Shown here: piece after piece, positions 1 through 64,000 of the stretch
Layout of the letters: each line of letters begins with the position of its first letter
Numbering within the stretch: the stretch's first letter is position 1
NCBI RefSeq assembly: GCF_013141825.1
Contig: NZ_RZNH01000019.1
Location: 261 to 64,260 of the forward strand
Direction: 5' to 3'
From: Marinifilum caeruleilacunae
GTDB taxonomy: Bacteria > Bacteroidota > Bacteroidia > Bacteroidales > Marinifilaceae
Length of the DNA: 64,000 bases
Notes under the pieces: model-generated
Seen by the model: the letters and a program-made list of their open reading frames with translations, nothing else
Databases searched by the model: none
Told to the model about the DNA's origin: nothing
Program-made: the position numbers and the translations under genes

Positions 1-40
1 ACTTGAATCTATCCCGAATCTTCGGGACTGATTAACAGGC
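1..40 (-). pseudogene. tRNA-Asn relic (3' half, edge of window)
   Basis: On the minus strand this stretch resembles the anticodon-loop to T-arm part of the intact tRNA-Asn copies at 642-958, but the variable region is replaced by the hairpin CCCGAA-GA-TTCGGG and the 5' half is absent. It shares that hairpin with the relics at 408-458 and 523-578. The GIY-YIG gene ends inside it (stop at 32-34). It may continue left of the window. Confidence 0.55.
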
Positions 41-334
41 AGAGATTATCTTTTTTATCAGATCTTGAAATAGTTTATTTCCTTGATCTGGATTTAATAG
101 CTTTTCAATGAAGTTTCGACTTTTCATGCTCTTTATTTTTCGCTCCAATTTTAATGCTAGGGTTTTGTCATTGCCTACTTCAAATGATTTTTTCATTAAC
201 CAAGGTAGATGTTTGGACGTGTATTTATTATTAATAGGATTATTATGCATGAATAATCTTTTAGTAAGATCTTCTGTGTAACCTATATAATACTTATCCG
301 ATGATGGCGAATACAATATGTAGATATAAAACAT
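32..334 (-). CDS. GIY-YIG nuclease domain protein (URI/UPF0213-like)
   Basis: A 100-residue single-domain protein of the GIY-YIG superfamily, similar in size to the UvrC-like URI subgroup. The GIY segment is Y3-I-Y-I-L7, the YIG segment is Y15-Y-I-G-Y-T20, and the expected basic and acidic catalytic residues are R26 and E64. The fold is a metal-dependent nuclease, but the cellular role of these stand-alone proteins is not established. The gene sits among decayed tRNA-Asn copies, and its last codons and stop overlap one relic, suggesting it was inserted or translocated here. The ATG at 334 gives the usual start very close to the first beta strand. No neighbouring repair gene is present. Confidence 0.85.
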   Translation of the reverse strand: MFYIYILYSPSSDKYYIGYTEDLTKRLFMHNNPINNKYTSKHLPWLMKKSFEVGNDKTLALKLERKIKSMKSRNFIEKLLNPDQGNKLFQDLIKKIISAC

Positions 335-376
335 GATTTTAAATTAGTAACAATTCAAAAATCAAGATACGAAAAA

Positions 377-401
377 AAGCCGCCCCAATTGGATGACTTC
401 T
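377..401 (-). terminator. degenerate terminator of a tRNA-Asn relic
   Basis: On the minus strand a degraded version of the AGCC..GGCT hairpin is followed by a T run (AAAAAAA at 372-378 on plus). It matches the terminators at 487-516 and 606-635 but has several stem mismatches. Confidence 0.45.
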
Positions 402-407
402 CTATTG

Positions 408-458
408 CTCCCCCTCTAGAACTTGAACCCGAATCTTCGGGACTGATTAACAGTCGGA
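408..458 (-). pseudogene. tRNA-Asn relic (3' half)
   Basis: The acceptor 3' strand and T-arm sequence of tRNA-Asn is recognisable (minus strand ...AGAGGGGGAG), and GACTGTTAATC of the anticodon arm is intact. The variable region is replaced by the CCCGAA/TTCGGG hairpin, and everything 5' of the anticodon stem has been replaced by AT-rich sequence. No functional cloverleaf can form. An apparent reading frame across 416-616 is only this repeat read in frame. Confidence 0.65.
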
Positions 459-486
459 ATATTTTTTTGGATAATGTATAGATACG

Positions 487-516
487 AAAAAAGCCACCCA
501 AATTGGATGGCTTCTT
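487..516 (-). terminator. Rho-independent terminator in relic unit
   Basis: Minus strand: AGCCATCC-AATTT-GGGTGGCT followed by a run of T. It stands between two tRNA-Asn relics and is a near-identical copy of the terminator at 606-635. Confidence 0.65.
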
Positions 517-522
517 TTTTTG

Positions 523-578
523 CTCCCCCTCTAGGACTTGAACCTATCCCGAATCTTCGGGACTGATTAACAGTCGGA
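523..578 (-). pseudogene. tRNA-Asn relic (3' half)
   Basis: Same structure as the relic at 408-458: intact acceptor 3' strand and T arm, then the CCCGAA/TTCGGG hairpin in place of the variable loop, then the GUU anticodon loop, then loss of homology. The flanking AT-rich segment and terminator are also duplicated, so whole units of about 115-120 bp were copied. Confidence 0.65.
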
Positions 579-605
579 ATATTTTTTTGGATAATGTATA
601 GATAC

Positions 606-635
606 GAAAAAGCCACCCAAATTGGATGGCTTCTT
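606..635 (-). terminator. terminator of the tRNA-Asn array
   Basis: Minus strand hairpin AGCCATCC-AATTT-GGGTGGCT followed by TTTTTTC. It lies directly downstream of the last intact tRNA-Asn (642-715) in the direction of transcription. Confidence 0.75.
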
Positions 636-641
636 TTTTTG

Positions 642-715
642 CTCCCCCTCTAGGACTTGAACCTAGGACCCCCTGATTAACAGTCAGGTGCTCTAACCAG
701 CTGAGCTAAGGAGGA
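642..715 (-). tRNA. tRNA-Asn(GUU)
   Basis: A 74-nt cloverleaf on the minus strand. The acceptor TCCTCCT pairs with AGGGGGA with discriminator G, the D arm is GCTC/GAGC, the anticodon arm CCTGA-CTGTTAA-TCAGG gives anticodon GTT, and the T arm is CTAGG-TTCAAGT-CCTAG. CCA is not encoded. It is the last (downstream) of three near-identical intact copies. Confidence 0.97.
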
Positions 716-762
716 GTATAAACTCCTAATAATATTTTACAACCTATTAAGAAAGGTTTTTG

Positions 763-836
763 CTCCCCCTCTAGGACTTGAACCTAGGACCCCCTGATTA
801 ACAGTCAGGTGCTCTAACCAGCTGAGCTAAGGAGGA
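763..836 (-). tRNA. tRNA-Asn(GUU)
   Basis: Identical in tRNA sequence to the copies at 642-715 and 885-958, offset by 121 bp. The 47-bp spacer is also almost identical, so the array arose by tandem duplication of a whole unit. Confidence 0.97.
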
Positions 837-884
837 GTGTAAACTCCTAATAATATTTTACAACCTATTAAGAAAGGTTTTTTG

Positions 885-958
885 CTCCCCCTCTAGGACT
901 TGAACCTAGGACCCCCTGATTAACAGTCAGGTGCTCTAACCAGCTGAGCTAAGGAGGA
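885..958 (-). tRNA. tRNA-Asn(GUU)
   Basis: First (promoter-proximal) copy of the array; same 74-nt sequence with anticodon GTT and no encoded CCA. A -7/-33 promoter candidate for the whole array lies upstream at 1024-1054. Confidence 0.97.
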
Positions 959-1023
959 GTGTAAACTCCTAATTTCCCTCTGCACTTCACATTTGAACTG
1001 CGTTCTTGAGGAAAATTGCGATG

Positions 1024-1054
1024 CAAAACTAACAGGATTTACCCAATAATGCAA
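1024..1054 (-). promoter_or_regulatory. promoter candidate for the tRNA-Asn array
   Basis: On the minus strand TAGTTTTG (plus CAAAACTA 1024-1031) fits the Bacteroidota -7 consensus TAnnTTTG. A TTG (plus CAA 1052-1054) lies 20 bp upstream, as expected for the -33 element. The rest of the 961-1336 gap holds only the kbl promoter region; I see no gene there. Confidence 0.55.
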
Positions 1055-1283
1055 CAGCTGTTTCAATATTTTTTCAAAAAAAAATCATTTTTTTTCTTGA
1101 TAGTGACTTAGCTGTATTCCAATTTTTGATCTATCTGATTGTTTATCAATATTGATAGAAGAAAAAGGGACGAATAGTAAGATTGCAGCGAAAAAGTAAG
1201 ATTTACAGTAAAGTTTACTTCTCTATGTTGTAAAAGGCATATAAAAAACAGATTTTCCCTTCTTTTCGAGACAAATTTTATTG

Positions 1284-1291
1284 TAATTTTG
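1284..1291 (+). promoter_or_regulatory. -7 box candidate for kbl
   Basis: TAATTTTG matches TAnnTTTG and lies 45 bp before the kbl start codon. The -33 region is only T-rich (TTTTC), so this is a partial match. Confidence 0.4.
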
Positions 1292-1336
1292 GATAGTATT
1301 TTTTTAAGAGAAACAAATATCTAAAACAACATACAC

Positions 1337-2527
1337 ATGTACGGAAAATTCAAAGACTATCTTGCAGAAGAGATACAAGGCATTAAAGATGCTGGTTTGT
1401 ACAAAAACGAAAGAATTATTACCACTCCACAGGGAGCAGAAATTAAAGTAAATACTGGCGAATCAGTATTGAACTTCTGTGCAAACAATTACCTTGGTTT
1501 GTCATCGCACCCACGTGTGATGGAAGGAGCGAAGAAAGCTCTGGATTCTCATGGTTATGGAATGTCATCGGTTCGTTTTATTTGTGGTACTACTGATATT
1601 CACAAAGAACTGGAAGAGAAAATCGCCAAGTTCTTCGGAATGGAAGATACCATTTTGTATGCTGCGGCTTTCGATGCCAATGGTGGTGTTTTTGAACCAC
1701 TATTCACAAAAGATGATGCAATTATCTCGGATGAGTTGAACCACGCTTCAATTATCGATGGTGTTCGTTTGTGTAAAGCTGCTCGTTACCGTTACAAGCA
1801 CGCTGATATGGCCGATTTGGAAGAGCAATTAAAAGTTTCTCAGGCACAACGTTACCGTATCATTGTTACCGATGGTGTATTCTCTATGGATGGCGATATC
1901 GCTAAATTAAATGAGATTTGCGATTTGGCTGAGAAGTACAATGCATTGGTAATGGTTGACGATAGCCACGCTTCAGGTTTCATTGGTGATACAGGTCGCG
2001 GTACTCACGAATATCACAAGTGCATGGATCGTGTAGATATCATTACTTCTACCCTAGGTAAAGCATTAGGTGGAGCACTTGGTGGATTCACTACCGGTAA
2101 AGCTGAGATTATTGATATGTTGCGTCAGCGCTCTCGTCCATACTTGTTCTCAAATTCATTGTCGCCTGTTATTGTTGGTGCTTCTATCGCAGTATTCGAT
2201 ATGTTGAGCGAATCAACCGAATTGAGAGATAAAGTAATTTGGAATGCTCAATATTTCCGTGAAGGATTATTAAAAGCAGGTTTCGATGTTAAACCATCTG
2301 ATTCGGCCATTAATGCATTAATGTTATACGATGCAGTCTTGTCACAGCAATTTGCAGCTAAATTGTTAGATGAAGGAATTTATGTAATCGGATTCTACTA
2401 TCCGGTTGTACCAAAAGGTCAGGCTCGTATCCGTATCCAGCTTTCTGCTGCTCACGAAAAAGCACATTTAGATAAAGCACTGGAAGCATTTATCAAAATT
2501 GGTAAAGAATTAAAAGTGATCGAATAA
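1337..2527 (+). CDS. kbl: glycine C-acetyltransferase (2-amino-3-ketobutyrate CoA ligase)
   Basis: A PLP-dependent alpha-oxoamine synthase of 396 residues, the usual Kbl length. It cleaves 2-amino-3-oxobutyrate with CoA to glycine and acetyl-CoA, the second step of threonine degradation. The PLP-binding aspartate/histidine segment V-D-D-S-H-A-S is at 207-213, and the Schiff-base lysine is K242 in T-L-G-K-A-L-G-G. The N-terminal substrate region N-N-Y-L-G-L is typical for the family. The paralogous enzymes KAS/BioF and serine palmitoyltransferase are alternatives, but the N terminus and length favour Kbl. It is monocistronic here: a terminator follows at once and no threonine dehydrogenase gene is adjacent. 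Confidence 0.93.
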
Positions 2528-2545
2528 ATCTTACGATAAGTTTTA

Positions 2546-2580
2546 AAGCCGGTAGCTCATATGAGTTTCCGGTTTTTTTA
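2546..2580 (+). terminator. terminator after kbl
   Basis: CCGG..CTCATATGAG..CCGG hairpin followed by TTTTTTT, starting about 20 bp after the kbl stop codon. Confidence 0.75.
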
Positions 2581-2609
2581 TAATTTAGCTTCTCTAAACG
2601 AACCAAATT

Positions 2610-3269
2610 ATGATGATGAAGCGATATTTTTTCCTGGCATTGGTCCTTGTTTTTTCTCTTGAATCTTATTCACAATACTACAAAGATCAAACGTATTTTA
2701 TAGGTGGATCTATAGGTTATCAAATGCCTCTTGGCGATTTTGGTGATCAAGCGAATGGCGGACCAAACTTTCGAATAACGGCAAGGAAAATGCTCAACAA
2801 AAAGTTAAGTGTTGGTGCCGAATTGTCATTTAGCATGCTAGGGCAGGATAAATTCTGGGATGGAAGCCATTTGGGAAGCTATGATGTGAATTACAATATT
2901 GGGTCGGCCTTTCTGCGGGCTTCCTATTATTTCGATGCCTGGGACAGGGATTTCAGGCCATATGCTTCGCTGGCCTTTGGTTACATCTATTATCGAAATG
3001 AAATTGATTTTACAGCGGCATCTTTTGGGTCGAGCGACGACAAAAGAACCATTAGCGAGAATAAGGTAGGATTGGCACCAAATGTTGGCTTTTTATATCA
3101 CATTTCGGATGCCTGGAGTTTTGATATGAACTTGCTTTATACCTTTATTCCAAATTTTCCTGATTCTGTGACAGCCCAGGATGAGAACGGGGAGGATTAT
3201 CAATATTACCTGGGATTCGATAAAATCTCTCTCCCCGAATTATCAGTTGGATTCTATTACCGGTTCTAA
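2610..3269 (+). CDS. outer-membrane beta-barrel protein (OMP_b-brl/porin-family type)
   Basis: A 219-residue secreted protein. A signal peptide (MMMKRYFFLA..., cleavage likely after S-Y-S near residue 21) is followed by alternating hydrophobic/aromatic strands and a C-terminal Y-Y-R-F with a terminal Phe, which is the outer-membrane barrel signature. Length and glycine/aromatic-rich strands fit an eight-stranded barrel. Three ATG codons in a row start the gene, so the exact start is uncertain by two codons. Its last four bases overlap the end of the convergent kinase gene. Function is unknown: such barrels can be structural or small-molecule channels. Confidence 0.8.
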   Translation: MMMKRYFFLALVLVFSLESYSQYYKDQTYFIGGSIGYQMPLGDFGDQANGGPNFRITARKMLNKKLSVGAELSFSMLGQDKFWDGSHLGSYDVNYNIGSAFLRASYYFDAWDRDFRPYASLAFGYIYYRNEIDFTAASFGSSDDKRTISENKVGLAPNVGFLYHISDAWSFDMNLLYTFIPNFPDSVTAQDENGEDYQYYLGFDKISLPELSVGFYYRF

Positions 3270-3880
3270 AATAAACCGTGAATTTTTGCTTCAACTTTAT
3301 CCACAATGCTGTTCAAATCGGCAGGGTTTTCCAGGAAATCGATATTGTCAGCATCAACAATTAACAGGTTGCCATTTTTGTAATTCGATATCCAGTTTTC
3401 GTACCTGTCGTTTAGGTTTTTCAGGTAATCCAAACGAATGGTTTCTTCGTAATCGCGACCACGTTTCTGAATCTGATTTACCAATGTAGGTACCGAAGAA
3501 CGAAGGTAAATTAGTAGGTCTGGAGCCTGAACCATAGAACTCATCAACTGAAAAAGATTGCAATAGTTCGTAAAATCGCGTTCCGACATTAAGCCCATAT
3601 CGTACAAATTGGGAGCAAAAATTTTTGCATCCTCGAAAATGGTACGATCCTGAACCACATTTTTCCCCGAGTTGCGAATTTCCATAATCTGCGTAAAGCG
3701 ACTTTTTAGGAAATAGATCTGCAAGTTGAACGACCAACGTTGCATGTCGTCGTAAAAATCGTTTAGGTAAGGATTTTCATCTACATCTTCGTAGTGAGCT
3801 TCCCATCCGTAATGTTTTGCTAAAAGTTCTGTTAAGGTAGTTTTTCCTGATCCGATATTACCGGCTACAGCTATATGCAT
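3266..3880 (-). CDS. deoxynucleoside kinase (dNK family)
   Basis: A 204-residue salvage kinase that phosphorylates deoxynucleosides with ATP. The P loop G-N-I-G-S-G-K-T is at 7-14, the D-R-T (ERS/DRS) motif at 78-80, and the arginine-rich lid K-R-G-R-D-Y-E-E at 139-146. Substrate (dA, dG or dC) cannot be told from sequence by eye. A second copy of the same length lies 71 bp upstream on the same strand (3952-4566) and is clearly homologous along its full length. Paired small dNKs are known in some bacteria as heterodimeric or dAdo/dGuo-specialised kinases. Confidence 0.92.
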   Translation of the reverse strand: MHIAVAGNIGSGKTTLTELLAKHYGWEAHYEDVDENPYLNDFYDDMQRWSFNLQIYFLKSRFTQIMEIRNSGKNVVQDRTIFEDAKIFAPNLYDMGLMSERDFTNYCNLFQLMSSMVQAPDLLIYLRSSVPTLVNQIQKRGRDYEETIRLDYLKNLNDRYENWISNYKNGNLLIVDADNIDFLENPADLNSIVDKVEAKIHGLF

Positions 3881-3951
3881 TGTGTTAGAATTATCAGTTA
3901 CGAATTAAAAATGGAGCTTAAATTAAAACATATATGATCCATCATTTTCAA

Positions 3952-4566
3952 TTAAAAAAGGCCATGTAGTTGGGCATCAATTTTATTGATTACCGAACTC
4001 AAATCTTTAGGATTTTTTAAAAAATCAATGTCATCAACATCTATAATTAAAAGCTTTCCGTTGGTGTAGCCATTAATCCAGGCCTCATATCGTTCGTTCA
4101 ATCTCTTCAAATAATCCAAACGAATGGTTTCTTCGTAATCGCGGCCTCTGTCTTGAATATGTTCTACCAAAGTAGAAATAGAAGCTCTCAGGTAAATCAA
4201 CAAGTCGGGTGGTTGGATCAGTGAACTCATGATATCGAAAAGAGACAAGTAGTTGTCAAAATCTCTTTTTGGCATCAGGTTCATCGACTCCAGGTTGGGT
4301 GCAAAAATATATGCATCCTCGTAAATGGTTCTGTCCTGAATAATATCTTTTCCAGATTCGCGAAGTGCTAAAACCTGGTTGAATCGACTGTTTAAAAAAT
4401 GGATTTGCAAGGCGAACGACCAACGCTTCATATCGTCGTAAAAATCATTCAGATACGGATTGTCATCCACATCTTCGAAATGAGCTTCCCAGCCGTAATG
4501 CTTTGCCAATAATCCGGCCAGTGTGGTCTTACCGGCACCTATGTTCCCCGCTACAGCAATATGCAT
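3952..4566 (-). CDS. deoxynucleoside kinase (dNK family), tandem paralogue
   Basis: 204 residues, the same length as the downstream gene, with the P loop G-N-I-G-A-G-K-T at 7-14, D-R-T at 78-80 and lid D-R-G-R-D-Y-E-E at 139-146. Both copies keep all catalytic motifs, so neither looks decayed. Differences cluster in the middle (residues 60-75 and 90-130), around the nucleoside pocket, which suggests different substrate preference or a heterodimer. It is probably co-transcribed with the downstream copy; the 71-bp gap has no strong hairpin. Confidence 0.92.
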   Translation of the reverse strand: MHIAVAGNIGAGKTTLAGLLAKHYGWEAHFEDVDDNPYLNDFYDDMKRWSFALQIHFLNSRFNQVLALRESGKDIIQDRTIYEDAYIFAPNLESMNLMPKRDFDNYLSLFDIMSSLIQPPDLLIYLRASISTLVEHIQDRGRDYEETIRLDYLKRLNERYEAWINGYTNGKLLIIDVDDIDFLKNPKDLSSVINKIDAQLHGLF

Positions 4567-4665
4567 GTTTATGTTTAATTTTTATTGAAAAAATGCAAAT
4601 AAAATTAGTAATATTTTTTGGATATTAACTTCTTATTAGCGAGAATAAATGCACTTTGTTTTGAA

Positions 4666-5436
4666 TCAGAAACTTAGCTTTTTAATCGAGATTGATTTTT
4701 CATTAGAGATGTAAATCTGCTTATCCAACAGTCTGATTGTTTTTTTATCGGAACTCTTCCTGGAGTAAATGAGTGGATCTTCCTGATTTGCTGAAGCATA
4801 TTCGTAAAAACCATTTTGCGTTTGGTAGTAAATGGAATTGCCTACAATTTGAAAATCCTGAATGTCTTTAATTGTAAGCTTCCTAACAAATTGTCCATTC
4901 TGATCGAGCTGTAGAATGCCCTTATTATCGTAAAGTAAAAACAAGTCGCCGTTGCTTTCGGTAATTTTCACAATCTCCGATTCTTCGAAAAATGATCCCA
5001 ATAAAATCGATTCACCCAATAACTTGCCATTGTTTGAGATGTAAAAAGCCTGCTTGTCGATTCCATTCAGAATCCAAAAACCTCCTTTTTGCGAACTGCA
5101 AACCTGTTCTGTCTCATTGTCCGAGAAATCATACAAATCAATCGCACTACCTATCTTTGATAATTTATTGTTTAGGTAAATAAGCTGGTTAAAATCTTTG
5201 TAAAACAATAGAATTCGCAAAGGATCAGATACATCAATAGAGCTAATATCGCCCAGGGAAACATCAGAAAAACGATACAATAATTTTCCATCCGAGTTGT
5301 ATTTTATCAATTCAGATTGATCTACCACATAGAGGTTTCCCATATGATCCAGCTCGAAAAAATCGTTATTGATAACAATGTCTTTCGATTCGGAAATGGA
5401 AAAAAATGACAGTAAGCAAACAAGTAAAAACTTCAT
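4666..5436 (-). CDS. secreted beta-propeller-like protein of unknown function
   Basis: 256 residues starting with a short hydrophobic signal peptide (MKFLLVCLLSFFSIS). The rest is made of repeated four-strand-like blocks such as L-Y-V-V-D-Q-S-E-L-I-K-Y-N and I-L-Q-L-D-Q-N-G-Q-F-V, resembling NHL/6-bladed propeller repeats in an incomplete or circular arrangement. It starts 3 bp after the stop of the upstream GH3 gene, so the two are almost certainly co-transcribed. No catalytic motif is visible. Bacteroidota often pair such propellers with envelope functions, but no specific role can be assigned. Confidence 0.7.
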   Translation of the reverse strand: MKFLLVCLLSFFSISESKDIVINNDFFELDHMGNLYVVDQSELIKYNSDGKLLYRFSDVSLGDISSIDVSDPLRILLFYKDFNQLIYLNNKLSKIGSAIDLYDFSDNETEQVCSSQKGGFWILNGIDKQAFYISNNGKLLGESILLGSFFEESEIVKITESNGDLFLLYDNKGILQLDQNGQFVRKLTIKDIQDFQIVGNSIYYQTQNGFYEYASANQEDPLIYSRKSSDKKTIRLLDKQIYISNEKSISIKKLSF

Positions 5437-5439
5437 GTG

Positions 5440-6951
5440 CTAATGATTTTCCTGTAGCAATTCATCGATCAGCTTACGATTATTCGATAATCGAGGAACT
5501 TTGTTCTGACCGCCAAGTTTGCCTTTGGATTTAAGCCAATCGTAAAATAGGCCTTTGCGGGCAACACTTACAATCGGTTTCTCCAATGTAATGTTTTTGT
5601 ATCGCTTGGCTTCATAATCCGAATTTAAGCTCATCAAAGCATTATCGAGTACAAAATTAAACTCTTCAATGTTTTTCGGAGGCTGTTCAAATTCGATTAA
5701 CCATTGGTGTGTACCTTTCTGATCTTTATCCATGAACACCGGTGCTGCAGTATATTCCTTGATTACTGAATTGGTTTTGTTGCAAGCAATTTTCATGGCT
5801 TTTTCGGCATTGTCAATAATAAGCTCTTCGCCAAATGCGTTGATGTATAACTTTGTTCTTCCCGATATCTTGAATTTAAACGGACTTTTAGATGTAAAAT
5901 GAATGGTATCGCCAATTTGGTATCTCCACAATCCACCATTGGTGGTGATTAGCATTGCATAGTTTTTATACAGCTCTACATCTTCCAGGCTAATGGCTTG
6001 CGGGTGCTCATCGTTCACATTTTCCAAAGGAATAAACTCATAGTAAATGCCATAGTCCAGCATCAATAGCATCGATTCATCATCAGGATTGTCCTGAATT
6101 CCAAAGAAACCTTCCGACGCATTGTAGGTCTCCAGGTAGTTCATTTGAGGCAATGGCAATATCTCTTTAAACTGTTCGCGATAAGGCGTAAAACTCACAC
6201 CACCATGAACGAACAATTCAAGATTTGGCCATATTTCGTGTATATGGTTTTTGCCTGAAACCTTAAGAATATGCTTTAGCAACACTAAAAACCATGATGG
6301 AACGCCCGAAAGACTGGTTACATTTTCGTTCATGGTAGCTTCGGTCATTTTATGCAGTTTCTCTTCCCATTCGTCAAGCAGAACGATAGAAGTATCAGGT
6401 GTACGGATAAAATCGGCCCAAAAGGGCAAGTTCTGAATAATTATGGCCGATAAATCGCCATAATAGGAATCGTTATGCATGTTGTTAATCTGGTGACTAC
6501 CACCTAAAGTAAGACCTTTGCCATAAAGAATTCCTGTATCGGGATAAAGCGATGTATAGATGGCAAGAATATCCTTTCCACCCCTGAAATGACAATCTTC
6601 CAAAGCCTCTTTACTAACCGGTATAAACTTACTTTTCGAATTGGTTGTGCCCGACGATTTGGCAAACCATTTGATTTCGGAAGGCCAGAAAATATTTTGT
6701 TCGCCCTTTCTTAAGCGTTCAATATACGTTTCGATGTCTTCGTAAGTTTGTACAGGAAGTCTATCCTTAAAGTCTCGAAGGGTTTGCATCGACTTAAAGT
6801 CGAACTTTCGACCCCATTCTGTATCAGATGCCTGATTCAACAATTGGGTGAGTGTTTCTTTCTGGATCTCAATAGGATGATCCTTAAAAAAATCTATTTG
6901 CGAAAGTCTTTTGGTATTTAACCAGCTGACAAGAGAGTTGATAAATGCCAT
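5440..6951 (-). CDS. GH3 family protein (acyl-adenylate-forming, bacterial type)
   Basis: 503 residues, the typical length of bacterial GH3-like proteins. The nucleotide-binding motif A-K-S-S-G-T-T-N-S-K-S-K is at 97-108. A second conserved block, L-Y-I-N-A-F-G-E-E-L, is in the C-terminal half near the hinge of the ANL-like fold. Plant GH3 enzymes adenylate jasmonate or auxin and join them to amino acids; the substrate of the bacterial members is not known to me. The gene heads an operon with the propeller-like protein downstream and is divergent from cvpA. Cytoplasmic, with no signal peptide. Confidence 0.9.
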   Translation of the reverse strand: MAFINSLVSWLNTKRLSQIDFFKDHPIEIQKETLTQLLNQASDTEWGRKFDFKSMQTLRDFKDRLPVQTYEDIETYIERLRKGEQNIFWPSEIKWFAKSSGTTNSKSKFIPVSKEALEDCHFRGGKDILAIYTSLYPDTGILYGKGLTLGGSHQINNMHNDSYYGDLSAIIIQNLPFWADFIRTPDTSIVLLDEWEEKLHKMTEATMNENVTSLSGVPSWFLVLLKHILKVSGKNHIHEIWPNLELFVHGGVSFTPYREQFKEILPLPQMNYLETYNASEGFFGIQDNPDDESMLLMLDYGIYYEFIPLENVNDEHPQAISLEDVELYKNYAMLITTNGGLWRYQIGDTIHFTSKSPFKFKISGRTKLYINAFGEELIIDNAEKAMKIACNKTNSVIKEYTAAPVFMDKDQKGTHQWLIEFEQPPKNIEEFNFVLDNALMSLNSDYEAKRYKNITLEKPIVSVARKGLFYDWLKSKGKLGGQNKVPRLSNNRKLIDELLQENH

Positions 6952-7045
6952 TTCTAATCGTTTTTGCTGTCTTAAATATAGATATTTTTTAACATCTAAT
7001 TTGCCTTAGTTCATTCTAAATTAAGGTCATTATGTTGGATTTTCT

Positions 7046-7053
7046 TATCTTTG
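7046..7053 (+). promoter_or_regulatory. -7 box candidate for the cvpA operon
   Basis: TATCTTTG, a match to TAnnTTTG, 32 bp before the cvpA start codon. No clear -33 partner at the usual distance. Confidence 0.45.
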
Positions 7054-7084
7054 AACGTCTATTGATAATTATAACTAACCCATT

Positions 7085-7627
7085 ATGAACATTCTCGACA
7101 TCCTGATTGGCATACCTTTGGTGTGGGCCATTTATAAAGGATTTACAAAAGGCCTTATTATCGAAGTAACTACCTTACTGGCATTAATATTAGGAATTTA
7201 CGGTGCAATTCACTTTTCCGATTTTACTGCCGAATTTATAAGAAATAGATTCGAGTACGATTCCAACTATATGGGAATCATGGCTTTTATCATCACATTT
7301 ATTCTAATTGTAATTGTGCTGAATGTATTGGGTAAAATGCTAAACTCATTGGTTGAGGCGGTTGCTTTGGGCATGATCAATCGTTTATTCGGCGCTGTGT
7401 TTGGCTTAATAAAAGGGGTTATCATTTTAAGTATCCTGATTTATTTTGTGAATTTTTTGGATAAAAAGCTCGATTTTATTTCGCAGGAAAAGAAAGAGGA
7501 GAGTTTATTGTATGAACCTATGGTCATCATATCAGAGACCTTGTTTGATATTTTTAATGCCGACCTGGGAGATACCACTGATAAAATAAAAGAAAAGGTA
7601 GAAAAACAACTTCCTGTTGAAGTATGA
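7085..7627 (+). CDS. cvpA: CvpA family inner-membrane protein
   Basis: 180 residues with four predicted membrane segments (roughly 4-20, 23-45, 63-86 and 103-125) and a charged cytosolic tail ending in K-V-E-K-Q-L. The opening N-I-L-D-I-L-I-G-I-P-L-V-W-A-I-Y-K-G-F-T-K-G is the CvpA hallmark (Asp at 5 and the K-G-F-x-x-G turn). In enterobacteria CvpA is linked to colicin V export and bile/envelope tolerance; the molecular role is unclear. The last four bases overlap the DUF3667 gene, indicating translational coupling. Confidence 0.9.
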   Translation: MNILDILIGIPLVWAIYKGFTKGLIIEVTTLLALILGIYGAIHFSDFTAEFIRNRFEYDSNYMGIMAFIITFILIVIVLNVLGKMLNSLVEAVALGMINRLFGAVFGLIKGVIILSILIYFVNFLDKKLDFISQEKKEESLLYEPMVIISETLFDIFNADLGDTTDKIKEKVEKQLPVEV

Positions 7628-8712
7628 TGCACAAAATGAAATACTCGATTCAAAAATACCTGAATCGATTGCCCAAAAGAAAAATTACTCATTTTGAAGG
7701 ATTCTGCGCCAATTGCAGTCATCCGGTAAGTGGTAAATATTGTTCGAACTGCGGACAGTCAGTCAAAGAATTACAACGACCTTTCTTTACGATATTGTCC
7801 GACTCGTTAGGCGATGCACTTTCTCTTGATAATAAATTCTTTCACACCCTCTTGCCAATGATTGTGAAGCCTGGTTTTCTGACCAAAGAATTTATGCAAG
7901 GAAGAAGAGCCAGGTATACACCACCTTTCCGGTTTTACCTTTTCTTAACATTTTTTGCATTCTTGCTGCTTTCCTACAATCATAAACCTGAAGGTGATAT
8001 CGATAATGCTGTTCTAATGGAAACCGAAGATGGCGAACAGTTGAATATCATCTCATTTTTGGAAGGGATTAGCGATGGTGCGGATGAACAAGATGAGGAT
8101 GAGATTGATGAGCAGCTTAGCAAGGTAGATTCCATTATGGCAGATTCGGTGGGTAAAATCAAACTGAAAAAAGGAATTTTTAAACTGGATGTTGACAAAA
8201 AAGCTGCTGAAATTGATTCCATATCTGTAAATGATAGCATACCGGACAAAAAATCCGAAGAGGACCAAACCAGTATGATCAACGATAATGATATCAGGAA
8301 ACTGATAGAGATGTGGAAACTCAATCCGGCCTTGATGCTGGACAATGTGTTTAAAAAATTATCGCAGACCTTGCTGTTTATTTTGCCAATATTTGCCTTG
8401 TTGCTGGCCTTGTTTTATGTGCGACAAAAGCGCTATTTAATTGAACATTTGCTGATATCGCTTAATTTTCACTCCTTTATTTTCGTAATGGTGATTTTAA
8501 GCGAGTTGCTGATTTTAACCCATTTGGAATTTCTGCAACCACTTACGCTTTACCTGTATTTGCTTATCCCTGTTCAGCTGTTTTTAACGCTTAAATTCTA
8601 TTACAAGCAGGGCTGGTTAAAGACCACAATCAAATTTTTTGTCTTATCATTCTTCTACAATATCCTGTTATTTACAGGTGTTTTATATAGTCTGATATCA
8701 TTAATTGATTAA
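7624..8712 (+). CDS. DUF3667 membrane protein with N-terminal zinc ribbon
   Basis: 362 residues. Four cysteines, C28-x2-C31 and C40-x2-C43, form a zinc-ribbon at the N terminus, followed by the conserved R-P-F-F..L-S-D-S segment of DUF3667. A first membrane segment is near 103-120, then a long acidic, soluble loop (about 124-240), then three or four membrane helices to the end. The function of the family is unknown. It overlaps cvpA by 4 bp, so the two are an operon. The start chosen follows that overlap; an alternative Met lies four codons in. Confidence 0.85.
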   Translation: MMHKMKYSIQKYLNRLPKRKITHFEGFCANCSHPVSGKYCSNCGQSVKELQRPFFTILSDSLGDALSLDNKFFHTLLPMIVKPGFLTKEFMQGRRARYTPPFRFYLFLTFFAFLLLSYNHKPEGDIDNAVLMETEDGEQLNIISFLEGISDGADEQDEDEIDEQLSKVDSIMADSVGKIKLKKGIFKLDVDKKAAEIDSISVNDSIPDKKSEEDQTSMINDNDIRKLIEMWKLNPALMLDNVFKKLSQTLLFILPIFALLLALFYVRQKRYLIEHLLISLNFHSFIFVMVILSELLILTHLEFLQPLTLYLYLLIPVQLFLTLKFYYKQGWLKTTIKFFVLSFFYNILLFTGVLYSLISLID

Positions 8713-8729
8713 TTAAAAATTACCTGATC

Positions 8730-8757
8730 TTTTGAAAAGCTAAAATGTTTATCTTTG
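8730..8757 (+). promoter_or_regulatory. promoter candidate for tyrS
   Basis: TTTTG at 8730-8734 and TATCTTTG at 8750-8757 fit the Bacteroidota -33/-7 pattern with a 15-bp spacing. The motif lies over the first codons of a longer in-frame extension, which supports the shorter tyrS start at 8809. Confidence 0.5.
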
Positions 8758-8808
8758 TTGGTCGAATATAAATTTGATAATAAGATCCGTAAGGAAAAAA
8801 TAGAAGGA

Positions 8809-10101
8809 ATGAATTTTATAGAAGAACTGCAATGGCGTGGCATGATTCACGATATGATGCCCGGAATCGAAGAACAACTACAGAAGGAATTGACATCGGC
8901 ATACGTGGGAATTGACCCTACTGCGGATTCTTTGCATATTGGTCACCTTGTTGGTGTAATGATGTTGAAACACTTCCAGGTTGCTGGTCACAAGCCAATT
9001 GTTTTGGTAGGTGGTGCAACGGGTATGATTGGTGATCCATCGGGAAAATCGCAAGAAAGGAATCTTTTGGATGAGGAAACTTTGCGTCACAACCAGGAGT
9101 GTTTAAGAGCTCAGCTTTCGAAATTTATGGATTTCGATTCGGATGCTGATAATGCTGCCGAAGTGGTAAACAATTACGATTGGATGAAGGATTTTTCGTT
9201 CCTTGACTTTATTCGTGATATTGGAAAGCACATTACTGTAAATTACATGATGAGTAAAGATTCGGTAAAAAAGAGATTAAGTGCTGATTCGAAATCAGGA
9301 ATGTCGTTTACCGAGTTTACATACCAGCTGGTGCAAGGAACCGACTTTTTGGAGTTGTACCGTTCTAAAAACTGTAAATTGCAGATGGGTGGATCGGATC
9401 AGTGGGGTAATATCACTACCGGTACCGAATTAATTAGAAGAAAAGAAGGTGGTACTGCTTGGGCCATTACCTGTCCGTTAATTACAAAAGCTGATGGTGG
9501 TAAGTTTGGTAAAACCGAGTCGGGAAATATTTGGTTAGATCCGAAACGTACTTCTCCATATAAATTTTACCAGTTTTGGTTGAATACTTCCGATGAGGAT
9601 GCAGAGAAATACATTAAGATCTTTACCTTAATTCCAAGAGAAGAGATTGCCGCATTGGTAGAAGAGCACAAAGAAGCTCCGCACCAAAGAAAACTTCAGC
9701 AACGATTGGCGAAGGAAGTTACCATCATGATCCATTCGGAAGAAGATTACAATACAGCAGTTGAAGCCTCTCAAATTTTGTTTGGAAAAGCAACGGCTGA
9801 TGTACTTAAGAAGTTGGATGAAGATACTTTCCTATCAGTTTTTGAAGGTGTGCCACAATTCAATGTGAGTAAATCGGAGTTCGAAACAGGAGTAGATATT
9901 CTGGAACTTTTGGCTGTAAAAGCCGAAGTATTCCCATCGAAAGGTGAATTGAGAAGATTATTTAAAGGAAATGCAATTAGTATTAACAAAGAAAAAGTGC
10001 AGAATTCTGAGTTAACAGTAACAACTGAACACCTAATTGCCGATAAGTATTTTCTTGTTCAGAAGGGGAAAAAGAATTATTTCCTAGTTGTAGCTTGTTA
10101 A
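8809..10101 (+). CDS. tyrS: tyrosyl-tRNA synthetase
   Basis: A class I aminoacyl-tRNA synthetase that charges tRNA-Tyr. With the ATG at 8809 it has 430 residues, as usual for the TyrRS1 type. The HIGH motif H-I-G-H is at 43-46 and the KMSKS equivalent is K-F-G-K-T in the middle of the protein. A C-terminal S4-like RNA-binding domain covers about the last 70 residues ([15 protein letters not shown]). The frame stays open upstream to a TTG at 8755, but that extension overlaps the promoter motif and is not conserved-looking; AGAAGGA just before 8809 is a good ribosome-binding site. Confidence 0.96.
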
Positions 10102-10175
10102 TTTAATGCTATTGCTTTATTTTTAGAGGATAAAGTGAAATCAAGAACCAAATCATAACCAAAAATTTATTATTT

Positions 10176-10628
10176 ATGAAACTATTAAAGTATGCCCTAA
10201 TGGTATTGTTCACTGCCGGAATGATGAGTTGTGGTGGCGGAGGTGGAGGCGATGAGCCTGATGTAGACAATACTGCACCTACTGTAACAATTTCAGCGCC
10301 AACTGCAAGTACAGCAGTGAATGCAGGCGAAAATTTAAGTGTGAATATTTCTGTCTCGGATAATGTTGCACTTTCTTCTTACGTGTTAACTGTAACTTAT
10401 TCTGGAGCAAAATCAGTTAAAACAGTTGAAGAATTTTCTTTCAACAGTAGTTCTGATAACGATGCCAGTGGTAATGCATTGCCTACTATTTCGGGAACCA
10501 GCTCAACAATTAACTTCCAAATGGAAACTGCAGATAATGCAAAACCAGGAAATTATAAGTTAGAAATTGATGTGAAAGACTCTTCAAGCAACAGTAAGAA
10601 AGCTGATGTAACTTTTGAAATCAAGTAA
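10176..10628 (+). CDS. small Ig-like lipoprotein (DUF4625-like)
   Basis: 150 residues. A lipoprotein signal peptide ends at C19 (G-M-M-S-C), followed by a glycine run and D-E-P-D, a pattern often seen in exported Bacteroidota surface lipoproteins. The remainder is a single Ig-like beta-sandwich: D-N-T-A-P-T-V-T-I-S, then S-D-N-V-A-L-S-S-Y and a final G-N-Y-K-L-E-I-D-V-K-D. This resembles the cadherin-like/DUF4625 pattern. Role unknown; probably envelope. Monocistronic, closed by a strong terminator. Confidence 0.75.
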   Translation: MKLLKYALMVLFTAGMMSCGGGGGGDEPDVDNTAPTVTISAPTASTAVNAGENLSVNISVSDNVALSSYVLTVTYSGAKSVKTVEEFSFNSSSDNDASGNALPTISGTSSTINFQMETADNAKPGNYKLEIDVKDSSSNSKKADVTFEIK

Positions 10629-10646
10629 ATCACAATCAGATACAAG

Positions 10647-10678
10647 AAAAAAGGATCGTTTAAACGATCCTTTTTTTT
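10647..10678. terminator. bidirectional terminator
   Basis: AAAAAAGGATCGTT-TAAACGATCCTTTTTTTT, a perfect stem with A/T runs on both sides, placed between the convergent lipoprotein and SpoIIE-type phosphatase genes. It serves both. Confidence 0.85.
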
Positions 10679-11897
10679 ATGCTTTAAATTCTATTCCAAA
10701 TAAGGAGATATCATCAACAACAGCCTTATTCTTTTTGCCAAGCTCAATATGCCTTGTCAGATCCAGGAAGGTGTCGTTCAGTTTTTTATTGTTAGAGAAC
10801 AGATTGCTGATTAATTGCATTCCTATTTCCATTTTATCGCCCTTTTCCAATTCAATTAAACCATCGGTAAAACAAAGCAGCTTAGAGTGGTCCTGTATAC
10901 AGATTTCGCCAACAGAAATAATCGGAATTTCGTCGAGCATGCCCAAACCAATACAACCCTTTTTTAAATGAGTGGTTTCTTTTGTTTTAAAGTTGTACAA
11001 TATTGGAGGATGATGACTTGCATTTACGTAACGAAGTTTCCTGGTTGTATAATTGTATACCCCAATAAAGAGGGTTAGGAATTTCTCATCGCTGGAACTT
11101 TCGCAAACTTTCTGGTTCAATTTATTCATCAACTCATCCAGTGGAGTATCCGGATTAAAAAGTGCGCGCAAGGTGGCCTGAAAGTTCGACATGATCAGTG
11201 CAGCAGGAATCCCTTTTCCCGACACATCTCCAATGCAAAATCCAAGTTCCTGATCGTTAAAATTGATGAAGTCGTAATAATCGCCACCAATTTCGAAATG
11301 CGGTTGATAATAGCCCTGAGATGAAATGTACTTATTTTGCGGCAGGGAGCTTTGGTTTGGAATCAGTAAATTCTGGATCTTCGAAGCCAGTTCCATTTCC
11401 TTTTTAATGGCCTCCTGGGCAAGCAATTGTTTATGCATGCGCTTGTTCTCCATGGCCACAATAATAATGTTCGAAATGGTCTGTATAAAAGTCAGATGCC
11501 TGATGGCTGGACTCATTCCTTCCATCTCTTCATCTAAATCGCCAATTAAAATGTAAGCAAGAACCGAATTTTTGTGAAAAACCGGGATTAAAAAATCAAA
11601 ACTTCTTAAATGTTCCGGAAAATCGGACGAAATGTAGGTTATTTCGTCGTAATTGGCCAAATCGCTTTCAATCTTGATTTGATCGATAAGTCCATTGGCA
11701 ATACCTGAGATTAGAAGTGTTTCCCAGGAAGAATTGAACTTGAATACAGCAATTTTCCCAATCTTAAGATCGTTAAAAAGTATGTTTTCATATTGCTTTA
11801 AAAGATCATCAACCGACAAGTTTTCATTTATTGCTTGTGTTATTTTTAGTATCAGATCGAGCTTAAACTTACTGTTTACGGCTTGTTGCTTAATCAC
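10677..11897 (-). CDS. PP2C/SpoIIE-type serine phosphatase with GAF-like sensor
   Basis: 406 residues. Residues about 15-150 look like a GAF-type sensor domain, joined by a helix (150-175, A-M-E-N-K-R-M-H-K-Q) to a SpoIIE/RsbU phosphatase domain. Metal-binding motifs are G-G-D-Y-Y-D-F at 204-210 and G-D-V-S-G-K-G at 223-229, with F-T-D-G-L-I-E and a final D-D-I-S-L near the C terminus. Enzymes of this type dephosphorylate anti-sigma-factor antagonists (STAS proteins) in partner-switching. No STAS or kinase gene is beside it. No membrane segments, so cytosolic. Confidence 0.9.
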   Translation of the reverse strand: MIKQQAVNSKFKLDLILKITQAINENLSVDDLLKQYENILFNDLKIGKIAVFKFNSSWETLLISGIANGLIDQIKIESDLANYDEITYISSDFPEHLRSFDFLIPVFHKNSVLAYILIGDLDEEMEGMSPAIRHLTFIQTISNIIIVAMENKRMHKQLLAQEAIKKEMELASKIQNLLIPNQSSLPQNKYISSQGYYQPHFEIGGDYYDFINFNDQELGFCIGDVSGKGIPAALIMSNFQATLRALFNPDTPLDELMNKLNQKVCESSSDEKFLTLFIGVYNYTTRKLRYVNASHHPPILYNFKTKETTHLKKGCIGLGMLDEIPIISVGEICIQDHSKLLCFTDGLIELEKGDKMEIGMQLISNLFSNNKKLNDTFLDLTRHIELGKKNKAVVDDISLFGIEFKA

Positions 11898-11974
11898 TAC
11901 AGTGTTTTTTAGAGATTCAGGTTTTCACTAAATTAATAAAATATTGGTTTTTAGGCTATCAGAATGAGAGGAAT

Positions 11975-12005
11975 AAAAAAAGGATTCCATGAAGAATCCT
12001 TTTTA
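11975..12005 (-). terminator. terminator after efp
   Basis: GGATTC-TTCAT-GGAATCC type stem with T run on the minus strand and A run on the other side, about 20 bp past the efp stop codon. Confidence 0.8.
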
Positions 12006-12024
12006 TATGATTAGATCACACTTA

Positions 12025-12594
12025 TTATGCTTTTACGCGTTCAACATAGCTGTGATCACGAGTGTCAACTTTAATCAAATCATCAGTGTTGATGAAAAGT
12101 GGTACCATAATGGTAGCACCAGTTTCAATCGTAGCTGGTTTTAATGAGTTGGTAGAAGAAGTATCACCTCTTAAACCTGGCTCGGTATAAGTTACCTGCA
12201 TGGTTACGTGAGCAGGAAGTTCTGCATACAAAGGAGTTTCAGTATCGGCGTGTACAACCACTTCAACAGGATCTCCGTCTTTTAACAAATCTGGTGCATT
12301 AATTAATGCTTCTTGCAATGCAATTTGCTCATAAGTTTCGGTATGCATTAGGTTATAACCCATATCATCTTTGTAAAGAAAAGTATGTGGGCGTCTTTCA
12401 ATTCTTGCAACATCAACTTTAACTCCCGAGTTAAAAGTGTTGTCAATAATTTTACCAGTTTTAACGTTTTTAAGCTTTGTTCTAACGAAAGCCGGACCTT
12501 TACCTGGTTTTACATGTTGAAATTGAACAATGGTATATAAATCATCCTTGTAATGGATACACATTCCATTCTTAAAATCTGCAGTACTTGCCAT
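12025..12594 (-). CDS. efp: elongation factor P
   Basis: 189 residues with the three beta-barrel domains of EF-P. It binds ribosomes stalled at polyproline stretches and stimulates peptide bond formation. The loop K-P-G-K-G-P-A carries K32, the equivalent of the modified Lys34 of E. coli EF-P; no EpmA/EpmB or EarP gene is nearby, so any modification route is unknown. The C-terminal block ends [16 protein letters not shown], the OB-fold signature of the family. Confidence 0.96.
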
Positions 12595-12659
12595 GATATA
12601 ATAGAATTAAATTTTTAAACGATTTCAATTCATAACGAGCCAAGACCCATTATTTTCTG

Positions 12660-12667
12660 CAAAAGTA
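12660..12667 (-). promoter_or_regulatory. -7 box candidate for efp
   Basis: Minus-strand TACTTTTG (plus CAAAAGTA) fits TAnnTTTG, about 65 bp upstream of the efp ATG. The -33 partner is not convincing. Confidence 0.4.
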
Positions 12668-12740
12668 ATCGAAACAATTAATAATCTGAAATATTAAGTG
12701 CTTTTGTTTGATTAATACTGCGATAAGATCGAAATGATGC

Positions 12741-13505
12741 CTATTTTTTGATCAGGGAACTGGTAGAAAAATCGGAGAAGTTGGTTAAATCGCAGCGCAA
12801 GGATCCCAAAAATAAATCGAATTGAACTCGAACCGGAACCTTATTGGCATCGGCCGATATCCAGATTTTCATATCATCTTCATCTTTGAATGCTCGTCCG
12901 GTTTGAACAATTGGAATGAATTTATAGCATTTTATTGTTCCAATTTTGGAATTCACCATTTCGTAACCCATAAAGCGGAACTGCAATAGAAATTCTTCAT
13001 CGGAAAAGTAGGTTTGCATTTTTACCACCTGGCCTACTTCAAGTTCAGAATTAAAGTGGTAGGCTCTGGCAAAATAAAATGCCGATAAAATATCATGAAT
13101 TCCTTCGGGTACATCTTTAATGCCCGAACGCTGACTGTTAATTTGATTCTTTTCGCGATCGAAAGTCACCTCGTTATACCTTTTGTAACTTCCTTCACGG
13201 ATATTTCGAATTGCTTTTACAGGCAGCAGTGTTTCTTTATCGAAGTAACTTTCGTAAGTATCTTTAACTTTGTAGAGCGTATTAAAAAGGCCAACTGTTC
13301 GTCCTGTTAAAGTGGCATGGAACACTTCTTTTCCATCAATTTTATCCGACTTTAACTTTAAGCTAGCCTTTCCTCCACGCACGATGCCATAGTGAATTAC
13401 ATATTTCAGATGTTCCCCTTTTTCAGACGATTTAGCAGGTGAATTTGCATCAGTACTTGTCGACAGTACCAAAAAGGAAAATAAAAATAGAGTAAACCTT
13501 AGCAT
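12741..13505 (-). CDS. DUF3108 secreted protein
   Basis: 254 residues with a signal peptide (MLRFTLFLFSFLVLSTSTDA). The family pattern is visible: G-E-H-L-K-Y-V-I-H-Y-G near the N terminus, then the D-T-Y-E-S-Y-F-D and L-P-V-K-A-I-R-N-I-R-E-G-S-Y blocks, and the C-terminal V-P-V-R-V-Q-F-D. DUF3108 proteins are periplasmic or outer-membrane-associated lipocalin/LolB-like folds of unknown function. It follows tsaB by 17 bp and is probably in the same transcript. Confidence 0.85.
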   Translation of the reverse strand: MLRFTLFLFSFLVLSTSTDANSPAKSSEKGEHLKYVIHYGIVRGGKASLKLKSDKIDGKEVFHATLTGRTVGLFNTLYKVKDTYESYFDKETLLPVKAIRNIREGSYKRYNEVTFDREKNQINSQRSGIKDVPEGIHDILSAFYFARAYHFNSELEVGQVVKMQTYFSDEEFLLQFRFMGYEMVNSKIGTIKCYKFIPIVQTGRAFKDEDDMKIWISADANKVPVRVQFDLFLGSLRCDLTNFSDFSTSSLIKK

Positions 13506-13522
13506 ACGCGTTGTTTTAGTTC

Positions 13523-14236
13523 TTACTTAAAGATATTCTTTTTCGGAGTTGTTGCTACAAAATCTTTCAAATAAAAAGGTTCGAAGTAGGCAACATCTTC
13601 CAATTCGTTTTTGTTGAATTTTTCTTCTGCCAGTTGAATCATACCCAATGCAGTTGCATTAACATCATCAAGAAAGATGCCATTTTCGTTTGTAATTACA
13701 TCTTTACATTTGCCTGACCCGTCACCAAAGAAAACAATTTCACGATTCGAAAGTTCGTCTGCAAATGAATTTTCATCAATAATATCAGCAGAAATTTCTC
13801 TCACCAAATCAGCATTTGAATTGTAGAATGCTGTGTATACTTCCATTCTTCTTGCATCAATCATTGGGCAATAAAGTGCTTCTTCCAGCTTTTTAATCTG
13901 GTCCGATAATTCAGCAGTATCCTGCAATGCTTTTGTCATTGATTGAAGAGTGCTAACTGCAATTAACGGGATGCCTGCACCATAGCAAATTCCTTTGGCA
14001 GTAGAAACACCAATTCGCAATCCGGTATAGGAACCTGGTCCCATACTAATGGCTACGCCGTCTAAATCAGCAGTAGTTAAATTGTTCTCTTTTAAAATAT
14101 TTTCGATGAAAACTGTAAGATGACTTGCATGTTTCATGCCTTCTTTGTTTTCTTTCAGTGCCAATAATTTCCCGTCTTTCCCTAATGCAACAGAACAAAT
14201 TGCTGTTGATGTTTCAATATTTAAAAGTAATGCCAT
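13523..14236 (-). CDS. tsaB: tRNA threonylcarbamoyladenosine biosynthesis protein TsaB
   Basis: 237 residues with the ASKHA fold opening L-L-L-N-I-E-T-S-T-A-I-C-S-V-A-L-G and the signature G-P-G-S-Y-T-G-L-R-I-G near residues 66-77. TsaB partners with TsaD and TsaE to add threonylcarbamoyl to A37 of ANN-decoding tRNAs. Length and motifs are standard. It leads a two-gene unit with the DUF3108 gene. Confidence 0.93.
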   Translation of the reverse strand: MALLLNIETSTAICSVALGKDGKLLALKENKEGMKHASHLTVFIENILKENNLTTADLDGVAISMGPGSYTGLRIGVSTAKGICYGAGIPLIAVSTLQSMTKALQDTAELSDQIKKLEEALYCPMIDARRMEVYTAFYNSNADLVREISADIIDENSFADELSNREIVFFGDGSGKCKDVITNENGIFLDDVNATALGMIQLAEEKFNKNELEDVAYFEPFYLKDFVATTPKKNIFK

Positions 14237-14407
14237 GTTCTAATTTTTTAAATCAATGCAAAATAAATGATAAAAAGGGAAATTAATGGCAATTGTACCA
14301 ATAAAATTACCGAATTGTTCCTGCTAACAAACTTACTGATATTGGGATAGGCTGATATTGTAATTGCAAGAATTCAAATCAACTTTATATAGTACCGTTT
14401 TAAAAGT

Positions 14408-14439
14408 AAAACTCCCGACTAATAATTAGCCGGGAGTTT
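14408..14439 (-). terminator. terminator of the ABC efflux operon
   Basis: AAACTCCCG-CTAAT-ATTAG-CGGGAGTTT, a long nearly perfect stem, followed on the minus strand by TTTACTTTT, downstream of the tolC-like gene. Confidence 0.8.
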
Positions 14440-14473
14440 CGAGTTGTTATGTACCCTGAGGTTATAAACTTGA

Positions 14474-15835
14474 TTATAATTTTATTTCGATGCCATTGTA
14501 AAAGTCAAGAATCTTTGTTCTGAAAATGTATTCGTATTTTGCCTGTAGCAGGTTCGATTTTGCCTGGAACAAATTGTTTTTTTCCTGGTTGTAGTCTACA
14601 GAGTTTACCAATCCAAGATTGAATTTTTCTTCTGTATAACGGAAAGCCTCTTCGGTTGAAGAAACGGCTGTTTCGCTCGAGAAATACTTGTTCATGGCTG
14701 CTCTTGCGTTGGCGTGAGCTTGCTGAATCTCTTTTCTCAATGCATTTTTCGAGTTTTCCATATACAACTTGTTGCGGTCGATGTTAATTTTTGCATTGGC
14801 AATGTTTCTGTTTACCTGTCCGCCGTTGAAAATTGGAATGTTTAAGTTGAAACCAAAAGCTTTGTTTTCACGATTCGATAACTGATCGCTCAGTTTCATT
14901 TCTTCACGAACAATTACAGGAGCACCATTAGCATCCAGGCCATATTCAGGGAAGTCTTTCGAGTAACTCGATCCCCAATATCCAGACATGCTAAGTGAAG
15001 GAGCTCTTTGTCCTTTAGCGATATAAAGTCCTTTTTCCGAACTCTCCAGTCTGTATCTTGCTGCTTTCATCTCTGGTCTGAATTCCAAAGCATTGATGAA
15101 AACAGATTCTGGATCAACCATTGAACGTGTTGCATTTAAAACCGGAAGTTCAGGAATGCTAATGTCGAAATCTGAAGGATTTTCAAGATCTAATAATTGT
15201 GCAAGATCCAATAAAGCCAAATCGAGATTGTTCAATGAGTTTACTACCTCAAGTTCTTCTCTGGCTGCCTGTGCATTCTGTTCCATTAAAGTTCCTTTTG
15301 GAAGTGTTCCGGCTTCAACCAATGCTTCGGTTCTTTTTATCTGAAGTTTGGTTACCTTCAATTTCTCCTCGGCCACTTGCAACAATTCTTTGTTGAAAAG
15401 AATATTCAGGTAAGAAGAGGTAATGTTTAGTGCCAAATCTTCTTTTGCTTTTTCAACATCCTGAAGGCTGGCCTTAAGGTCTAATTCATTTTGTTTGATA
15501 GAATTGTACTTCTGGAAGCCATTGAAAAGAGTTACTCCTGCGGATAGACCTAATGAACCACTTTGGGTGTTAATATCACCATAAGTATTATCGGCTCTAA
15601 GAGTACGACCATAACTGAAGTTATAGCTTGTACTTCCATTCAGACTTGGCAGAAGATCAAATTTAGATTGAGTGGTATTGTTAGCCTGAACTTCAGCATC
15701 TAATTTTCGAAGTTGCAAGTCAATATTGTGTTCTTTCGCATAGTTGATGCATTTCTCGAGGCTCCATTTTTCTTGTGCATTGGCTGCCGAAAAGGTAAAT
15801 GCTATAGCAATTAGCGGTAATAATAATTTTTTCAT
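14474..15835 (-). CDS. TolC family outer-membrane efflux protein
   Basis: 453 residues. Signal peptide MKKLLLPLIAIAFTFSAANA is followed by two OEP repeats of long alpha-helices (for example 155-225 and 345-425) with interspersed barrel strands, the TolC layout. It forms the outer-membrane channel of a tripartite pump. It is the last gene of a five-gene operon with an adaptor, two MacB-like permeases and an ATPase, all on the same strand and order, so it is the exit duct of that pump. Length is slightly typical-to-short for the family. Confidence 0.92.
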   Translation of the reverse strand: MKKLLLPLIAIAFTFSAANAQEKWSLEKCINYAKEHNIDLQLRKLDAEVQANNTTQSKFDLLPSLNGSTSYNFSYGRTLRADNTYGDINTQSGSLGLSAGVTLFNGFQKYNSIKQNELDLKASLQDVEKAKEDLALNITSSYLNILFNKELLQVAEEKLKVTKLQIKRTEALVEAGTLPKGTLMEQNAQAAREELEVVNSLNNLDLALLDLAQLLDLENPSDFDISIPELPVLNATRSMVDPESVFINALEFRPEMKAARYRLESSEKGLYIAKGQRAPSLSMSGYWGSSYSKDFPEYGLDANGAPVIVREEMKLSDQLSNRENKAFGFNLNIPIFNGGQVNRNIANAKINIDRNKLYMENSKNALRKEIQQAHANARAAMNKYFSSETAVSSTEEAFRYTEEKFNLGLVNSVDYNQEKNNLFQAKSNLLQAKYEYIFRTKILDFYNGIEIKL

Positions 15836-15941
15836 TTGCTTTTTGTTTTATAATCCGTACTACGGTTTAGGCAATTATAAAAACGATTGATATGATAAAA
15901 GTGAGCATTTAAAGACTCATTTCAAAGTTTAGTGAGCTTTA

Positions 15942-17066
15942 CTATTCACTTTTGTTTCCTTCCTTAACCATCTCCGATTTTTTCTTCTTTTCACCTTTTA
16001 ACTTGTCGTCTTTGGTGATTCCTTCCAATACTTCAATATTGATACCATCGGACAAACCGGTTTTAATGAATCTTCTTTCGAATTCCTGTGGCGATGTTTC
16101 AACCTCAACGAAGGTAGAGTCGTTTTCAAACTCTAGTAAACTTTCGTTTACAGCCAGTACTTTTTCTCTTTTGTCAAGAACGATTTCTGCGTTAGCACTA
16201 TATCCCGAACGAATAAAATAATTGTCGTTTAGTTGAACAGATGCTTTAATTTCAAACTGAATTGCTCCATTTTCTTCTACTCCTTTTGGAGAAATGTATT
16301 CAAGATTTGCATCGAACTTCACATCTTCAATTGCACCAATGGTAAGCTGTAGGTTCATGCCCTGGTTAATTTTTCCAACTTCGGTTTCATCAACCTTACC
16401 CTGGAAAATCATTTCGCCCATATCGGCCACAATAGCAACAGTAGTACCATCGTTAAAAGTGTTCGATTGAATTACCGAGTTCCCTTCCTTAATTGGGATA
16501 TCCAAAATCATTCCTTCTATGGTTGAGCGGATAATGGTATTGGTAGCATTTGCAGAGCTCTTTGTAACCCCTTCTTTAATCAACTGTAGGTTATCTTTTG
16601 CAGCTTGCAACTCTTCGCGTGAATTGCGGAAAGCCAATTGTGTTTTCTGAAAATCCGATTCAGAAATTACTTTTTTATCATACAAAGCCTTATCGCGGTT
16701 GTAGTTGATTTCCGAATCTTCGAAGTTAATTTTTGCAACATTAACTCGCGATTCAGCACTGTTTAGGTTAATCATGTCTGGAATGATCTTGATTTTAGCG
16801 ATCGGATCACCTTTTTTCAACATTTCACCAGCTTCAACATATAATGTTTCGATAATACCCGAAACCCCTTGAGGCTTAATTTCAATTTCTTTTCTAGGTA
16901 CAACAGAACCTGTGGCAATTGTTTTTTTCACGATGTCTGTAATCTCAGGCGATTTTGTGTTGTAAACAACAGGTTTGTCCTGCGATTTTTTATAAAGGAA
17001 AAATATGGTTCCTACAAAAAGTGCAATGAAGAATACCACGAGAACAATTCTAAAAACTTTTTTCAT
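15942..17066 (-). CDS. periplasmic adaptor (HlyD/MacA-like membrane fusion protein)
   Basis: 374 residues. One N-terminal membrane anchor (about 5-25), then a split biotinyl-lipoyl domain (I-K-P-Q-G-V-S-G-I-I-E at 63-73 and a second half near 180-200) around a coiled-coil hairpin at about 105-165, then beta-barrel and membrane-proximal domains. The C-terminal tail is very lysine-rich. It bridges the inner-membrane MacB-like complex and the TolC-like channel. It lies 30 bp after the second permease and before the tolC-like gene. Confidence 0.92.
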   Translation of the reverse strand: MKKVFRIVLVVFFIALFVGTIFFLYKKSQDKPVVYNTKSPEITDIVKKTIATGSVVPRKEIEIKPQGVSGIIETLYVEAGEMLKKGDPIAKIKIIPDMINLNSAESRVNVAKINFEDSEINYNRDKALYDKKVISESDFQKTQLAFRNSREELQAAKDNLQLIKEGVTKSSANATNTIIRSTIEGMILDIPIKEGNSVIQSNTFNDGTTVAIVADMGEMIFQGKVDETEVGKINQGMNLQLTIGAIEDVKFDANLEYISPKGVEENGAIQFEIKASVQLNDNYFIRSGYSANAEIVLDKREKVLAVNESLLEFENDSTFVEVETSPQEFERRFIKTGLSDGINIEVLEGITKDDKLKGEKKKKSEMVKEGNKSE

Positions 17067-17096
17067 GACTTGTATTATTTTCAGATTTATGACTTA

Positions 17097-18347
17097 TTAT
17101 TCGTATCTCAACGCATCAACGGGTTTAATTCTAATGGCTCTTTGTGCTGGTAACAGCCCGGCAAGAACACCAAAGAAAACAAGTACTCCGAGTGCGATAA
17201 ATGCAACATTAATATCTACGTAAGGGTTTAATATTTGAGGATTTGGACTTCCTTCGGTTGCTTTGCCAATTGCCTCAACAATGACTACACCCAAAACCAA
17301 TCCCCAGAATCCGGCAAAAGTGGTCAGGAATACCGATTCGTTAATAATTTGACCGACCACCAAAGCAGGTTTGGCTCCAATGGCACGTTTAATCCCCAGC
17401 TCTTTGGTTCTCTCTTTCACCACCACGTGCATAATGTTACTTACTCCAATAACACCGGTAATCAGAACTCCAAAACCAATTACCCAAAACAGGAATCCAA
17501 TACTATTAAACAAGCCAAAAATCTTGTTAAACAGTTTGGCAATGTTAAAATTACCAATTGCCTGTTTGTCTTCAGGATGAATGGAGTGGCGTCGAGCCAA
17601 AATTTCAAATATTTTATCTTCCAACTCGGCAACCGATTCGCCTACCTTGGCTGTTGCCAGGAAAACATAGAATTTATCGCCGTAATTATACAATTGCTGC
17701 AGGGTAGTATATGGCAGCTGTATAATATCGTCGCGATTCCCCATATTGTTACTTAAAGGCTTAATTTCTCCAATAATCTTGAAGAAAATTCCATTTACTT
17801 TCAGGTATTGTCCAATCGGATCTTCATCTTTTTCGAACATCAGCTCTTTTACACGCGGTCCAATCGTAATAACCTTGCGGAATTCTTTTAAATCATTTTC
17901 ATTGATAAATCTTCCTTTTACTACCTCAACAGGATTTACCATATTCATTTCGGGAGAAGTTCCTTTAATTCTAAAGTTTCCTTTTTTCTCTTTGCGAAAT
18001 GTATTGTGGGTAGCGTTACCGCTCCAACCATTAATGTCGGGAGCAATGTGTTCCAATTCTGGAATATTTTGCTTCAAAGCAATTAAATCGTCGTTGGTAA
18101 ATCTGATTTGCCTGTTTCGAGGTAAGCCTTTGTATGCCTTAGTGGTTCTTTCTACCCAAAAAACGGTAGAATTGGTTGCAAAGTTACCCAACGAAGATTC
18201 TATGTTATTTTGAAAACCTCTACCAATTCCCAGTAGGGTAACCAAAATCAGGATACCAAACATCACACCCAATCCGGTAAGGATGGTACGTAGTTTATTC
18301 TTTTTTAGGGCGGCAGTAATTTCATGCCATTTATCCAGGTCGAACAT
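17097..18347 (-). CDS. ABC transporter permease (MacB/FtsX-like), second copy
   Basis: 416 residues: an N-terminal membrane helix (about 20-42), a large periplasmic MacB core domain (about 45-270), then three C-terminal helices around 280-305, 325-360 and 378-400. The cytoplasmic coupling motif E-L-G-I-K-R-A-I-G-A precedes the helices, as in FtsX-like permeases. It lacks its own ATPase domain, so it must use the separate ATPase at 19647-20366. It is a divergent paralogue of the next permease (18372-19625), which implies a heterodimeric membrane part. Confidence 0.92.
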   Translation of the reverse strand: MFDLDKWHEITAALKKNKLRTILTGLGVMFGILILVTLLGIGRGFQNNIESSLGNFATNSTVFWVERTTKAYKGLPRNRQIRFTNDDLIALKQNIPELEHIAPDINGWSGNATHNTFRKEKKGNFRIKGTSPEMNMVNPVEVVKGRFINENDLKEFRKVITIGPRVKELMFEKDEDPIGQYLKVNGIFFKIIGEIKPLSNNMGNRDDIIQLPYTTLQQLYNYGDKFYVFLATAKVGESVAELEDKIFEILARRHSIHPEDKQAIGNFNIAKLFNKIFGLFNSIGFLFWVIGFGVLITGVIGVSNIMHVVVKERTKELGIKRAIGAKPALVVGQIINESVFLTTFAGFWGLVLGVVIVEAIGKATEGSPNPQILNPYVDINVAFIALGVLVFFGVLAGLLPAQRAIRIKPVDALRYE

Positions 18348-18371
18348 TCTAATGTCGTTTATAAATTCTTA

Positions 18372-19625
18372 CTATTCGTCTCTTAAAGCTTCTATTGGTC
18401 TAATTGCTGCTGCTTTTCGGGCAGGGAAAAATCCTGCCAAAGCACCGGTAATTACCAGCACAACTGTTGCACCTACTGCAATACCAAGGTCAACCTGTGG
18501 ATCGATGAAGTAGATAGCAGCCGGAGCATATATTTTCTCAATCATGTCAAACTGATTGATGGCCTCCAATAATCCAACACCTGCAATTAGTCCAACATAT
18601 CCCGAAGCGGCCGTTATAAAAATGGCCTCCATTAAGATTAAACCTACTACAGAGCTTGGCGAAGCACCAATGGCTTTTCTGATTCCAATTTCTTTGGTTC
18701 TTTCCCTTACAACAATCATCATGATGTTGAAAACACCAATAACACCTAAAACAATGGTGAAAATCCCTATGATCCATACAAACATTTCGATAGCGCTAAA
18801 TAAACCAGCGAATGTTTGTGAATTTTCAATATTGTTCTGAATCCATAGTGCATTCTTATCTTCTTTGCTGAAATTATGTCGGGCAGCCATTTTATAAGTA
18901 ATCTGCTGTTCGATATTTTTACTTTCCTCAACCGAAACATTGTCGAGCGTAAAAGAAATTCTACGGATATGGTCGTTGTTGTTAAATATTTTTTGTGCTA
19001 CCGTAATTGGAATGTATATTTCCCTTGAATTATCGTCGAAACTCTGTTGGTGGAAAACACCAATTACTTTAAACTTGATATCGTTAATGTTGATAAACTT
19101 GTTTAGTGCAGTTTCATTCGGGAATAGTACTTTTTTTACTTCATCCTGAATGGCAACAACCTTTCTGTGTTCATCCAAGTCGTTTTGGTTTAAGAATCGG
19201 CCTTTCAGGATTTCGAAATTTTTAATCTCCTTATAAGTATCGTGTACAGGTGAAACATTAAAGTTTCCAAAGTTATTCTTATAGGATATGGTTTCTGCTC
19301 CCGGAATGTACGACATTGCCGAAATTGCATCTATTTTTTCGATCGATTTCTTCAGGTTCAGGAAATCATCGTTAACCATTTGAATGAACTTACCTTCGGG
19401 AGTTCCTTTGTATGCCTTAGTGGTTCTACCACCATAAATTTGCATACTGTTAGTTGCATCTTGGGCAAAAACTGAGGTCATACCGTTACGCAAACCTCTA
19501 CCAGCACCCAATAGGAAAATCAGCATAAAAATTCCGGTTGCAACCGAAAAACCCGTTAGAATGGTACGAGTTTTATTTTTCCTGATGGTACTAAATATTT
19601 CTTGCCATTTATCTCTGTCAAACAT
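18372..19625 (-). CDS. ABC transporter permease (MacB/FtsX-like), first copy
   Basis: 417 residues with the same layout as the downstream permease: helix near 20-42, periplasmic core, and three helices near 283-306, 325-360 and 380-402, with E-I-G-I-R-K-A-I-G-A as the coupling motif. Opening M-F-D-R-D-K-W-Q-E-I-F matches its partner (M-F-D-L-D-K-W-H-E-I). The two permeases lie 24 bp apart and surely act together as the mechanotransmission part of a MacAB-type pump for peptides, macrolide-like compounds or lipids; the substrate is unknown. Confidence 0.92.
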   Translation of the reverse strand: MFDRDKWQEIFSTIRKNKTRTILTGFSVATGIFMLIFLLGAGRGLRNGMTSVFAQDATNSMQIYGGRTTKAYKGTPEGKFIQMVNDDFLNLKKSIEKIDAISAMSYIPGAETISYKNNFGNFNVSPVHDTYKEIKNFEILKGRFLNQNDLDEHRKVVAIQDEVKKVLFPNETALNKFININDIKFKVIGVFHQQSFDDNSREIYIPITVAQKIFNNNDHIRRISFTLDNVSVEESKNIEQQITYKMAARHNFSKEDKNALWIQNNIENSQTFAGLFSAIEMFVWIIGIFTIVLGVIGVFNIMMIVVRERTKEIGIRKAIGASPSSVVGLILMEAIFITAASGYVGLIAGVGLLEAINQFDMIEKIYAPAAIYFIDPQVDLGIAVGATVVLVITGALAGFFPARKAAAIRPIEALRDE

Positions 19626-19646
19626 AGCTCGATATTAGGGTTGGGT

Positions 19647-20366
19647 TTATTCCTGTATTGGAATTTTAACCGATTCAGTGTTGTTAATTTGATTGTTATC
19701 AATGATTGATTCAATAATGCCATCTTTAAGATTGATGATTCGATCTGTCATGTGGGCAATATCATTCTCGTGAGTAACAATAATTACAGTAATTCCTGAC
19801 TGATTAATTTCTTTAAGAAGATCCATTACCTCAATCGAAGTAGTAGAGTCGAGTGCCCCGGTAGGCTCATCGGCCAAAATAATTTTCGGTTGGGTAATCA
19901 TTGCACGAGCAATGGCAACTCTCTGCTTTTGTCCACCCGACAGCTCGTTAGGCATATGGTGAGCCCATTCTTTAAGACCCATTTTATCGAGGTACTCTAA
20001 GGCAAGTTTGTTTCTTTTCTTTCTCGATACTTTCTGATAGTATAATGGCAATGCCACATTTTCCATGGCATTTTTAAAGGATATCAGGTTAAACGATTGA
20101 AATACAAAACCCAACAAATTGTTTCTAAGCTTGGCAGCTTTTGTTTCGCTCATCGATTTTATTTCCTCGTTGTTCAGGACATAAACTCCATCGTCGTGGT
20201 TGTCCAACAGGCCGAGGATATTCAATAATGTCGATTTTCCTGAACCGGAAGATCCCATGATTGAAAGCAATTCACCTTCTTTTATGTGCAAATCGATACC
20301 TTTAAGTACATGCAGCTTGTTTGTTCCGGTGATGTACGATTTGTGAATGTTTTGTAATCGGATCAT
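19647..20366 (-). CDS. ABC transporter ATP-binding protein (MacB/LolD-like)
   Basis: 239 residues. Walker [10 protein letters not shown] at 38-46, signature L-S-G-G-Q at 142-146, Walker B I-I-L-A-D-E at 162-167, and H199 of the H loop are all present. The family is the MacB/LolD/FtsE group that drives FtsX-like permeases. It is the first gene of the five-gene efflux operon; a leader of about 280 bp precedes it with a palindromic operator candidate at its start. Confidence 0.95.
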
Positions 20367-20453
20367 AGTATTGATGTATTAATAAAATCTGTATACAATA
20401 ATAATTTATTGTCGCCGGATCTGGAATTTAATTAGACCAACGCACACAATTAA

Positions 20454-20485
20454 CGACAAATCCGTATTATCAACCGATAATGTCG
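20454..20485. promoter_or_regulatory. nested inverted repeats in the ABC operon leader
   Basis: ATTATC-AACC-GATAAT (20466-20481) lies inside a wider CGACA...TGTCG pair (20454-20485). It stands between the predicted transcription start and the ATPase gene and could be an RNA hairpin or a regulator site. The remaining parts of this 400-bp divergent gap show no gene. Confidence 0.35.
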
Positions 20486-20643
20486 AAATAAATAACCATA
20501 ATTATAAAATAGAAAATCTTCACCCCAATTGAGCTGTTAAATTCAATACTCGTGCCACTTAATGAAACTACCAGTAAATCAGTGTGATGAAATTTTTTGA
20601 TTCTGATTTTTAAGGCAGTATGTGTACGATGTTATTACAAAGG

Positions 20644-20661
20644 TTGTACGAAAACGTACAA
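20644..20661. promoter_or_regulatory. palindromic operator candidate
   Basis: TTGTACG-AAAA-CGTACAA is a perfect 7-bp inverted repeat with a 4-bp centre. It abuts and partly overlaps the -7 box of the efflux operon promoter (20659-20666), the position expected for a repressor site. It lies between the divergent efflux operon and dGTPase gene. Confidence 0.5.
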
Positions 20662-20685
20662 ATGTATCCGAAAACAGAATTCAAA
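20659..20685 (-). promoter_or_regulatory. promoter candidate for the ABC efflux operon
   Basis: Minus strand TACATTTG (plus CAAATGTA 20659-20666) fits TAnnTTTG. TTTG (plus CAAA 20682-20685) lies 15 bp upstream as a possible -33 element. Confidence 0.45.
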
Positions 20686-20767
20686 TTTTCTGTTAATTGT
20701 TAATAATTGCTAAACAAATCGGGCTGCGTGAAATTTTAATGTAATTTAGATGCTTTAATTCTAGAAT

Positions 20768-22111
20768 ATGGATTGGATAAAATTACTATCGACAAAGAGG
20801 TTCGGACAAGAAGATAAATACTCACCTGCCAGCGCTGATGTGAGAACACAATTTCAGAGAGATTACGACAGGCTGATATTTTCATCGCCTTTTCGTCGTT
20901 TGCAAAATAAAACACAGGTGTTTCCATTGCCGGGCAGCATATTTGTACACAATAGGTTAACTCACAGTCTCGAAGTGTCGAGTGTTGGACGATCTCTTGG
21001 AAATTTACTGGCTGAAAAGTTAATAGATGCCAATCAGGTTGATCCTGATTCAGGAATAAGAGAAATCGGAAGTATCGTTGCAGCTGCCTGTTTGGCTCAT
21101 GACCTGGGAAATCCGCCATTCGGACACTCGGGAGAAAAAGCCTTGTCGCATTACTTTGAGAAAGGTGAAGGGGCAAATTTACAAGATCGATTTAGCAAGG
21201 AAGAGTGGTTCGACCTTACCAATTTCGAAGGAAATGCCAATGCCTTAAGATTGCTTACACATGCTTTTAAAGGAAGAAGAAAAGGCGGATTTGCCTTAAC
21301 CTATTCTACCATTGCTTCCATTGTTAAATATCCGTGGGAATCGAATAAAATAGAGGAAATTGGGAAGAAAAAATACGGTTATTTCCAGTTCGAAAAAGCC
21401 GATTATCTTAAAATTGCCAAAGAATTGGAGATTCCTGAAATTAAAAATGGTATTTACGCCCGTTTTCCTTTGGTATACCTGGTTGAAGCTGCCGATGATA
21501 TCTGTTACCAGATTATGGACATTGAGGATGCTCACAAGCTAAATATTTTAAGTACTGCGGAAACCAAGGAATTGCTTCTGAATTTTTACGATGCCGATAA
21601 GGATAAAAAGGCTTTGGATAGAATTGAAGAAACTTGCCTGGAAGTAACCGATACCAATGAACAGATTGCATTTATAAGAGCCAGTGTTATAGGCAAATTG
21701 GTTGGAGAATGTGTAAAGGTTTTTCTGAACAATTATGAAGCTATTTTAAGTGGAACCTTCAAAGGGTCATTAATTGATGAGGTAGAGCCGACCTGTAAAC
21801 AAGCGTATAGAACTTGCACAGATGTTGCTGTGCAGAGAATTTATCGACACCGATCGGTGATCGAAATTGAGTTGGCAGGTTATAAAATTTTAGGGACCTT
21901 ATTGGAAGAATTTGTTTCAGCCGTAATGGACCCAAAGAATTTTTACTCCAAAAATTTATTGTCTTTAATTCCCGAACAATATGACATTTCGGGTGATAGT
22001 GATTACGAAAAAGTAATGTCGGTATTGGATTTTGTATCGGGAATGACCGATGTTTTTGCTCTTGATCTGTACCGAAAAATTAAAGGAATTGAGTTACCCG
22101 AAATTAAATAA
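20768..22111 (+). CDS. dgt: deoxyguanosinetriphosphate triphosphohydrolase (dNTPase, HD domain)
   Basis: 447 residues. It hydrolyses dGTP or other dNTPs to the nucleoside and triphosphate. HD-domain metal ligands are visible: H66 in R-L-T-H-S, H111-D112 in A-H-D-L-G, and H120 in F-G-H-S-G-E. The N-terminal R-D-Y-D-R-L-I-F-S-S-P-F-R-R-L-Q-N-K-T-Q-V block is diagnostic. Length matches the dGTPase-like subfamily rather than the longer E. coli Dgt. A small secreted protein gene starts 3 bp after its stop. Confidence 0.94.
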   Translation: MDWIKLLSTKRFGQEDKYSPASADVRTQFQRDYDRLIFSSPFRRLQNKTQVFPLPGSIFVHNRLTHSLEVSSVGRSLGNLLAEKLIDANQVDPDSGIREIGSIVAAACLAHDLGNPPFGHSGEKALSHYFEKGEGANLQDRFSKEEWFDLTNFEGNANALRLLTHAFKGRRKGGFALTYSTIASIVKYPWESNKIEEIGKKKYGYFQFEKADYLKIAKELEIPEIKNGIYARFPLVYLVEAADDICYQIMDIEDAHKLNILSTAETKELLLNFYDADKDKKALDRIEETCLEVTDTNEQIAFIRASVIGKLVGECVKVFLNNYEAILSGTFKGSLIDEVEPTCKQAYRTCTDVAVQRIYRHRSVIEIELAGYKILGTLLEEFVSAVMDPKNFYSKNLLSLIPEQYDISGDSDYEKVMSVLDFVSGMTDVFALDLYRKIKGIELPEIK

Positions 22112-22114
22112 GCA

Positions 22115-22636
22115 ATGAGAAAATTTTTATTGATATGCCTTCTTGGTATTGCCACATTTTCGAATGTTTTGGCACAGGAAGATTGGAAAAAGATTGAATC
22201 GGAAAAATCAAAAATAAGTTTCTCGATTCCCGATCAACCCATTATTCAGAATAAAGAGCTCAACAACATTTCCATCGAGGTTTTTAGCTTTAAAGATGCA
22301 GTAACGGTTTTTGGTGTTGTTGCTTCTGATTTTTCCAAGCTTGGATTGGATTTTACCTACTCCGATCCATCGGAGTATTACGAGGAAATGAAACAGGGGA
22401 GCCTTGTTTCGGGAGGAAGCATCTTAATTGGTGAAAGATCGGTTGCCTACCAAAAAATGTTGGGAAAAGAGATTGAGTATACCCAAATGGTAGGAAAACA
22501 TGAATACACCTATTTTAAACGATTTTTCTTTCGTGGCAAATACATTTATCAAATCGCTATTGGTGGACCATCTCGAATGAAAAGAATCCTTCTTGATAAG
22601 AAAAATCTGTACTTTAATTCCATCGATTTTTTATAA
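22115..22636 (+). CDS. secreted protein of unknown function
   Basis: 173 residues with a signal peptide (MRKFLLICLLGIATFSNVLA, then Q). The mature part is a mixed alpha/beta domain with E-K-S-K-I-S-F-S-I-P-D-Q-P near its start and a C-terminal K-Y-I-Y-Q-I-A-I-G-G-P. This layout recalls small periplasmic PsbP-like domains, but the similarity is weak and by eye only. It follows the dGTPase by 3 bp, so it is co-transcribed. Confidence 0.7.
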   Translation: MRKFLLICLLGIATFSNVLAQEDWKKIESEKSKISFSIPDQPIIQNKELNNISIEVFSFKDAVTVFGVVASDFSKLGLDFTYSDPSEYYEEMKQGSLVSGGSILIGERSVAYQKMLGKEIEYTQMVGKHEYTYFKRFFFRGKYIYQIAIGGPSRMKRILLDKKNLYFNSIDFL

Positions 22637-22773
22637 AGCAATACGTATTGAATGATTGAAATAACGCATTTGCAAATTCATATTACGTAATCGTTAAATA
22701 CTACAAAACAAGCTTGAATAATATTCGTAATCCTATTAAATTTAAGGTAGTAAAACAGTAAATTTTAGGGGAT

Positions 22774-22923
22774 ATGAAATTATTACAGAAAATTAAAGAT
22801 TTATTCTACACGGTAGAAGACGATTTCGTGGTTGTGGATCTTACTACGAAAATGATTCAATCGATGAATTCCAGAGATTGGAATCGATTAAAAGACAAGA
22901 AAAACTACATGGTGATTAAGTAG
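22774..22923 (+). CDS. small protein, 49 residues
   Basis: An open frame from ATG 22774 to TAG 22921-22923, too short for standard ORF lists. The product is charged and soluble-looking, with M-K-L-L-Q-K-I-K-D-L-F-Y at its start and N-Y-M-V-I-K at its end. A purine-rich TAGGGGAT just before the ATG is a plausible ribosome-binding site. The codon use looks coding (no rare repeats, balanced third positions). No function recognised. Confidence 0.55.
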   Translation: MKLLQKIKDLFYTVEDDFVVVDLTTKMIQSMNSRDWNRLKDKKNYMVIK

Positions 22924-23018
22924 TTTCTTGTAACATAAATGCTGTTTTGATCGAGACGATTTTGGCAGGTTGTTTTGATCTGGGGATTGGCGGCCTCCAA
23001 AGAAAATGATTTCGACAT

Positions 23019-24113
23019 TTAGTCGGAATTTTTTTTGTTTTCAATACTATGGTCTTTCAAGCCTTGAATAACAACATTGCCTGTTCCTCCTGATTTGCAA
23101 GGATATTGAAATTCTTTTTTGCTCCGTTTCTTATCGTTTATGATATCATAAAATCGATCCAGGTATTTAATGGTATTTTTCCTGTAGTTTTGATCGATTA
23201 GCGGGTTGTTTTCATAAATGGCATAAATATCATTTTTCAGCTCATTAAATAAATCGAAAGTAGATTGAAATTCACTCATATCTTCGATACAATATCCTCT
23301 ATATCTTCTGGATCTGACAGAACTTAGCTGTAAGGCTTCGGCAGGAGCAGCGTAGGGTGTGTTTACAATCCCCGACATATCAAAGTCGTACGGAACAGCT
23401 ACGAGAGATGTGCCATTTCTAACCAGGATTTTAATGTTGTGAAGGTATTGAATCGACCAATCGGTATTTCCAATCAGGTATTGAAAAACTGCCATTTTGA
23501 GAAAGAATTCCCGATCCGTTGTTTCAGGACTTAGCTTTAGCTGTTTTCGAATAATTGCATTATTTCTAGAAGCCATTTTGTTGTGGTCCTCCAATAGAAT
23601 TCCATATTTGGCTGGTGTAGTTCGATTTCTTTCCGTATCATCGAAGCTTACTTTTACCAACCTTACCCTAAAGCTGTAGGGGGTAATTAATTGGTAGATT
23701 TTATAGGCCAAATATTCCCTGATCACAAATCTTTCATCCACACAAGTAGTAACCAGTTTCAATTTATTCTGTCCTTCGAAAAGTGAGCTTGAAATATCCG
23801 GTAAGCTATCAAAATTTAGGAGTAGAGGAGGAGTAAGGCAATTTTCCTTCATTCTTCTAAAATGACCACGGGTTTTTACCCTGATGTTTACTTTATGCCA
23901 TTCGTCGTTTTCCTGGTATGAAAATACAATGGGATGGTATTCGGGCTCTTTCCGGTCATTAAAAAGTGTTCTGATATCTCCTTTTAAATTGATATGCAAG
24001 ACTGCTTCACTATTGAATAGCTGGCTTAAGTCAGCAGGAGTGGACTGATACTCCTGGGACTTTCCACTAATTACAGTACATGTAAAAATTAATAGAATGA
24101 GTAAGTAACGCAT
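23019..24113 (-). CDS. secreted protein, CotH-kinase-like
   Basis: 364 residues with an N-terminal signal peptide (MRYLLILLIFTCTVISGKS). The order of motifs suggests a CotH-like atypical kinase fold: K-L-K-L-V-T-T-C then R-F-V-I-R-E-Y-L-A-Y-K-I-Y-Q (about 117-140), E-D-H-N-K near 176, then N-T-D-W-S near 216 and a catalytic/metal-like V-P-Y-D-F-D-M-S-G near 240-248. The D-F-D motif fits the kinase metal loop. Location outside the cytoplasm would match secreted CotH proteins. Assignment is by motif order only. It sits between the small ORF and a phosphoesterase, the latter 21 bp upstream. Confidence 0.6.
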   Translation of the reverse strand: MRYLLILLIFTCTVISGKSQEYQSTPADLSQLFNSEAVLHINLKGDIRTLFNDRKEPEYHPIVFSYQENDEWHKVNIRVKTRGHFRRMKENCLTPPLLLNFDSLPDISSSLFEGQNKLKLVTTCVDERFVIREYLAYKIYQLITPYSFRVRLVKVSFDDTERNRTTPAKYGILLEDHNKMASRNNAIIRKQLKLSPETTDREFFLKMAVFQYLIGNTDWSIQYLHNIKILVRNGTSLVAVPYDFDMSGIVNTPYAAPAEALQLSSVRSRRYRGYCIEDMSEFQSTFDLFNELKNDIYAIYENNPLIDQNYRKNTIKYLDRFYDIINDKKRSKKEFQYPCKSGGTGNVVIQGLKDHSIENKKNSD

Positions 24114-24134
24114 AAGCTCCTGGTATCAAAAAAA

Positions 24135-26009
24135 TTATTCTCTAAGGGTATATTGATCGATTAGTTCCAAGGTGTCGGGATTTTTTACCCTTACCTTTAT
24201 CGTGCTTCCATTAACATCGATTAGTACGAGTGCATTTTGAGTGGAAAAATTTCTGACATTCGACGACCAGGGAGTTTCTTCCTGTGCATAATAAGGAGCT
24301 CCGGCTGCACCATTGTTTATTTGGTAAAATTTACGAGACAGTTCAAGTTTTTCAAATTCGTAGTTTTCAGGATAGCGTTCCATCTCATTGGTAATGGTGA
24401 GTAGGTTATAATTGTGTTCGTCGCCACTCAATATTGCCACAGTTTTTTTACTTTTATTTACGATGAGGTTTAGCAGTTCATCTCTGCGTTGAATAATTCC
24501 TTTCTCGTAGGGCAGCCCCTTGACAAAAGCTCTGTATTGGTTGTTACCATTGTACCACATGTCATCTTTAACATGACCACCATTTGGGAAAAATGGAGTG
24601 TGAATGGTAATAAAGACATGATCAATATCTTTGTTTTTCTCTAGTTGTTTTAAGGTTTTTTGTAGCCACCACATTTGCTTGTCCATGATAAAAGCATGAA
24701 GATTGCCACTGGTTTGCGTAAGTCCACCGGGCGAATAGAAATAATCCGAATTTAAGGCAACGATTGCTACATTATCGTAGGAGTACCAGTATACACTTTC
24801 TTTGTAAGATGGAAAGTCAATTTCATTTGGATTGGGATCGTATTTCGTATTGTCTTCGCTAAGAGGTCCATTTTCTGGCAATACGAAATTATCCTGGAAA
24901 AGAGATTCGCTGGAATCATCTTTAAAAGGAAAATGATCTATGGCGTGAAATGTTCCAGCATCAACATCGTTAAACACATAGTTGTAGGCCTCATGATTTC
25001 CAAAACCAGGAACAAAGGGAATGTAGTGCCACCAAGCCTCGACAGCTCTTTTCCAGTTGGCATATTGTAAGTTCATGCGTTCCCTGCTGGCATTGTACCC
25101 ATCAATCAGGTCTCCGGTAAATTGCATGAATTTTATGTTTTCGGCACTTCCTAAAGCTGCAATTTTCTTCATGATGTAGGCATTAGTACCATAAATATTT
25201 CTTTCTCCACCACCTTTGCCAGCACGTGAATCGCTACCGTACGCAAATGTAAAAGCTGTTCTGCTGCCTGGCTTGGGTGCAGTTTCAAAACTAAAATCGA
25301 AAGAAAAATCGGCAACAGATAGGGTGTAATTGTATTCTGTTGCAGCCTGTAAATCATCAATTTTTATTTCGTGTGTTTTGCCGGCTTTTTTGTCCAAGTA
25401 GCTCTTGCCGTTAATACGAATACTTGCTTCAATTGCTTCCGAGGTGGTAAAAGAAATCACGGCTCCTTTTTCTGATAACTGGTTAATGAATGGACCTTCA
25501 ACTATTGTGGGTTCAGCTTTAAACATGCCATCTTTGTACGAAAAGGCAACACGACCATCGTACAACATGTTTCCCTTGTTGCTAACAATGCGGTAGCCTA
25601 AAATGCCTTGGCCGGTTTTTTCCCAGTTAATCATATCGTATTTGCCCGATAAAAGTCTCTTTATTGGAACATTGCTTATGCCAATTTTAATAGGCGAACT
25701 TTCTCTAAAAAATACGGGTTGCGGATATTTTCCATCCTTGTAATTGATAAAGCCAAAGTATAGCGTGCCATTCAATTCCGGAAATTTAAAATTGAAAGTA
25801 ATTCCTTCTTTTGTTCCGATGGCTGCCGAAGATAAATCTTCGAACTTGAACTGATCATTTGGCTTTACAGCATATATTTTCCTGTCTTCAAGAAGCAGAA
25901 AAACGCCATTTTCGTCGGAGCCTACATTGCTATATACTGCAGGAACCTTCTGTGCAAATGCACTTGAAATTGTAATAAGAGTCAGTAAAAGGGCATTGAT
26001 TATCTTCAT
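24135..26009 (-). CDS. secreted metallophosphoesterase with N-terminal FN3-like domain (purple acid phosphatase type)
   Basis: 624 residues with a signal peptide (MKIINALLLTLITISSAFA). An FN3-like strand-rich region covers about 150-250 (E-Y-N-Y-T-L-S-V). The calcineurin-like catalytic core follows with motifs G-S-D-S-R, T-G-D-L-I-D-G, G-N-H-E-A, I-H-T-P and S-G-D-E-H-N in order, providing all expected metal ligands. It likely hydrolyses phosphate esters in the periplasm or at the surface. The downstream CotH-like gene is 21 bp away. Confidence 0.88.
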   Translation of the reverse strand: MKIINALLLTLITISSAFAQKVPAVYSNVGSDENGVFLLLEDRKIYAVKPNDQFKFEDLSSAAIGTKEGITFNFKFPELNGTLYFGFINYKDGKYPQPVFFRESSPIKIGISNVPIKRLLSGKYDMINWEKTGQGILGYRIVSNKGNMLYDGRVAFSYKDGMFKAEPTIVEGPFINQLSEKGAVISFTTSEAIEASIRINGKSYLDKKAGKTHEIKIDDLQAATEYNYTLSVADFSFDFSFETAPKPGSRTAFTFAYGSDSRAGKGGGERNIYGTNAYIMKKIAALGSAENIKFMQFTGDLIDGYNASRERMNLQYANWKRAVEAWWHYIPFVPGFGNHEAYNYVFNDVDAGTFHAIDHFPFKDDSSESLFQDNFVLPENGPLSEDNTKYDPNPNEIDFPSYKESVYWYSYDNVAIVALNSDYFYSPGGLTQTSGNLHAFIMDKQMWWLQKTLKQLEKNKDIDHVFITIHTPFFPNGGHVKDDMWYNGNNQYRAFVKGLPYEKGIIQRRDELLNLIVNKSKKTVAILSGDEHNYNLLTITNEMERYPENYEFEKLELSRKFYQINNGAAGAPYYAQEETPWSSNVRNFSTQNALVLIDVNGSTIKVRVKNPDTLELIDQYTLRE

Positions 26010-26091
26010 AATAGAATCTTATTTAAAATGATTCTATTAAATATACGACATGATTCAATGCAATGTGAAATATATTTTGTGAAATGATGTT

Positions 26092-26130
26092 AAAAAAAAG
26101 CGAAGTTCTAATTGTTCAACTTCGCTTTTG
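26092..26130 (-). terminator. terminator after the IPT/Kelch lipoprotein gene
   Basis: Minus strand AAGCGAAGTTGAAC-AATTA-GAACTTCGCTT followed by eight T. It separates the lipoprotein gene from the phosphoesterase. Confidence 0.8.
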
Positions 26131-26154
26131 CTTAAATCAATATTTTTTTAATAA

Positions 26155-28683
26155 TTAGTTGGTATCATCCAATTGAATAATATCGTTTAAGTGGATTTTA
26201 CTTAAATACAAGCCAACACCATATTGTTTGCTACGACCAAAATATAGATTTCCATTGGAATAAAAAGATAATCCATAACTTGTATGACCTGCAGGAGGAT
26301 GTTGCTTAGTCCACGTATTGTTCATAGAATTGTATGTCCACATTTCTCTTAAATTATTATCAACGCGAACAAAATAGTATGCATTTTGCTCATCCGTGCA
26401 ATAAGTTGTGCCACCATAATTTATAAATGGACAACCTGGAATATACGTCCAGATATCGCTATTTGTGTGATACTCCCAAAATTCTGAGGTTGAATCATCG
26501 TTTGATTTGTTATTGTTATGAATCTGAACATAGCAGCGATCATTAATAACGAATGAGGACACACCTTCTGTGGCAATTTCATCTGTAGGCATTGTGGTAA
26601 TGTCAGTCCAGGTTTTATCATTTAAATCAAAAAATGTCATGAAAAATTTATCCCCTACATATATTTTATCCTCCTTCATAAAAGCAAAAAACTGATACAT
26701 TTCACCATTGTATTGAACCTGGCCTTCCTGATTCCATTCGTTTCGATCCATTGAGTAAGATTCGATCTGGATTGAATTACCTGATTCGTTATTTCCATGA
26801 TAACTGATAAAATACATCATGTCATTTTTAGAAAGAACCTTCGGGAAATTACCTGACATATTATGAGTTGCAATTTTGTCCCATTTGTTTGTGAAATCAT
26901 CAAACTGAAGCAAAACATGGTCATAGTTATCATATTCTCTTGTAAGAATTACCGGAGTATTATTAGGATAAGCTATTGCTGCATAATTTGGTCTAAATTT
27001 CGATTCTTCCAATACAAACTGCCAAGGTTCAATTGCCTGGAATGATGAATTGTTCTGGTCGGTTCTGCCACCATTATAAACCTTTACAGAAGGATAGTCT
27101 GAAAGAAGACTGTCATGGCCGATCTGCACTTTTATGTATGAGTCGCCAACCTCAATAAGCTTCGTTTCATTTTGATCAACATGAACGGAATAGCTTTCGT
27201 TAGAATTCATATTATCTAATGATATTTCGATAATATCTCCACGTTTAGCAGAGGAAGGATTTACGCCCGTAATGTTTATAGGAGGGATTTCAAATGAAAT
27301 ATTTTCTTGTATGCCAAATTTCCAAATCCCGTAATGAAGTTCCATTTGATATGTGCCGGAATTTATTTTCGGAACATTGAACTCAACGGTATTTTCATCA
27401 ATAAAATTGGTGTATAAATTGTAATTTGCGATTTTTACTTTCATCTCAGGAAAAAATCGTTCTCCATGTATTGTGATTTTTTCGTTATTGTAAGCAACAG
27501 TTGGGGTAATTTTATCGATAACAGGGGGCATCCAATCTATAGAGTCTTCAGCGTATATCTTATTGTAATTATAAAATCCATAGATCTTATTGGATATTGG
27601 AATCTTTTCTATCTTAACCTGTACCATACTATCTGAAACAATTTCAGGAGTGCCAAAATCACTCAATAAAGAATTAAGATATCTAATATTGGGACCTTTT
27701 ACTTTTATGAGCGTGTCAATCCAAACATTTAGTGGTGCTACTGAATGAATGGCTGGAATAGTACTATAGAAGTAATCAGGAATGTTAACAGCTTTACCTA
27801 AATAGGAATAGCTGAACGGGACATTCCCCTCGGAAATTCTACCTGGAACTTTTAATGTAATTAATGAATCAGAAATATGATCGTAGCCATAATAACCTGG
27901 GCTTTGGTTGTCGATTCTTAGATTATAAATATCGTTAAGATGACTACCGTACAGCTTGATATTCATGCCTGATAGAATTGTGGTATTTGAAACTGAATCG
28001 ATCTTTGGCGGTGTTATGATTAGATTAAAAGGGCTAGAAATGGTGTTTTTTGCAACAGTAACAGAGATTGGAATTTCCGGCATCCAAATGTGTTCGGGTA
28101 GGATGGTTTTGATCAATGTATCCGAAGAGTAAAGAATTTCTGATTCTGTTGTATGAAATGCAACTTCGTTGAAATTTTTCTGCATGCTGAAGTTTTGTCC
28201 TATGATATTTATTGTGTCCCCAAAATAAGCAGTGTCTGGGACTATTTTATAGATTACCGGACCCATACCACCAAGACTTTTAAATTCTACCGGTTCGCCA
28301 TATACTGTTTTGCCATCACTTATTACATAAGCCTTTGAAGTGTATACTTCTCCACTAATAAGGTTTCTTGTTAATGTTGTTTCAAACAAACCGTTGCCAG
28401 CTTTTGATCCTAAAGACTCCTTTTCGTAACGATTTTCATAATGCTGATTTTCACTAATCGTATCCGGAATTTGAATTGATTTAAGGTTATATACGAATCC
28501 GTGATCTTCGATGGTAATGTTTTCGGCATTGTAAATTTCTGCATTAAGAGTTACACCTGTTGTAGAAATATTCTTAACTCCCAATGTGTTGATACGAGCA
28601 TATGACCGATCTGTCTCGTCTTCCTTATTGCAAGAAATTATAACGATCAGAAAGGATAGAGTGCATAATATGTATTTTTTCAT
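26155..28683 (-). CDS. large surface lipoprotein with IPT/TIG repeats and Kelch-like propeller
   Basis: 842 residues. A lipobox ends at C18 (V-I-I-S-C), followed by N-K-E-D-E-T-D. From about 140 to 540 there are several IPT/TIG-like Ig modules, each carrying G-x-x-F/L and P-x-I-x-x-V/I-x-P blocks (for example P-V-I-D-K-I-T-P-T and I-N-I-T-G-V-N-P-S-S-A). The last 280 residues contain Kelch-like units such as W-D-K-I-A-T-H-N-M-S, forming a likely beta-propeller. Such proteins sit on the outer membrane and bind ligands. The downstream-facing OMP-like gene at 28695-29831 lies 11 bp upstream in transcription order, so the two form an operon. Confidence 0.85.
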   Translation of the reverse strand: MKKYILCTLSFLIVIISCNKEDETDRSYARINTLGVKNISTTGVTLNAEIYNAENITIEDHGFVYNLKSIQIPDTISENQHYENRYEKESLGSKAGNGLFETTLTRNLISGEVYTSKAYVISDGKTVYGEPVEFKSLGGMGPVIYKIVPDTAYFGDTINIIGQNFSMQKNFNEVAFHTTESEILYSSDTLIKTILPEHIWMPEIPISVTVAKNTISSPFNLIITPPKIDSVSNTTILSGMNIKLYGSHLNDIYNLRIDNQSPGYYGYDHISDSLITLKVPGRISEGNVPFSYSYLGKAVNIPDYFYSTIPAIHSVAPLNVWIDTLIKVKGPNIRYLNSLLSDFGTPEIVSDSMVQVKIEKIPISNKIYGFYNYNKIYAEDSIDWMPPVIDKITPTVAYNNEKITIHGERFFPEMKVKIANYNLYTNFIDENTVEFNVPKINSGTYQMELHYGIWKFGIQENISFEIPPINITGVNPSSAKRGDIIEISLDNMNSNESYSVHVDQNETKLIEVGDSYIKVQIGHDSLLSDYPSVKVYNGGRTDQNNSSFQAIEPWQFVLEESKFRPNYAAIAYPNNTPVILTREYDNYDHVLLQFDDFTNKWDKIATHNMSGNFPKVLSKNDMMYFISYHGNNESGNSIQIESYSMDRNEWNQEGQVQYNGEMYQFFAFMKEDKIYVGDKFFMTFFDLNDKTWTDITTMPTDEIATEGVSSFVINDRCYVQIHNNNKSNDDSTSEFWEYHTNSDIWTYIPGCPFINYGGTTYCTDEQNAYYFVRVDNNLREMWTYNSMNNTWTKQHPPAGHTSYGLSFYSNGNLYFGRSKQYGVGLYLSKIHLNDIIQLDDTN

Positions 28684-28694
28684 TTTGATTGCAT

Positions 28695-29831
28695 TTAAAA
28701 TTTCATTGCTAAACCAAGTTTCACCATTGGTTTGCTAAATTCTATTATAGACACTTCATCTGAAGGTTTTCCACTTTCATTGAAATGTTCATATTGAAAA
28801 GAAAGACTAAATTGATGTTTTGCAATTTTTTTATCAACAACAAGAGCTAATAAGGGGATAAATCCACTTTTTTTAGCCAGTTGTAATGAATTTTCCTGGG
28901 TTCGGATGATATATCCGTCAACATATTCTGTGTTTAAAGTTCCATCACTTCCCATATTGTTATATAAAAGGAATCCAGCTTTTGCATATATTTTAAAATC
29001 CTCAAACGAAATAACTTGCTTATTTAAAGATATTTGAGCGGCAAGCTGGATGGACTTAATTTCATACTCATAATGAACTTGTTTTAAAGTGGTATTCTCG
29101 TACGTATCTTTTTGGATGTCTAAGTGTTGAAGAGATAGGCTAAAATTGAGAAATGAGTTTTTTAAAAATCGAGGTAAGATGTATCTGCAACCTACATTTA
29201 TACTGGGCAAGAAATATTGATTGTCAATCTGCTCATCAGTTGATTTTATAAAGTTATAACTTGTGATTGCTAAACCGACTCCAACTTCAATATTAAACTT
29301 GGATACTGAATTTGGAAATAACCTGCGGTATTTGAGATCTTTTTGCTTGTGGTAATCAATCAATAACTTTTTGATTTTTTTAAAACTAAGCCCGTTGCTT
29401 TTGTTGAGGAACGATTGCCACTGTTTTTGTAAATCGTTAGGGATATTAAATGAACTTGGTGTCTGTCTTTTGCTTATGTCAATGATTTTAGTATCTACTT
29501 TAATATAAACTGAACTGTATCTTTGGTACAATGCAATAATATCACTTTCAAAATGCACCCGGGCCCATGCCTTTTCGCCTGTGCTAATTTCGATGGATTC
29601 ATAAACAATATCGTCTGAAAATTCGGCCCGTTTAAAATTTTCGGCATACAGCTCATGAGCTATACCATAATGCAGGTAAAGAATTTCTTTGTAGTTGCTT
29701 TTGCTGTACGGATCCAGGAAAGAAACTTCTTTGCTAGTTCCATCCTGATGAATAAGTTTTCCTCGGTATTCCTGGGCTGAAAGTGTGAGGCACAGGAATA
29801 AAAATAGGATGGTAGTTAGGGGTTTTATCAT
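28695..29831 (-). CDS. outer-membrane protein, beta-barrel-like
   Basis: 378 residues. Signal peptide MIKPLTTILFLFLCLTLSA is followed by a soluble N-terminal part (about 20-150, with an R-G-K-L-I-H-Q-D-G-T-S-K-E-V strand pair) and then amphipathic strands from about 160 ending in K-L-G-L-A-M-K-F, a terminal Phe as in barrel proteins. It leads the operon with the large IPT/Kelch lipoprotein, suggesting a surface complex. No family name can be given with confidence. Confidence 0.75.
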   Translation of the reverse strand: MIKPLTTILFLFLCLTLSAQEYRGKLIHQDGTSKEVSFLDPYSKSNYKEILYLHYGIAHELYAENFKRAEFSDDIVYESIEISTGEKAWARVHFESDIIALYQRYSSVYIKVDTKIIDISKRQTPSSFNIPNDLQKQWQSFLNKSNGLSFKKIKKLLIDYHKQKDLKYRRLFPNSVSKFNIEVGVGLAITSYNFIKSTDEQIDNQYFLPSINVGCRYILPRFLKNSFLNFSLSLQHLDIQKDTYENTTLKQVHYEYEIKSIQLAAQISLNKQVISFEDFKIYAKAGFLLYNNMGSDGTLNTEYVDGYIIRTQENSLQLAKKSGFIPLLALVVDKKIAKHQFSLSFQYEHFNESGKPSDEVSIIEFSKPMVKLGLAMKF

Positions 29832-29927
29832 AATGGGTTATATTTAGAGTCTCTAAATATCAATAAATTATCAATGTGATAAAATATCTAACCTCAATTT
29901 ATAATATGTAAAAATAAAACTTGATTG

Positions 29928-30806
29928 CTACAATCCCCGCATCCACTCTTCGCGCAGTTTTGCGTTGGCCGGATCATCCAAAACGCCATCGATTCGACCT
30001 AGCATTTCTTCTTTATCGCGTGGGAAATTGCCACGAAGAACCAGGTAATTGGAAGCGTGATCGCTACGGAATACTGTTGATTCAAGCTCGAGTTTGTCGA
30101 TAAATACTCTCATTTCGGCAATCAGTTCAACCGTCTTAAGTGGAACGAATTCGCCATCAAATTTTTTGGCAAAATGCTCTTCACCGTAGGGATAACTTAA
30201 AACTAAAGTTGATAAAAATTCAGGTTGAATTTCGTTTACCACCCTGGCCGAGTTGATGGCATGTTGGTGTGAGTATTTTCTGCCGCCTAAACCATTCAGA
30301 ATCATTACCGACAGCTTAATGCCCGCTGCACGAGCTCTTTTTAATGCATGAGCAGTACTCTCGAAGTTTTCCGATTTGTTGATTCTGCCCAGTAATTCAT
30401 CATCGCCCGATTCGATTCCAACGTACAAAAGTTTTAGTCCCTTGGCTGCCAGTTCGCGCAGTTCTTCATCGCTTTTGGCGTCTATGTCTTTGGGTAAGGC
30501 ATAGGCCGAAACACGTGTTAAACGTGGAAACTTTTCGTTTAGTTTGTCCAATATCCGCGAAAGCTTGTCGAAAGACAGTACCATGGCATTTCCATCGGCC
30601 AAAAATACCTTTCGATAATGATTGGCATATGCTTGCATTGATTCTATATCAGCAAAAATATCTTCCTCTTTGCGGGCACGAAACTGCTTACTGCTGTACA
30701 TTTCGCAAAAGGCACATTTGTTCCATGCACAACCTAGTGTTACTTGTAATATGAAAGAATAAGCCTCACTTGGAGGGCGAAATAATGGTTCGTCGTATTG
30801 GATCAT
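29928..30806 (-). CDS. radical SAM protein (CX4CX2C variant)
   Basis: 292 residues. The opening Y-D-E-P-L-F-R-P-P-S-E-A and the cluster motif C26-x4-C31-x2-C34 (L-G-C-A-W-N-K-C-A-F-C) define a subgroup of the Elp3/MiaB-like radical SAM family with an extra residue between the first two cysteines. A G-G-x-x-like SAM-binding loop is replaced by L-A-D-G-N-A-M near residue 70. Function unknown: oxidative radical chemistry, SAM cleavage. A -7 box ends 5 bp from the start codon, so the mRNA may be leaderless. It is divergent from the acylphosphatase gene. Confidence 0.85.
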   Translation of the reverse strand: MIQYDEPLFRPPSEAYSFILQVTLGCAWNKCAFCEMYSSKQFRARKEEDIFADIESMQAYANHYRKVFLADGNAMVLSFDKLSRILDKLNEKFPRLTRVSAYALPKDIDAKSDEELRELAAKGLKLLYVGIESGDDELLGRINKSENFESTAHALKRARAAGIKLSVMILNGLGGRKYSHQHAINSARVVNEIQPEFLSTLVLSYPYGEEHFAKKFDGEFVPLKTVELIAEMRVFIDKLELESTVFRSDHASNYLVLRGNFPRDKEEMLGRIDGVLDDPANAKLREEWMRGL

Positions 30807-30810
30807 GCTG

Positions 30811-30834
30811 CAAAAGTAGAAAAAGAAGTTTCAA
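30811..30834 (-). promoter_or_regulatory. promoter candidate giving a near-leaderless mRNA
   Basis: Minus strand TACTTTTG (plus 30811-30818) with TTG (plus CAA 30832-30834) 13 bp upstream. The -7 box is only 4 bp from the ATG at 30806, so transcription would start at or next to the start codon. Confidence 0.4.
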
Positions 30835-30963
30835 GTTCCAATCGCTGGCTATAAAGGAATAAGGAGGTTTTTTAAACAGAGGACCTGGTGTACAAATCTG
30901 CAATTACAACTTAAAATGCTTATTTTCGTAATTCCTTAAGAAAGAAATCGAAGTGGATAGATT

Positions 30964-31236
30964 GTGGCAGAAAAATCAGTAAATATTACCGTTTTTGGAA
31001 AAGTACAAGGTGTTGGTTTTCGATATCATACCCGAAAAGCCGCGCAACGCTTTGGAGTGAATGGTTTTGTAAAGAACCAAATAAATGGTACAGTTTATGC
31101 TGAAGCTGAAGGAGAGGAACTAGCTGTAGAATTGTTTTGTGAATGGTGTAAAAAAGGTCCCGACTGGGCAAGGGTAGATCGCATTACGATTTGTGATGCA
31201 GGAAGGAAGAATTATTCTGGTTTCGAAATCAGGTAA
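30964..31236 (+). CDS. acyP: acylphosphatase
   Basis: 90 residues, the normal length. It hydrolyses acyl phosphates. The signature V-x-G-x-V-Q-G-V-G-F-R spans 9-20 with the catalytic arginine R20, and N38 in V-K-N-Q-I-N-G is the second catalytic residue. The start is GTG at 30964 with no in-frame ATG upstream, an uncommon start in Bacteroidota. The gene is isolated; a bidirectional terminator shared with the tRNA-Gln gene follows. Confidence 0.92.
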   Translation: MAEKSVNITVFGKVQGVGFRYHTRKAAQRFGVNGFVKNQINGTVYAEAEGEELAVELFCEWCKKGPDWARVDRITICDAGRKNYSGFEIR

Positions 31237-31239
31237 AAT

Positions 31240-31272
31240 AAAAAAAGCTTCCGATAAAATCGAAAGCTTTAA
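31240..31272. terminator. bidirectional terminator between acyP and tRNA-Gln
   Basis: AAAAAAAGCTTCCGAT-AAA-ATCGAAAGCTTT: a ten-pair stem with one G-T pair. It ends the minus-strand tRNA-Gln transcript with seven T and can also stop acyP. Confidence 0.75.
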
Positions 31273-31273
31273 G

Positions 31274-31344
31274 TTGACCCATAAGGACTCGAACCTTAAA
31301 CGTCTGGACCAAAACCAGATGTGTTACCATTACACCATGGGTCA
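31274..31344 (-). tRNA. tRNA-Gln(UUG)
   Basis: A 71-nt cloverleaf on the minus strand: acceptor TGACCCA/TGGGTCA with discriminator A, anticodon arm TCTGG-TTTTGGT-CCAGA giving anticodon TTG, T arm CTTTAAGG..TTCGAGT. CCA is not encoded. A second, nearly identical copy lies at 32001-32071. Confidence 0.96.
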
Positions 31345-31377
31345 ATACCATACAGTCATTTTCTGACTAAGACGCTG

Positions 31378-31408
31378 CAAATATAGTGGAAAATTTCTTA
31401 GGTCAAAA
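31378..31408 (-). promoter_or_regulatory. promoter candidate for tRNA-Gln copy 1
   Basis: Minus strand TATATTTG (plus CAAATATA 31378-31385), with TTTTG (plus CAAAA 31404-31408) 18 bp upstream: a good -7/-33 pair. Confidence 0.6.
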
Positions 31409-31499
31409 CGAAAAATTACAAAAATATTGCGCAGTTTTCTGCGTTAGGAATCTTGAGAGCTCGAATGCTTCTCATTGTCAATTTGAAAGGGATTTTAAA

Positions 31500-31871
31500 A
31501 TGGAAGAAAAAAAAATTGAATCTTTAACGGGAAAGTGGATTTACGAGGAAGATTATGGCTATGGAACGGCCCAGGGAGAATTAATTTTGGTGCAGAATGG
31601 GAAGAAATTATCTGGCAAAATTATTTTTTCTGAGAATGCCGATTCAAATGAGACTTTTATGATTCAGGAAAAAATAGAAGGAGAGATCAATCAGAATCGA
31701 ATTAAAATTAAAGCTACCGAATACGACATTATTCATGCCGATTACGATATCAGGTATGAATTGGATTCCTGGGAGGGGATGATGATTAACGAAACCATTA
31801 TAGAAGGGGAGAGTCTGGACGACCAGGGTGTTGCAGGTAGTTTTAGGTTTACCAAGGTGGTTGATTCTTAA
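31500..31871 (+). CDS. small conserved-looking protein of unknown function
   Basis: 123 residues from the ATG at 31500, which has GAAAGGG about 8 bp upstream. The frame is open back to a GTG at 31386, but that extension crosses the tRNA-Gln promoter and is not coding-like. The product is a small soluble beta-rich protein (L-T-G-K-W-I-Y-E-E-D-Y-G, A-Q-G-E-L-I-L-V-Q, K-L-S-G-K-I-I-F-S) with lipocalin-like or crystallin-like strand spacing. No motif recognised. It lies alone between two copies of tRNA-Gln. Confidence 0.6.
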   Translation: MEEKKIESLTGKWIYEEDYGYGTAQGELILVQNGKKLSGKIIFSENADSNETFMIQEKIEGEINQNRIKIKATEYDIIHADYDIRYELDSWEGMMINETIIEGESLDDQGVAGSFRFTKVVDS

Positions 31872-31961
31872 AAACAGATAATAAATCCTGGGATAAGAAT
31901 TGGGAAAATGATTGCTCATAAACTCCTGACTAGGGAATATATCCAACATAAATACAGGTAC

Positions 31962-31998
31962 AAAAAAAGCTTCGAAAATCAATTTCGAAGCTTTTTTC
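31962..31998 (-). terminator. terminator of tRNA-Gln copy 2
   Basis: AAAAAAGCTTCGAAA-ATCA-ATTTCGAAGCTTTTTT: a perfect long stem with T run on both strands. Related in sequence to the terminator at 31240-31272. Confidence 0.8.
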
Positions 31999-32000
31999 AG

Positions 32001-32071
32001 TTGACCCATAAGGACTCGAACCTTAAACGTCTGGACCAAAACCAGATGTGTTACCATTACACCATGGGTCA
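32001..32071 (-). tRNA. tRNA-Gln(UUG)
   Basis: 71-nt copy with the same sequence as 31274-31344, anticodon TTG, no encoded CCA. Its own promoter lies at 32102-32131. The two tRNAs with their terminators and promoters form a direct repeat around the small protein gene. Confidence 0.96.
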
Positions 32072-32101
32072 ATCATAATGCGTCTTTTCGTAAAGACTCT
32101 G

Positions 32102-32131
32102 CAAATGTAATAATTTTTTTTTGTGTGCAAA
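32102..32131 (-). promoter_or_regulatory. promoter candidate for tRNA-Gln copy 2
   Basis: Minus strand TACATTTG (plus CAAATGTA 32102-32109) and TTTG (plus CAAA 32128-32131) with the same 18-bp spacing as copy 1. Confidence 0.6.
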
Positions 32132-32240
32132 CAAAATCCTAAAAATATTCTCTCGGAATTCAATGTAAACACTGAAATTTGACTATTTTCGTTCAGATTA
32201 TTTAACTACGAATCAGTACAAAAACGAAAATACACACAAA

Positions 32241-35200
32241 ATGAAGTCGAATTACAATTTGGTTAATAATGTGTTAGGCTGGGTAGCGTTTGTTATTGCA
32301 GCAATTACTTACTTATTAACTGTTGAACCAACTACCAGTTTATGGGATTGTGGAGAATTTATTACCACGGCTTATGGTTTAGAGGTTGGGCATCCTCCGG
32401 GAGCACCTCTTTTCATGATCATGGCCCGCTTTTTTGCCTTATTTGCTCCTAGTCCTTCCGAGGCTGCCTTAATGGTGAATGTGATGTCGGCTATGGCTTC
32501 TGCATTTACAATCATGTTTCTTTTCTGGACCATTACTCACCTTGCCAAAAAACTGGTTGACAATGGTGAAGAATTGTCGAAAGGCAATTTGTTTGCAATC
32601 ATGGGAACCGGACTAGTTGGTGCTTTGGCTTATACTTTTTCAGATACCTTTTGGTTTTCGGCTGTTGAAGGAGAGGTATATGCATCCTCATCATTGTTTA
32701 CAGCAGTGGTTTTCTGGGCCATCCTGAAATGGGAAGATGTAGCACACGAAAAATATGCAAACCGATGGATTATTCTAATTGCCTACCTAATGGGATTATC
32801 GATTGGGGTTCACCTGTTGAACCTGCTTGCTATTCCTGCCATTGTTTTTGTCTATTATTTCAAAAAATATGAACCAACACGAAATGGAATCATTGCTGCA
32901 GGTGCAATTGCGGTTGCAATATTAGGTGTGGTGATGTATGGTGTTATTCCTGGTGTTGTAAAAGTGGCATCGTGGTTCGAGCTGGTATTTGTAAATGGCT
33001 TCGGATTACCATACAATACCGGTGTAATGGTTTATGCAATCATTCTTATTTCATTCGTAATTTGGGCCATTAATTACACCATTAAAAAGAACTATGTTGT
33101 TTTGAATACCATTGTTACCGTATTTATGGTAATTGTAATTGGATATTCTTCTTTTGCAATGATTGTAATTCGTTCATCGGCAAACCCGCCAATGGATGAG
33201 AATAATCCGGATAACGTATTTGCTTTGCTTTCCTATTTGAATCGTGAGCAATATGGCGACAGACCATTAATGTATGGCGAGTATTACAATGCACCGGCTG
33301 TTGATTTGGTTGAAACCAAGCCAAATTACATTCAGAAAAACAATAAATATGTAATTGCATCGCGCAAGCAAAAATATGAATTCGACTCTCGTTTCGAAAC
33401 GATATTCCCACGTATGTACAGTTCTCGCGATAATCATGTTCGAGAATATGAGTTTTGGGGGAATGTGAAGAAAGACAACCCGATTGCTCTTGGTAATGGA
33501 GATGTTGTGTACAAGCCAAGTTTTGGTTCCAACCTTCAATTCTTTTTAAAGTACCAGGTGGGGCATATGTATTGGAGGTATTTCATGTGGAACTTTGTAG
33601 GTCGTCAGAACGATATTCAAGGTCATGGTGGAATTCTTCATGGGAACTGGGTTTCCGGAATCCCTTTTATCGATCGGGTAAAAGTTGGAAACGAAGAAAA
33701 ATTATATCCAGAATTAAAGAATAAAAAATCGCGCAATACCTACTATTTCTTGCCATTTATACTTGGGCTGATTGGTTTGATTTATCAGTTCAGATCAGGC
33801 AAAAAAGGAAAACAGGATTTTACCATTGTAATGTTGCTTTTCTTCTTTACAGGTTTAGCCATTGTAGTATATTTGAATCAATATCCGCAACAGCCACGTG
33901 AGCGAGATTATGCATATGCGGGTTCGTTCTACGCTTTCGCGATATGGATAGGATTTGGAGTAATGGGCTTGTATCAGACTTTAAAGAAAAAGATGCCTGA
34001 GGTGTTGAGTGCAGGTTTGGTTACAGGTTTGTGTTTACTTGCCGTTCCCGGATTAATGGCTCAGCAAAACTGGGATGATCACGATCGATCGGGACGTTAT
34101 GCAACTTTAGCTTATGCGAAGAACTATCTGAACTCTTGTGCGCCAAATGCCATTCTGTTTACTTATGGCGATAATGATACCTTCCCACTATGGTATGCCC
34201 AGGAGGTAGAAGGAATCCGTCGCGATATCAGAATTGTGAACCTGAGTCTCTTGGCTGGCGATTGGTACATTAACCAAATGCGAAACAAGGCTTATGATTC
34301 CGATCCGATTCCGATGAGTTTCTCTGCTGAAAAAGTAGAGCCGGGCAAACGCGACCAGGTGCCAATAATTGAGCGCCTTCAAGGTGAAGAATCTTTGCAG
34401 CAAATGCTCGATTTTGTTGCCAGCGATAATAAGGCCTCGAAGGTGGAAATGCAAACCGGAAGAAAATTGGATTACTTCCCAGGAAGAAATGTATACTTAC
34501 CTGTTGATTCTGCAAAGGTTGTTAATAATGGTACGGTTCGACCTGAAGATGCTCATCTAATCAAGAAGAAGCTGGACTGGAAAATCAAGAGAAGTTACCT
34601 GTATAAGAATGATATCATGGTGTATGATATTATTGCCAATAACAACTGGGAACGACCAATTTATTTCTCGGTAGGTATGGGCGTAAGCAGTTTCCTTGGT
34701 TTAGAGAAATACTTCCAACTGGAAGGTGCCGCTTATCGTTTGGTACCAATCGAAACCAAGAGCAATAGCCTTGAACTGGGAAGAATCGACACGGATATCC
34801 TCTATGATAATTTCATGAATAAGTTTGAATTTGGTCGCATCAAGGAAGCAGATGTGTATGTGGATCAATTCCATATTCTAACGCTTAATATCATGAGTTT
34901 CCGTTCGAACTACAGCCGTTTGGCAAGTCAGTTAAACGATGAGGGCAAAAAAGAAAAAGCAATTAAGGTACTTGACAGGTGTATGGAAGAATTACCAACC
35001 AGCAAAATACCTTACGATAACAGCTTAATCGGATTTATTCAGGAATATTACAGAGCTGGTGCCAAGGAAAAAGGAAATGCTTTATTCGAGCAAATGGCAC
35101 AACAATCTTACGATAAACTCGATTACTATTTCTCTTTACAACCTGCTTTGGCTAAGAGCTTCAGAAACGAACAGGAAAGAGAAATCAGGGTGGTTCAAAT

Positions 35201-35294
35201 GTTGTTAAGCCTTGCCGAAATGAGCGAACAGCCTGACTTGGGAGACAAGACCCAGCAAAAATTTGAATTGCTATTTAAATCGTATACCGAATAA
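32241..35294 (+). CDS. DUF2723 membrane protein (PMT-like), copy 1
   Basis: 1017 residues with about 12 membrane segments, then a large soluble C-terminal domain with TPR-like helices. The conserved N-terminal motif W-D-C-G-E-F (W35 to F40, with D36 and E39) and H51-P-P-G match DUF2723, which is related in arrangement to GT-C protein O-mannosyltransferases, where the acidic residues bind donor/metal. The probable role is glycosyl transfer to exported proteins in the envelope. A homologue of nearly equal length follows at 35454. No other gene is in the unit. Confidence 0.9.
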   Translation: MKSNYNLVNNVLGWVAFVIAAITYLLTVEPTTSLWDCGEFITTAYGLEVGHPPGAPLFMIMARFFALFAPSPSEAALMVNVMSAMASAFTIMFLFWTITHLAKKLVDNGEELSKGNLFAIMGTGLVGALAYTFSDTFWFSAVEGEVYASSSLFTAVVFWAILKWEDVAHEKYANRWIILIAYLMGLSIGVHLLNLLAIPAIVFVYYFKKYEPTRNGIIAAGAIAVAILGVVMYGVIPGVVKVASWFELVFVNGFGLPYNTGVMVYAIILISFVIWAINYTIKKNYVVLNTIVTVFMVIVIGYSSFAMIVIRSSANPPMDENNPDNVFALLSYLNREQYGDRPLMYGEYYNAPAVDLVETKPNYIQKNNKYVIASRKQKYEFDSRFETIFPRMYSSRDNHVREYEFWGNVKKDNPIALGNGDVVYKPSFGSNLQFFLKYQVGHMYWRYFMWNFVGRQNDIQGHGGILHGNWVSGIPFIDRVKVGNEEKLYPELKNKKSRNTYYFLPFILGLIGLIYQFRSGKKGKQDFTIVMLLFFFTGLAIVVYLNQYPQQPRERDYAYAGSFYAFAIWIGFGVMGLYQTLKKKMPEVLSAGLVTGLCLLAVPGLMAQQNWDDHDRSGRYATLAYAKNYLNSCAPNAILFTYGDNDTFPLWYAQEVEGIRRDIRIVNLSLLAGDWYINQMRNKAYDSDPIPMSFSAEKVEPGKRDQVPIIERLQGEESLQQMLDFVASDNKASKVEMQTGRKLDYFPGRNVYLPVDSAKVVNNGTVRPEDAHLIKKKLDWKIKRSYLYKNDIMVYDIIANNNWERPIYFSVGMGVSSFLGLEKYFQLEGAAYRLVPIETKSNSLELGRIDTDILYDNFMNKFEFGRIKEADVYVDQFHILTLNIMSFRSNYSRLASQLNDEGKKEKAIKVLDRCMEELPTSKIPYDNSLIGFIQEYYRAGAKEKGNALFEQMAQQSYDKLDYYFSLQPALAKSFRNEQEREIRVVQMLLSLAEMSEQPDLGDKTQQKFELLFKSYTE

Positions 35295-35313
35295 ATAGAA
35301 ACATACTTATATC

Positions 35314-35347
35314 GAATGACCGTCAATCTTGTGGCGGTCATTTTTTT
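35314..35347 (+). terminator. terminator between the two DUF2723 genes
   Basis: AATGACCG-TCAATCTTGTGG-CGGTCATTTTTTT stem with T run, so the two paralogues are probably transcribed separately. Confidence 0.7.
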
Positions 35348-35453
35348 GTCTTTTATTTAAGGTTTTTTCACATAATAAAAATCAATACTTCCTTGGGAAA
35401 GTAGTATCTTCGATTTCTAATCGCCTATTAAAAAAAACCTTATTTACACCGAT

Positions 35454-38400
35454 ATGAGCAAATATCAAAAAATCAATGTGCTGGTTGGATGGTTGTCTTT
35501 CGCAATAGCAGCCATTGTATATCTCTTAACTCTTGAACCAACAGTTAGTTTTTGGGATTGTGGTGAGTTTATCACCGCTTCGTACAAATTGCAAATTGGT
35601 CATCCTCCCGGAGCTCCCTTTTTCATGATTTTAGCAAGGTTTTTTGCAGTATTTGCAGGTGGAACAGAAAATGTAGCACTCATGATTAATGCGCTTTCTG
35701 GCATTGTAAGTGCATTCACCATTCTGTTTTTATTTTGGACCATTACCCATTTGGCAAAAAAACTGATCTCAAATCAGGAAGAGCCAGTTGGAATTCAGGT
35801 ATGGAAAATTATTGCTGTCGGCTTTATTGGAGCAATGGCATACACTTTTTCAGATACCTTTTGGTTCTCGGCAGTCGAAGGTGAAGTTTACGCAACATCA
35901 TCCTTATTTACCGCTATTGTATTCTGGTGTATTTTAAAGTGGGAAAATGATGCTGGTAAAGCTCATGCAAACCGTTGGATTATTTTAATTGCCTATTTAA
36001 TGGGTTTATCCATAGGAGTTCACCTTCTAAACTTATTGGCAATTCCGGCCATTGTAATGGTCTACTATTTTAAAAACTACACACCTACCCGAAATGGGAT
36101 AATTAAGGCTCTTGGTTTGGCCGTATTGCTTCTCGGAGGTGCAATGTATGTGATTATTCCCGGGGTTGTAAAAATGGCCTTTTTATTCGATTTGTTCTTT
36201 GTAAATGTCATTGGCTTGCCATTTAATTCGGGACTTGTCATTTTTATTTTGGCTATAATTGGCGGTATTGTTTGGGGAATTCGTTATACCATACAAAAAC
36301 AAAAGGTGCTTGCCAATACAGTTTTAATGGCATTTACCGTGGTTTTAATCGGATATTCTTCTTATGCAGTGATCATGATTCGATCCAATGCAAACCCGAG
36401 TTTGGATCAAAATAATCCGGAAGACCTACAAACCTTACTTTCCTATTTAAACAGGGAACAATATGGAGATACGCCCTTGCTTTACGGGCAGTATTTTAAT
36501 GCACCTTTGGATGAGAATGAAAGATATGTGAAGGATAAGAATGTATACATCAAAAAGGATGGCAAGTATGTGGTTTCTTACGAGAAAAAGAAAGCCAACT
36601 TTAAGGATTCGCACAAGTCTGTTTTCCCAAGAATGCACACCAAAGGCATTAGTGGAAAGAATCATATTGAGTATGCGAAATGGGCCGGAATTAAAGCCGA
36701 TCAGAAAGAAAAACCAAATTTTGCACAAAATATAAAATTCTTCTTCTCTTACCAGGTGAATTATATGTATGTACGATATTTCATGTGGAATTTTGCAGGT
36801 CGCCAATCCGATCGTCAATCTTATGGAGGAGTGGTAGAAGGCAATTGGATTTCAGGCATTCCATTGATTGATAATATGCGTTTGGGAGATCAATCCTTGC
36901 GTCCGGACCACATGAAAAACAATAAGGGAAACAATAAATATTACTTTCTTCCTTTACTACTGGGATTAGCCGGACTGATTTATCAATACAGGAAAAGCAT
37001 AACAGGACAGAAAGACTTTTGGGTCATCATGTTGCTGTTTGTCTTTACCGGATTGGCCATTGTATTGTACCTGAACCAGCCACCTTTACAGCCTCGCGAA
37101 AGAGATTATGCTTATGCAGGATCGTTCTACGCATTTGCCATTTGGATTGGTTTAGGCTTTTTGGCAGTGCTTGAAGCTTGTAAAAAGGTGCTTAAATCGG
37201 ATCAAATTGCTGTTCCGGCGGTATTTGTTCTGTGTTTTGTGGCTGTGCCGGGTTTAATGGCCCAGCAAAACTGGGATGATCATGACCGTTCGGACAGATA
37301 CCTTGCACGCGATATGGCCTACAATTACCTGAATTCCTGTGAGCCGAATGCCATTCTGTTTACCATGGGCGATAACGACACATTTCCACTTTGGTACTTG
37401 CAAGAAGTAGAGGGTGTACGAACCGATGTTCGCGTTTGTAACCTTAGTTACTTGTCAACCGATTGGTATATCGACCAAATGAAACAACAGAATTACGATT
37501 CTGCACCATTGCCAATATCAATGAAAAAAGAAAAATACCTTGAAGGCAGGCGCGATGTTGTTTACCTGGTAGATGATCCACGATTGAAAGCTTATGTAGA
37601 AAAATACAATGGCTTGGATATTAAAGAGGCATTAGATTACGTTTTAAGTGACAAGGAGAGTACTAAGACCATTTATGGATATGATGAAAGAATAGATCAT
37701 TTCCCTGCCAGCAAATTCAGAATGACTGTCGATAAAGAACAAATTCTGAAAACAGGAACGGTACGCAAAGAAGAGTCGGACCTTATTGTTGATCAGTTGG
37801 AATGGGAAGTTACTGGCAACTATATCGAAAAAAGTGGATTTACCCTTTATAACATGTTGGTTGAAAACAATTGGGAACGTCCGATGTATTTCGCCATTAC
37901 CGTACCATCTGATGGGTATTTTGGATTGGAAAAATATTTCCAGCTGGAAGGATTTGCCTATCGTTTGGTGCCAATCGAAACAAAAAATGATGATGGCCAG
38001 GTAGGAAGAGTGAACGGATTGAAAATGTACACAAACATGCTTGAAAAATTCAAATGGGGAAATATTGAAGACCCAAATGTTTACCTGGATGAAACATGTT
38101 CGAGAATGACATTGAGCATGCGTAACAATTACTTGCGATTGGCTGAATCATTAATGGATGAGGGCAAGAGAGATTCGGCAGTAATGGCTTTGGATAAGTG
38201 TATGGAAGTTGTTCCGAACGATAGGGTACCATTGGATTATTGGGGAGTACTTATCGCGAAAGCGTATTACCGTGCTGCAGAGTATGAAAAAGCAAACCAG
38301 CTGATCGAGGTGGTTTCGGAACGCCTGGTGCAAGAGTTGGATTATTATGCAAGTTTGAAACCTGTGTCGACATCGGAGTTTCCACGTTGGCAAAACAGGA

Positions 38401-38516
38401 ATCTATATTTAATGCAAGAGTTATATCAGATTACTGCTCGATATGAGCAAAACGATCTGAATAAGAAAATAGAATTGGAGTTTAAGAGGTTGTTGGGGAA
38501 TTATAGGAAAGGATAA
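35454..38516 (+). CDS. DUF2723 membrane protein (PMT-like), copy 2
   Basis: 1020 residues, homologous end to end to the preceding gene and keeping W-D-C-G-E-F (D35, E38) and H50-P-P-G. Both copies share the D-H-D-R-S-x-R-Y and G-D-N-D-T-F-P-L-W-Y blocks, the latter part of the family's donor-site candidate. The divergent regions are the large loops and C-terminal domain, so the paralogues may differ in acceptor. The stop codon overlaps the start of the deacetylase gene (TAATG), suggesting coupling. Confidence 0.9.
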   Translation: MSKYQKINVLVGWLSFAIAAIVYLLTLEPTVSFWDCGEFITASYKLQIGHPPGAPFFMILARFFAVFAGGTENVALMINALSGIVSAFTILFLFWTITHLAKKLISNQEEPVGIQVWKIIAVGFIGAMAYTFSDTFWFSAVEGEVYATSSLFTAIVFWCILKWENDAGKAHANRWIILIAYLMGLSIGVHLLNLLAIPAIVMVYYFKNYTPTRNGIIKALGLAVLLLGGAMYVIIPGVVKMAFLFDLFFVNVIGLPFNSGLVIFILAIIGGIVWGIRYTIQKQKVLANTVLMAFTVVLIGYSSYAVIMIRSNANPSLDQNNPEDLQTLLSYLNREQYGDTPLLYGQYFNAPLDENERYVKDKNVYIKKDGKYVVSYEKKKANFKDSHKSVFPRMHTKGISGKNHIEYAKWAGIKADQKEKPNFAQNIKFFFSYQVNYMYVRYFMWNFAGRQSDRQSYGGVVEGNWISGIPLIDNMRLGDQSLRPDHMKNNKGNNKYYFLPLLLGLAGLIYQYRKSITGQKDFWVIMLLFVFTGLAIVLYLNQPPLQPRERDYAYAGSFYAFAIWIGLGFLAVLEACKKVLKSDQIAVPAVFVLCFVAVPGLMAQQNWDDHDRSDRYLARDMAYNYLNSCEPNAILFTMGDNDTFPLWYLQEVEGVRTDVRVCNLSYLSTDWYIDQMKQQNYDSAPLPISMKKEKYLEGRRDVVYLVDDPRLKAYVEKYNGLDIKEALDYVLSDKESTKTIYGYDERIDHFPASKFRMTVDKEQILKTGTVRKEESDLIVDQLEWEVTGNYIEKSGFTLYNMLVENNWERPMYFAITVPSDGYFGLEKYFQLEGFAYRLVPIETKNDDGQVGRVNGLKMYTNMLEKFKWGNIEDPNVYLDETCSRMTLSMRNNYLRLAESLMDEGKRDSAVMALDKCMEVVPNDRVPLDYWGVLIAKAYYRAAEYEKANQLIEVVSERLVQELDYYASLKPVSTSEFPRWQNRNLYLMQELYQITARYEQNDLNKKIELEFKRLLGNYRKG

Positions 38517-39133
38517 TGAGATTAAGGTGGTTGAGAGCGCCGGGATTAATCAAGAGGTTATTTCCGGACTTTGTGTGGAGGTACAATTCAGATGAGAAAA
38601 AGGTTTATCTGACTTTTGATGATGGACCTATTCCGGAATCGACAATGTGGACATTGGATTTGCTCAAAGAGAAAGGGGTAAAGGCAACTTTCTTTTGTGT
38701 GGGCGATAATGTGCGAAAATTCCCCGATTTGTACCGTAGAATTGTAGAAGAAGGCCATGCCGTTGGTAATCATACCCACAATCATTTAAAAGGCTGGTAT
38801 AACAATACCCAAAAGTATGTAGAAAATGTAATACTGGCTTCGGAATATATCGATTCTAAGCTTTTTCGCCCTCCTTACGGATTAATCAAAACCTCGCAGG
38901 CAAAATATCTCTCAACCGACTATAAAGTGATTATGTGGGATGTGTTAAGCGGCGATTACAGGCAGGATATTACGCCTGAAAGGTGTTATCGTGATGTGAT
39001 GAAAAAGGTTCGTCCGGGTTCAATACTCTTGTTCCATAACCATCTAAAATCGGAAAAGAACATGCGCTATACGGTTCCTCGTTTAATCGATGAATTGAAG
39101 CAGCAAGGTTACGATTTTGGAATTTGTCATTAG
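38516..39133 (+). CDS. polysaccharide deacetylase family protein (NodB domain)
   Basis: 205 residues, NodB-homology domain of carbohydrate esterase family 4. The metal and catalytic motifs are D35-D36 in F-D-D-G, H86/H90 in N-H-T-H-N-H and R-P-P-Y-G at 118-122; a final L-F-H-N-H is motif 5. It removes acetyl groups from GlcNAc-containing glycans or peptidoglycan. No clear signal peptide. Its start overlaps the stop of the DUF2723 gene by one base, placing it with the glycosylation genes. Confidence 0.9.
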   Translation: MRLRWLRAPGLIKRLFPDFVWRYNSDEKKVYLTFDDGPIPESTMWTLDLLKEKGVKATFFCVGDNVRKFPDLYRRIVEEGHAVGNHTHNHLKGWYNNTQKYVENVILASEYIDSKLFRPPYGLIKTSQAKYLSTDYKVIMWDVLSGDYRQDITPERCYRDVMKKVRPGSILLFHNHLKSEKNMRYTVPRLIDELKQQGYDFGICH

Positions 39134-39276
39134 AAAAATTCAAATTCATTGCCTATCAGTCAGGATAACTGCAATTGAATCCTTAAATTTGCTGTCGATC
39201 AAACTTATAATACCATTTTATAACAAAATCATCCTTACATAATTTGTTAGATGATGATTTTCAATTTAATTGACAG

Positions 39277-40545
39277 ATGAAAGTACTTCTTTTGGGGTCT
39301 GGTGGCCGTGAGCATGCATTCGCATGGAAATTCAAACAAAGTAATAAACTGGAAAAACTTTTTGTTGCTCCTGGAAATGCAGGAACAGCAGAAATTGCAG
39401 AAAATGTGAATCTAAATCCAAATGATTTCGATGGCATTAAGAAATTTGTTTTGGAGAATAGCATCAATATGGTGGTTGTTGGTCCTGAAGATCCATTGGT
39501 AAATGGAATTCACGATTTCTTTTTGCAGGATGAGGCGATTAAAGAGATTCCAGTGATTGGTCCTGAAAAATTGGGTGCCCAGCTTGAAGGAAGTAAAGAT
39601 TTTGCAAAGGAGTTCATGTTCCGTCATAACATTCCAACAGCAGGATACAAAAGTGTAACCAACGAAAACCTGGAGGAAGGCCTGACTTTTCTTGAAAGTA
39701 TGAAAGCGCCTTATGTGCTAAAAGCTGATGGTTTGGCTGCAGGTAAAGGTGTTTTGATTATTGAAGATCTTGAAGAGGCAAAAAATTCCTTGAAAGAGAT
39801 GTTGGGCGGAATGTTTGGTGACGCCGGAAACCGTGTTGTTATCGAAGAATTCTTGTCAGGTATCGAATTGTCTGTTTTTGTTTTAACCGATGGGAAATCG
39901 TACCGTACTCTTGCCGAAGCAAAAGATTACAAAAGAATTGGTGAAGGTGATACCGGTTTAAATACAGGTGGTATGGGTGCAATTTCTCCTGTTCCATTTG
40001 CCAAAGGCGATTTTATGCAAAAAGTGGAAGAACGTGTGATTGTTCCTACCATTGAAGGTTTGCAAAAAGACAATATCCCTTACAAAGGATTTGTATTTAT
40101 TGGTTTGATGAATGTTGCTGGGGATCCATACGTAATTGAGTACAACGTTCGAATGGGTGATCCGGAAACGGAGGTAATTATGCCACGTGTAAAGTCGGAT
40201 CTTTTAGACCTAATGGAAGCGGTTTCGAAACAAGAGTTGGATCAGGCTGATTTCGAAATGGACGAGAGAACTGTTTCGACGGTAATGTTGGTCTCTGGTG
40301 GTTACCCTGAAGCTTATGCGAAAGGAAAAACCATTAAGAATTTGGATCAGGTAGAAGGAAGTATCATTTTCCATGCTGGAACAACTCATGCCAATGATGA
40401 GGTGGTAACAAATGGTGGTAGAGTGATCTCGGTAAGTTCTTATGGCAACAATATGGAAGAAGCTTTGACCTCTTCATTTAAAAATGCAGAATTAATCGAT
40501 TTCGATGGAAAATATTACCGTCGAGATATTGGTTTCGATTTATAA
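39277..40545 (+). CDS. purD: phosphoribosylamine-glycine ligase
   Basis: 422 residues, the standard PurD length. It joins phosphoribosylamine and glycine with ATP in purine synthesis. The N-terminal opening K-V-L-L-L-G-S-G-G-R-E-H-A-F-A-W is diagnostic, with the ATP-grasp domain (K-A-D-G-L-A-A-G-K-G-V, G-D-P-E-T-E-V) in the middle and C-terminal part. It is followed by a DUF6427 membrane protein gene after a hairpin-bearing 59-bp spacer. The ATG at 39277 is in a good context. Confidence 0.97.
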   Translation: MKVLLLGSGGREHAFAWKFKQSNKLEKLFVAPGNAGTAEIAENVNLNPNDFDGIKKFVLENSINMVVVGPEDPLVNGIHDFFLQDEAIKEIPVIGPEKLGAQLEGSKDFAKEFMFRHNIPTAGYKSVTNENLEEGLTFLESMKAPYVLKADGLAAGKGVLIIEDLEEAKNSLKEMLGGMFGDAGNRVVIEEFLSGIELSVFVLTDGKSYRTLAEAKDYKRIGEGDTGLNTGGMGAISPVPFAKGDFMQKVEERVIVPTIEGLQKDNIPYKGFVFIGLMNVAGDPYVIEYNVRMGDPETEVIMPRVKSDLLDLMEAVSKQELDQADFEMDERTVSTVMLVSGGYPEAYAKGKTIKNLDQVEGSIIFHAGTTHANDEVVTNGGRVISVSSYGNNMEEALTSSFKNAELIDFDGKYYRRDIGFDL

Positions 40546-40562
40546 TCAGAAAATTTTATGCG

Positions 40563-40585
40563 GTTCCCGGTTCAATTCCGGGAAC
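40563..40585 (+). repeat. perfect hairpin with T-arm-like loop
   Basis: GTTCCCGG-TTCAATT-CCGGGAAC: an 8-bp perfect stem and 7-base loop between purD and the next gene. It has no T run, so it is not a classic terminator. The geometry copies a tRNA T arm. Confidence 0.5.
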
Positions 40586-40604
40586 TGTAATTAACTACTT
40601 TTAC

Positions 40605-41579
40605 ATGCTGCTTAAAACACTTAAAGGAAGGCATTATTTGCTATTGTTTTTGGTCCCTGTTTTTCTTCTATTGTTATGGATAGAGGCCTTTATTTCGCCT
40701 GTTTCACTTACTGGTGAGCAAAACCAAATGCCACTTTACAGCATGCTCCAGAGTCTTACTCAAGGCAGTATTATTGCCCTCAATATTGTTGGAGGTATTC
40801 TTCTCATTCTACTTTCGTTACTGGTAGTGCGTTTAAACGAGAAGTACATTTTTATCAGGCAACGAACCGATTTACCAGCTTTTATTTTTGCCTTAATTGC
40901 TACTGGTACAGTTAGCTTGTATGGCATGCATCCGGCACTCCTGGCAAGTTTTCTGCTATTTTTTGCCATCGATAGTATATTTGCCATTTATCATGGATCA
41001 AGAACTTTAGCCAAATCTTTCGAAGTAGGATTATTTATTGGTTTGGCCAGCATTTCTTACCTTTTTTCAGCAGTGTTTATCCTATGGTTTTGGATTGGCC
41101 TGGCCTTTCTTGGTTATTTCCGTGCTCGTGAAATTCTGGCAGGATTGGTAGGGTTTTTATTGCCAATATTTATTACTGCAAGCTGGTTTTACCTGAATGA
41201 TGATTTGGGAGTATTTTTACAAAGTATAAATGCCCTAATCGATTTTGAGTTTAAAGCAGAATACTCACTTTTCCAGAAGGTGTATTGGGGGATTTTAGCA
41301 GCTTTTGTGCTATTGGCATCAGCTTTTATGGCCAATGTTGTAGAGGAGAAAAAAATCAGTTCACGAAAGTATTTCATGATCCTGTTTGTCTTTTTTATAA
41401 CCACCATTGGCAGCTTCTTTGTTTTTTCGGGTACTGGTACCGAGCTTTATTTTCTTCTATTGATTCCGGTAACCTTTATTATTAGCCATTATTTTGTTCT
41501 AAGCAGATATTCCTGGATTGGGGAAGTACTGTTTGCAATATTTGTAGGAGCAAGCATCTTAATTCACTTTGTAGGATAA
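40605..41579 (+). CDS. DUF6427 family membrane protein
   Basis: 324 residues with about nine or ten hydrophobic segments from residue 12 to the end. The opening L-L-K-T-L-K-G-R-H-Y-L-L-L-F-L-V-P and repeated phenylalanine/leucine-rich helices fit the DUF6427 Bacteroidota integral membrane family often found near purine/uracil genes. Function unknown. It is 59 bp downstream of purD on the same strand and likely in the same operon. Confidence 0.75.
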   Translation: MLLKTLKGRHYLLLFLVPVFLLLLWIEAFISPVSLTGEQNQMPLYSMLQSLTQGSIIALNIVGGILLILLSLLVVRLNEKYIFIRQRTDLPAFIFALIATGTVSLYGMHPALLASFLLFFAIDSIFAIYHGSRTLAKSFEVGLFIGLASISYLFSAVFILWFWIGLAFLGYFRAREILAGLVGFLLPIFITASWFYLNDDLGVFLQSINALIDFEFKAEYSLFQKVYWGILAAFVLLASAFMANVVEEKKISSRKYFMILFVFFITTIGSFFVFSGTGTELYFLLLIPVTFIISHYFVLSRYSWIGEVLFAIFVGASILIHFVG

Positions 41580-41584
41580 AAGAA

Positions 41585-41612
41585 ATGCCAACTCTTATGA
41601 GTCGGCATCTCC
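41585..41612 (-). terminator. terminator of the LVIVD-type lipoprotein gene
   Basis: Minus strand ATGCCGACTC-ATAA-GAGTTGGCAT followed by TTTCTTTT; the stem has a single mismatch. Confidence 0.65.
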
Positions 41613-41630
41613 ATAACAAAGTGGTTGTGA

Positions 41631-43511
41631 TTATTTTTCAATAATGTTCTCAGTGTCAAAAGCAGTTGCCACTAAATTATCTTCTTCATTATCGGTAATC
41701 GCGAATATAATATCATTGTAATCCTTATCGCCATTAGGTAATTGAATATCTTCAAAGCAAAGTACAATGTCTTTACAGTTTTGTTCTATGAATAAAACAT
41801 GCTGCTGATTGTCATCTTCATTAAATTCTACATTCGTATAATGTCTGTAAATGCCATCAGTGGTAGCACCATTTTTCCATCCTTTGGCAATTAGGCAGAA
41901 TCCAATTACCGTATTTTCCGGGAAGGCCTCATCGCCCAACTGAACCCTGTCGCCAGGAGTTAATCCGCCACCTTCACCTTCTTTCGATACGTTAGGGAAA
42001 AGCATGTGAAGTTCAATTTCATCTTCACCTGTTGGTGGATTATCAGCATCGTAAGTGTAATAAGCCAAAGAATTTCTCCATCCTGCTCCTTCATCAATAA
42101 AAGTAAGGTAAACAGGCGATTCTTTTTGCAGTTTTAGAATCAGGTTATTGCCATCGGCAAATAAATCAGAATTGGCATCACGATTGTCTTTCCCTGCTGG
42201 GAACATCGCAATAATATTATCAACCAATGTTGGACATGGTTTGGTTGGGATAATGTCATCTGGAATTCCTTCGTCGATTTCGATGCTTAAAATTTTAAGT
42301 CCACCAGTTCCGGCAGCCACAAAAATGCAGTTTTCTTTCGATTCTACGAAGTTTACCGATGCATCGAAGTCCATGCTTCCCATCAGTAACACTTCATCAT
42401 CAATTTCAGGAATAATGGCTCCTACATATAATCCTGCTCCACCATTTCCTATCAATAGTAATTCATCGTTTAGCGCAACCGAATTGGTTACAAAATCTTC
42501 GTCTAACTCACCTTCAGGCGTAGCCGGGCGTTCAATGTGTTCTTTCAAATCACCATTCAGTTCCCTGATATCCAGTCCGCCCTCGTTTAAAGCCGCCAAT
42601 AAAAGATTATCGGTCACATCAATTTCTGTTTTCGATTCGGCAGTTACCGGTCCGTTTAGGCCAATGAATTCTGGTCCCGATAAATCGGTAATCCCGAACT
42701 TTTGCAGTTGTGGACTTGCAGCCGATCCTTCCAGCACATACACATGCTCGCTGTTAATGGCTACCGATCTTGCTTCGTTAATATCTTTATATCCTGCCAA
42801 AGTGAAGTTGTGGTTTAGAACGGTTAGTTTTCCGTCCGATCCGCTTGTAACGTAAATATAATCTTCGTCAACTTTAACATCTGTTGCCACATAGGAAGCA
42901 ATGTCGTACGTGTTTGAAACAAGCAATATCTGTCCAGAAGGGCTTATCTCCAGCTCGATTAAGATTGCCGGGCTTTCATAAAGGAAACCAGGAGCATCCA
43001 TATCATGTGCACCTGCCAAATACAATTTACCATTGTAATAATCTACCGCACTTACATCAACATCATGAAACATTGCCTGAGCCTGGAGAATAGGCGTGTT
43101 TTTGTCGGCAATATTAAACAATTCAACTCCACCATTGTATTCCGGTCCTTTTGTATTGTAGGTCACAAAAGCCATGTCATCAACAATTTTAACGTGAGTT
43201 GCCTGTACATATTCACCCTGTACCCTTGGTGCATCAACTTGTGCTCTTAATTTAAAAGCGTAGTTCTTGGTAGGATCAACATCAAAATCCGATTTCACAG
43301 ACTTGGTGTTTCCTGTATCAATATCTTTCACAACAACCAATTCGTTGCTGTAAGTAACACGCGAACTTAAATCAGAAGGATTATTTGTGATGCTTACCGA
43401 CTGTATGGCATGATCGTTTTCCTGTGGTTTTTCCGGCTCTTTAAAGTTATCATCAGAACATGATGAAACGATGGCGAACAGGAAGATAAAAAAGAGTAAA
43501 TTCTTTTTCAT
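41631..43511 (-). CDS. surface lipoprotein with LVIVD-type propeller and C-terminal DUF4114-like domain
   Basis: 626 residues. Lipobox ends at C18 (I-V-S-S-C), then S-D-D-N. The middle carries repeated propeller strands of the LVIVD type, for example V-K-I-V-D-D-M-A-F-V-T-Y-N and V-E-L-F-N-I-A-D-K-N-T-P-I. The C-terminal part (about 430-610) ends with C-F-E-D-I-Q-L-P-N-G-D-K-D-Y-N-D-I-I-F-A-I, the acidic D-x-D-Y-N-D signature of DUF4114. Likely a calcium-binding surface protein. Monocistronic and facing the flippase-like gene. Confidence 0.85.
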   Translation of the reverse strand: MKKNLLFFIFLFAIVSSCSDDNFKEPEKPQENDHAIQSVSITNNPSDLSSRVTYSNELVVVKDIDTGNTKSVKSDFDVDPTKNYAFKLRAQVDAPRVQGEYVQATHVKIVDDMAFVTYNTKGPEYNGGVELFNIADKNTPILQAQAMFHDVDVSAVDYYNGKLYLAGAHDMDAPGFLYESPAILIELEISPSGQILLVSNTYDIASYVATDVKVDEDYIYVTSGSDGKLTVLNHNFTLAGYKDINEARSVAINSEHVYVLEGSAASPQLQKFGITDLSGPEFIGLNGPVTAESKTEIDVTDNLLLAALNEGGLDIRELNGDLKEHIERPATPEGELDEDFVTNSVALNDELLLIGNGGAGLYVGAIIPEIDDEVLLMGSMDFDASVNFVESKENCIFVAAGTGGLKILSIEIDEGIPDDIIPTKPCPTLVDNIIAMFPAGKDNRDANSDLFADGNNLILKLQKESPVYLTFIDEGAGWRNSLAYYTYDADNPPTGEDEIELHMLFPNVSKEGEGGGLTPGDRVQLGDEAFPENTVIGFCLIAKGWKNGATTDGIYRHYTNVEFNEDDNQQHVLFIEQNCKDIVLCFEDIQLPNGDKDYNDIIFAITDNEEDNLVATAFDTENIIEK

Positions 43512-43667
43512 AATTATATAGGTTTTAATGTGTGACTCAGTTTAATAATAAGCAAGTTACGTTCTTTAATTGGAACTCACATATTGATTATGGTAAAATG
43601 AGATAAAGTTTTGATAAAAGTTTAATTTTCTTTTGTCAAAAAACACAATAACCTGTTTGACACCAAC

Positions 43668-44747
43668 TTAAGATTTGTTGTTTTTGAAGTGCTTTTTTAT
43701 CCATCTTGGAAGCAGATAAACGCCGATAAACAAGTAAGGATAATATGATATTAATCGCCAAATTAGAGCCATGCTCGCAGCAAGACCTGCTGTAGGTAAA
43801 AAGTCGCCTAAATATTGGGTAAAAACCCATTCAGAAAATCCGCTACCTCCAGGAGTCGGACTCACCAGCATCATGATCCACATGACCAATTGTCTTGCAA
43901 AAATCATGATATGATCGGCAAAGGAATAACCTTCGAGCATAAAGGCCAGTAACATGGCATTTACTACCCAATAACGGGCAGTCCACGACCAAAAAGTTGC
44001 CATAAAAGCTTTGAACCAAAACAGGAATGGCTTTCTTCTGAGTTCCTTCGAACTTTCGATGATATCGCTTCCAGCTTTGTTTGCACCATGTTTCCATTTG
44101 CGTAAAACAGGCAATTTAAAGATCCATAAGAGCAACCATTTTAATCCACGTGGGTTCCAAAACAGACCGTAAGTAAGTACAATAAGGTAAACCAATTTTA
44201 CCATATAGCCACCAAGTGCAAAGTAAAGGAGTGAATCGAGCCAAATGGAATGTTCCGGCGATGCAATCATGAACAGCTGTTTTACGTTCAGTAGTAAAAT
44301 CAGTAATGGAAACATGATGATAAAATAGAGCTCGTCGAGAAAAGAGGTAGACATGACTACCGCTGAACTTCGTCCCACTTTAAGTCCTTCTTTGTTGAGA
44401 TACAATATGGCAACCGACGTACCTCCAATGGCCGAAGGCGTTATGGCTGAAGTAAATTCCCACAACATGATAATGCGGAAGGCCTTTCCCCATGAAAATT
44501 TTTGGTCGGTAAGAATTCTCAGACGTGCCATATAGCCAAGATCTCGAATCACCATCATTACAAGAGCAATGCTCAGCCAAAATACCGAGTACCAGGTAAA
44601 CTCGATAAGAGAAAAGGTATCTACATCGACCTCTTTCACCAGCATGTACACGACAACAGCCAATCCGATTAAAATCGGATAGATGATCCTGCTTGGTCGT
44701 ACACCATCAAGCAATTTCTTCGATGAATTTTGTTGTGCTTCTGTCAT
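43668..44747 (-). CDS. lysylphosphatidylglycerol synthase TM-region/flippase-like membrane protein
   Basis: 359 residues with about eight membrane helices. The family (PF03706, YbhN/MprF-like flippase part) is indicated by the G-G-T-S-V-A and T-P-G-G-S-G-F-S-E loops and overall helix spacing. There is no lysyl-transferase domain, so it is a flippase-only form. It may translocate lipids or lipid-linked molecules. Divergent from the SLC12-like gene; the gap 44748-44943 holds both promoters. Confidence 0.8.
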   Translation of the reverse strand: MTEAQQNSSKKLLDGVRPSRIIYPILIGLAVVVYMLVKEVDVDTFSLIEFTWYSVFWLSIALVMMVIRDLGYMARLRILTDQKFSWGKAFRIIMLWEFTSAITPSAIGGTSVAILYLNKEGLKVGRSSAVVMSTSFLDELYFIIMFPLLILLLNVKQLFMIASPEHSIWLDSLLYFALGGYMVKLVYLIVLTYGLFWNPRGLKWLLLWIFKLPVLRKWKHGANKAGSDIIESSKELRRKPFLFWFKAFMATFWSWTARYWVVNAMLLAFMLEGYSFADHIMIFARQLVMWIMMLVSPTPGGSGFSEWVFTQYLGDFLPTAGLAASMALIWRLISYYPYLFIGVYLLPRWIKKHFKNNKS

Positions 44748-44943
44748 GCTAATTTCAATGGGGAAATAAATTTACGCAAATTAAAAGCTTTATTCATAAT
44801 GAACTGATGAAGTATTTGTTAAAAATGTATAAATAGGCGCAAGTTCGATAATCATAAGAAGAATTGTGGACTAATAAATCCGATACAAGTTAAATATTCG
44901 GTCCTTTTTTCTATTTTTAATAATCTAACTTCATACACACAAT

Positions 44944-47166
44944 ATGTCTAAAGAGCAATCAACTCAAAAGTTTGGGACTGCACCCGTATTTTTTACAGCA
45001 ATTTCTACCATTTTAGGTGCGATATTGTTTTTACGATTTGGTTATGCAGTTGGGAGCGTTGGATTTTGGGGAGTTGTATTCATCATCTTGCTGGGGCACG
45101 CCGTTACCATTCCAACCGCATTTGCCATATCCGAAATTGCAACCAATAAAAGAGTTGAGGGTGGAGGCGAATACTTTATCATATCGCGATCTTTCGGATT
45201 GAATATTGGAGCAACCATTGGAATCGCCCTGTTTATGTCGCAAGCCATTAGTGTTGCCTTTTATATTATTGCTTTTACCGAAGCTTTCGAACCAGTTTTT
45301 AACTGGGTGAGGGATACGTACGGATATCAACTACCACGACAGGTTGTGAGCATTCCGGCCATGTTGCTACTATCGGCCCTGATTTTAAAAAAAGGAGCCA
45401 ACCTTGGCGTAAAAGCGCTTTACTTTGTAGTTGCAATTCTGTTTATTTCGTTGGCGCTTTTTTTCATGGGATCAACCGAATATGCTGCTACCAGCGATTT
45501 TAATCTATGGAACGCCGATTTTAAAAATACCGATAACTTTTTTATCGTATTTGCCATTATTTTCCCTGCCTTTACTGGAATGACAGCAGGAGTTGGACTT
45601 TCGGGAGACCTAAAGAATCCTTCCAAATCCATTCCTTTGGGAACCACGGCAGCTACCTTAATTGGGATGATCATCTATTTTTTCATCGTCTACAAATTGG
45701 CAGGATCGGCAAGTAGCGAAGATTTGGTGGGCAATCAGCTAATTATGTCGAAAATTGCTTTGGGAGGAGCCATTGTAATTCCGCTGGGTTTGGCGGCTTC
45801 TACAATTTCATCGGCCATTGGGTCGGTAATGGTTGCACCAAGAACTTTGCAAGCTTTATCAATCGATAAATCATTTCCTTCGAAAGGCTTAAATAGCTGG
45901 TTGGCTAAAGGCAGAAGCTCCGATAGTGAACCCATTAATGCATCGCTGATTACTTGTATTATCGCATTGGTTTTTGTTGCATTGGGCGATGTAAATGCAG
46001 TTGCAGAAATTATTTCGATGTTCTTTATGCTTACCTATGGTGCTTTGTGCCTGATCTCATTTCTGAATCATTTTGGCTCATCGCCAAGCTACCGACCATC
46101 CTTCAAATCGAAATGGTTGCTCTCGCTTATCGGATTTTTTATCTCCATATGGGTGATGTTTAAAATCAACACCCTCTATGCTTTTAGTGCAGTGGTTTTA
46201 ATGAGTTTGATCTATTTGTTTATCAACAGGTATCACAAACACCGAAATGGCCTGGAATCGATATTCCTGAACTCTTTGTACCAGCTAAACCGAAACATGC
46301 AGGTATTTTTACAAAAAGCCGGCAAAAGAAAAACCAGGGAGTGGCGACCAAGTGCCATTTGTATTTCGAAGGATTCGTTTGAACGCGATACCGCTTTTAA
46401 ATTATTGAACTGGATATCCTACAAATATGGTTTTGGAACCTACCTACACAGAATTGAGGGATATTACTCCAAAGCCACCTATCAGCAATCGCAGGAAGAG
46501 CTCGATAAGCTAATTCGTAGTTTCGATAAGATAGAAAACCATGTGTATGTCGATACCATTATATCGCCATCCTACACTTCGGCAATTGCCCAGGCCATTC
46601 AGCTGCCCGGAATTGCTGGAATGGAAAACAATATGGTGATTTTCGAGTTCGACAAGGAAGCGCCCGATCGCCTCGATTTGATTATTGAAAACTACTCGCT
46701 GGCTCGTGCCGGGAATTTTGATTTCTGTATCCTGGGAAGTTCAAGGCGAAAGTTCAATTACAATAACAATATCCATGTCTGGATTAAATCTTCGGACACC
46801 GATAATGCAAACCTAATGATTCTGCTAAGTTTTATTATCGGTGGTCATCCCGACTGGAACAAGGCCGACATTAAAATCTTTAACATTTGTAAAGAAGACC
46901 AGGCCAACGAAACCCGGAAACAACTCGATGAATTGGTAGTGAGTGGCAGACTGCCAATAACCAATTCGAATATCGAAATTATACACGAACAGGAAAATGT
47001 GGCTTCGCGCGATATCATTAACGAGAAATCGGCCGATGCAGGATTAACCATTCTTGGATTTAGGGGAGAGACCCTAAAACATGAAAAATCGGGCTTGTTT
47101 AAAGGCTACGATGCTTTGGGAAACATCCTGTTTATCAATTCTAACAGCATGAAGACGATTGATTAA
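44944..47166 (+). CDS. amino acid-polyamine-organocation transporter, SLC12-like cation-chloride cotransporter
   Basis: 740 residues: about 12 membrane helices (residues 10-440) and a long cytosolic C-terminal region (about 450-740). The helix-1 motif A-I-S-T-I-L-G-A-I-L-F-L-R-F-G and the V-E-G-G-G-E-Y-F-I-I-S-R-S loop match bacterial NKCC/SLC12-like members of the APC fold. The C-terminal domain carries no obvious regulator motif. The substrate (Na, K, Cl or amino acid) is not decided by sequence. The last gene before the mobile element, with a strong terminator at 47170-47200. Confidence 0.88.
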   Translation: MSKEQSTQKFGTAPVFFTAISTILGAILFLRFGYAVGSVGFWGVVFIILLGHAVTIPTAFAISEIATNKRVEGGGEYFIISRSFGLNIGATIGIALFMSQAISVAFYIIAFTEAFEPVFNWVRDTYGYQLPRQVVSIPAMLLLSALILKKGANLGVKALYFVVAILFISLALFFMGSTEYAATSDFNLWNADFKNTDNFFIVFAIIFPAFTGMTAGVGLSGDLKNPSKSIPLGTTAATLIGMIIYFFIVYKLAGSASSEDLVGNQLIMSKIALGGAIVIPLGLAASTISSAIGSVMVAPRTLQALSIDKSFPSKGLNSWLAKGRSSDSEPINASLITCIIALVFVALGDVNAVAEIISMFFMLTYGALCLISFLNHFGSSPSYRPSFKSKWLLSLIGFFISIWVMFKINTLYAFSAVVLMSLIYLFINRYHKHRNGLESIFLNSLYQLNRNMQVFLQKAGKRKTREWRPSAICISKDSFERDTAFKLLNWISYKYGFGTYLHRIEGYYSKATYQQSQEELDKLIRSFDKIENHVYVDTIISPSYTSAIAQAIQLPGIAGMENNMVIFEFDKEAPDRLDLIIENYSLARAGNFDFCILGSSRRKFNYNNNIHVWIKSSDTDNANLMILLSFIIGGHPDWNKADIKIFNICKEDQANETRKQLDELVVSGRLPITNSNIEIIHEQENVASRDIINEKSADAGLTILGFRGETLKHEKSGLFKGYDALGNILFINSNSMKTID

Positions 47167-47169
47167 AAT

Positions 47170-47200
47170 AAAAAAGTCCGGGAACCACCCCGGACTTTAC
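47170..47200. terminator. terminator after the SLC12-like gene, also usable on the minus strand
   Basis: AAAAAAGTCCGGGG..CCCGGACTTT: strong GC stem starting 4 bp after the stop, with T run on the minus-strand reading (TTTTTTA). It also closes the candidate minus-strand RNA at 47170-47245. Confidence 0.7.
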
Positions 47201-47258
47201 TCTAACCCATTTTAATCTATGAAAACCTAATCCTCTCGGAAAGGACATTACAAATGTA
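47170..47258 (-). ncRNA. candidate small RNA
   Basis: On the minus strand a consensus -7 box TACATTTG (plus 47251-47258) is followed by about 75 bp with no frame and then a GC-rich hairpin plus T run (47170-47200), an sRNA-like layout. Inside is a conserved-looking AT-rich stretch ending GGGTTAGAG. On the plus strand the same region carries only the mini-frame ATG AAA ACC TAA. A -33 element is not convincing. The remaining sequence to 47500 shows no gene. Confidence 0.3.
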
Positions 47259-47503
47259 TGTATTGTTTGGTGCCTCCCATAAGAAAAAGTGTTAAAGAAG
47301 GTTAAATGCTAAGTTAATTAATGTTTTAGTGATTTTTGCTTTACATATGTTTGGGATTAAATTGTCGATATCCTTGAGTTAAATTTGTTGTAAGTCTGGT
47401 TTATGATGGTGTTTAATTTAACCAAGCTTAAAGCTTAAGATATCAATCCTGACTAAATCTAATATAGTAAAGGTAAATAGTAAGGAAAGGCTGCGAATGA
47501 CAA

Positions 47504-47541
47504 AAATCAAAAAGCGGCCACGACATAAATGCCATAACCGC
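47504..47541 (-). terminator. terminator of the truncated tRNA-Ala gene
   Basis: Minus strand GCGGTTATGGC-ATTTAT-GTCGTGGCCGC followed by TTTTTGATTTTT; all 11 pairs form if G-T pairs are allowed. It is the natural terminator of the tRNA before the element inserted. Confidence 0.65.
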
Positions 47542-47554
47542 CTTGATTTGAGGG

Positions 47555-47601
47555 TGGAGAGTATCGGAATCGAACCGATGACCTTTTGACTGCCAGTCAA
47601 A
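47555..47601 (-). pseudogene. 3' half of tRNA-Ala(GGC), attachment-site core
   Basis: Minus strand: anticodon stem-loop TTTGA-CTGGCAG-TCAAA (anticodon GGC), variable region AGGTC, T arm ATCGG-TTCGATT-CCGAT, then acceptor strand ACTCTCC and discriminator A. The D arm and 5' acceptor strand are absent: upstream sequence is AT-rich with no GCTC/GAGC pair. A tRNA cut at the 5' end of the anticodon stem, next to an integrase gene, is the signature of an integration junction (attL). Confidence 0.85.
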
Positions 47602-47754
47602 TCCCTTTGTTACATTGTTTTTTATAGTTGCCTATGGATGTTGGAATTTATAGGGCTTTTAGTTAGATTTGTTATAGTTGATATTTCAAAATAACTAGTT
47701 GTAGATACGTTTTGTTAGTTATTTTGTTAGTGCAAAATCTATTTGAATATAAAA

Positions 47755-49044
47755 ATGTCGGAAAAACTACCTGTAATTGTTCATCCAGAAATTAATGAAG
47801 AAGCTTTAAGAAGTGAAAAGGGTGTTTCATTAGTGGCATTTCTAGATACAGTTCGAAAACGAAAAGACGGAACGTCTTCGGTAAAGTTAAAAATAATTCA
47901 TCAACGTTATCCAGCTTATTTTTCAACCAAAATTTCTTTAACTGAGAAGGATTACCTGAAGCTATTTGAAAGAAGAATAAGTTCTGATCTAAAAGAGAAA
48001 AAGGTTATTATTCATACATATTTGATGAGAGCATATTCCATCATTAATATGATGGATGAATTCTCTTTTTCTGAGTTTAAAGAACATTTCAAAAAGAAAC
48101 GTATTGATGCAAAAAGTGTCTACACGTATTTCGAAAGATACATAGCTCAATTGAAATCTGAAGATAGGTTAGGAACTGCTCAGAATTACGAGTACTCCAT
48201 GAAAAAACTAAAAGAATTTCATGGTAAGAAATCTATTGCATTTGAAACAATTACTCCAACTTTTTTAAGAAAATATGAAAATTGGATGATAGCGAATGGT
48301 CACAGTAGAACTACAGTTGGAATTTATTGTAGACCTCTAAAAAAAATAATTAACGATGCTATTGAAGATGGTATTCTTGATAGTAAGAAAAGTCCATTTG
48401 GAGATGTTAAAAGAGGTCGTTACAAATCACCGGAACCTGAAAACCCTAAGAAAGCTTTAACTCTGGAAGAAATAGGGAAGATTATTAACTATTCTCCGGA
48501 GCCTGGGTCACCAGAAAATTACTACAGAGATATGTGGGTGTTTTCTTATTTAGGAAATGGTATCAACATGAAGGATGTGTGTTTGTTGAAATTTAAAGAC
48601 ATATATGCCGATACCATTGTATATGCTCGTGAAAAGGTAAAGAATACAAATCGTTCGGCTAAAACAATCTCCATTGCACTAATTGATAAGAACAAGGAAA
48701 TAATAGAGCGTTGGGGTAATCAGGCAGAGAAGAAGGATGATTTTATTTTTCCAGTTCTCGAGGGAAATCCAAATGAGGAGGAAATAAAGAAAAAAGTGCA
48801 GCAGTTTGTTAAGCAGGTGAACAAATATATGAAACGGATTTCTGAAAAATTGGACTTAAATGTTTCAGTAACGACTTATTATGCGAGACATTCTTTTGTT
48901 ACTGTACTTGTGCGTTCAGGTGTTGATATCCATACAATAGCTGAAAGTGTTGGTCACTCCAGTATGAAAGTGATTGATAAATATATCGCGAGTATTTCCA
49001 ATGAAGAGAAAGTGAAGAATGCTAATAAACTTTTAAAATTTTAA
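47755..49044 (+). CDS. tyrosine recombinase/integrase
   Basis: 429 residues from the ATG at 47755 (the frame opens at a TTG at 47743). It has an N-terminal arm-binding region, a SAM-like core-binding domain (about 115-215) and a C-terminal catalytic domain. Catalytic residues include R378 (A-R-H-S-F), H401 (V-G-H-S-S) and Y410 (D-K-Y). The place of the first arginine reads N-G-I-N-M-K-D-V, so that residue is replaced by Asn, as in several Bacteroidota integrases; the usual H before R378 is T-Y-Y. It is the first gene inside the element and likely targets the tRNA-Ala 3' end. Confidence 0.92.
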   Translation: MSEKLPVIVHPEINEEALRSEKGVSLVAFLDTVRKRKDGTSSVKLKIIHQRYPAYFSTKISLTEKDYLKLFERRISSDLKEKKVIIHTYLMRAYSIINMMDEFSFSEFKEHFKKKRIDAKSVYTYFERYIAQLKSEDRLGTAQNYEYSMKKLKEFHGKKSIAFETITPTFLRKYENWMIANGHSRTTVGIYCRPLKKIINDAIEDGILDSKKSPFGDVKRGRYKSPEPENPKKALTLEEIGKIINYSPEPGSPENYYRDMWVFSYLGNGINMKDVCLLKFKDIYADTIVYAREKVKNTNRSAKTISIALIDKNKEIIERWGNQAEKKDDFIFPVLEGNPNEEEIKKKVQQFVKQVNKYMKRISEKLDLNVSVTTYYARHSFVTVLVRSGVDIHTIAESVGHSSMKVIDKYIASISNEEKVKNANKLLKF

Positions 49045-49048
49045 TAAA

Positions 49049-49846
49049 ATGTACTGGATGTCTGAAGAGCTATCTGAATTAAGGCCAAAAGAAGAAATAT
49101 ATAATAATATTCGAGTTGAGAAATGGATTGAAGAGATTGCAGGGCCTGGATATTTTATAAAAGATTTAGAGTTAAATTTTACCATCACTAAAGAGAAGAT
49201 CGGGCAAAAAATAAGTTATGCAATTCGATTCATTAAAGAAAATTCCTACACGTTAATAAAAGAGAAAAAAACAGATTCATTAAGATTGTTAAAAGATGCT
49301 ATTTATGCTGATATAGACAAATGTAATAGTATTGCCTTTACTGACTCCTTAGAAGAAGGAAAAGAAGGAATTTATGAACTATGGAAGCATTACTTATATG
49401 ATATAGAAGAAAAATTCAGAGAACTTGAAAGTGAATTAAATTATTTGTCCGCTGTTGAAGAAATAAATATATTCTTAATGGATGAGAATATTGATGATGA
49501 AGATGTGTTGATTTATTATAACTACTCTAAAAATAAGCAGAAAAAGAAAGATGGATTGAATAGTAAAAAAATAAATATGTCAAGTATTGCTTTGTTGCAT
49601 TTTTATAATGAAGATCCTATAGATAAATTTAATGTAGATAAAATTTTGGACCGGTATGGACATCAGGCAGCAAATAAATTAATAGCAAAATATGATCTTT
49701 ATTCCAAGAGCCAAACAGAAAGATATGCATTTAGGGATTTTGAAAAGCGATTTAAAGAAATGTATGAATATCTATCGCAAGAAGGTAAAAAAAGAGCTTT
49801 AGATGACCTGGATCAATTCAGGTTAAATAAAAAGAACCGGTTCTGA
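49049..49846 (+). CDS. integrase-associated protein of unknown function
   Basis: 265 residues, acidic and helical, with predicted coiled-coil-like stretches (about 55-85, 120-150). The gene begins 4 bp after the integrase stop and is probably co-transcribed. I recognise no domain. An alternative start is the second Met (residue 4). Genes in this position in Bacteroidota elements often encode element-specific regulators or replication-linked proteins, but nothing here proves that. Confidence 0.6.
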   Translation: MYWMSEELSELRPKEEIYNNIRVEKWIEEIAGPGYFIKDLELNFTITKEKIGQKISYAIRFIKENSYTLIKEKKTDSLRLLKDAIYADIDKCNSIAFTDSLEEGKEGIYELWKHYLYDIEEKFRELESELNYLSAVEEINIFLMDENIDDEDVLIYYNYSKNKQKKKDGLNSKKINMSSIALLHFYNEDPIDKFNVDKILDRYGHQAANKLIAKYDLYSKSQTERYAFRDFEKRFKEMYEYLSQEGKKRALDDLDQFRLNKKNRF

Positions 49847-49924
49847 ACTGGTTCCCAACACAAGTTTCCTATGATTGGTTATGGCTGTTACTTATCATTG
49901 TTATGTAATAAAAAAAATGATAAT

Positions 49925-50302
49925 ATGAGTAATGAAAAAATACCAATTGAAAGAAATAAGTTTAATTTACAAACTGAAAATTTTCCACAACTACCATTTA
50001 TTGTTATTTCCAGAAAGGATTTAGAGAAGAGTCTAGAGAGTTTTGCTAGTGATATGCTTGCTAATATTCCAACGTCTCATGATGTAAGTAAGAGAATATT
50101 AGTGCTGAAAGAAGCAGCAGAATATATTCAAATGCCTGTACCAACTTTTCGAGAATATTTGGCTCGGAATGAGATAAAGGGTGCAAAGATTGGTAAATCC
50201 TGGCGCTTCTTTCCGGAAGATTTGGATGAGTTTGTGAAGAAATACCTTCGCAAAACGAATGATGAAATAGACAAGGAAATTGATGATGTATTATCTAAGT
50301 AA
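49925..50302 (+). CDS. helix-turn-helix excisionase-like DNA-binding protein
   Basis: 125 residues from the ATG at 49925 (open back to 49871). The C-terminal part is a HTH_17/MerR-type domain: L-V-L-K-E-A-A-E-Y-I-Q-M-P-V-P-T-F-R-E-Y-L then I-K-G-A-K-I-G-K-S-W-R-F, the wing sequence typical of Xis and topoisomerase-like domains. Such proteins direct excision of elements or regulate the mob genes. The N-terminal 45 residues are unlike known motifs. Next gene starts 6 bp later. Confidence 0.8.
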   Translation: MSNEKIPIERNKFNLQTENFPQLPFIVISRKDLEKSLESFASDMLANIPTSHDVSKRILVLKEAAEYIQMPVPTFREYLARNEIKGAKIGKSWRFFPEDLDEFVKKYLRKTNDEIDKEIDDVLSK

Positions 50303-50308
50303 TTTAAT

Positions 50309-50641
50309 ATGGCCAGACCAAGAAAATTACAAGAAGATCTGCGTATTTATCAAGTCAATATCCGATTAACTGAAACTGAGAAATTGAAGGCGGATGAACA
50401 AGCCGAAATGGCTGGTTTATCTGTCGCAAATTGGCTTCGAACAGCGGCATTCTCAAAAAAAACACTACAAGTAAAAGTGTCACCAATGCACCGAACTTAC
50501 TACCGTCAATTAGTAGGGATTGGCAGCAATGTAAATCAATTAGCTAGAAAAATTAATCAGAACCAGTATCCGAAAATCTATCAGCAATTGTTAGATGTAA
50601 AGAGTTTATTGATAAAGATTAATGAGATATTTCAAGAATGA
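50309..50641 (+). CDS. MobC-like relaxosome accessory protein
   Basis: 110 residues. N-terminal basic stretch, then a ribbon-helix-helix-like strand (Y-Q-V-N-I-R-L-T-E-T-E) and helix A-E-M-A-G-L-S-V-A-N-W-L-R-T-A-A, and the C-terminal block G-S-N-V-N-Q-L-A-R-K-I-N that marks the MobC/BmgB family. It binds near oriT and helps the relaxase open the DNA. The last four bases overlap the relaxase start (ATGA), coupling the two. Confidence 0.88.
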   Translation: MARPRKLQEDLRIYQVNIRLTETEKLKADEQAEMAGLSVANWLRTAAFSKKTLQVKVSPMHRTYYRQLVGIGSNVNQLARKINQNQYPKIYQQLLDVKSLLIKINEIFQE

Positions 50642-51822
50642 TAGGAAAACAGATTATAGGAACTTCTTTTCGGTCTGTTCTAAACTATAATGAAGAAAAA
50701 CTTCAACAAGGCAAAGGTGAAAAAATAGGTGGTAATATGTTTGGTGTTGATTCCAGATCCTTGGCTAAGGAGTTTGGAATGATTAGAGCGTTAAAACCTA
50801 ATGTTTCCAAAGCTGTTTATCACACATCAATAAGTATTTCTCCAGATGAGGATTTGTCTAATGAAAAATTTCGAGAACTGGGTGAAAAATATCTTGAACG
50901 AATGGGTTTTGATAATAGTCAATTTCTGATTTATCGTCATACTGATACTGAGCATCCGCATATACATTTAATTGCTAATCGAATTGATCTGGATGGTAAG
51001 GTGGTTAGTGATAGTGGGAATTACAAAAGATCAGAAAAGATTATTCGAGAACTAGAGAAAGAGTATGCATTAAAGGAAGTAGTTTCTTCAGAGAAAGTGG
51101 AAGAGAAAGCTTATTCAAAAGGACAATATGAGAATTTCAGAAAGACAGGTGCCATACCAATTAAAGTACAACTTCAGGTTATAGTTAAAAAGGCAATTAA
51201 AGAGTCAAGATCGGTTAAGGAATTCGAAAATAGAATAATTAGAGGTGGAGCAACAGTAAAGTTTCATAGGAATAGCAACGACAAAATTTATGGAGTTAGT
51301 TTCCAGATGGAAGGAGTCAAGTTCAAAGCTTCACAATTAGGAAGAGGATATTCATGGAACAAGATTAAGGAACAATTATACGATGAACAAAATCAAAGAA
51401 TTGGCTCAGAAGAAAGTGGACGAAAGGGCTCATATACTCGAGGAGCAAGTCAGAAAAATACAAGAAATCAACCTACAGGATATCAAGGAACTGAAGATCA
51501 AATTAATTCCAGTTCTAAAGGCTCTGAAGGGGTTGATAATCGAGGTCAAGAAAGAGACAGTCATATTGAATCAACTGCAAAATCAACAGACAGATATTCT
51601 GGAACAGGGGGACAAGCAGCTACATCGAATGACTTATACAGTAACGAAAATGGAACAGAAGTTACTGGCAATGAAAGTGAAGGTGTTTCTGGTGGCAATA
51701 CTAGTGGGATTATTAACGGGCTTAATATGCTTTTTGGTGGTTCTGCTGGTCGTTTGGAAGGGCAACCTTTAGATGATGATAAACCTAAAAAGAAGAAGAA
51801 AAAAAGAAAACGAAGTGTGTAG
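50638..51822 (+). CDS. relaxase (MOBP-type, MobA/VirD2 family)
   Basis: 394 residues. Residues 1-245 form the relaxase domain: probable catalytic Y17 (S-V-L-N-Y), then the three-histidine cluster H101-x4-H106-P-H108-I-H110 that binds the metal. It nicks at oriT and pilots single-stranded DNA in transfer. The last 150 residues are a low-complexity, Ser/Gly/Thr/Asn-rich tail ending in a Lys-rich patch and R-S-V. A second gene is nested in this tail in another frame (51383-51772). Confidence 0.9.
   Translation: MIGKQIIGTSFRSVLNYNEEKLQQGKGEKIGGNMFGVDSRSLAKEFGMIRALKPNVSKAVYHTSISISPDEDLSNEKFRELGEKYLERMGFDNSQFLIYRHTDTEHPHIHLIANRIDLDGKVVSDSGNYKRSEKIIRELEKEYALKEVVSSEKVEEKAYSKGQYENFRKTGAIPIKVQLQVIVKKAIKESRSVKEFENRIIRGGATVKFHRNSNDKIYGVSFQMEGVKFKASQLGRGYSWNKIKEQLYDEQNQRIGSEESGRKGSYTRGASQKNTRNQPTGYQGTEDQINSSSKGSEGVDNRGQERDSHIESTAKSTDRYSGTGGQAATSNDLYSNENGTEVTGNESEGVSGGNTSGIINGLNMLFGGSAGRLEGQPLDDDKPKKKKKKRKRSV
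51383..51772 (+). CDS. nested gene: coiled-coil protein with C-terminal membrane helix
   Basis: 129 residues read in the +1 frame within the relaxase gene. Residues 5-95 are strongly helical with heptad-like hydrophobic spacing (E-E-Q-V-R-K-I, L-K-I-K-L-I-P-V-L), and residues 101-125 form one very hydrophobic membrane helix ending W-K-G-N-L. AAGGAA lies about 10 bp before the ATG. The host frame there is low-complexity, which is what would be expected if this frame is under selection. Nested mobB/mobD-type genes inside the relaxase gene are known from ColE1 (mbeB and mbeD in mbeA). Likely a mobilization membrane-anchor or entry-related protein. Confidence 0.7.
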   Translation: MNKIKELAQKKVDERAHILEEQVRKIQEINLQDIKELKIKLIPVLKALKGLIIEVKKETVILNQLQNQQTDILEQGDKQLHRMTYTVTKMEQKLLAMKVKVFLVAILVGLLTGLICFLVVLLVVWKGNL

Positions 51823-52189
51823 ATTTGCTATATCAACCTTCGATTTTGTAGATACAGTTAACTAAGGTTTCTTAATTTTTAGAAGTGTTGTTAGAACGAA
51901 AGTAGTATCAATTTAAAAATCATTTTTTCCCCTAAATGGAATTTTCTTTGATTCGATTGATAATATGATAATGTAATATTGGAATGTAATATGTCCGTTT
52001 TAATCTGATAACTATTTGGATTGATATATTTTCATGAGAAGAGAATTACTTATGACATTTGGTTAAGAGCAAGCCATGTTTTAGCTACGGAAAATCCTTG
52101 CACAACCACTTGAAATTTTCTGCACATCTGTTTGAAAATTTGTTACTCGGTACAGCTCGTAAGGATAAAAATAAAGACCTTAAAATATA
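51823..52189. other. intergenic region with direct repeats, possible oriT or regulatory site
   Basis: No gene seen. Two 22-bp imperfect direct repeats lie at 52099-52120 and 52121-52142 (both start TGCACA and contain TTGAAA). They lie just after the mob genes, so they may be protein-binding repeats or part of oriT. Confidence 0.35.
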
Positions 52190-52738
52190 ATGATTGAACT
52201 ATCTAACGAAATGCTAATTACCAAGGATGTTTATAGAGCCTTGGTTGACTATGGAAATATTCTTGTTGTTAATCTTCTTAGGCAAGCTATAAATCTTGAA
52301 GAAAAGGAAAATAATGTAGGGGAAAAGTATTATACTGTAAGGGAAGAATTTGAAAGGTTAAACTTCCAGGAAGGACAATCACAGAATCACTATTTCCAAG
52401 AATTAACTCAATTAACAGTTTCTTATCTGAATAATCTAAGTGATTCGGACAAAACAGCTATTTGTTTTCGTTTGATTAGTGATGAGAAATACTACAATCA
52501 ACTGCTCGAACTGGTCGAAGAAGAGGAAACTGATACCATGGAACAATACAACCATAAAATTGGCCGAGAAATGGCCAGGCTTCTTTACGAAGAAGATAAG
52601 AAGGAAATAATGAAGTGGGCAAAAGAATTCTTAATGGATACTGTGGCAATCTTTTCAACTGAATTTGATTTTTCGTTGATTGATGAGAGTACAAAATATG
52701 CATTGGAGCATAACCTGGAAATGTATAAGAAACTATAA
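52190..52738 (+). CDS. hypothetical protein
   Basis: 182 residues, acidic, helical, soluble-looking, with Y-H-D-like segments such as L-L-E-L-V-E-E-E-E-T-D. Not recognised. The gene stands alone between the mob genes and the GYF-domain gene with AT-rich flanks on both sides, and has a good start with purine-rich AAAGACC 9 bp upstream. Possibly an element-specific small regulator or toxin-related protein. Confidence 0.6.
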   Translation: MIELSNEMLITKDVYRALVDYGNILVVNLLRQAINLEEKENNVGEKYYTVREEFERLNFQEGQSQNHYFQELTQLTVSYLNNLSDSDKTAICFRLISDEKYYNQLLELVEEEETDTMEQYNHKIGREMARLLYEEDKKEIMKWAKEFLMDTVAIFSTEFDFSLIDESTKYALEHNLEMYKKL

Positions 52739-53165
52739 TACTTCAAAATAACTCTAAGCAGATTGTTGAGCTTGATTTTGAGCAGTATATTCAAAAGATT
52801 TTTAATAAAACAATCAATTTATACTTGCTGTAATGTATATTAATCGATATTGCCAATAAAGGCAAACTAAATTTTCATTCTTTCCAAAGTAAGTTTTATT
52901 GGCACCTTTCTAAAAATAATTACTGAACTGTAAATACATAATACTGATTATATCTGTATGAACATCAAAGTGTGTTAATTTGGTTTAAATAACAACGGCT
53001 ATTTTTATCCACTATACAATAATTACTCAATGGGTTAGGTGCATTTCAATAAACTTGACACATTTGGCAGTTCTTATTTTGTTTAATATGGTGTAATTTC
53101 ATCGGTTATCATTTCGAAAATGAAACCAAGCGATTAGTTTCAGAGAAATATATTTCGAATAAATA
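52739..53165. other. gene-free AT-rich stretch
   Basis: No frame with coding character on either strand. GTTAGGT occurs at 53033-53039. The next block starts with the hairpin ACGCCA-CATTT-TGGCGT at 53170-53186. Confidence 0.5.
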
Positions 53166-53167
53166 AT

Positions 53168-53178
53168 GCTACGCCACA
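53168..53178. repeat. left copy of an 11-bp inverted repeat
   Basis: CTACGCCACAT, whose exact reverse complement ATGTGGCGTAG is at 55162-55172. The left copy sits in a hairpin (ACGCCA/TGGCGT 53170-53186) before the GYF gene; the right copy sits in a 9-bp stem hairpin (TATGTGGCG/CGCCACATA 55161-55193) after the nuclease-like gene. Confidence 0.6.
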
Positions 53179-53225
53179 TTTTGGCGTTGTCAATTTATAA
53201 AATTGTTAGAAAATTGAATAATCGA

Positions 53226-54023
53226 ATGAATAAACAATGGTACTATGTCGAAAATGGTGACCGTAAAGGTCCTTATCCGGCAAATGAGTTAAAAGGTAAA
53301 ATTCAAAAAGATACTTTGCTTTGGTGCGAAGGGATGAAAGATTGGAAAAGAGCTGATGAAATTTCTGAGTTTAAAAGTTTTTTTGAAGTGATCCCTCCTC
53401 CAATTCCCGGAAGTAAGGAGGCAAATCAGGCTACCGGTAATAGAATTTCCAATAGTGTTTTATATGCCTATACCTTTGCTGTACTTGCCATTATAGCTTG
53501 TATTATAGAATTAACAGGGAATGAAGATTCGAAATATTATGCAATGGCTATTTTCTTAAGCGGCACATCGCTGGTAAGGGTTTTTTTAGGTATAAGATCG
53601 TATTTCTCAAAAATATTGCACAATGATAAGCTGACTGCAATTGTAACTTGGCTAATTGCTACACTTATACCAATCTATTTATTTGAAGTTTTAGCAACCA
53701 GAAAAGGTTTTGAAGATCGATTCAACGATGAATTAGGAGTTCTTCTGTTTGTAATTGTAATGTTTTCGGCAATCATTCATATTTACCAGTTTATTAGATT
53801 CAGAATTAAGCTGGCAAAAGTCGATGGTGTTGGACACGATCAATTGAAAATGTTTGCAAGCTTGCAGTTGATCTTCTTTCCTGTTTCTATTTTATTAATT
53901 GCATTTTTCGAAGAAGAAAGCTCTATGAGTATACTTTATACCATTCTTCAATTGGTGCCTATTTATTTCTTAATAACAGGCTTACAAAAAATCGAAAATC
54001 AATTTATAGCTAAAACCGCATAA
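53226..54023 (+). CDS. GYF_2-domain multi-pass membrane protein
   Basis: 265 residues from the ATG at 53226; an in-frame upstream Met at 53166 falls in the hairpin. Residues 4-50 match a GYF_2 domain: W-Y-Y-V-E-N-G-D-R-K-G-P-Y, then L-L-W-C-E-G-M-K-D-W. GYF_2 domains bind proline-rich peptides or act in membrane signalling. After it come about six hydrophobic segments (from residue 75 to 260). In Bacteroidota such proteins are often small membrane proteins of unknown role. It is 9 bp from the next gene, so they are a two-gene module. Confidence 0.8.
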   Translation: MNKQWYYVENGDRKGPYPANELKGKIQKDTLLWCEGMKDWKRADEISEFKSFFEVIPPPIPGSKEANQATGNRISNSVLYAYTFAVLAIIACIIELTGNEDSKYYAMAIFLSGTSLVRVFLGIRSYFSKILHNDKLTAIVTWLIATLIPIYLFEVLATRKGFEDRFNDELGVLLFVIVMFSAIIHIYQFIRFRIKLAKVDGVGHDQLKMFASLQLIFFPVSILLIAFFEEESSMSILYTILQLVPIYFLITGLQKIENQFIAKTA

Positions 54024-54032
54024 AACTTACCC

Positions 54033-55148
54033 ATGAACCATAAAGAACTAGAAGTTTTTCTTTCCAATAAAGAGATCCCGAAAGTAAAAACAAAACCCAA
54101 AACCTTTTTAGGAATTGCAAAACAACCGCATTACGAAAATGTATTGTCGAACTTGTATGCATTTTATTTCGATGTGGACGAAGAACATAAAATGGGCGAT
54201 TTATTCCTTTCGTCATTGCTGGATTTGATTCAGAAAACTAAAATAGGAAAAGAAAAAAGCTTAACGATATATGATGAGCCCGATATCAAAACAGAGTATC
54301 CTAGTGTAAATGGAGGACGAATCGATCTTTTGATTAGGAACGATGAGCATGCCATTATCATTGAAAATAAAGTATTTCATTGTTTGAACAATATTTTAGA
54401 AAACTATTGGAATACAATAAAAGTTCCTGTAAAAAATAAAATAGGTATTGTACTTTCTCTACACCCCATTAATCCAACGGGACATCCACACTTTATAAAT
54501 ATTACTCATATCGAATTATTAAAAAAGGTAATGAGTAAAGTAGGAGATTATTTACTTGGAGTCAACGAGAAGTATCTAGTCTATTTAAAAGATTTATACC
54601 AAAATATTATCAACCTTAGCACAAGCAATATGGATAAGAACGCACTCGAATTTTATTTCGAACACCAAAAGAAAATTAACGAAGCAGCCACATTAAAGAA
54701 TAGTGTGCATAATCATGTGCTTAGCGAAGTTGAACTTGCTTGTGAGCGCCTGGATATTAATTTGAATTTATCAGGAAAAAGAACCGATCGCTTAAGATAC
54801 TTTCAATCTTCAAAGAATAGCGATTTAATGTTTACAATTGTTCTGGATAAGTTGTTGTTGCAAGAAGAAGAGAAGAAGCTTTACCTGATAATAGAATTAA
54901 AACACAAAGAATTAGAGAATAAGGAAAGATTTAATGCAATTGATTTTTCTGAAGATGAAAAGAAAGCCAATGTATTAAAAGCTGATTTCTTTACCAACAC
55001 CAGTGCAAGGTGGGCACATTTTGCATTAAAAGAATACAAACCCAAGGAAGAGCAAATTGCCAACTTAAGCCAATTTATAATTGAGAAATTACATGAAGAC
55101 CAATTTGTCTCTATTTTTAATAAACTAGAAGATTTTATTTCCAATTAA
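54033..55148 (+). CDS. PD-(D/E)XK nuclease family protein (PDDEXK_4-like), first
   Basis: 371 residues. A nuclease core is visible at 94-113: G-G-R-I-D98-L-L-I followed by H-A-I-I-I-E111-N-K113, giving D...E-x-K. This matches the PDDEXK_4 pattern (G-G/R-x-D-L-L-I ... E-N-K). A Q/Y motif is expected further on and is not confirmed. These proteins are often defence-linked in Bacteroidota but function is not established. The C-terminal half is a separate helical domain. It is part of the GYF-linked module. Confidence 0.8.
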   Translation: MNHKELEVFLSNKEIPKVKTKPKTFLGIAKQPHYENVLSNLYAFYFDVDEEHKMGDLFLSSLLDLIQKTKIGKEKSLTIYDEPDIKTEYPSVNGGRIDLLIRNDEHAIIIENKVFHCLNNILENYWNTIKVPVKNKIGIVLSLHPINPTGHPHFINITHIELLKKVMSKVGDYLLGVNEKYLVYLKDLYQNIINLSTSNMDKNALEFYFEHQKKINEAATLKNSVHNHVLSEVELACERLDINLNLSGKRTDRLRYFQSSKNSDLMFTIVLDKLLLQEEEKKLYLIIELKHKELENKERFNAIDFSEDEKKANVLKADFFTNTSARWAHFALKEYKPKEEQIANLSQFIIEKLHEDQFVSIFNKLEDFISN

Positions 55149-55160
55149 ATGGGAAGATGT

Positions 55161-55193
55161 TATGTGGCGTAGTTGTTAGGTCTGCGCCACATA
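55161..55193. repeat. 9-bp stem hairpin with right copy of the 11-bp inverted repeat
   Basis: TATGTGGCG-TAGTTGTTAGGTCTG-CGCCACATA. Perfect 9-bp stem, 15-nt loop containing GTTAGGT. No T run, so not a terminator. Confidence 0.65.
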
Positions 55194-55255
55194 TTACTTT
55201 AATGAAGTGCAATTTATTATAGAATCAATCCACATGAAAATTTAAAAATCAGAGC

Positions 55256-56344
55256 ATGAATATTTTTAGAATTTTATCATCCAACGATGGATCCATTAAC
55301 GAACCCAATGTAAGTTCATTCTTGGCATATCTTTTAAATCCAAATGAGGATCATGGTATTTCAGGATTATTGTTGCAAGAGCTATTAAACGAATTTTTAT
55401 TTGTAGATAATGATTTTCTGCAAAAAATAAAGTTCGACAATAGGATAACGGACCTTTCCAAGTACTCTGGATACTCAGTTAATATTGTTCCGGAAATGAC
55501 GGTAAATTTAAATGGAGAAGGTAAAAAGAAGCGTCGAGATATCGATATTCTGATCGAGATAATTGAGGATAGAACTAAGGAGATACTATATGCCATTTGT
55601 CTTGAGAATAAGATTACAGATGCTTCCATAAGCAAGAAAGATTCCCAGTTAGAAGATGAGTTAAGTGGATTGCAAAATTACTATCAGGAGAGTGATTTGA
55701 ATCCCGAAATCTACGTGGTTTACCTTACCCCTTATCCATCTGAGATTTCAAGCTATTCGTTTGATAAATTGGAATACACAAAGAAATGTCACTTGTATTG
55801 GGATAAACATGAGCATTCTATTTTTAATAAACTGATAAAAATATTTAAGGATGAAGAAAATGGTTTGGTTGATCCAATAAACAACCAGTCATCATACCTG
55901 ATTAAGTCCTTTTTGTCTTTTATTAAAACTAACTTTAAGAGTTATGTAGAGGAACGTAAAGAGATTCAGGAAAAGAAAAGCTATGGAAAGCCAGTAATCG
56001 ATCTTTTGAATGATTTTGTTGATACTCTTGAGTATGATAAAGATTATCCTGTAGCTAGCATTAAAAACAAATTCTCGGCATATGTATTGGAAGTTTCAGG
56101 ATTAGAGTTGAACAATGGAACCCGAAATGCTCACATTACTTTAGCGACTGTGAATGATAGAAATAGGGCTCATTATGGAGTAAAAAAGTTCGACGATGAA
56201 AGAAAGAATATTTTCTATTATACTGATGAAAGTAGAAAAAATTTAAGACGTTTTCATCCTCAACAGCATGAGAATGTTGAGATTTATTATAAAAATGGAG
56301 ATGAAACAGAAGTGATTTACTCTTGTGAATTGCAAGAAGTTTAA
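55256..56344 (+). CDS. PD-(D/E)XK nuclease family protein (PDDEXK_4-like), second
   Basis: 362 residues. The core motif runs R-R-D95-I-D97-I-L-I then C-L-E117-N-K119, again D...E-x-K, followed by S-K-K-D-S-Q-L that fits the family Q motif. It shares only the core with the first nuclease-like protein, so the two are not recent duplicates. The N-terminal E-P-N-V-S-S-F-L-A-Y-L-L-N-P is the helical E...N motif before the core. Likely nuclease, probably part of the defence cargo. Confidence 0.8.
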   Translation: MNIFRILSSNDGSINEPNVSSFLAYLLNPNEDHGISGLLLQELLNEFLFVDNDFLQKIKFDNRITDLSKYSGYSVNIVPEMTVNLNGEGKKKRRDIDILIEIIEDRTKEILYAICLENKITDASISKKDSQLEDELSGLQNYYQESDLNPEIYVVYLTPYPSEISSYSFDKLEYTKKCHLYWDKHEHSIFNKLIKIFKDEENGLVDPINNQSSYLIKSFLSFIKTNFKSYVEERKEIQEKKSYGKPVIDLLNDFVDTLEYDKDYPVASIKNKFSAYVLEVSGLELNNGTRNAHITLATVNDRNRAHYGVKKFDDERKNIFYYTDESRKNLRRFHPQQHENVEIYYKNGDETEVIYSCELQEV

Positions 56345-56369
56345 GTGAAACAAAACAATTGAATAACAC

Positions 56370-57032
56370 ATGCGAAATCCTTGGAGAAACCTAAATACTG
56401 ATGTAACCAGCATACACCCATTGGACATGCAAGCGGTTGACGAATTTAATGCTCAAGCAAAAGAGGAATACCAATTTTGCAATACTCTTTTGCCCGACCC
56501 ATATATTGGCAGTTTAAAAGCCAAGGTTCTACTCTTGGCCTTAAACCCAGGCTTAAGTGCTGAGGATTATCAAACACATGCCGATGAACAATTTCGTTTC
56601 CTTTACAAACAAAACCTGGCACAGGTAAAATGCGATTATCCTTTTTATTACCTAAGCCCAGACTTAAATTGCCCAGGCTCGAAATGGTGGCGTGGCAAAT
56701 TACGCTGGTTTTCAGAAGAAATGGATGATAAAATCTTGGCACAAAGCATTTGCTGTTTGCAATACGTGCCTTACCACTCGGTACAGTTTAAACAGGCAAA
56801 ACAAATGCTGCCAACTCAGGAATATACAAGAGAAATTGTAAAAAGTTTCATGGATAGAAATGCACCCATTGTATTTATGCGAAGCAAAAGCAAATGGGAA
56901 CAATTGGTGCCTGAATTAAAAGGTTACCCAAACGCAATGATGCTAAGAAACCCTAGGAATCCAACTTTTAGTCCGAAGAATATGGGGGAGGAGAATTTTG
57001 AAGAATTACTAAAGTTAGTTAGACGTAAATAG
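56370..57032 (+). CDS. hypothetical protein, possible uracil-DNA-glycosylase-like fold
   Basis: 220 residues. Two blocks recall the UDG superfamily: V-L-L-L-A-L-N-P-G-L near residue 54-63 (motif A analogue) and M-L-R-N-P-R-N-P-T-F-S-P near residue 190-201 (motif B analogue). The rest is not alignable by eye, and the usual catalytic Asp/His are not obvious, so this is only a suggestion. It starts 25 bp after the second nuclease-like gene and could be transcribed with it. Confidence 0.5.
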   Translation: MRNPWRNLNTDVTSIHPLDMQAVDEFNAQAKEEYQFCNTLLPDPYIGSLKAKVLLLALNPGLSAEDYQTHADEQFRFLYKQNLAQVKCDYPFYYLSPDLNCPGSKWWRGKLRWFSEEMDDKILAQSICCLQYVPYHSVQFKQAKQMLPTQEYTREIVKSFMDRNAPIVFMRSKSKWEQLVPELKGYPNAMMLRNPRNPTFSPKNMGEENFEELLKLVRRK

Positions 57033-57299
57033 TATCGGAATATCTATAAATGTAACGAGAGTTATAAGATAGAATTGTTTTTCAAAATCCTATCCGTGTG
57101 ATACTTCTCAATGAGCTTCGAGTAATACTTAAAATTTAATGCTGTGAAAAGTGATAATATTTGAATCCCTTAATTATTTTTGTTGGTGACTTATTTACAT
57201 ATAAGAATTGATTTAATAAAGAAGTAATATAATTATGAGGAAGCTTACCTCACTGGTGATAATAACTTCGGATATATTAGGATTTAAATAGAGAATTAA

Positions 57300-60200
57300 A
57301 TGAGCAATTCAATAAATAAACTAAGATTTTTTCTGAAAGAAATGTTCCAATTCAACGAGAATGATTTGGATTTTGGTATTTATAAGATATACAACCTTAA
57401 AAGGAAGCAAATAGAGGCTTTTATTGATGGTGAGAATGTAAATGATCTTAAACCAACAATTGAGAAGATTTTAAATAAAGTTAAGCAAGAAAATCAGAAA
57501 AATGACTCCCTCGAACTGTGTAATTTTCTTAAAGGTTTAAATCAAGACAAATTATTAGAAGATCCGGAAGCTAATTATCAGCAACTTGAATTATTCATAG
57601 GAACTGAACAAAATGCCGAAAAAAAGGCAAAACATATAGAAACACTAAATAAATTATCCAAATCAGAAGAGATTTCTGATGCTTTGAAAGATCAAATTTA
57701 TAATCATATACTTAGCTTCTTTCAATTGTATTTCTCTAATGGAGATTTTGGATACAATGATCGTAGCAGAGACATTTATAAAGTTCCATATGAAGCTGAT
57801 TACAATGGTTCAGATACGATGTTCCACTGGAAGCATAAAGGTAGTCTATACGTAAAAACAGGAACCTCATTTAATGCAATAAAGTTTAATCTTAATGGAG
57901 AAAAAATAGAGTTTCGTTTAGAAACAAATACCGAGAGTGAAAATGAGGAAGTTGCTCGTAACAATAATAAGGATAGTCAACTAAAACATTATCGCTTTGA
58001 CAGAATTGAAAAGTATGATGACGTCTATCAAGTAATATTCAACCTCAGTGATGCTTCAAGTTCTAAAGTGGATATTTTCAAAGCTATATATCAAGAGATA
58101 TTCCCAAAGATCTCGATCGATAAATATCTCACTTACTCAGAATTTAATAAAAAACAACAAAAGGATGTAACAAAAAATGTTTTTGTTGACTTAACTAAAG
58201 ACTTTGATAAGGTTCAGAACGGACAGATAAAAGGATTATCTGCTCTAAGACAAAAAAAAGAAAAAGTTGCGAAATCTGCTAAAAAGAATTTTGAACAAGG
58301 GACAAAATTGTATGATGAAAGTGAAAACAAATTTTTAGATGAAACCCTTGCACAACTATATGCACTAGATCAAAAACTAAATAGCTTTTATATCGGAAAT
58401 GATTCTGACTATTTTATTCATGAGAACTTGAATAAATTCTTAAGTAATGAAAAACAACGTTACGTTAAGAACTACATCTTTGATGATCTAGAAAGCATTT
58501 ATAAAGGAAAATTAGATAATACAACAATCCTCATTGCAAACGCATTTGATCAAGTAAGTAGCAGAATAATTGAGTTTTTGAGTGCTATTGAAGATTTCCA
58601 AAAACACCTTTTTACAAAGAAGAAGAAGGTTGTAGAAAGTGAATATTGCATTACGTTGGATTATGTAGATGAAAAACACTACTTAGAAATTTTAAATAAC
58701 AAAGCGCAACTTAATGAATGGAAAGAGTTGTTTCGTTTGGAAGTTAACACGATTGAAGATTTAAAAGGCAATCCAACCTTGGTTCTGGATACTAAGTTCT
58801 TTAATAAAGGTTGTAAAAATACTTTAAAAGATAAAATACTTTCAGATATTGAAGATGTAGATCAAAAAACAAACGGCATATTGTTAAATACAGAAAACTG
58901 CCAAGGTTTAAAATTAATTGAAAACAAATTCAAAAAAAATATTGATTGTATTCATATAGACCCACCTTATAATACAGACACTAGTGGTTTTCTTTATAAA
59001 AACGAGTTTAAACATTCAAGCTGGGTTACAATGATGCAGAATAAAATTATGCTGAGCTCTGAATTGTTCAATAAGGATGCCTTGTTCCTGACCCATATTG
59101 ATGAAAACGAGTATGAGAGTCTCTTTAAAATCTTTGATGAATCAAAATTTACCAATTTAGGAACAATAATTTGGGATAAAAGAAACCCAATGAATGGAGG
59201 AGCAGGAATTGCTAATCAACATGAATTCGTGCTATGTTTCAGTCCAGATAACCCACGAATATTTCGAAGTAAAAAACTTATTAATGAAATACTGGATAAG
59301 GCAGAGGAGTTGATCAAAAGTGAGGGTGTAGTAAATGATAATGTGAGAAAAAAATTTAGCAAATGGATAAACAATAATGATTCGCTTTCTGGAGGAGCTA
59401 AAGCTTATAAATATATTGATGACAGTGGTAGGGTTTATCAAAGTGTTAGTTTAAGAGCACCAGAACCAAGAAAAGATAAAAAATTTCATCAACCATTGAT
59501 TCATCCTGAAACAAATAAGCCTTGTTCAATGCCACCCAATGGTTTTTCTCGTACACCTGATACTTTAAAACAAATGCTGGAAAATGGAGAAATATTGTTT
59601 GGTAAAGATGAATCCATTCAACCTAGACAGAAATCAATCTTAGCAAGAAATACACTGTTTCAATTACCTTCTGTAATACAAGATGCAAAAAAAGGAAAGG
59701 CTGATACAGATAAATTAGGCGTTCAGTTTCCTTATTGTCATCCTGTTTCCTTATATAAAGAATTGGTTGGTCTTGAATCAATTAAAAATGACGCAATAGT
59801 ATTAGATTTTTTTGCAGGGTCAGGTACAACAGGGCAAGCAGTAATAGAACTAAACAAAGAGGAAAATAAGAATAGAAAATACTTGCTTATGGAAATGGGT
59901 AACTACATGAGAGCTATTACTAAACCAAGAATTCAGAAAGTTATTTATTCCAATAATTGGCAAAAAGGTATACCTATTGATTCAAATGGTTCGAAAAAAC
60001 ATATTTTTAAATATCAGGTACTAGAACAATATGAAGATCTCCTCGATAATTTAATAGTTCCTGATATTAAAGTGCCTGAGCATCTTCCATTAAAATACTT
60101 ATATAAACCAGAGGAAAATTCATTAGACAGTACCCTTGATATCTTCAATCCATTTGACAATAAAATTAAATATGGTCAACCAAGTCAGGAAGGTTTTATT

Positions 60201-60509
60201 GATTTAATAGAAACTTACAATTATCTGCAAGGCTATTTTGTTAAGACTATAAAGGCTTATGAAATAGATAAAAAATATTTCAAAGTGGTTGAAACAACCA
60301 ATGGAGAATTGGTAATTTGGAGAGATGTTAATGTAAATGAGGATGATAGTCAACAAATTATTGATATTGCCTCAAAATACGATGAAATACATACCATTGA
60401 GGTAAATGCAGAATTTGCCAACTTAAAGTTAGATAAAAACAATCTTCTAAAGTTTGGTGATAAAGAAATCGAAATCAAAATAATAACTAAAGAAGTATTC
60501 AACCATTAA
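57300..60509 (+). CDS. mod: Type III restriction-modification system, Mod methyltransferase (long form)
   Basis: 1069 residues. N-terminal about 540 residues are an extension starting L-D-F-G-I-Y-K-I-Y-N-L-K-R-K, as in other long Mod-like proteins. The methyltransferase core has motif IV D554-P-P-Y (I-H-I-D-P-P-Y-N-T-D) and motif I D836-F-F-A-G-S-G (836-842), the order IV then I typical of beta-class N6-adenine enzymes. It recognises a short asymmetric site and methylates one strand, providing self-protection. The Res gene starts 9 bp after its stop. A promoter is expected in the 57033-57299 gap. Confidence 0.9.
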   Translation: MSNSINKLRFFLKEMFQFNENDLDFGIYKIYNLKRKQIEAFIDGENVNDLKPTIEKILNKVKQENQKNDSLELCNFLKGLNQDKLLEDPEANYQQLELFIGTEQNAEKKAKHIETLNKLSKSEEISDALKDQIYNHILSFFQLYFSNGDFGYNDRSRDIYKVPYEADYNGSDTMFHWKHKGSLYVKTGTSFNAIKFNLNGEKIEFRLETNTESENEEVARNNNKDSQLKHYRFDRIEKYDDVYQVIFNLSDASSSKVDIFKAIYQEIFPKISIDKYLTYSEFNKKQQKDVTKNVFVDLTKDFDKVQNGQIKGLSALRQKKEKVAKSAKKNFEQGTKLYDESENKFLDETLAQLYALDQKLNSFYIGNDSDYFIHENLNKFLSNEKQRYVKNYIFDDLESIYKGKLDNTTILIANAFDQVSSRIIEFLSAIEDFQKHLFTKKKKVVESEYCITLDYVDEKHYLEILNNKAQLNEWKELFRLEVNTIEDLKGNPTLVLDTKFFNKGCKNTLKDKILSDIEDVDQKTNGILLNTENCQGLKLIENKFKKNIDCIHIDPPYNTDTSGFLYKNEFKHSSWVTMMQNKIMLSSELFNKDALFLTHIDENEYESLFKIFDESKFTNLGTIIWDKRNPMNGGAGIANQHEFVLCFSPDNPRIFRSKKLINEILDKAEELIKSEGVVNDNVRKKFSKWINNNDSLSGGAKAYKYIDDSGRVYQSVSLRAPEPRKDKKFHQPLIHPETNKPCSMPPNGFSRTPDTLKQMLENGEILFGKDESIQPRQKSILARNTLFQLPSVIQDAKKGKADTDKLGVQFPYCHPVSLYKELVGLESIKNDAIVLDFFAGSGTTGQAVIELNKEENKNRKYLLMEMGNYMRAITKPRIQKVIYSNNWQKGIPIDSNGSKKHIFKYQVLEQYEDLLDNLIVPDIKVPEHLPLKYLYKPEENSLDSTLDIFNPFDNKIKYGQPSQEGFIDLIETYNYLQGYFVKTIKAYEIDKKYFKVVETTNGELVIWRDVNVNEDDSQQIIDIASKYDEIHTIEVNAEFANLKLDKNNLLKFGDKEIEIKIITKEVFNH

Positions 60510-60518
60510 AAGAACGCA

Positions 60519-63500
60519 ATGGAATTAAGATTATACAACTATCTGCGTTCGGTTGGTTTAAAAAATACAGACGTAGATTTTAGAGATTCAATTTATCAGG
60601 ACAGATTAGAAAATTTTGATAAAAACTTAGGATTAGATAATAAACTATTAGATAAGATTAAAAAATATTTAAAAACGTATAATGAATATTTAAAGTCAAA
60701 CTTTAAGCCTGAAGTATCATTAAGATATTATCAAATTTTATCACTCTATTATAGTGAACTTTATTTCAATAAAAGAAATGAGAGTGATTTTATTTTTTCT
60801 AAAGACAACTTAGCTTATTGGATGGCAACAGGTAGTGGTAAAACTATTGTCATGCACTTAAATATTCTACAATATCTATCTTTCAATAAAAATTTCAAAG
60901 ATTTTGAAATTATCATGACTACTCCAGGGGTGAATCTGATTGAGCAGCATGAAAGAGAGTTAAAACCGTATTTGGATTTCATAAACAAAGGGTACAGAAA
61001 TACCATTAAACTTATTATTGATACTACTCAGGGATTGGTTAGCAAGGCGGAAAAAATACCCGATTATTTTGAAGCTCCTGATACCAAAACATTCAGAAGG
61101 TTAATTTTAGTTGATGAAGCTCACATTGGGCTTGGAACTAACAGTGATATGGGTAAGTTTATGAATTTGAGAAAGAAGCTTAATAAACGAAATAGTTTTC
61201 TTTTTGAATATTCTGCCACCTTTCACAATATCAATACAAAACTTGAAAATGAATATGAAAAGGCAATAGTCTATGATTACAATTACAACTTGTTTTATAG
61301 AGATGGTTATGGAAAAGATTATTTTTTTCAGCAAATTGGAGATGATATTTTAAATAAAGATATTGATGATAACTTACACCACAATCTGCAAGTAATTAAT
61401 GAAAAAATTGAACTCTGGAAATCAGCAGATTATTCAATTCAGAAAAACTTATTTAAAGCTTCTCATTTTCCAGACAAACCATTAATTGCCTTCATGGGTA
61501 ATACTGTAAACAATAAGGACAAATCCGCAAAAAATGAAGATGATGAAGTTTCAGATATTACCAATATTGTTAACTTCTTGGCTAAATTAACAGAAACTGA
61601 AAAGAGGAAGTACAAACACCTTTTCAATGATGAAACCCAAGGAAAACTTACTTTGACTCGAAATCCTGAAACAGATGATGAAATACTACTTTCATATGGA
61701 ATAGGTGGATACTGGGGAATAGTGAACGTTGGAAATGGAGCAAAATTTATTAATGACCTTAACAATGACAATGATATTTTTATAAAGAATACGAGAGATC
61801 AAATCATTGTTTCTAATATTGAACGTTACTCTTTTAAAAATATTGATCATAAGTCGTCGCCAATTAACGTATTAATAGGTAGCAGAAAGTTTGCGGAAGG
61901 TTGGAATTGCTTTAGGGTATCAGTTATAGGGCTGATTAATTTGGGAAGTTCCAAGGGAAATAAGATTATTCAAATATTTGGTAGAGGTGTCAGAATTAAA
62001 GGATTAAAGAATGATGGTAAAAGAACGTTTGCAGCTCATTATGAAGATTACTTTAGTCTCGATAAAATAAAAGAAGATGAAAAACTAAGAATGCTCGAAA
62101 CGCTTTGTGTTTTTTCATTAAATAGGACTTATTTGGAAAAGTTTCTTGATACCGTTAATAAAGAGCTTTCAATATCAAAACAATTTGAAGTTGTAGTTAA
62201 ACCTAGTATAATAAAATTAAACAAGGGTAAAGAGCTAGAATTTGAAAAGTTAAAAAAACACTTGCCAATTTTCAAATTATCAAAAACGGAAGTGCACCAA
62301 AAAAGAGTTAGCCTTAATGGGAACAATCAATTTTCAATTGAATACCAACAAAATGGCAATATAGAAAAAGGTGATGTAAATAATTTTTCAATTAAGTTAG
62401 ATTATAGGACTAAAAAGGATGAAATTGGCGTTGATATTCTTGGAGAGTTGTCTTCTTTTTATCGAAATTATTCTGTTTTCATTGACCAAAGAAAAATCAA
62501 TGCAGTGATTTCTGAATTTGAATTTGAAAATGGGCTTTTTATAACAACTAAATCAAAAAAGATAACATTTAAAGATATTCTACCTTTTGTTTATGAAGTT
62601 AAAATTTCTGAAAAGAAGGATAAGGATAAAAAGTCAATTGATCATGCTAATATTGACTTTATTGAAAATGTAGTTAACCAAGTGACCCTTGATTTTTTGA
62701 AGAAACTAAAAAATAAAGTAAACTGGTATATAAATAACAATAACTACAAATACAATGAAGAACTGAAACAAAGTTCGGAAACTGAAAAAGGAGATTTCAT
62801 TGAAAGCTACTATATTATAAAATCTATTGATACTACTAAGGAAGTAAGTGGTAAAACGAAGTTTAAGTCTGATGCCGAAATTGAAAATGAAATTCAGAAT
62901 TTTGAGAATACTATTGAAGAAATCACTGAACGTTTAAAAATTGAAAATATTGGCAATCACATTTATCATCCTTTATTACGAGAAACAAATAATGTAATCG
63001 AAGATGAGAAAGAATTAAAAATAACTCCAGATAAATTAAATTCTGGTGAAAAGAAATTCATACAAGATGCAGCACAATTCTTCTCGCATAATATAGATTA
63101 CAAAGATTTTGATATTTACCTCATGCGAAATGTAGAATCTTTAAAAAGCATCGGTATTTATCTGAATGATGATTCACAGGTATTTTATCCTGATTTTGTT
63201 TTGTGGCTAGTTTCTGCCAATATAACCTATATCAATTTCATTGATCCTAAAGGTCAAATGGGTTTGCAAGATGCTCAAACTTTAAGCATGAATGAAAAGG
63301 TTAATATCGCCGATAAGTCTAAAAATGAAACTTTGGTTTTATTGGAGAAAGAATTAAAGAAAACCCATAACAAAGATTTCATTCTAAATTCCTTCTTATT
63401 ACTTCGAGATAGTTCGAATATGGGAACAAAAGGGGTGAGCTCAAATCTAGAATGGCAAAAATCAAACATGATTGACAAACATATACTAAGATTAAATTGG

Positions 63501-63611
63501 CATGCAACTGACGAAAGTGAAGGTTTTGTAGATGAAAATCTACTTCCTGGAGGGAAGAGTTATCTCGAATTAATGATGGAAAAAACATTGAATCCAGTTG
63601 TTCAAGAATAA
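60519..63611 (+). CDS. res: Type III restriction-modification system, Res helicase-endonuclease
   Basis: 1030 residues. Superfamily 2 helicase motifs: Walker A A-T-G-S-G-K-T at 103-109, DEAH box D-E-A-H at 199-202, S-A-T-F near 229, and motif VI Q-I-F-G-R-G-V-R near 486-493. At the C-terminal end a PD-(D/E)XK nuclease is seen: P891-D892 in Y-P-D-F-V-L-W-L and D909-P-K911 in F-I-D-P-K-G. It translocates along DNA and cuts between sites after collision. The pair with the preceding Mod is complete. Confidence 0.93.
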   Translation: MELRLYNYLRSVGLKNTDVDFRDSIYQDRLENFDKNLGLDNKLLDKIKKYLKTYNEYLKSNFKPEVSLRYYQILSLYYSELYFNKRNESDFIFSKDNLAYWMATGSGKTIVMHLNILQYLSFNKNFKDFEIIMTTPGVNLIEQHERELKPYLDFINKGYRNTIKLIIDTTQGLVSKAEKIPDYFEAPDTKTFRRLILVDEAHIGLGTNSDMGKFMNLRKKLNKRNSFLFEYSATFHNINTKLENEYEKAIVYDYNYNLFYRDGYGKDYFFQQIGDDILNKDIDDNLHHNLQVINEKIELWKSADYSIQKNLFKASHFPDKPLIAFMGNTVNNKDKSAKNEDDEVSDITNIVNFLAKLTETEKRKYKHLFNDETQGKLTLTRNPETDDEILLSYGIGGYWGIVNVGNGAKFINDLNNDNDIFIKNTRDQIIVSNIERYSFKNIDHKSSPINVLIGSRKFAEGWNCFRVSVIGLINLGSSKGNKIIQIFGRGVRIKGLKNDGKRTFAAHYEDYFSLDKIKEDEKLRMLETLCVFSLNRTYLEKFLDTVNKELSISKQFEVVVKPSIIKLNKGKELEFEKLKKHLPIFKLSKTEVHQKRVSLNGNNQFSIEYQQNGNIEKGDVNNFSIKLDYRTKKDEIGVDILGELSSFYRNYSVFIDQRKINAVISEFEFENGLFITTKSKKITFKDILPFVYEVKISEKKDKDKKSIDHANIDFIENVVNQVTLDFLKKLKNKVNWYINNNNYKYNEELKQSSETEKGDFIESYYIIKSIDTTKEVSGKTKFKSDAEIENEIQNFENTIEEITERLKIENIGNHIYHPLLRETNNVIEDEKELKITPDKLNSGEKKFIQDAAQFFSHNIDYKDFDIYLMRNVESLKSIGIYLNDDSQVFYPDFVLWLVSANITYINFIDPKGQMGLQDAQTLSMNEKVNIADKSKNETLVLLEKELKKTHNKDFILNSFLLLRDSSNMGTKGVSSNLEWQKSNMIDKHILRLNWHATDESEGFVDENLLPGGKSYLELMMEKTLNPVVQE

Positions 63612-63689
63612 ATCAATTTATGATTTTATAGTCTATATTAGTTGTTATAGTTAAGGATTCTTTGGAATGAATCAAACTAAAATAAATAT

Positions 63690-63714
63690 AAAGCCTCCAA
63701 CTCAGGAGGCTTTT
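63690..63714 (+). terminator. terminator after res
   Basis: AAGCCTCC-AACTCA-GGAGGCTTTT stem-loop with a short T run, about 80 bp after the res stop codon. Confidence 0.65.
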
Positions 63715-63882
63715 CCATTTAATAAATCCCAGCCCAATCCTCATTAAGCCCACTATTAGCAAAAAGGCAGCTATATAAAATCCATTGAATCCCTTACTTT
63801 TAAAAAAGAGAGTCTGCAAATCTTTTAGGCATACAAGTCTGTTCAAAGAGGTATTTCAAAATATTTTGGAACAGGTGCCACA

Positions 63883-63996
63883 ATGACAAATAATAATTAT
63901 TGGTTATATCAGAAGTTAAATGAATACACTATTAAAGAAAATAATTCTGCATTAGATTTTTACGACGACAGTTGGTATGGCTTATTTGTTGATTAA
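63883..63996 (+). CDS. small open frame, 37 residues, at window edge
   Basis: ATG at 63883 to TAA at 63994-63996, preceded by GGAACAGG as a possible ribosome-binding site. Acidic, Tyr/Asn-rich product (M-T-N-N-N-Y-W-L-Y-Q-K-L). An ATG starts immediately after the stop (63997), so it may be a leader or short partner of a following gene. Not recognised. Confidence 0.35.
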   Translation: MTNNNYWLYQKLNEYTIKENNSALDFYDDSWYGLFVD

Positions 63997-64000
63997 ATGA

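Follow-up and report, generated by a model that had tools for sequence, protein, structure and literature searches.

Fully nested genes on the same strand are seldom established in bacteria, and annotation tends to lose one of the two. In ColE1-type plasmids, small mob genes occupy a second reading frame of the relaxase gene; ColE1 has two of them, mbeB and mbeD, within mbeA. In the plasmid R1162, the transport signals of MobA reportedly require MobB, as a title of Parker and Meyer from 2007 words it. The available excerpts place these signals at residues 204-323 and 322-387 of MobA (PMC10025392, citing Parker and Meyer 2007), and describe an overlap of mobB with mobA in RSF1010 (PMC5572225) and of mobA, mobB, and mobC in MOBP5/HEN modules (PMC3832669). 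The Bacteroides elements NBU1, NBU2, Tn4555, and cLV25 carry a tyrosine integrase and a MobP relaxase and are mobilized by helper systems; no nested gene is mentioned in the available part of the text, in which the word "MobB" occurs 0 times (PMC5704250). No description of a nested gene in Bacteroidota relaxase genes was found in the open-licence literature searched.

The window, which is the whole stretch of 64,000 nucleotides analysed here, comes from a Marinifilum caeruleilacunae genome of 5.27 Mb in 202 contigs. Within it, segment 47743-63611 resembles an integrative mobilizable element carrying defence cargo. The genes follow the order tyrosine integrase, excisionase-like helix-turn-helix protein, mobC, relaxase/mobB, and then the cargo, which is composed of two PD-(D/E)XK proteins matching the PADLOC candidate PDC-S26 and a type III methyltransferase with a restriction subunit (Table 1). 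The element shares the tyrosine integrase and the MobP relaxase with NBU1, NBU2, Tn4555, and cLV25, and differs from them, as far as the excerpt describes them, in having the nested gene. No attachment-site repeats were identified for the element, and Rfam gave 0 matches at 46000-58000. A 265-aa protein encoded at 49049-49846, between the integrase and the excisionase-like gene, has no match in Pfam, NCBIfam, or PADLOC.

The window relaxase carries PF03432 as its only Pfam domain, and is not fused to a RepB primase. It looks MOBP-like, matching the NCBIfam model NF041893 (TraI/MobP) with an E-value of 1.9e-21, but with 76.6 bits against a cut-off of 250. The NCBIfam model named "Bacteroid_MobB" also matches this relaxase, and its name is unrelated to the nested MobB. 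No relative of the relaxase was found in the PDB by phmmer at E<=0.01 or in the search of viral contigs. The nested gene starts with the ATG at 51383, its stop ends at 51772, and its offset of 745 nt corresponds to relaxase codon 249. The first-pass annotation had claimed a 129-residue open reading frame contained entirely in the +1 frame of the relaxase gene, and its coordinates are exact (51383-51772 in 50638-51822). It had also called the relaxase tail over this region low in complexity, which agrees with a fraction of S/G/N/T/Q/D/E/K/R/P of 0.81 over the overlap (relaxase residues 249-378), compared with 0.61 in the domain. Behind the overlap, the last 18 residues contain 5-10 K/R in 21/21 aligned relaxases. 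With this basic C-terminus conserved beyond the overlap, the relaxase frame is not free either and apparently has to stay readable through the nested gene.

Table 1. Features of the mobilization region in the window
Feature	Position	Strand	Description
Tyrosine integrase	47743..49044	+	
Excisionase-like helix-turn-helix protein	49871..50302	+	
MobC/NikA-like relaxosome accessory protein	50309..50641	+	110 aa; stop overlaps relaxase start (ATGA)
Relaxase gene	50638..51822	+	394 aa; Pfam Relaxase PF03432 at residues 17-145, E 2.5e-38
AAGGAA, possible ribosome-binding site of nested gene	51367-51372	+	10 nt upstream of ATG
Nested mobB-like gene	51383..51772	+	129 aa, +1 frame within relaxase gene; predicted helical rod and C-terminal membrane anchor
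Predicted membrane helix	51683..51757	+	nested-gene codons 101-125; best 19-residue window = residues 106-124
Relaxase C-terminal acidic-then-basic tail	51772..51819	+	DDDKPKKKKKKRKRSV; begins where nested gene ends

The strong C-terminal membrane helix proposed earlier is clear in the hydropathy profile of the nested protein, where residues 106-124 form the best 19-residue window with a Kyte-Doolittle mean of 3.18. Lysines directly precede this segment; hence the product is most likely N-inside and tail-anchored. AlphaFold2, using an alignment of 3 sequences, predicts a single helix spanning residues 2-128 with a mean pLDDT of 90 and a pTM of 0.36. The heptad-rich coiled coil that the first-pass annotation considered clear was overstated, as a crude test of 3.5-residue periodicity of the hydrophobic residues gives P=0.199 for the window protein and P<0.05 in only 3/21 members of the nested family. 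Searched against the PDB, the family profile has 12 matches at E<=1, which are designed coiled coils plus a mixture of natural chains, most of them helical; two designed coiled-coil chains are matched weakly (E 0.0005 and 0.001). Pfam contains no family matching the nested protein at E<=1, and NCBIfam nothing but one stray weak model (E 0.042). The tblastn searches with the nested proteins of the window (in plasmids) and of locus L035 gave no match. Concerning translation, the AAGGAA site that had been taken as a good ribosome-binding site is indeed present 10 nt before the ATG but is not conserved across most homologues, since inspection by eye finds an AGGA-type site near the start only in L001, L032, and L033 among 21 loci. 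Conservation of this site was dropped as support for the nested gene.

We then considered whether the frame is open by chance, merely through the low-complexity, A-rich relaxase tail, with nothing made from it. In the window alone, the +1 frame stays open in 1.2% of replicates when synonymous codons are resampled with the relaxase protein fixed (P=0.012), and in 3.6% when codons are permuted within the overlap (P=0.036). The open frame is thus just modestly unlikely, which is suggestive only, and in some homologues the probability of an open frame under synonymous resampling is high (0.53 in L033). As the improbability in the window alone is weak, comparative evidence has to decide. Among 28 Bacteroidota relaxases, 22 have a +1 nested ORF with one C-terminal membrane segment behind the nuclease domain, so that frame, place, and membrane helix recur across deep branches. 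These 28, being 27 distinct relaxases from the relaxase searches plus L053, were reached at search cut-offs and are not a census; the weak profile matches L010, L011 (both without a relaxase by scan), and L048-L052 were left out of the counts. The nested ORFs are 103-140 aa long from the conserved start and up to 153 aa from the first start codon. They begin at relaxase codon 246-254 in 14/22 loci and at codon 262-365 in the other 8, several of which have insertions in the relaxase domain. The refuting condition named in the first-pass annotation, stops that break the +1 frame in homologues, does not arise in the 22 relaxases of 383-485 aa, all of which keep the frame, whereas the six without the nested gene (L015, L016, L017, L019, L021, and L025) are tail-less and only 304-335 aa long. 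L016, which we scored as lacking the gene, has a 73-aa +1 ORF without a strong membrane segment. The 335-aa relaxase of L019 (genome G590, 1501-2508) falls inside a nested-bearing clade and has stops in the +1 frame behind a start-like region; here, the nested gene was probably lost together with the relaxase tail.

The nucleotides at the junction deserve separate mention. In 16/21 Bacteroidota loci, the M[NS]K start of the nested gene coincides exactly with YEQ in the relaxase (about 51380-51395 in the window), while the window clade and L039 depart from YEQ but retain the nested start. One conserved stretch therefore serves both frames. The shared M[NS]KxE start was dropped as independent evidence of homology, because it is confounded with YEQ, which these nucleotides spell in the relaxase frame.

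The two frames can be told apart by the codon position that changes fastest. With the frames offset by +1, the third codon position of the relaxase is the second of the nested gene, and the first position of the relaxase is the nested third. Upstream of the overlap, the relaxase changes fastest at position 3, as is usual; within the overlap it does so at position 1, and past the nested stop mostly at position 3 again. In clade B (7 sequences, 20-codon bins), position 3 is fastest in 12/12 upstream bins and position 1 in 7/7 overlap bins, and the bin following the nested stop has position 3 fastest again. The window clade (4 sequences) has position 3 fastest in 12/12 upstream bins and position 1 in 6/7 overlap bins. 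The pair L003/L004 follows the pattern in 11/12 upstream and 5/7 overlap bins, both overlap exceptions being edge bins, and so does the IncQ-like pair L005/L006, with three ties and one position-3 edge bin. Fisher tests of the ratio of position-1 to position-3 changes, upstream versus overlap, give p<0.05 in 10/11 pairs, including the window versus L003, L004, and L009 (p = 0.0086, 0.022, and 3.4e-5). The remaining pair, L034/L041, has p=0.18, and position 3 still leads in its overlap; in L001/L003 the switch within the overlap is only slight (71 vs 65 changes). The switch from position 3 to position 1 implies that selection over the overlap acts mainly on the nested protein. The nested frame is under stronger purifying selection there than the relaxase frame.

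Protein identities over the overlap are in line with this result. The nested proteins are more alike than the relaxase tails in L003/L004 (84% vs 61%) and in L018/L020 (81% vs 68%). Under a null that constrains the relaxase only and varies synonymous codons, the observed nested identity is reached by 0/2000 replicates in 16/18 pairs, the other two giving 0.0005 and 0.005; this null redraws codons freely at differing residues, which favours rejection. Pairs in the identity null and in the Fisher tests share sequences and are not all independent. Based on resampling, the identity null, the codon-position switch, and the Fisher tests, we rejected a chance frame, which we regard as extremely improbable. 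The earlier proposal of a real overprinted gene is borne out by conserved frame, position, and architecture together with constraint that follows the limits of the nested gene, and the ORF is almost certainly a gene. The relaxase/nested pair thus offers two frames traceable through many genomes, a constraint switch at the nested limits, and losses that serve as natural controls.

Regarding its affiliation, the first-pass annotation had compared the gene with ColE1 mbeB/mbeD. A gene of that kind would have originated independently in a relaxase tail and would encode another protein, for mobilization or entry exclusion, and two features fit it: ColE1-type plasmids also hold small mob proteins in another frame of the relaxase gene, and the window relaxase looks MOBP-like. 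In ColE1, however, there are two nested genes, and MbeB_N (PF04837) has no match in the six frames of our genome at E<=1, on which ground MbeB was rejected as the nearest relative; MbeD was covered by the general Pfam scans. Position, frame, and profile similarity favour IncQ MobB instead, leaving the ColE1 kind a slim chance. By frame, start, and helix plus C-terminal anchor, the closest known relative and the nearest layout is mobB of RSF1010/R1162, which begins at about codon 250 of mobA in the +1 frame, and not ColE1 mbeB/mbeD. The nested gene is probably the Bacteroidota counterpart of IncQ mobB, residing in a mobC - relaxase/mobB operon. As in IncQ1, it lies wholly within the relaxase gene in the +1 frame, starting at codon 249 versus codon 250 in the Dichelobacter plasmid pDN1, whose MobB matches PF17511 over its whole length. 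The offsets are 742 nt in Plesiomonas, 748 nt in pDN1, and 745 nt in Komagataeibacter as in the window. A helical N-terminal part followed by a single C-terminal membrane helix, predicted for the window protein, is likewise shared with IncQ MobB. Different from IncQ1, the window locus sits in a chromosomal integrative element of Bacteroidota, its relaxase of 394 aa, versus about 700 aa, lacks the fused RepB primase, and its mobC is co-directional with and overlaps the relaxase start, whereas in the IncQ1 locus L044 a gene annotated as mobilization protein is on the other strand.

Among plasmids, the window relaxase is matched best in Plesiomonas and Chitinibacter (43.7%), with Serratia at 40%, and these records annotate an IncQ-type MobB at the nested place. 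The IncQ-type plasmids of Plesiomonas (L006) and Serratia (L005) have relaxase domains up to 44% identical to that of the window (L006), with MobB in the +1 frame at codon 248. Together with Komagataeibacter pGXY040 (L045, typed MOBP), they share with the window a +1 nested start at codon 248-249 and a mobC-like gene upstream that overlaps the relaxase start. They differ in having the relaxase fused to a RepB primase and a nested protein of 161-167 aa, which in L005 and L006 extends further beyond the membrane helix than that of the window.

The likeness of the window protein to IncQ MobB becomes visible by profile comparison only. PF17511 (Mobilization_B) has no match in our genome at E<=10, and none of 21 Bacteroidota nested proteins matches it better than E 0.035 among the best 25 of 68 families listed; the nested proteins of L045, L053-L057, L060, and L061 have no match to it at E<=0.01. 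The IncQ-like MobBs match it at 4e-13. In hhalign, the window clade (4 sequences) aligns with the two IncQ-like MobBs over 111 columns at 76.3% (E 2.2e-5), with five IncQ and IncQ-like MobBs at 83.9% (E 7.8e-6), and with a mixed set of 9 at 80.0%, the reversed controls of the IncQ-like and pooled comparisons reaching 0.2-2.0%; the pooled sets are not independent because they include the IncQ-like pair. Comparison with Bacteroidota clade B reveals a weak tie (37%, control 0.4%). The values for IncQ1 MobB alone (1.9%) are indistinguishable from the reversed controls (1.4 and 3.2%), and those for Bacteroidota clade C (1.0%, controls 3.3 and 2.3%), the E. coli/Enterobacter pair (1.5%, control 1.8%), and Komagataeibacter (0.3%) are similarly low. 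Common ancestry with IncQ MobB is therefore likely, with moderate profile support, but it is not proven against convergence, in which helix and anchor would have arisen separately inside a permissive relaxase tail.

A MobB-like function of the nested product is probable by analogy. Ribosomes would start at the internal ATG (51383) on the same mRNA, while the relaxase would read across the overlap as a polar linker to its basic C-terminus. The nested product would sit in the inner membrane by a tail anchor, its helical N-terminal part lying in the cytoplasm. Like R1162 MobB, it may bind the relaxase, hold the relaxosome at the inner membrane, and expose the relaxase transport signal to the coupling protein of a helper type IV secretion system, which another element would supply. 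Tethering of the relaxosome to the membrane is, on this analogy, its most likely role. No coupling protein (PF02534, PF12696) was found in our genome at E<=1e-5; any helper would therefore be foreign or undetected. The absence is either what is expected for a helper-reliant mobilizable element or a sign that these families miss a divergent coupling protein. The gene might instead be real but have another job, for example as a small membrane regulator or toxin-like protein that is there by origin alone. The family has diverged widely, 20 of its members being 12-31% identical to the window protein, which would suit such a role. Still, the gene is always inside the relaxase gene in the loci examined and absent from tail-less Bacteroidota relaxases, and the R1162 protein encoded at this place, MobB, acts in mobilization, which makes another job unlikely. 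Should the MobB-like function hold, Bacteroidota mobilizable elements would share this kind of membrane-tethering helper protein with broad-host-range IncQ plasmids. That would bear on the way in which elements lacking a secretion system of their own exploit one supplied by a helper.

Beyond Bacteroidota, 15 relaxases were hand-picked from hit lists of 368, 185, 22, and 173 records. In this set, a +1 nested ORF with a C-terminal membrane segment is present in 11/11 proteobacterial relaxases, five of which (L005, L006, and L042-L044) were chosen knowing their MobB annotation (6/6 otherwise), and in 1/4 cyanobacterial relaxases, namely that of Gloeobacter. The long cyanobacterial relaxases of Nostoc, Crinalium, and Oscillatoria (508, 701, and 527 aa) have no nested gene. 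On a relaxase tree of 41 rows (32 with and 9 without the nested gene), presence and absence require three label changes compared with 8.3 in shuffles, though the depth of the tree is unsure owing to long branches, IncQ1 above all. The relaxase/mobB two-frame pair could tentatively be one ancient gene pair rather than something peculiar to IncQ plasmids, a reading to which we give somewhat less than even chances. It would predate the split of the relaxases now in Bacteroidota, Pseudomonadota, and Gloeobacter, keep its frame and place through near-complete sequence turnover, be lost with the tail, and often be missed by annotation, which reports just one of the two frames. If so, few same-strand nested gene pairs in bacteria would be as widely conserved, and membrane tethering would be a general step of mobilization. 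The arrangement itself is a variant of a known one, and its interest comes mainly from the broad, under-annotated layout.

Annotation of the nested place is uneven. The nested genes of L005, L006, L042, L043, and L044 are annotated as MobB, a "hypothetical protein" covers the place in L045, L057, and L060, and no nested gene is listed for L054, L055, L056, and L061 in the PLSDB gene table, which is incomplete. For L006 (2501-4663), L042 (774-2885), and L060 (1348-3000), this incomplete table lists the nested gene or hypothetical protein and not the enclosing relaxase ORF. In L057 (Gloeobacter pGMOR1, 2276-3382), a cyanobacterial relaxase gene contains a 369-residue +1 nested ORF that has a membrane segment at its C-terminal end; a hypothetical-protein gene overlaps that ORF, and no relaxase gene is listed there. 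Closer to the window, the nested protein was found in 3 of 57 genomes of the family, our own included, and an alignment search of 393 genomes of the order gave 4 matches, strong in our genome and in G085. A genome of the same genus (G039) also carries the locus. The genomes of L022 (G819) and L053 (G658) each have, besides their clade B copy, a second relaxase/nested locus of another relaxase clade.
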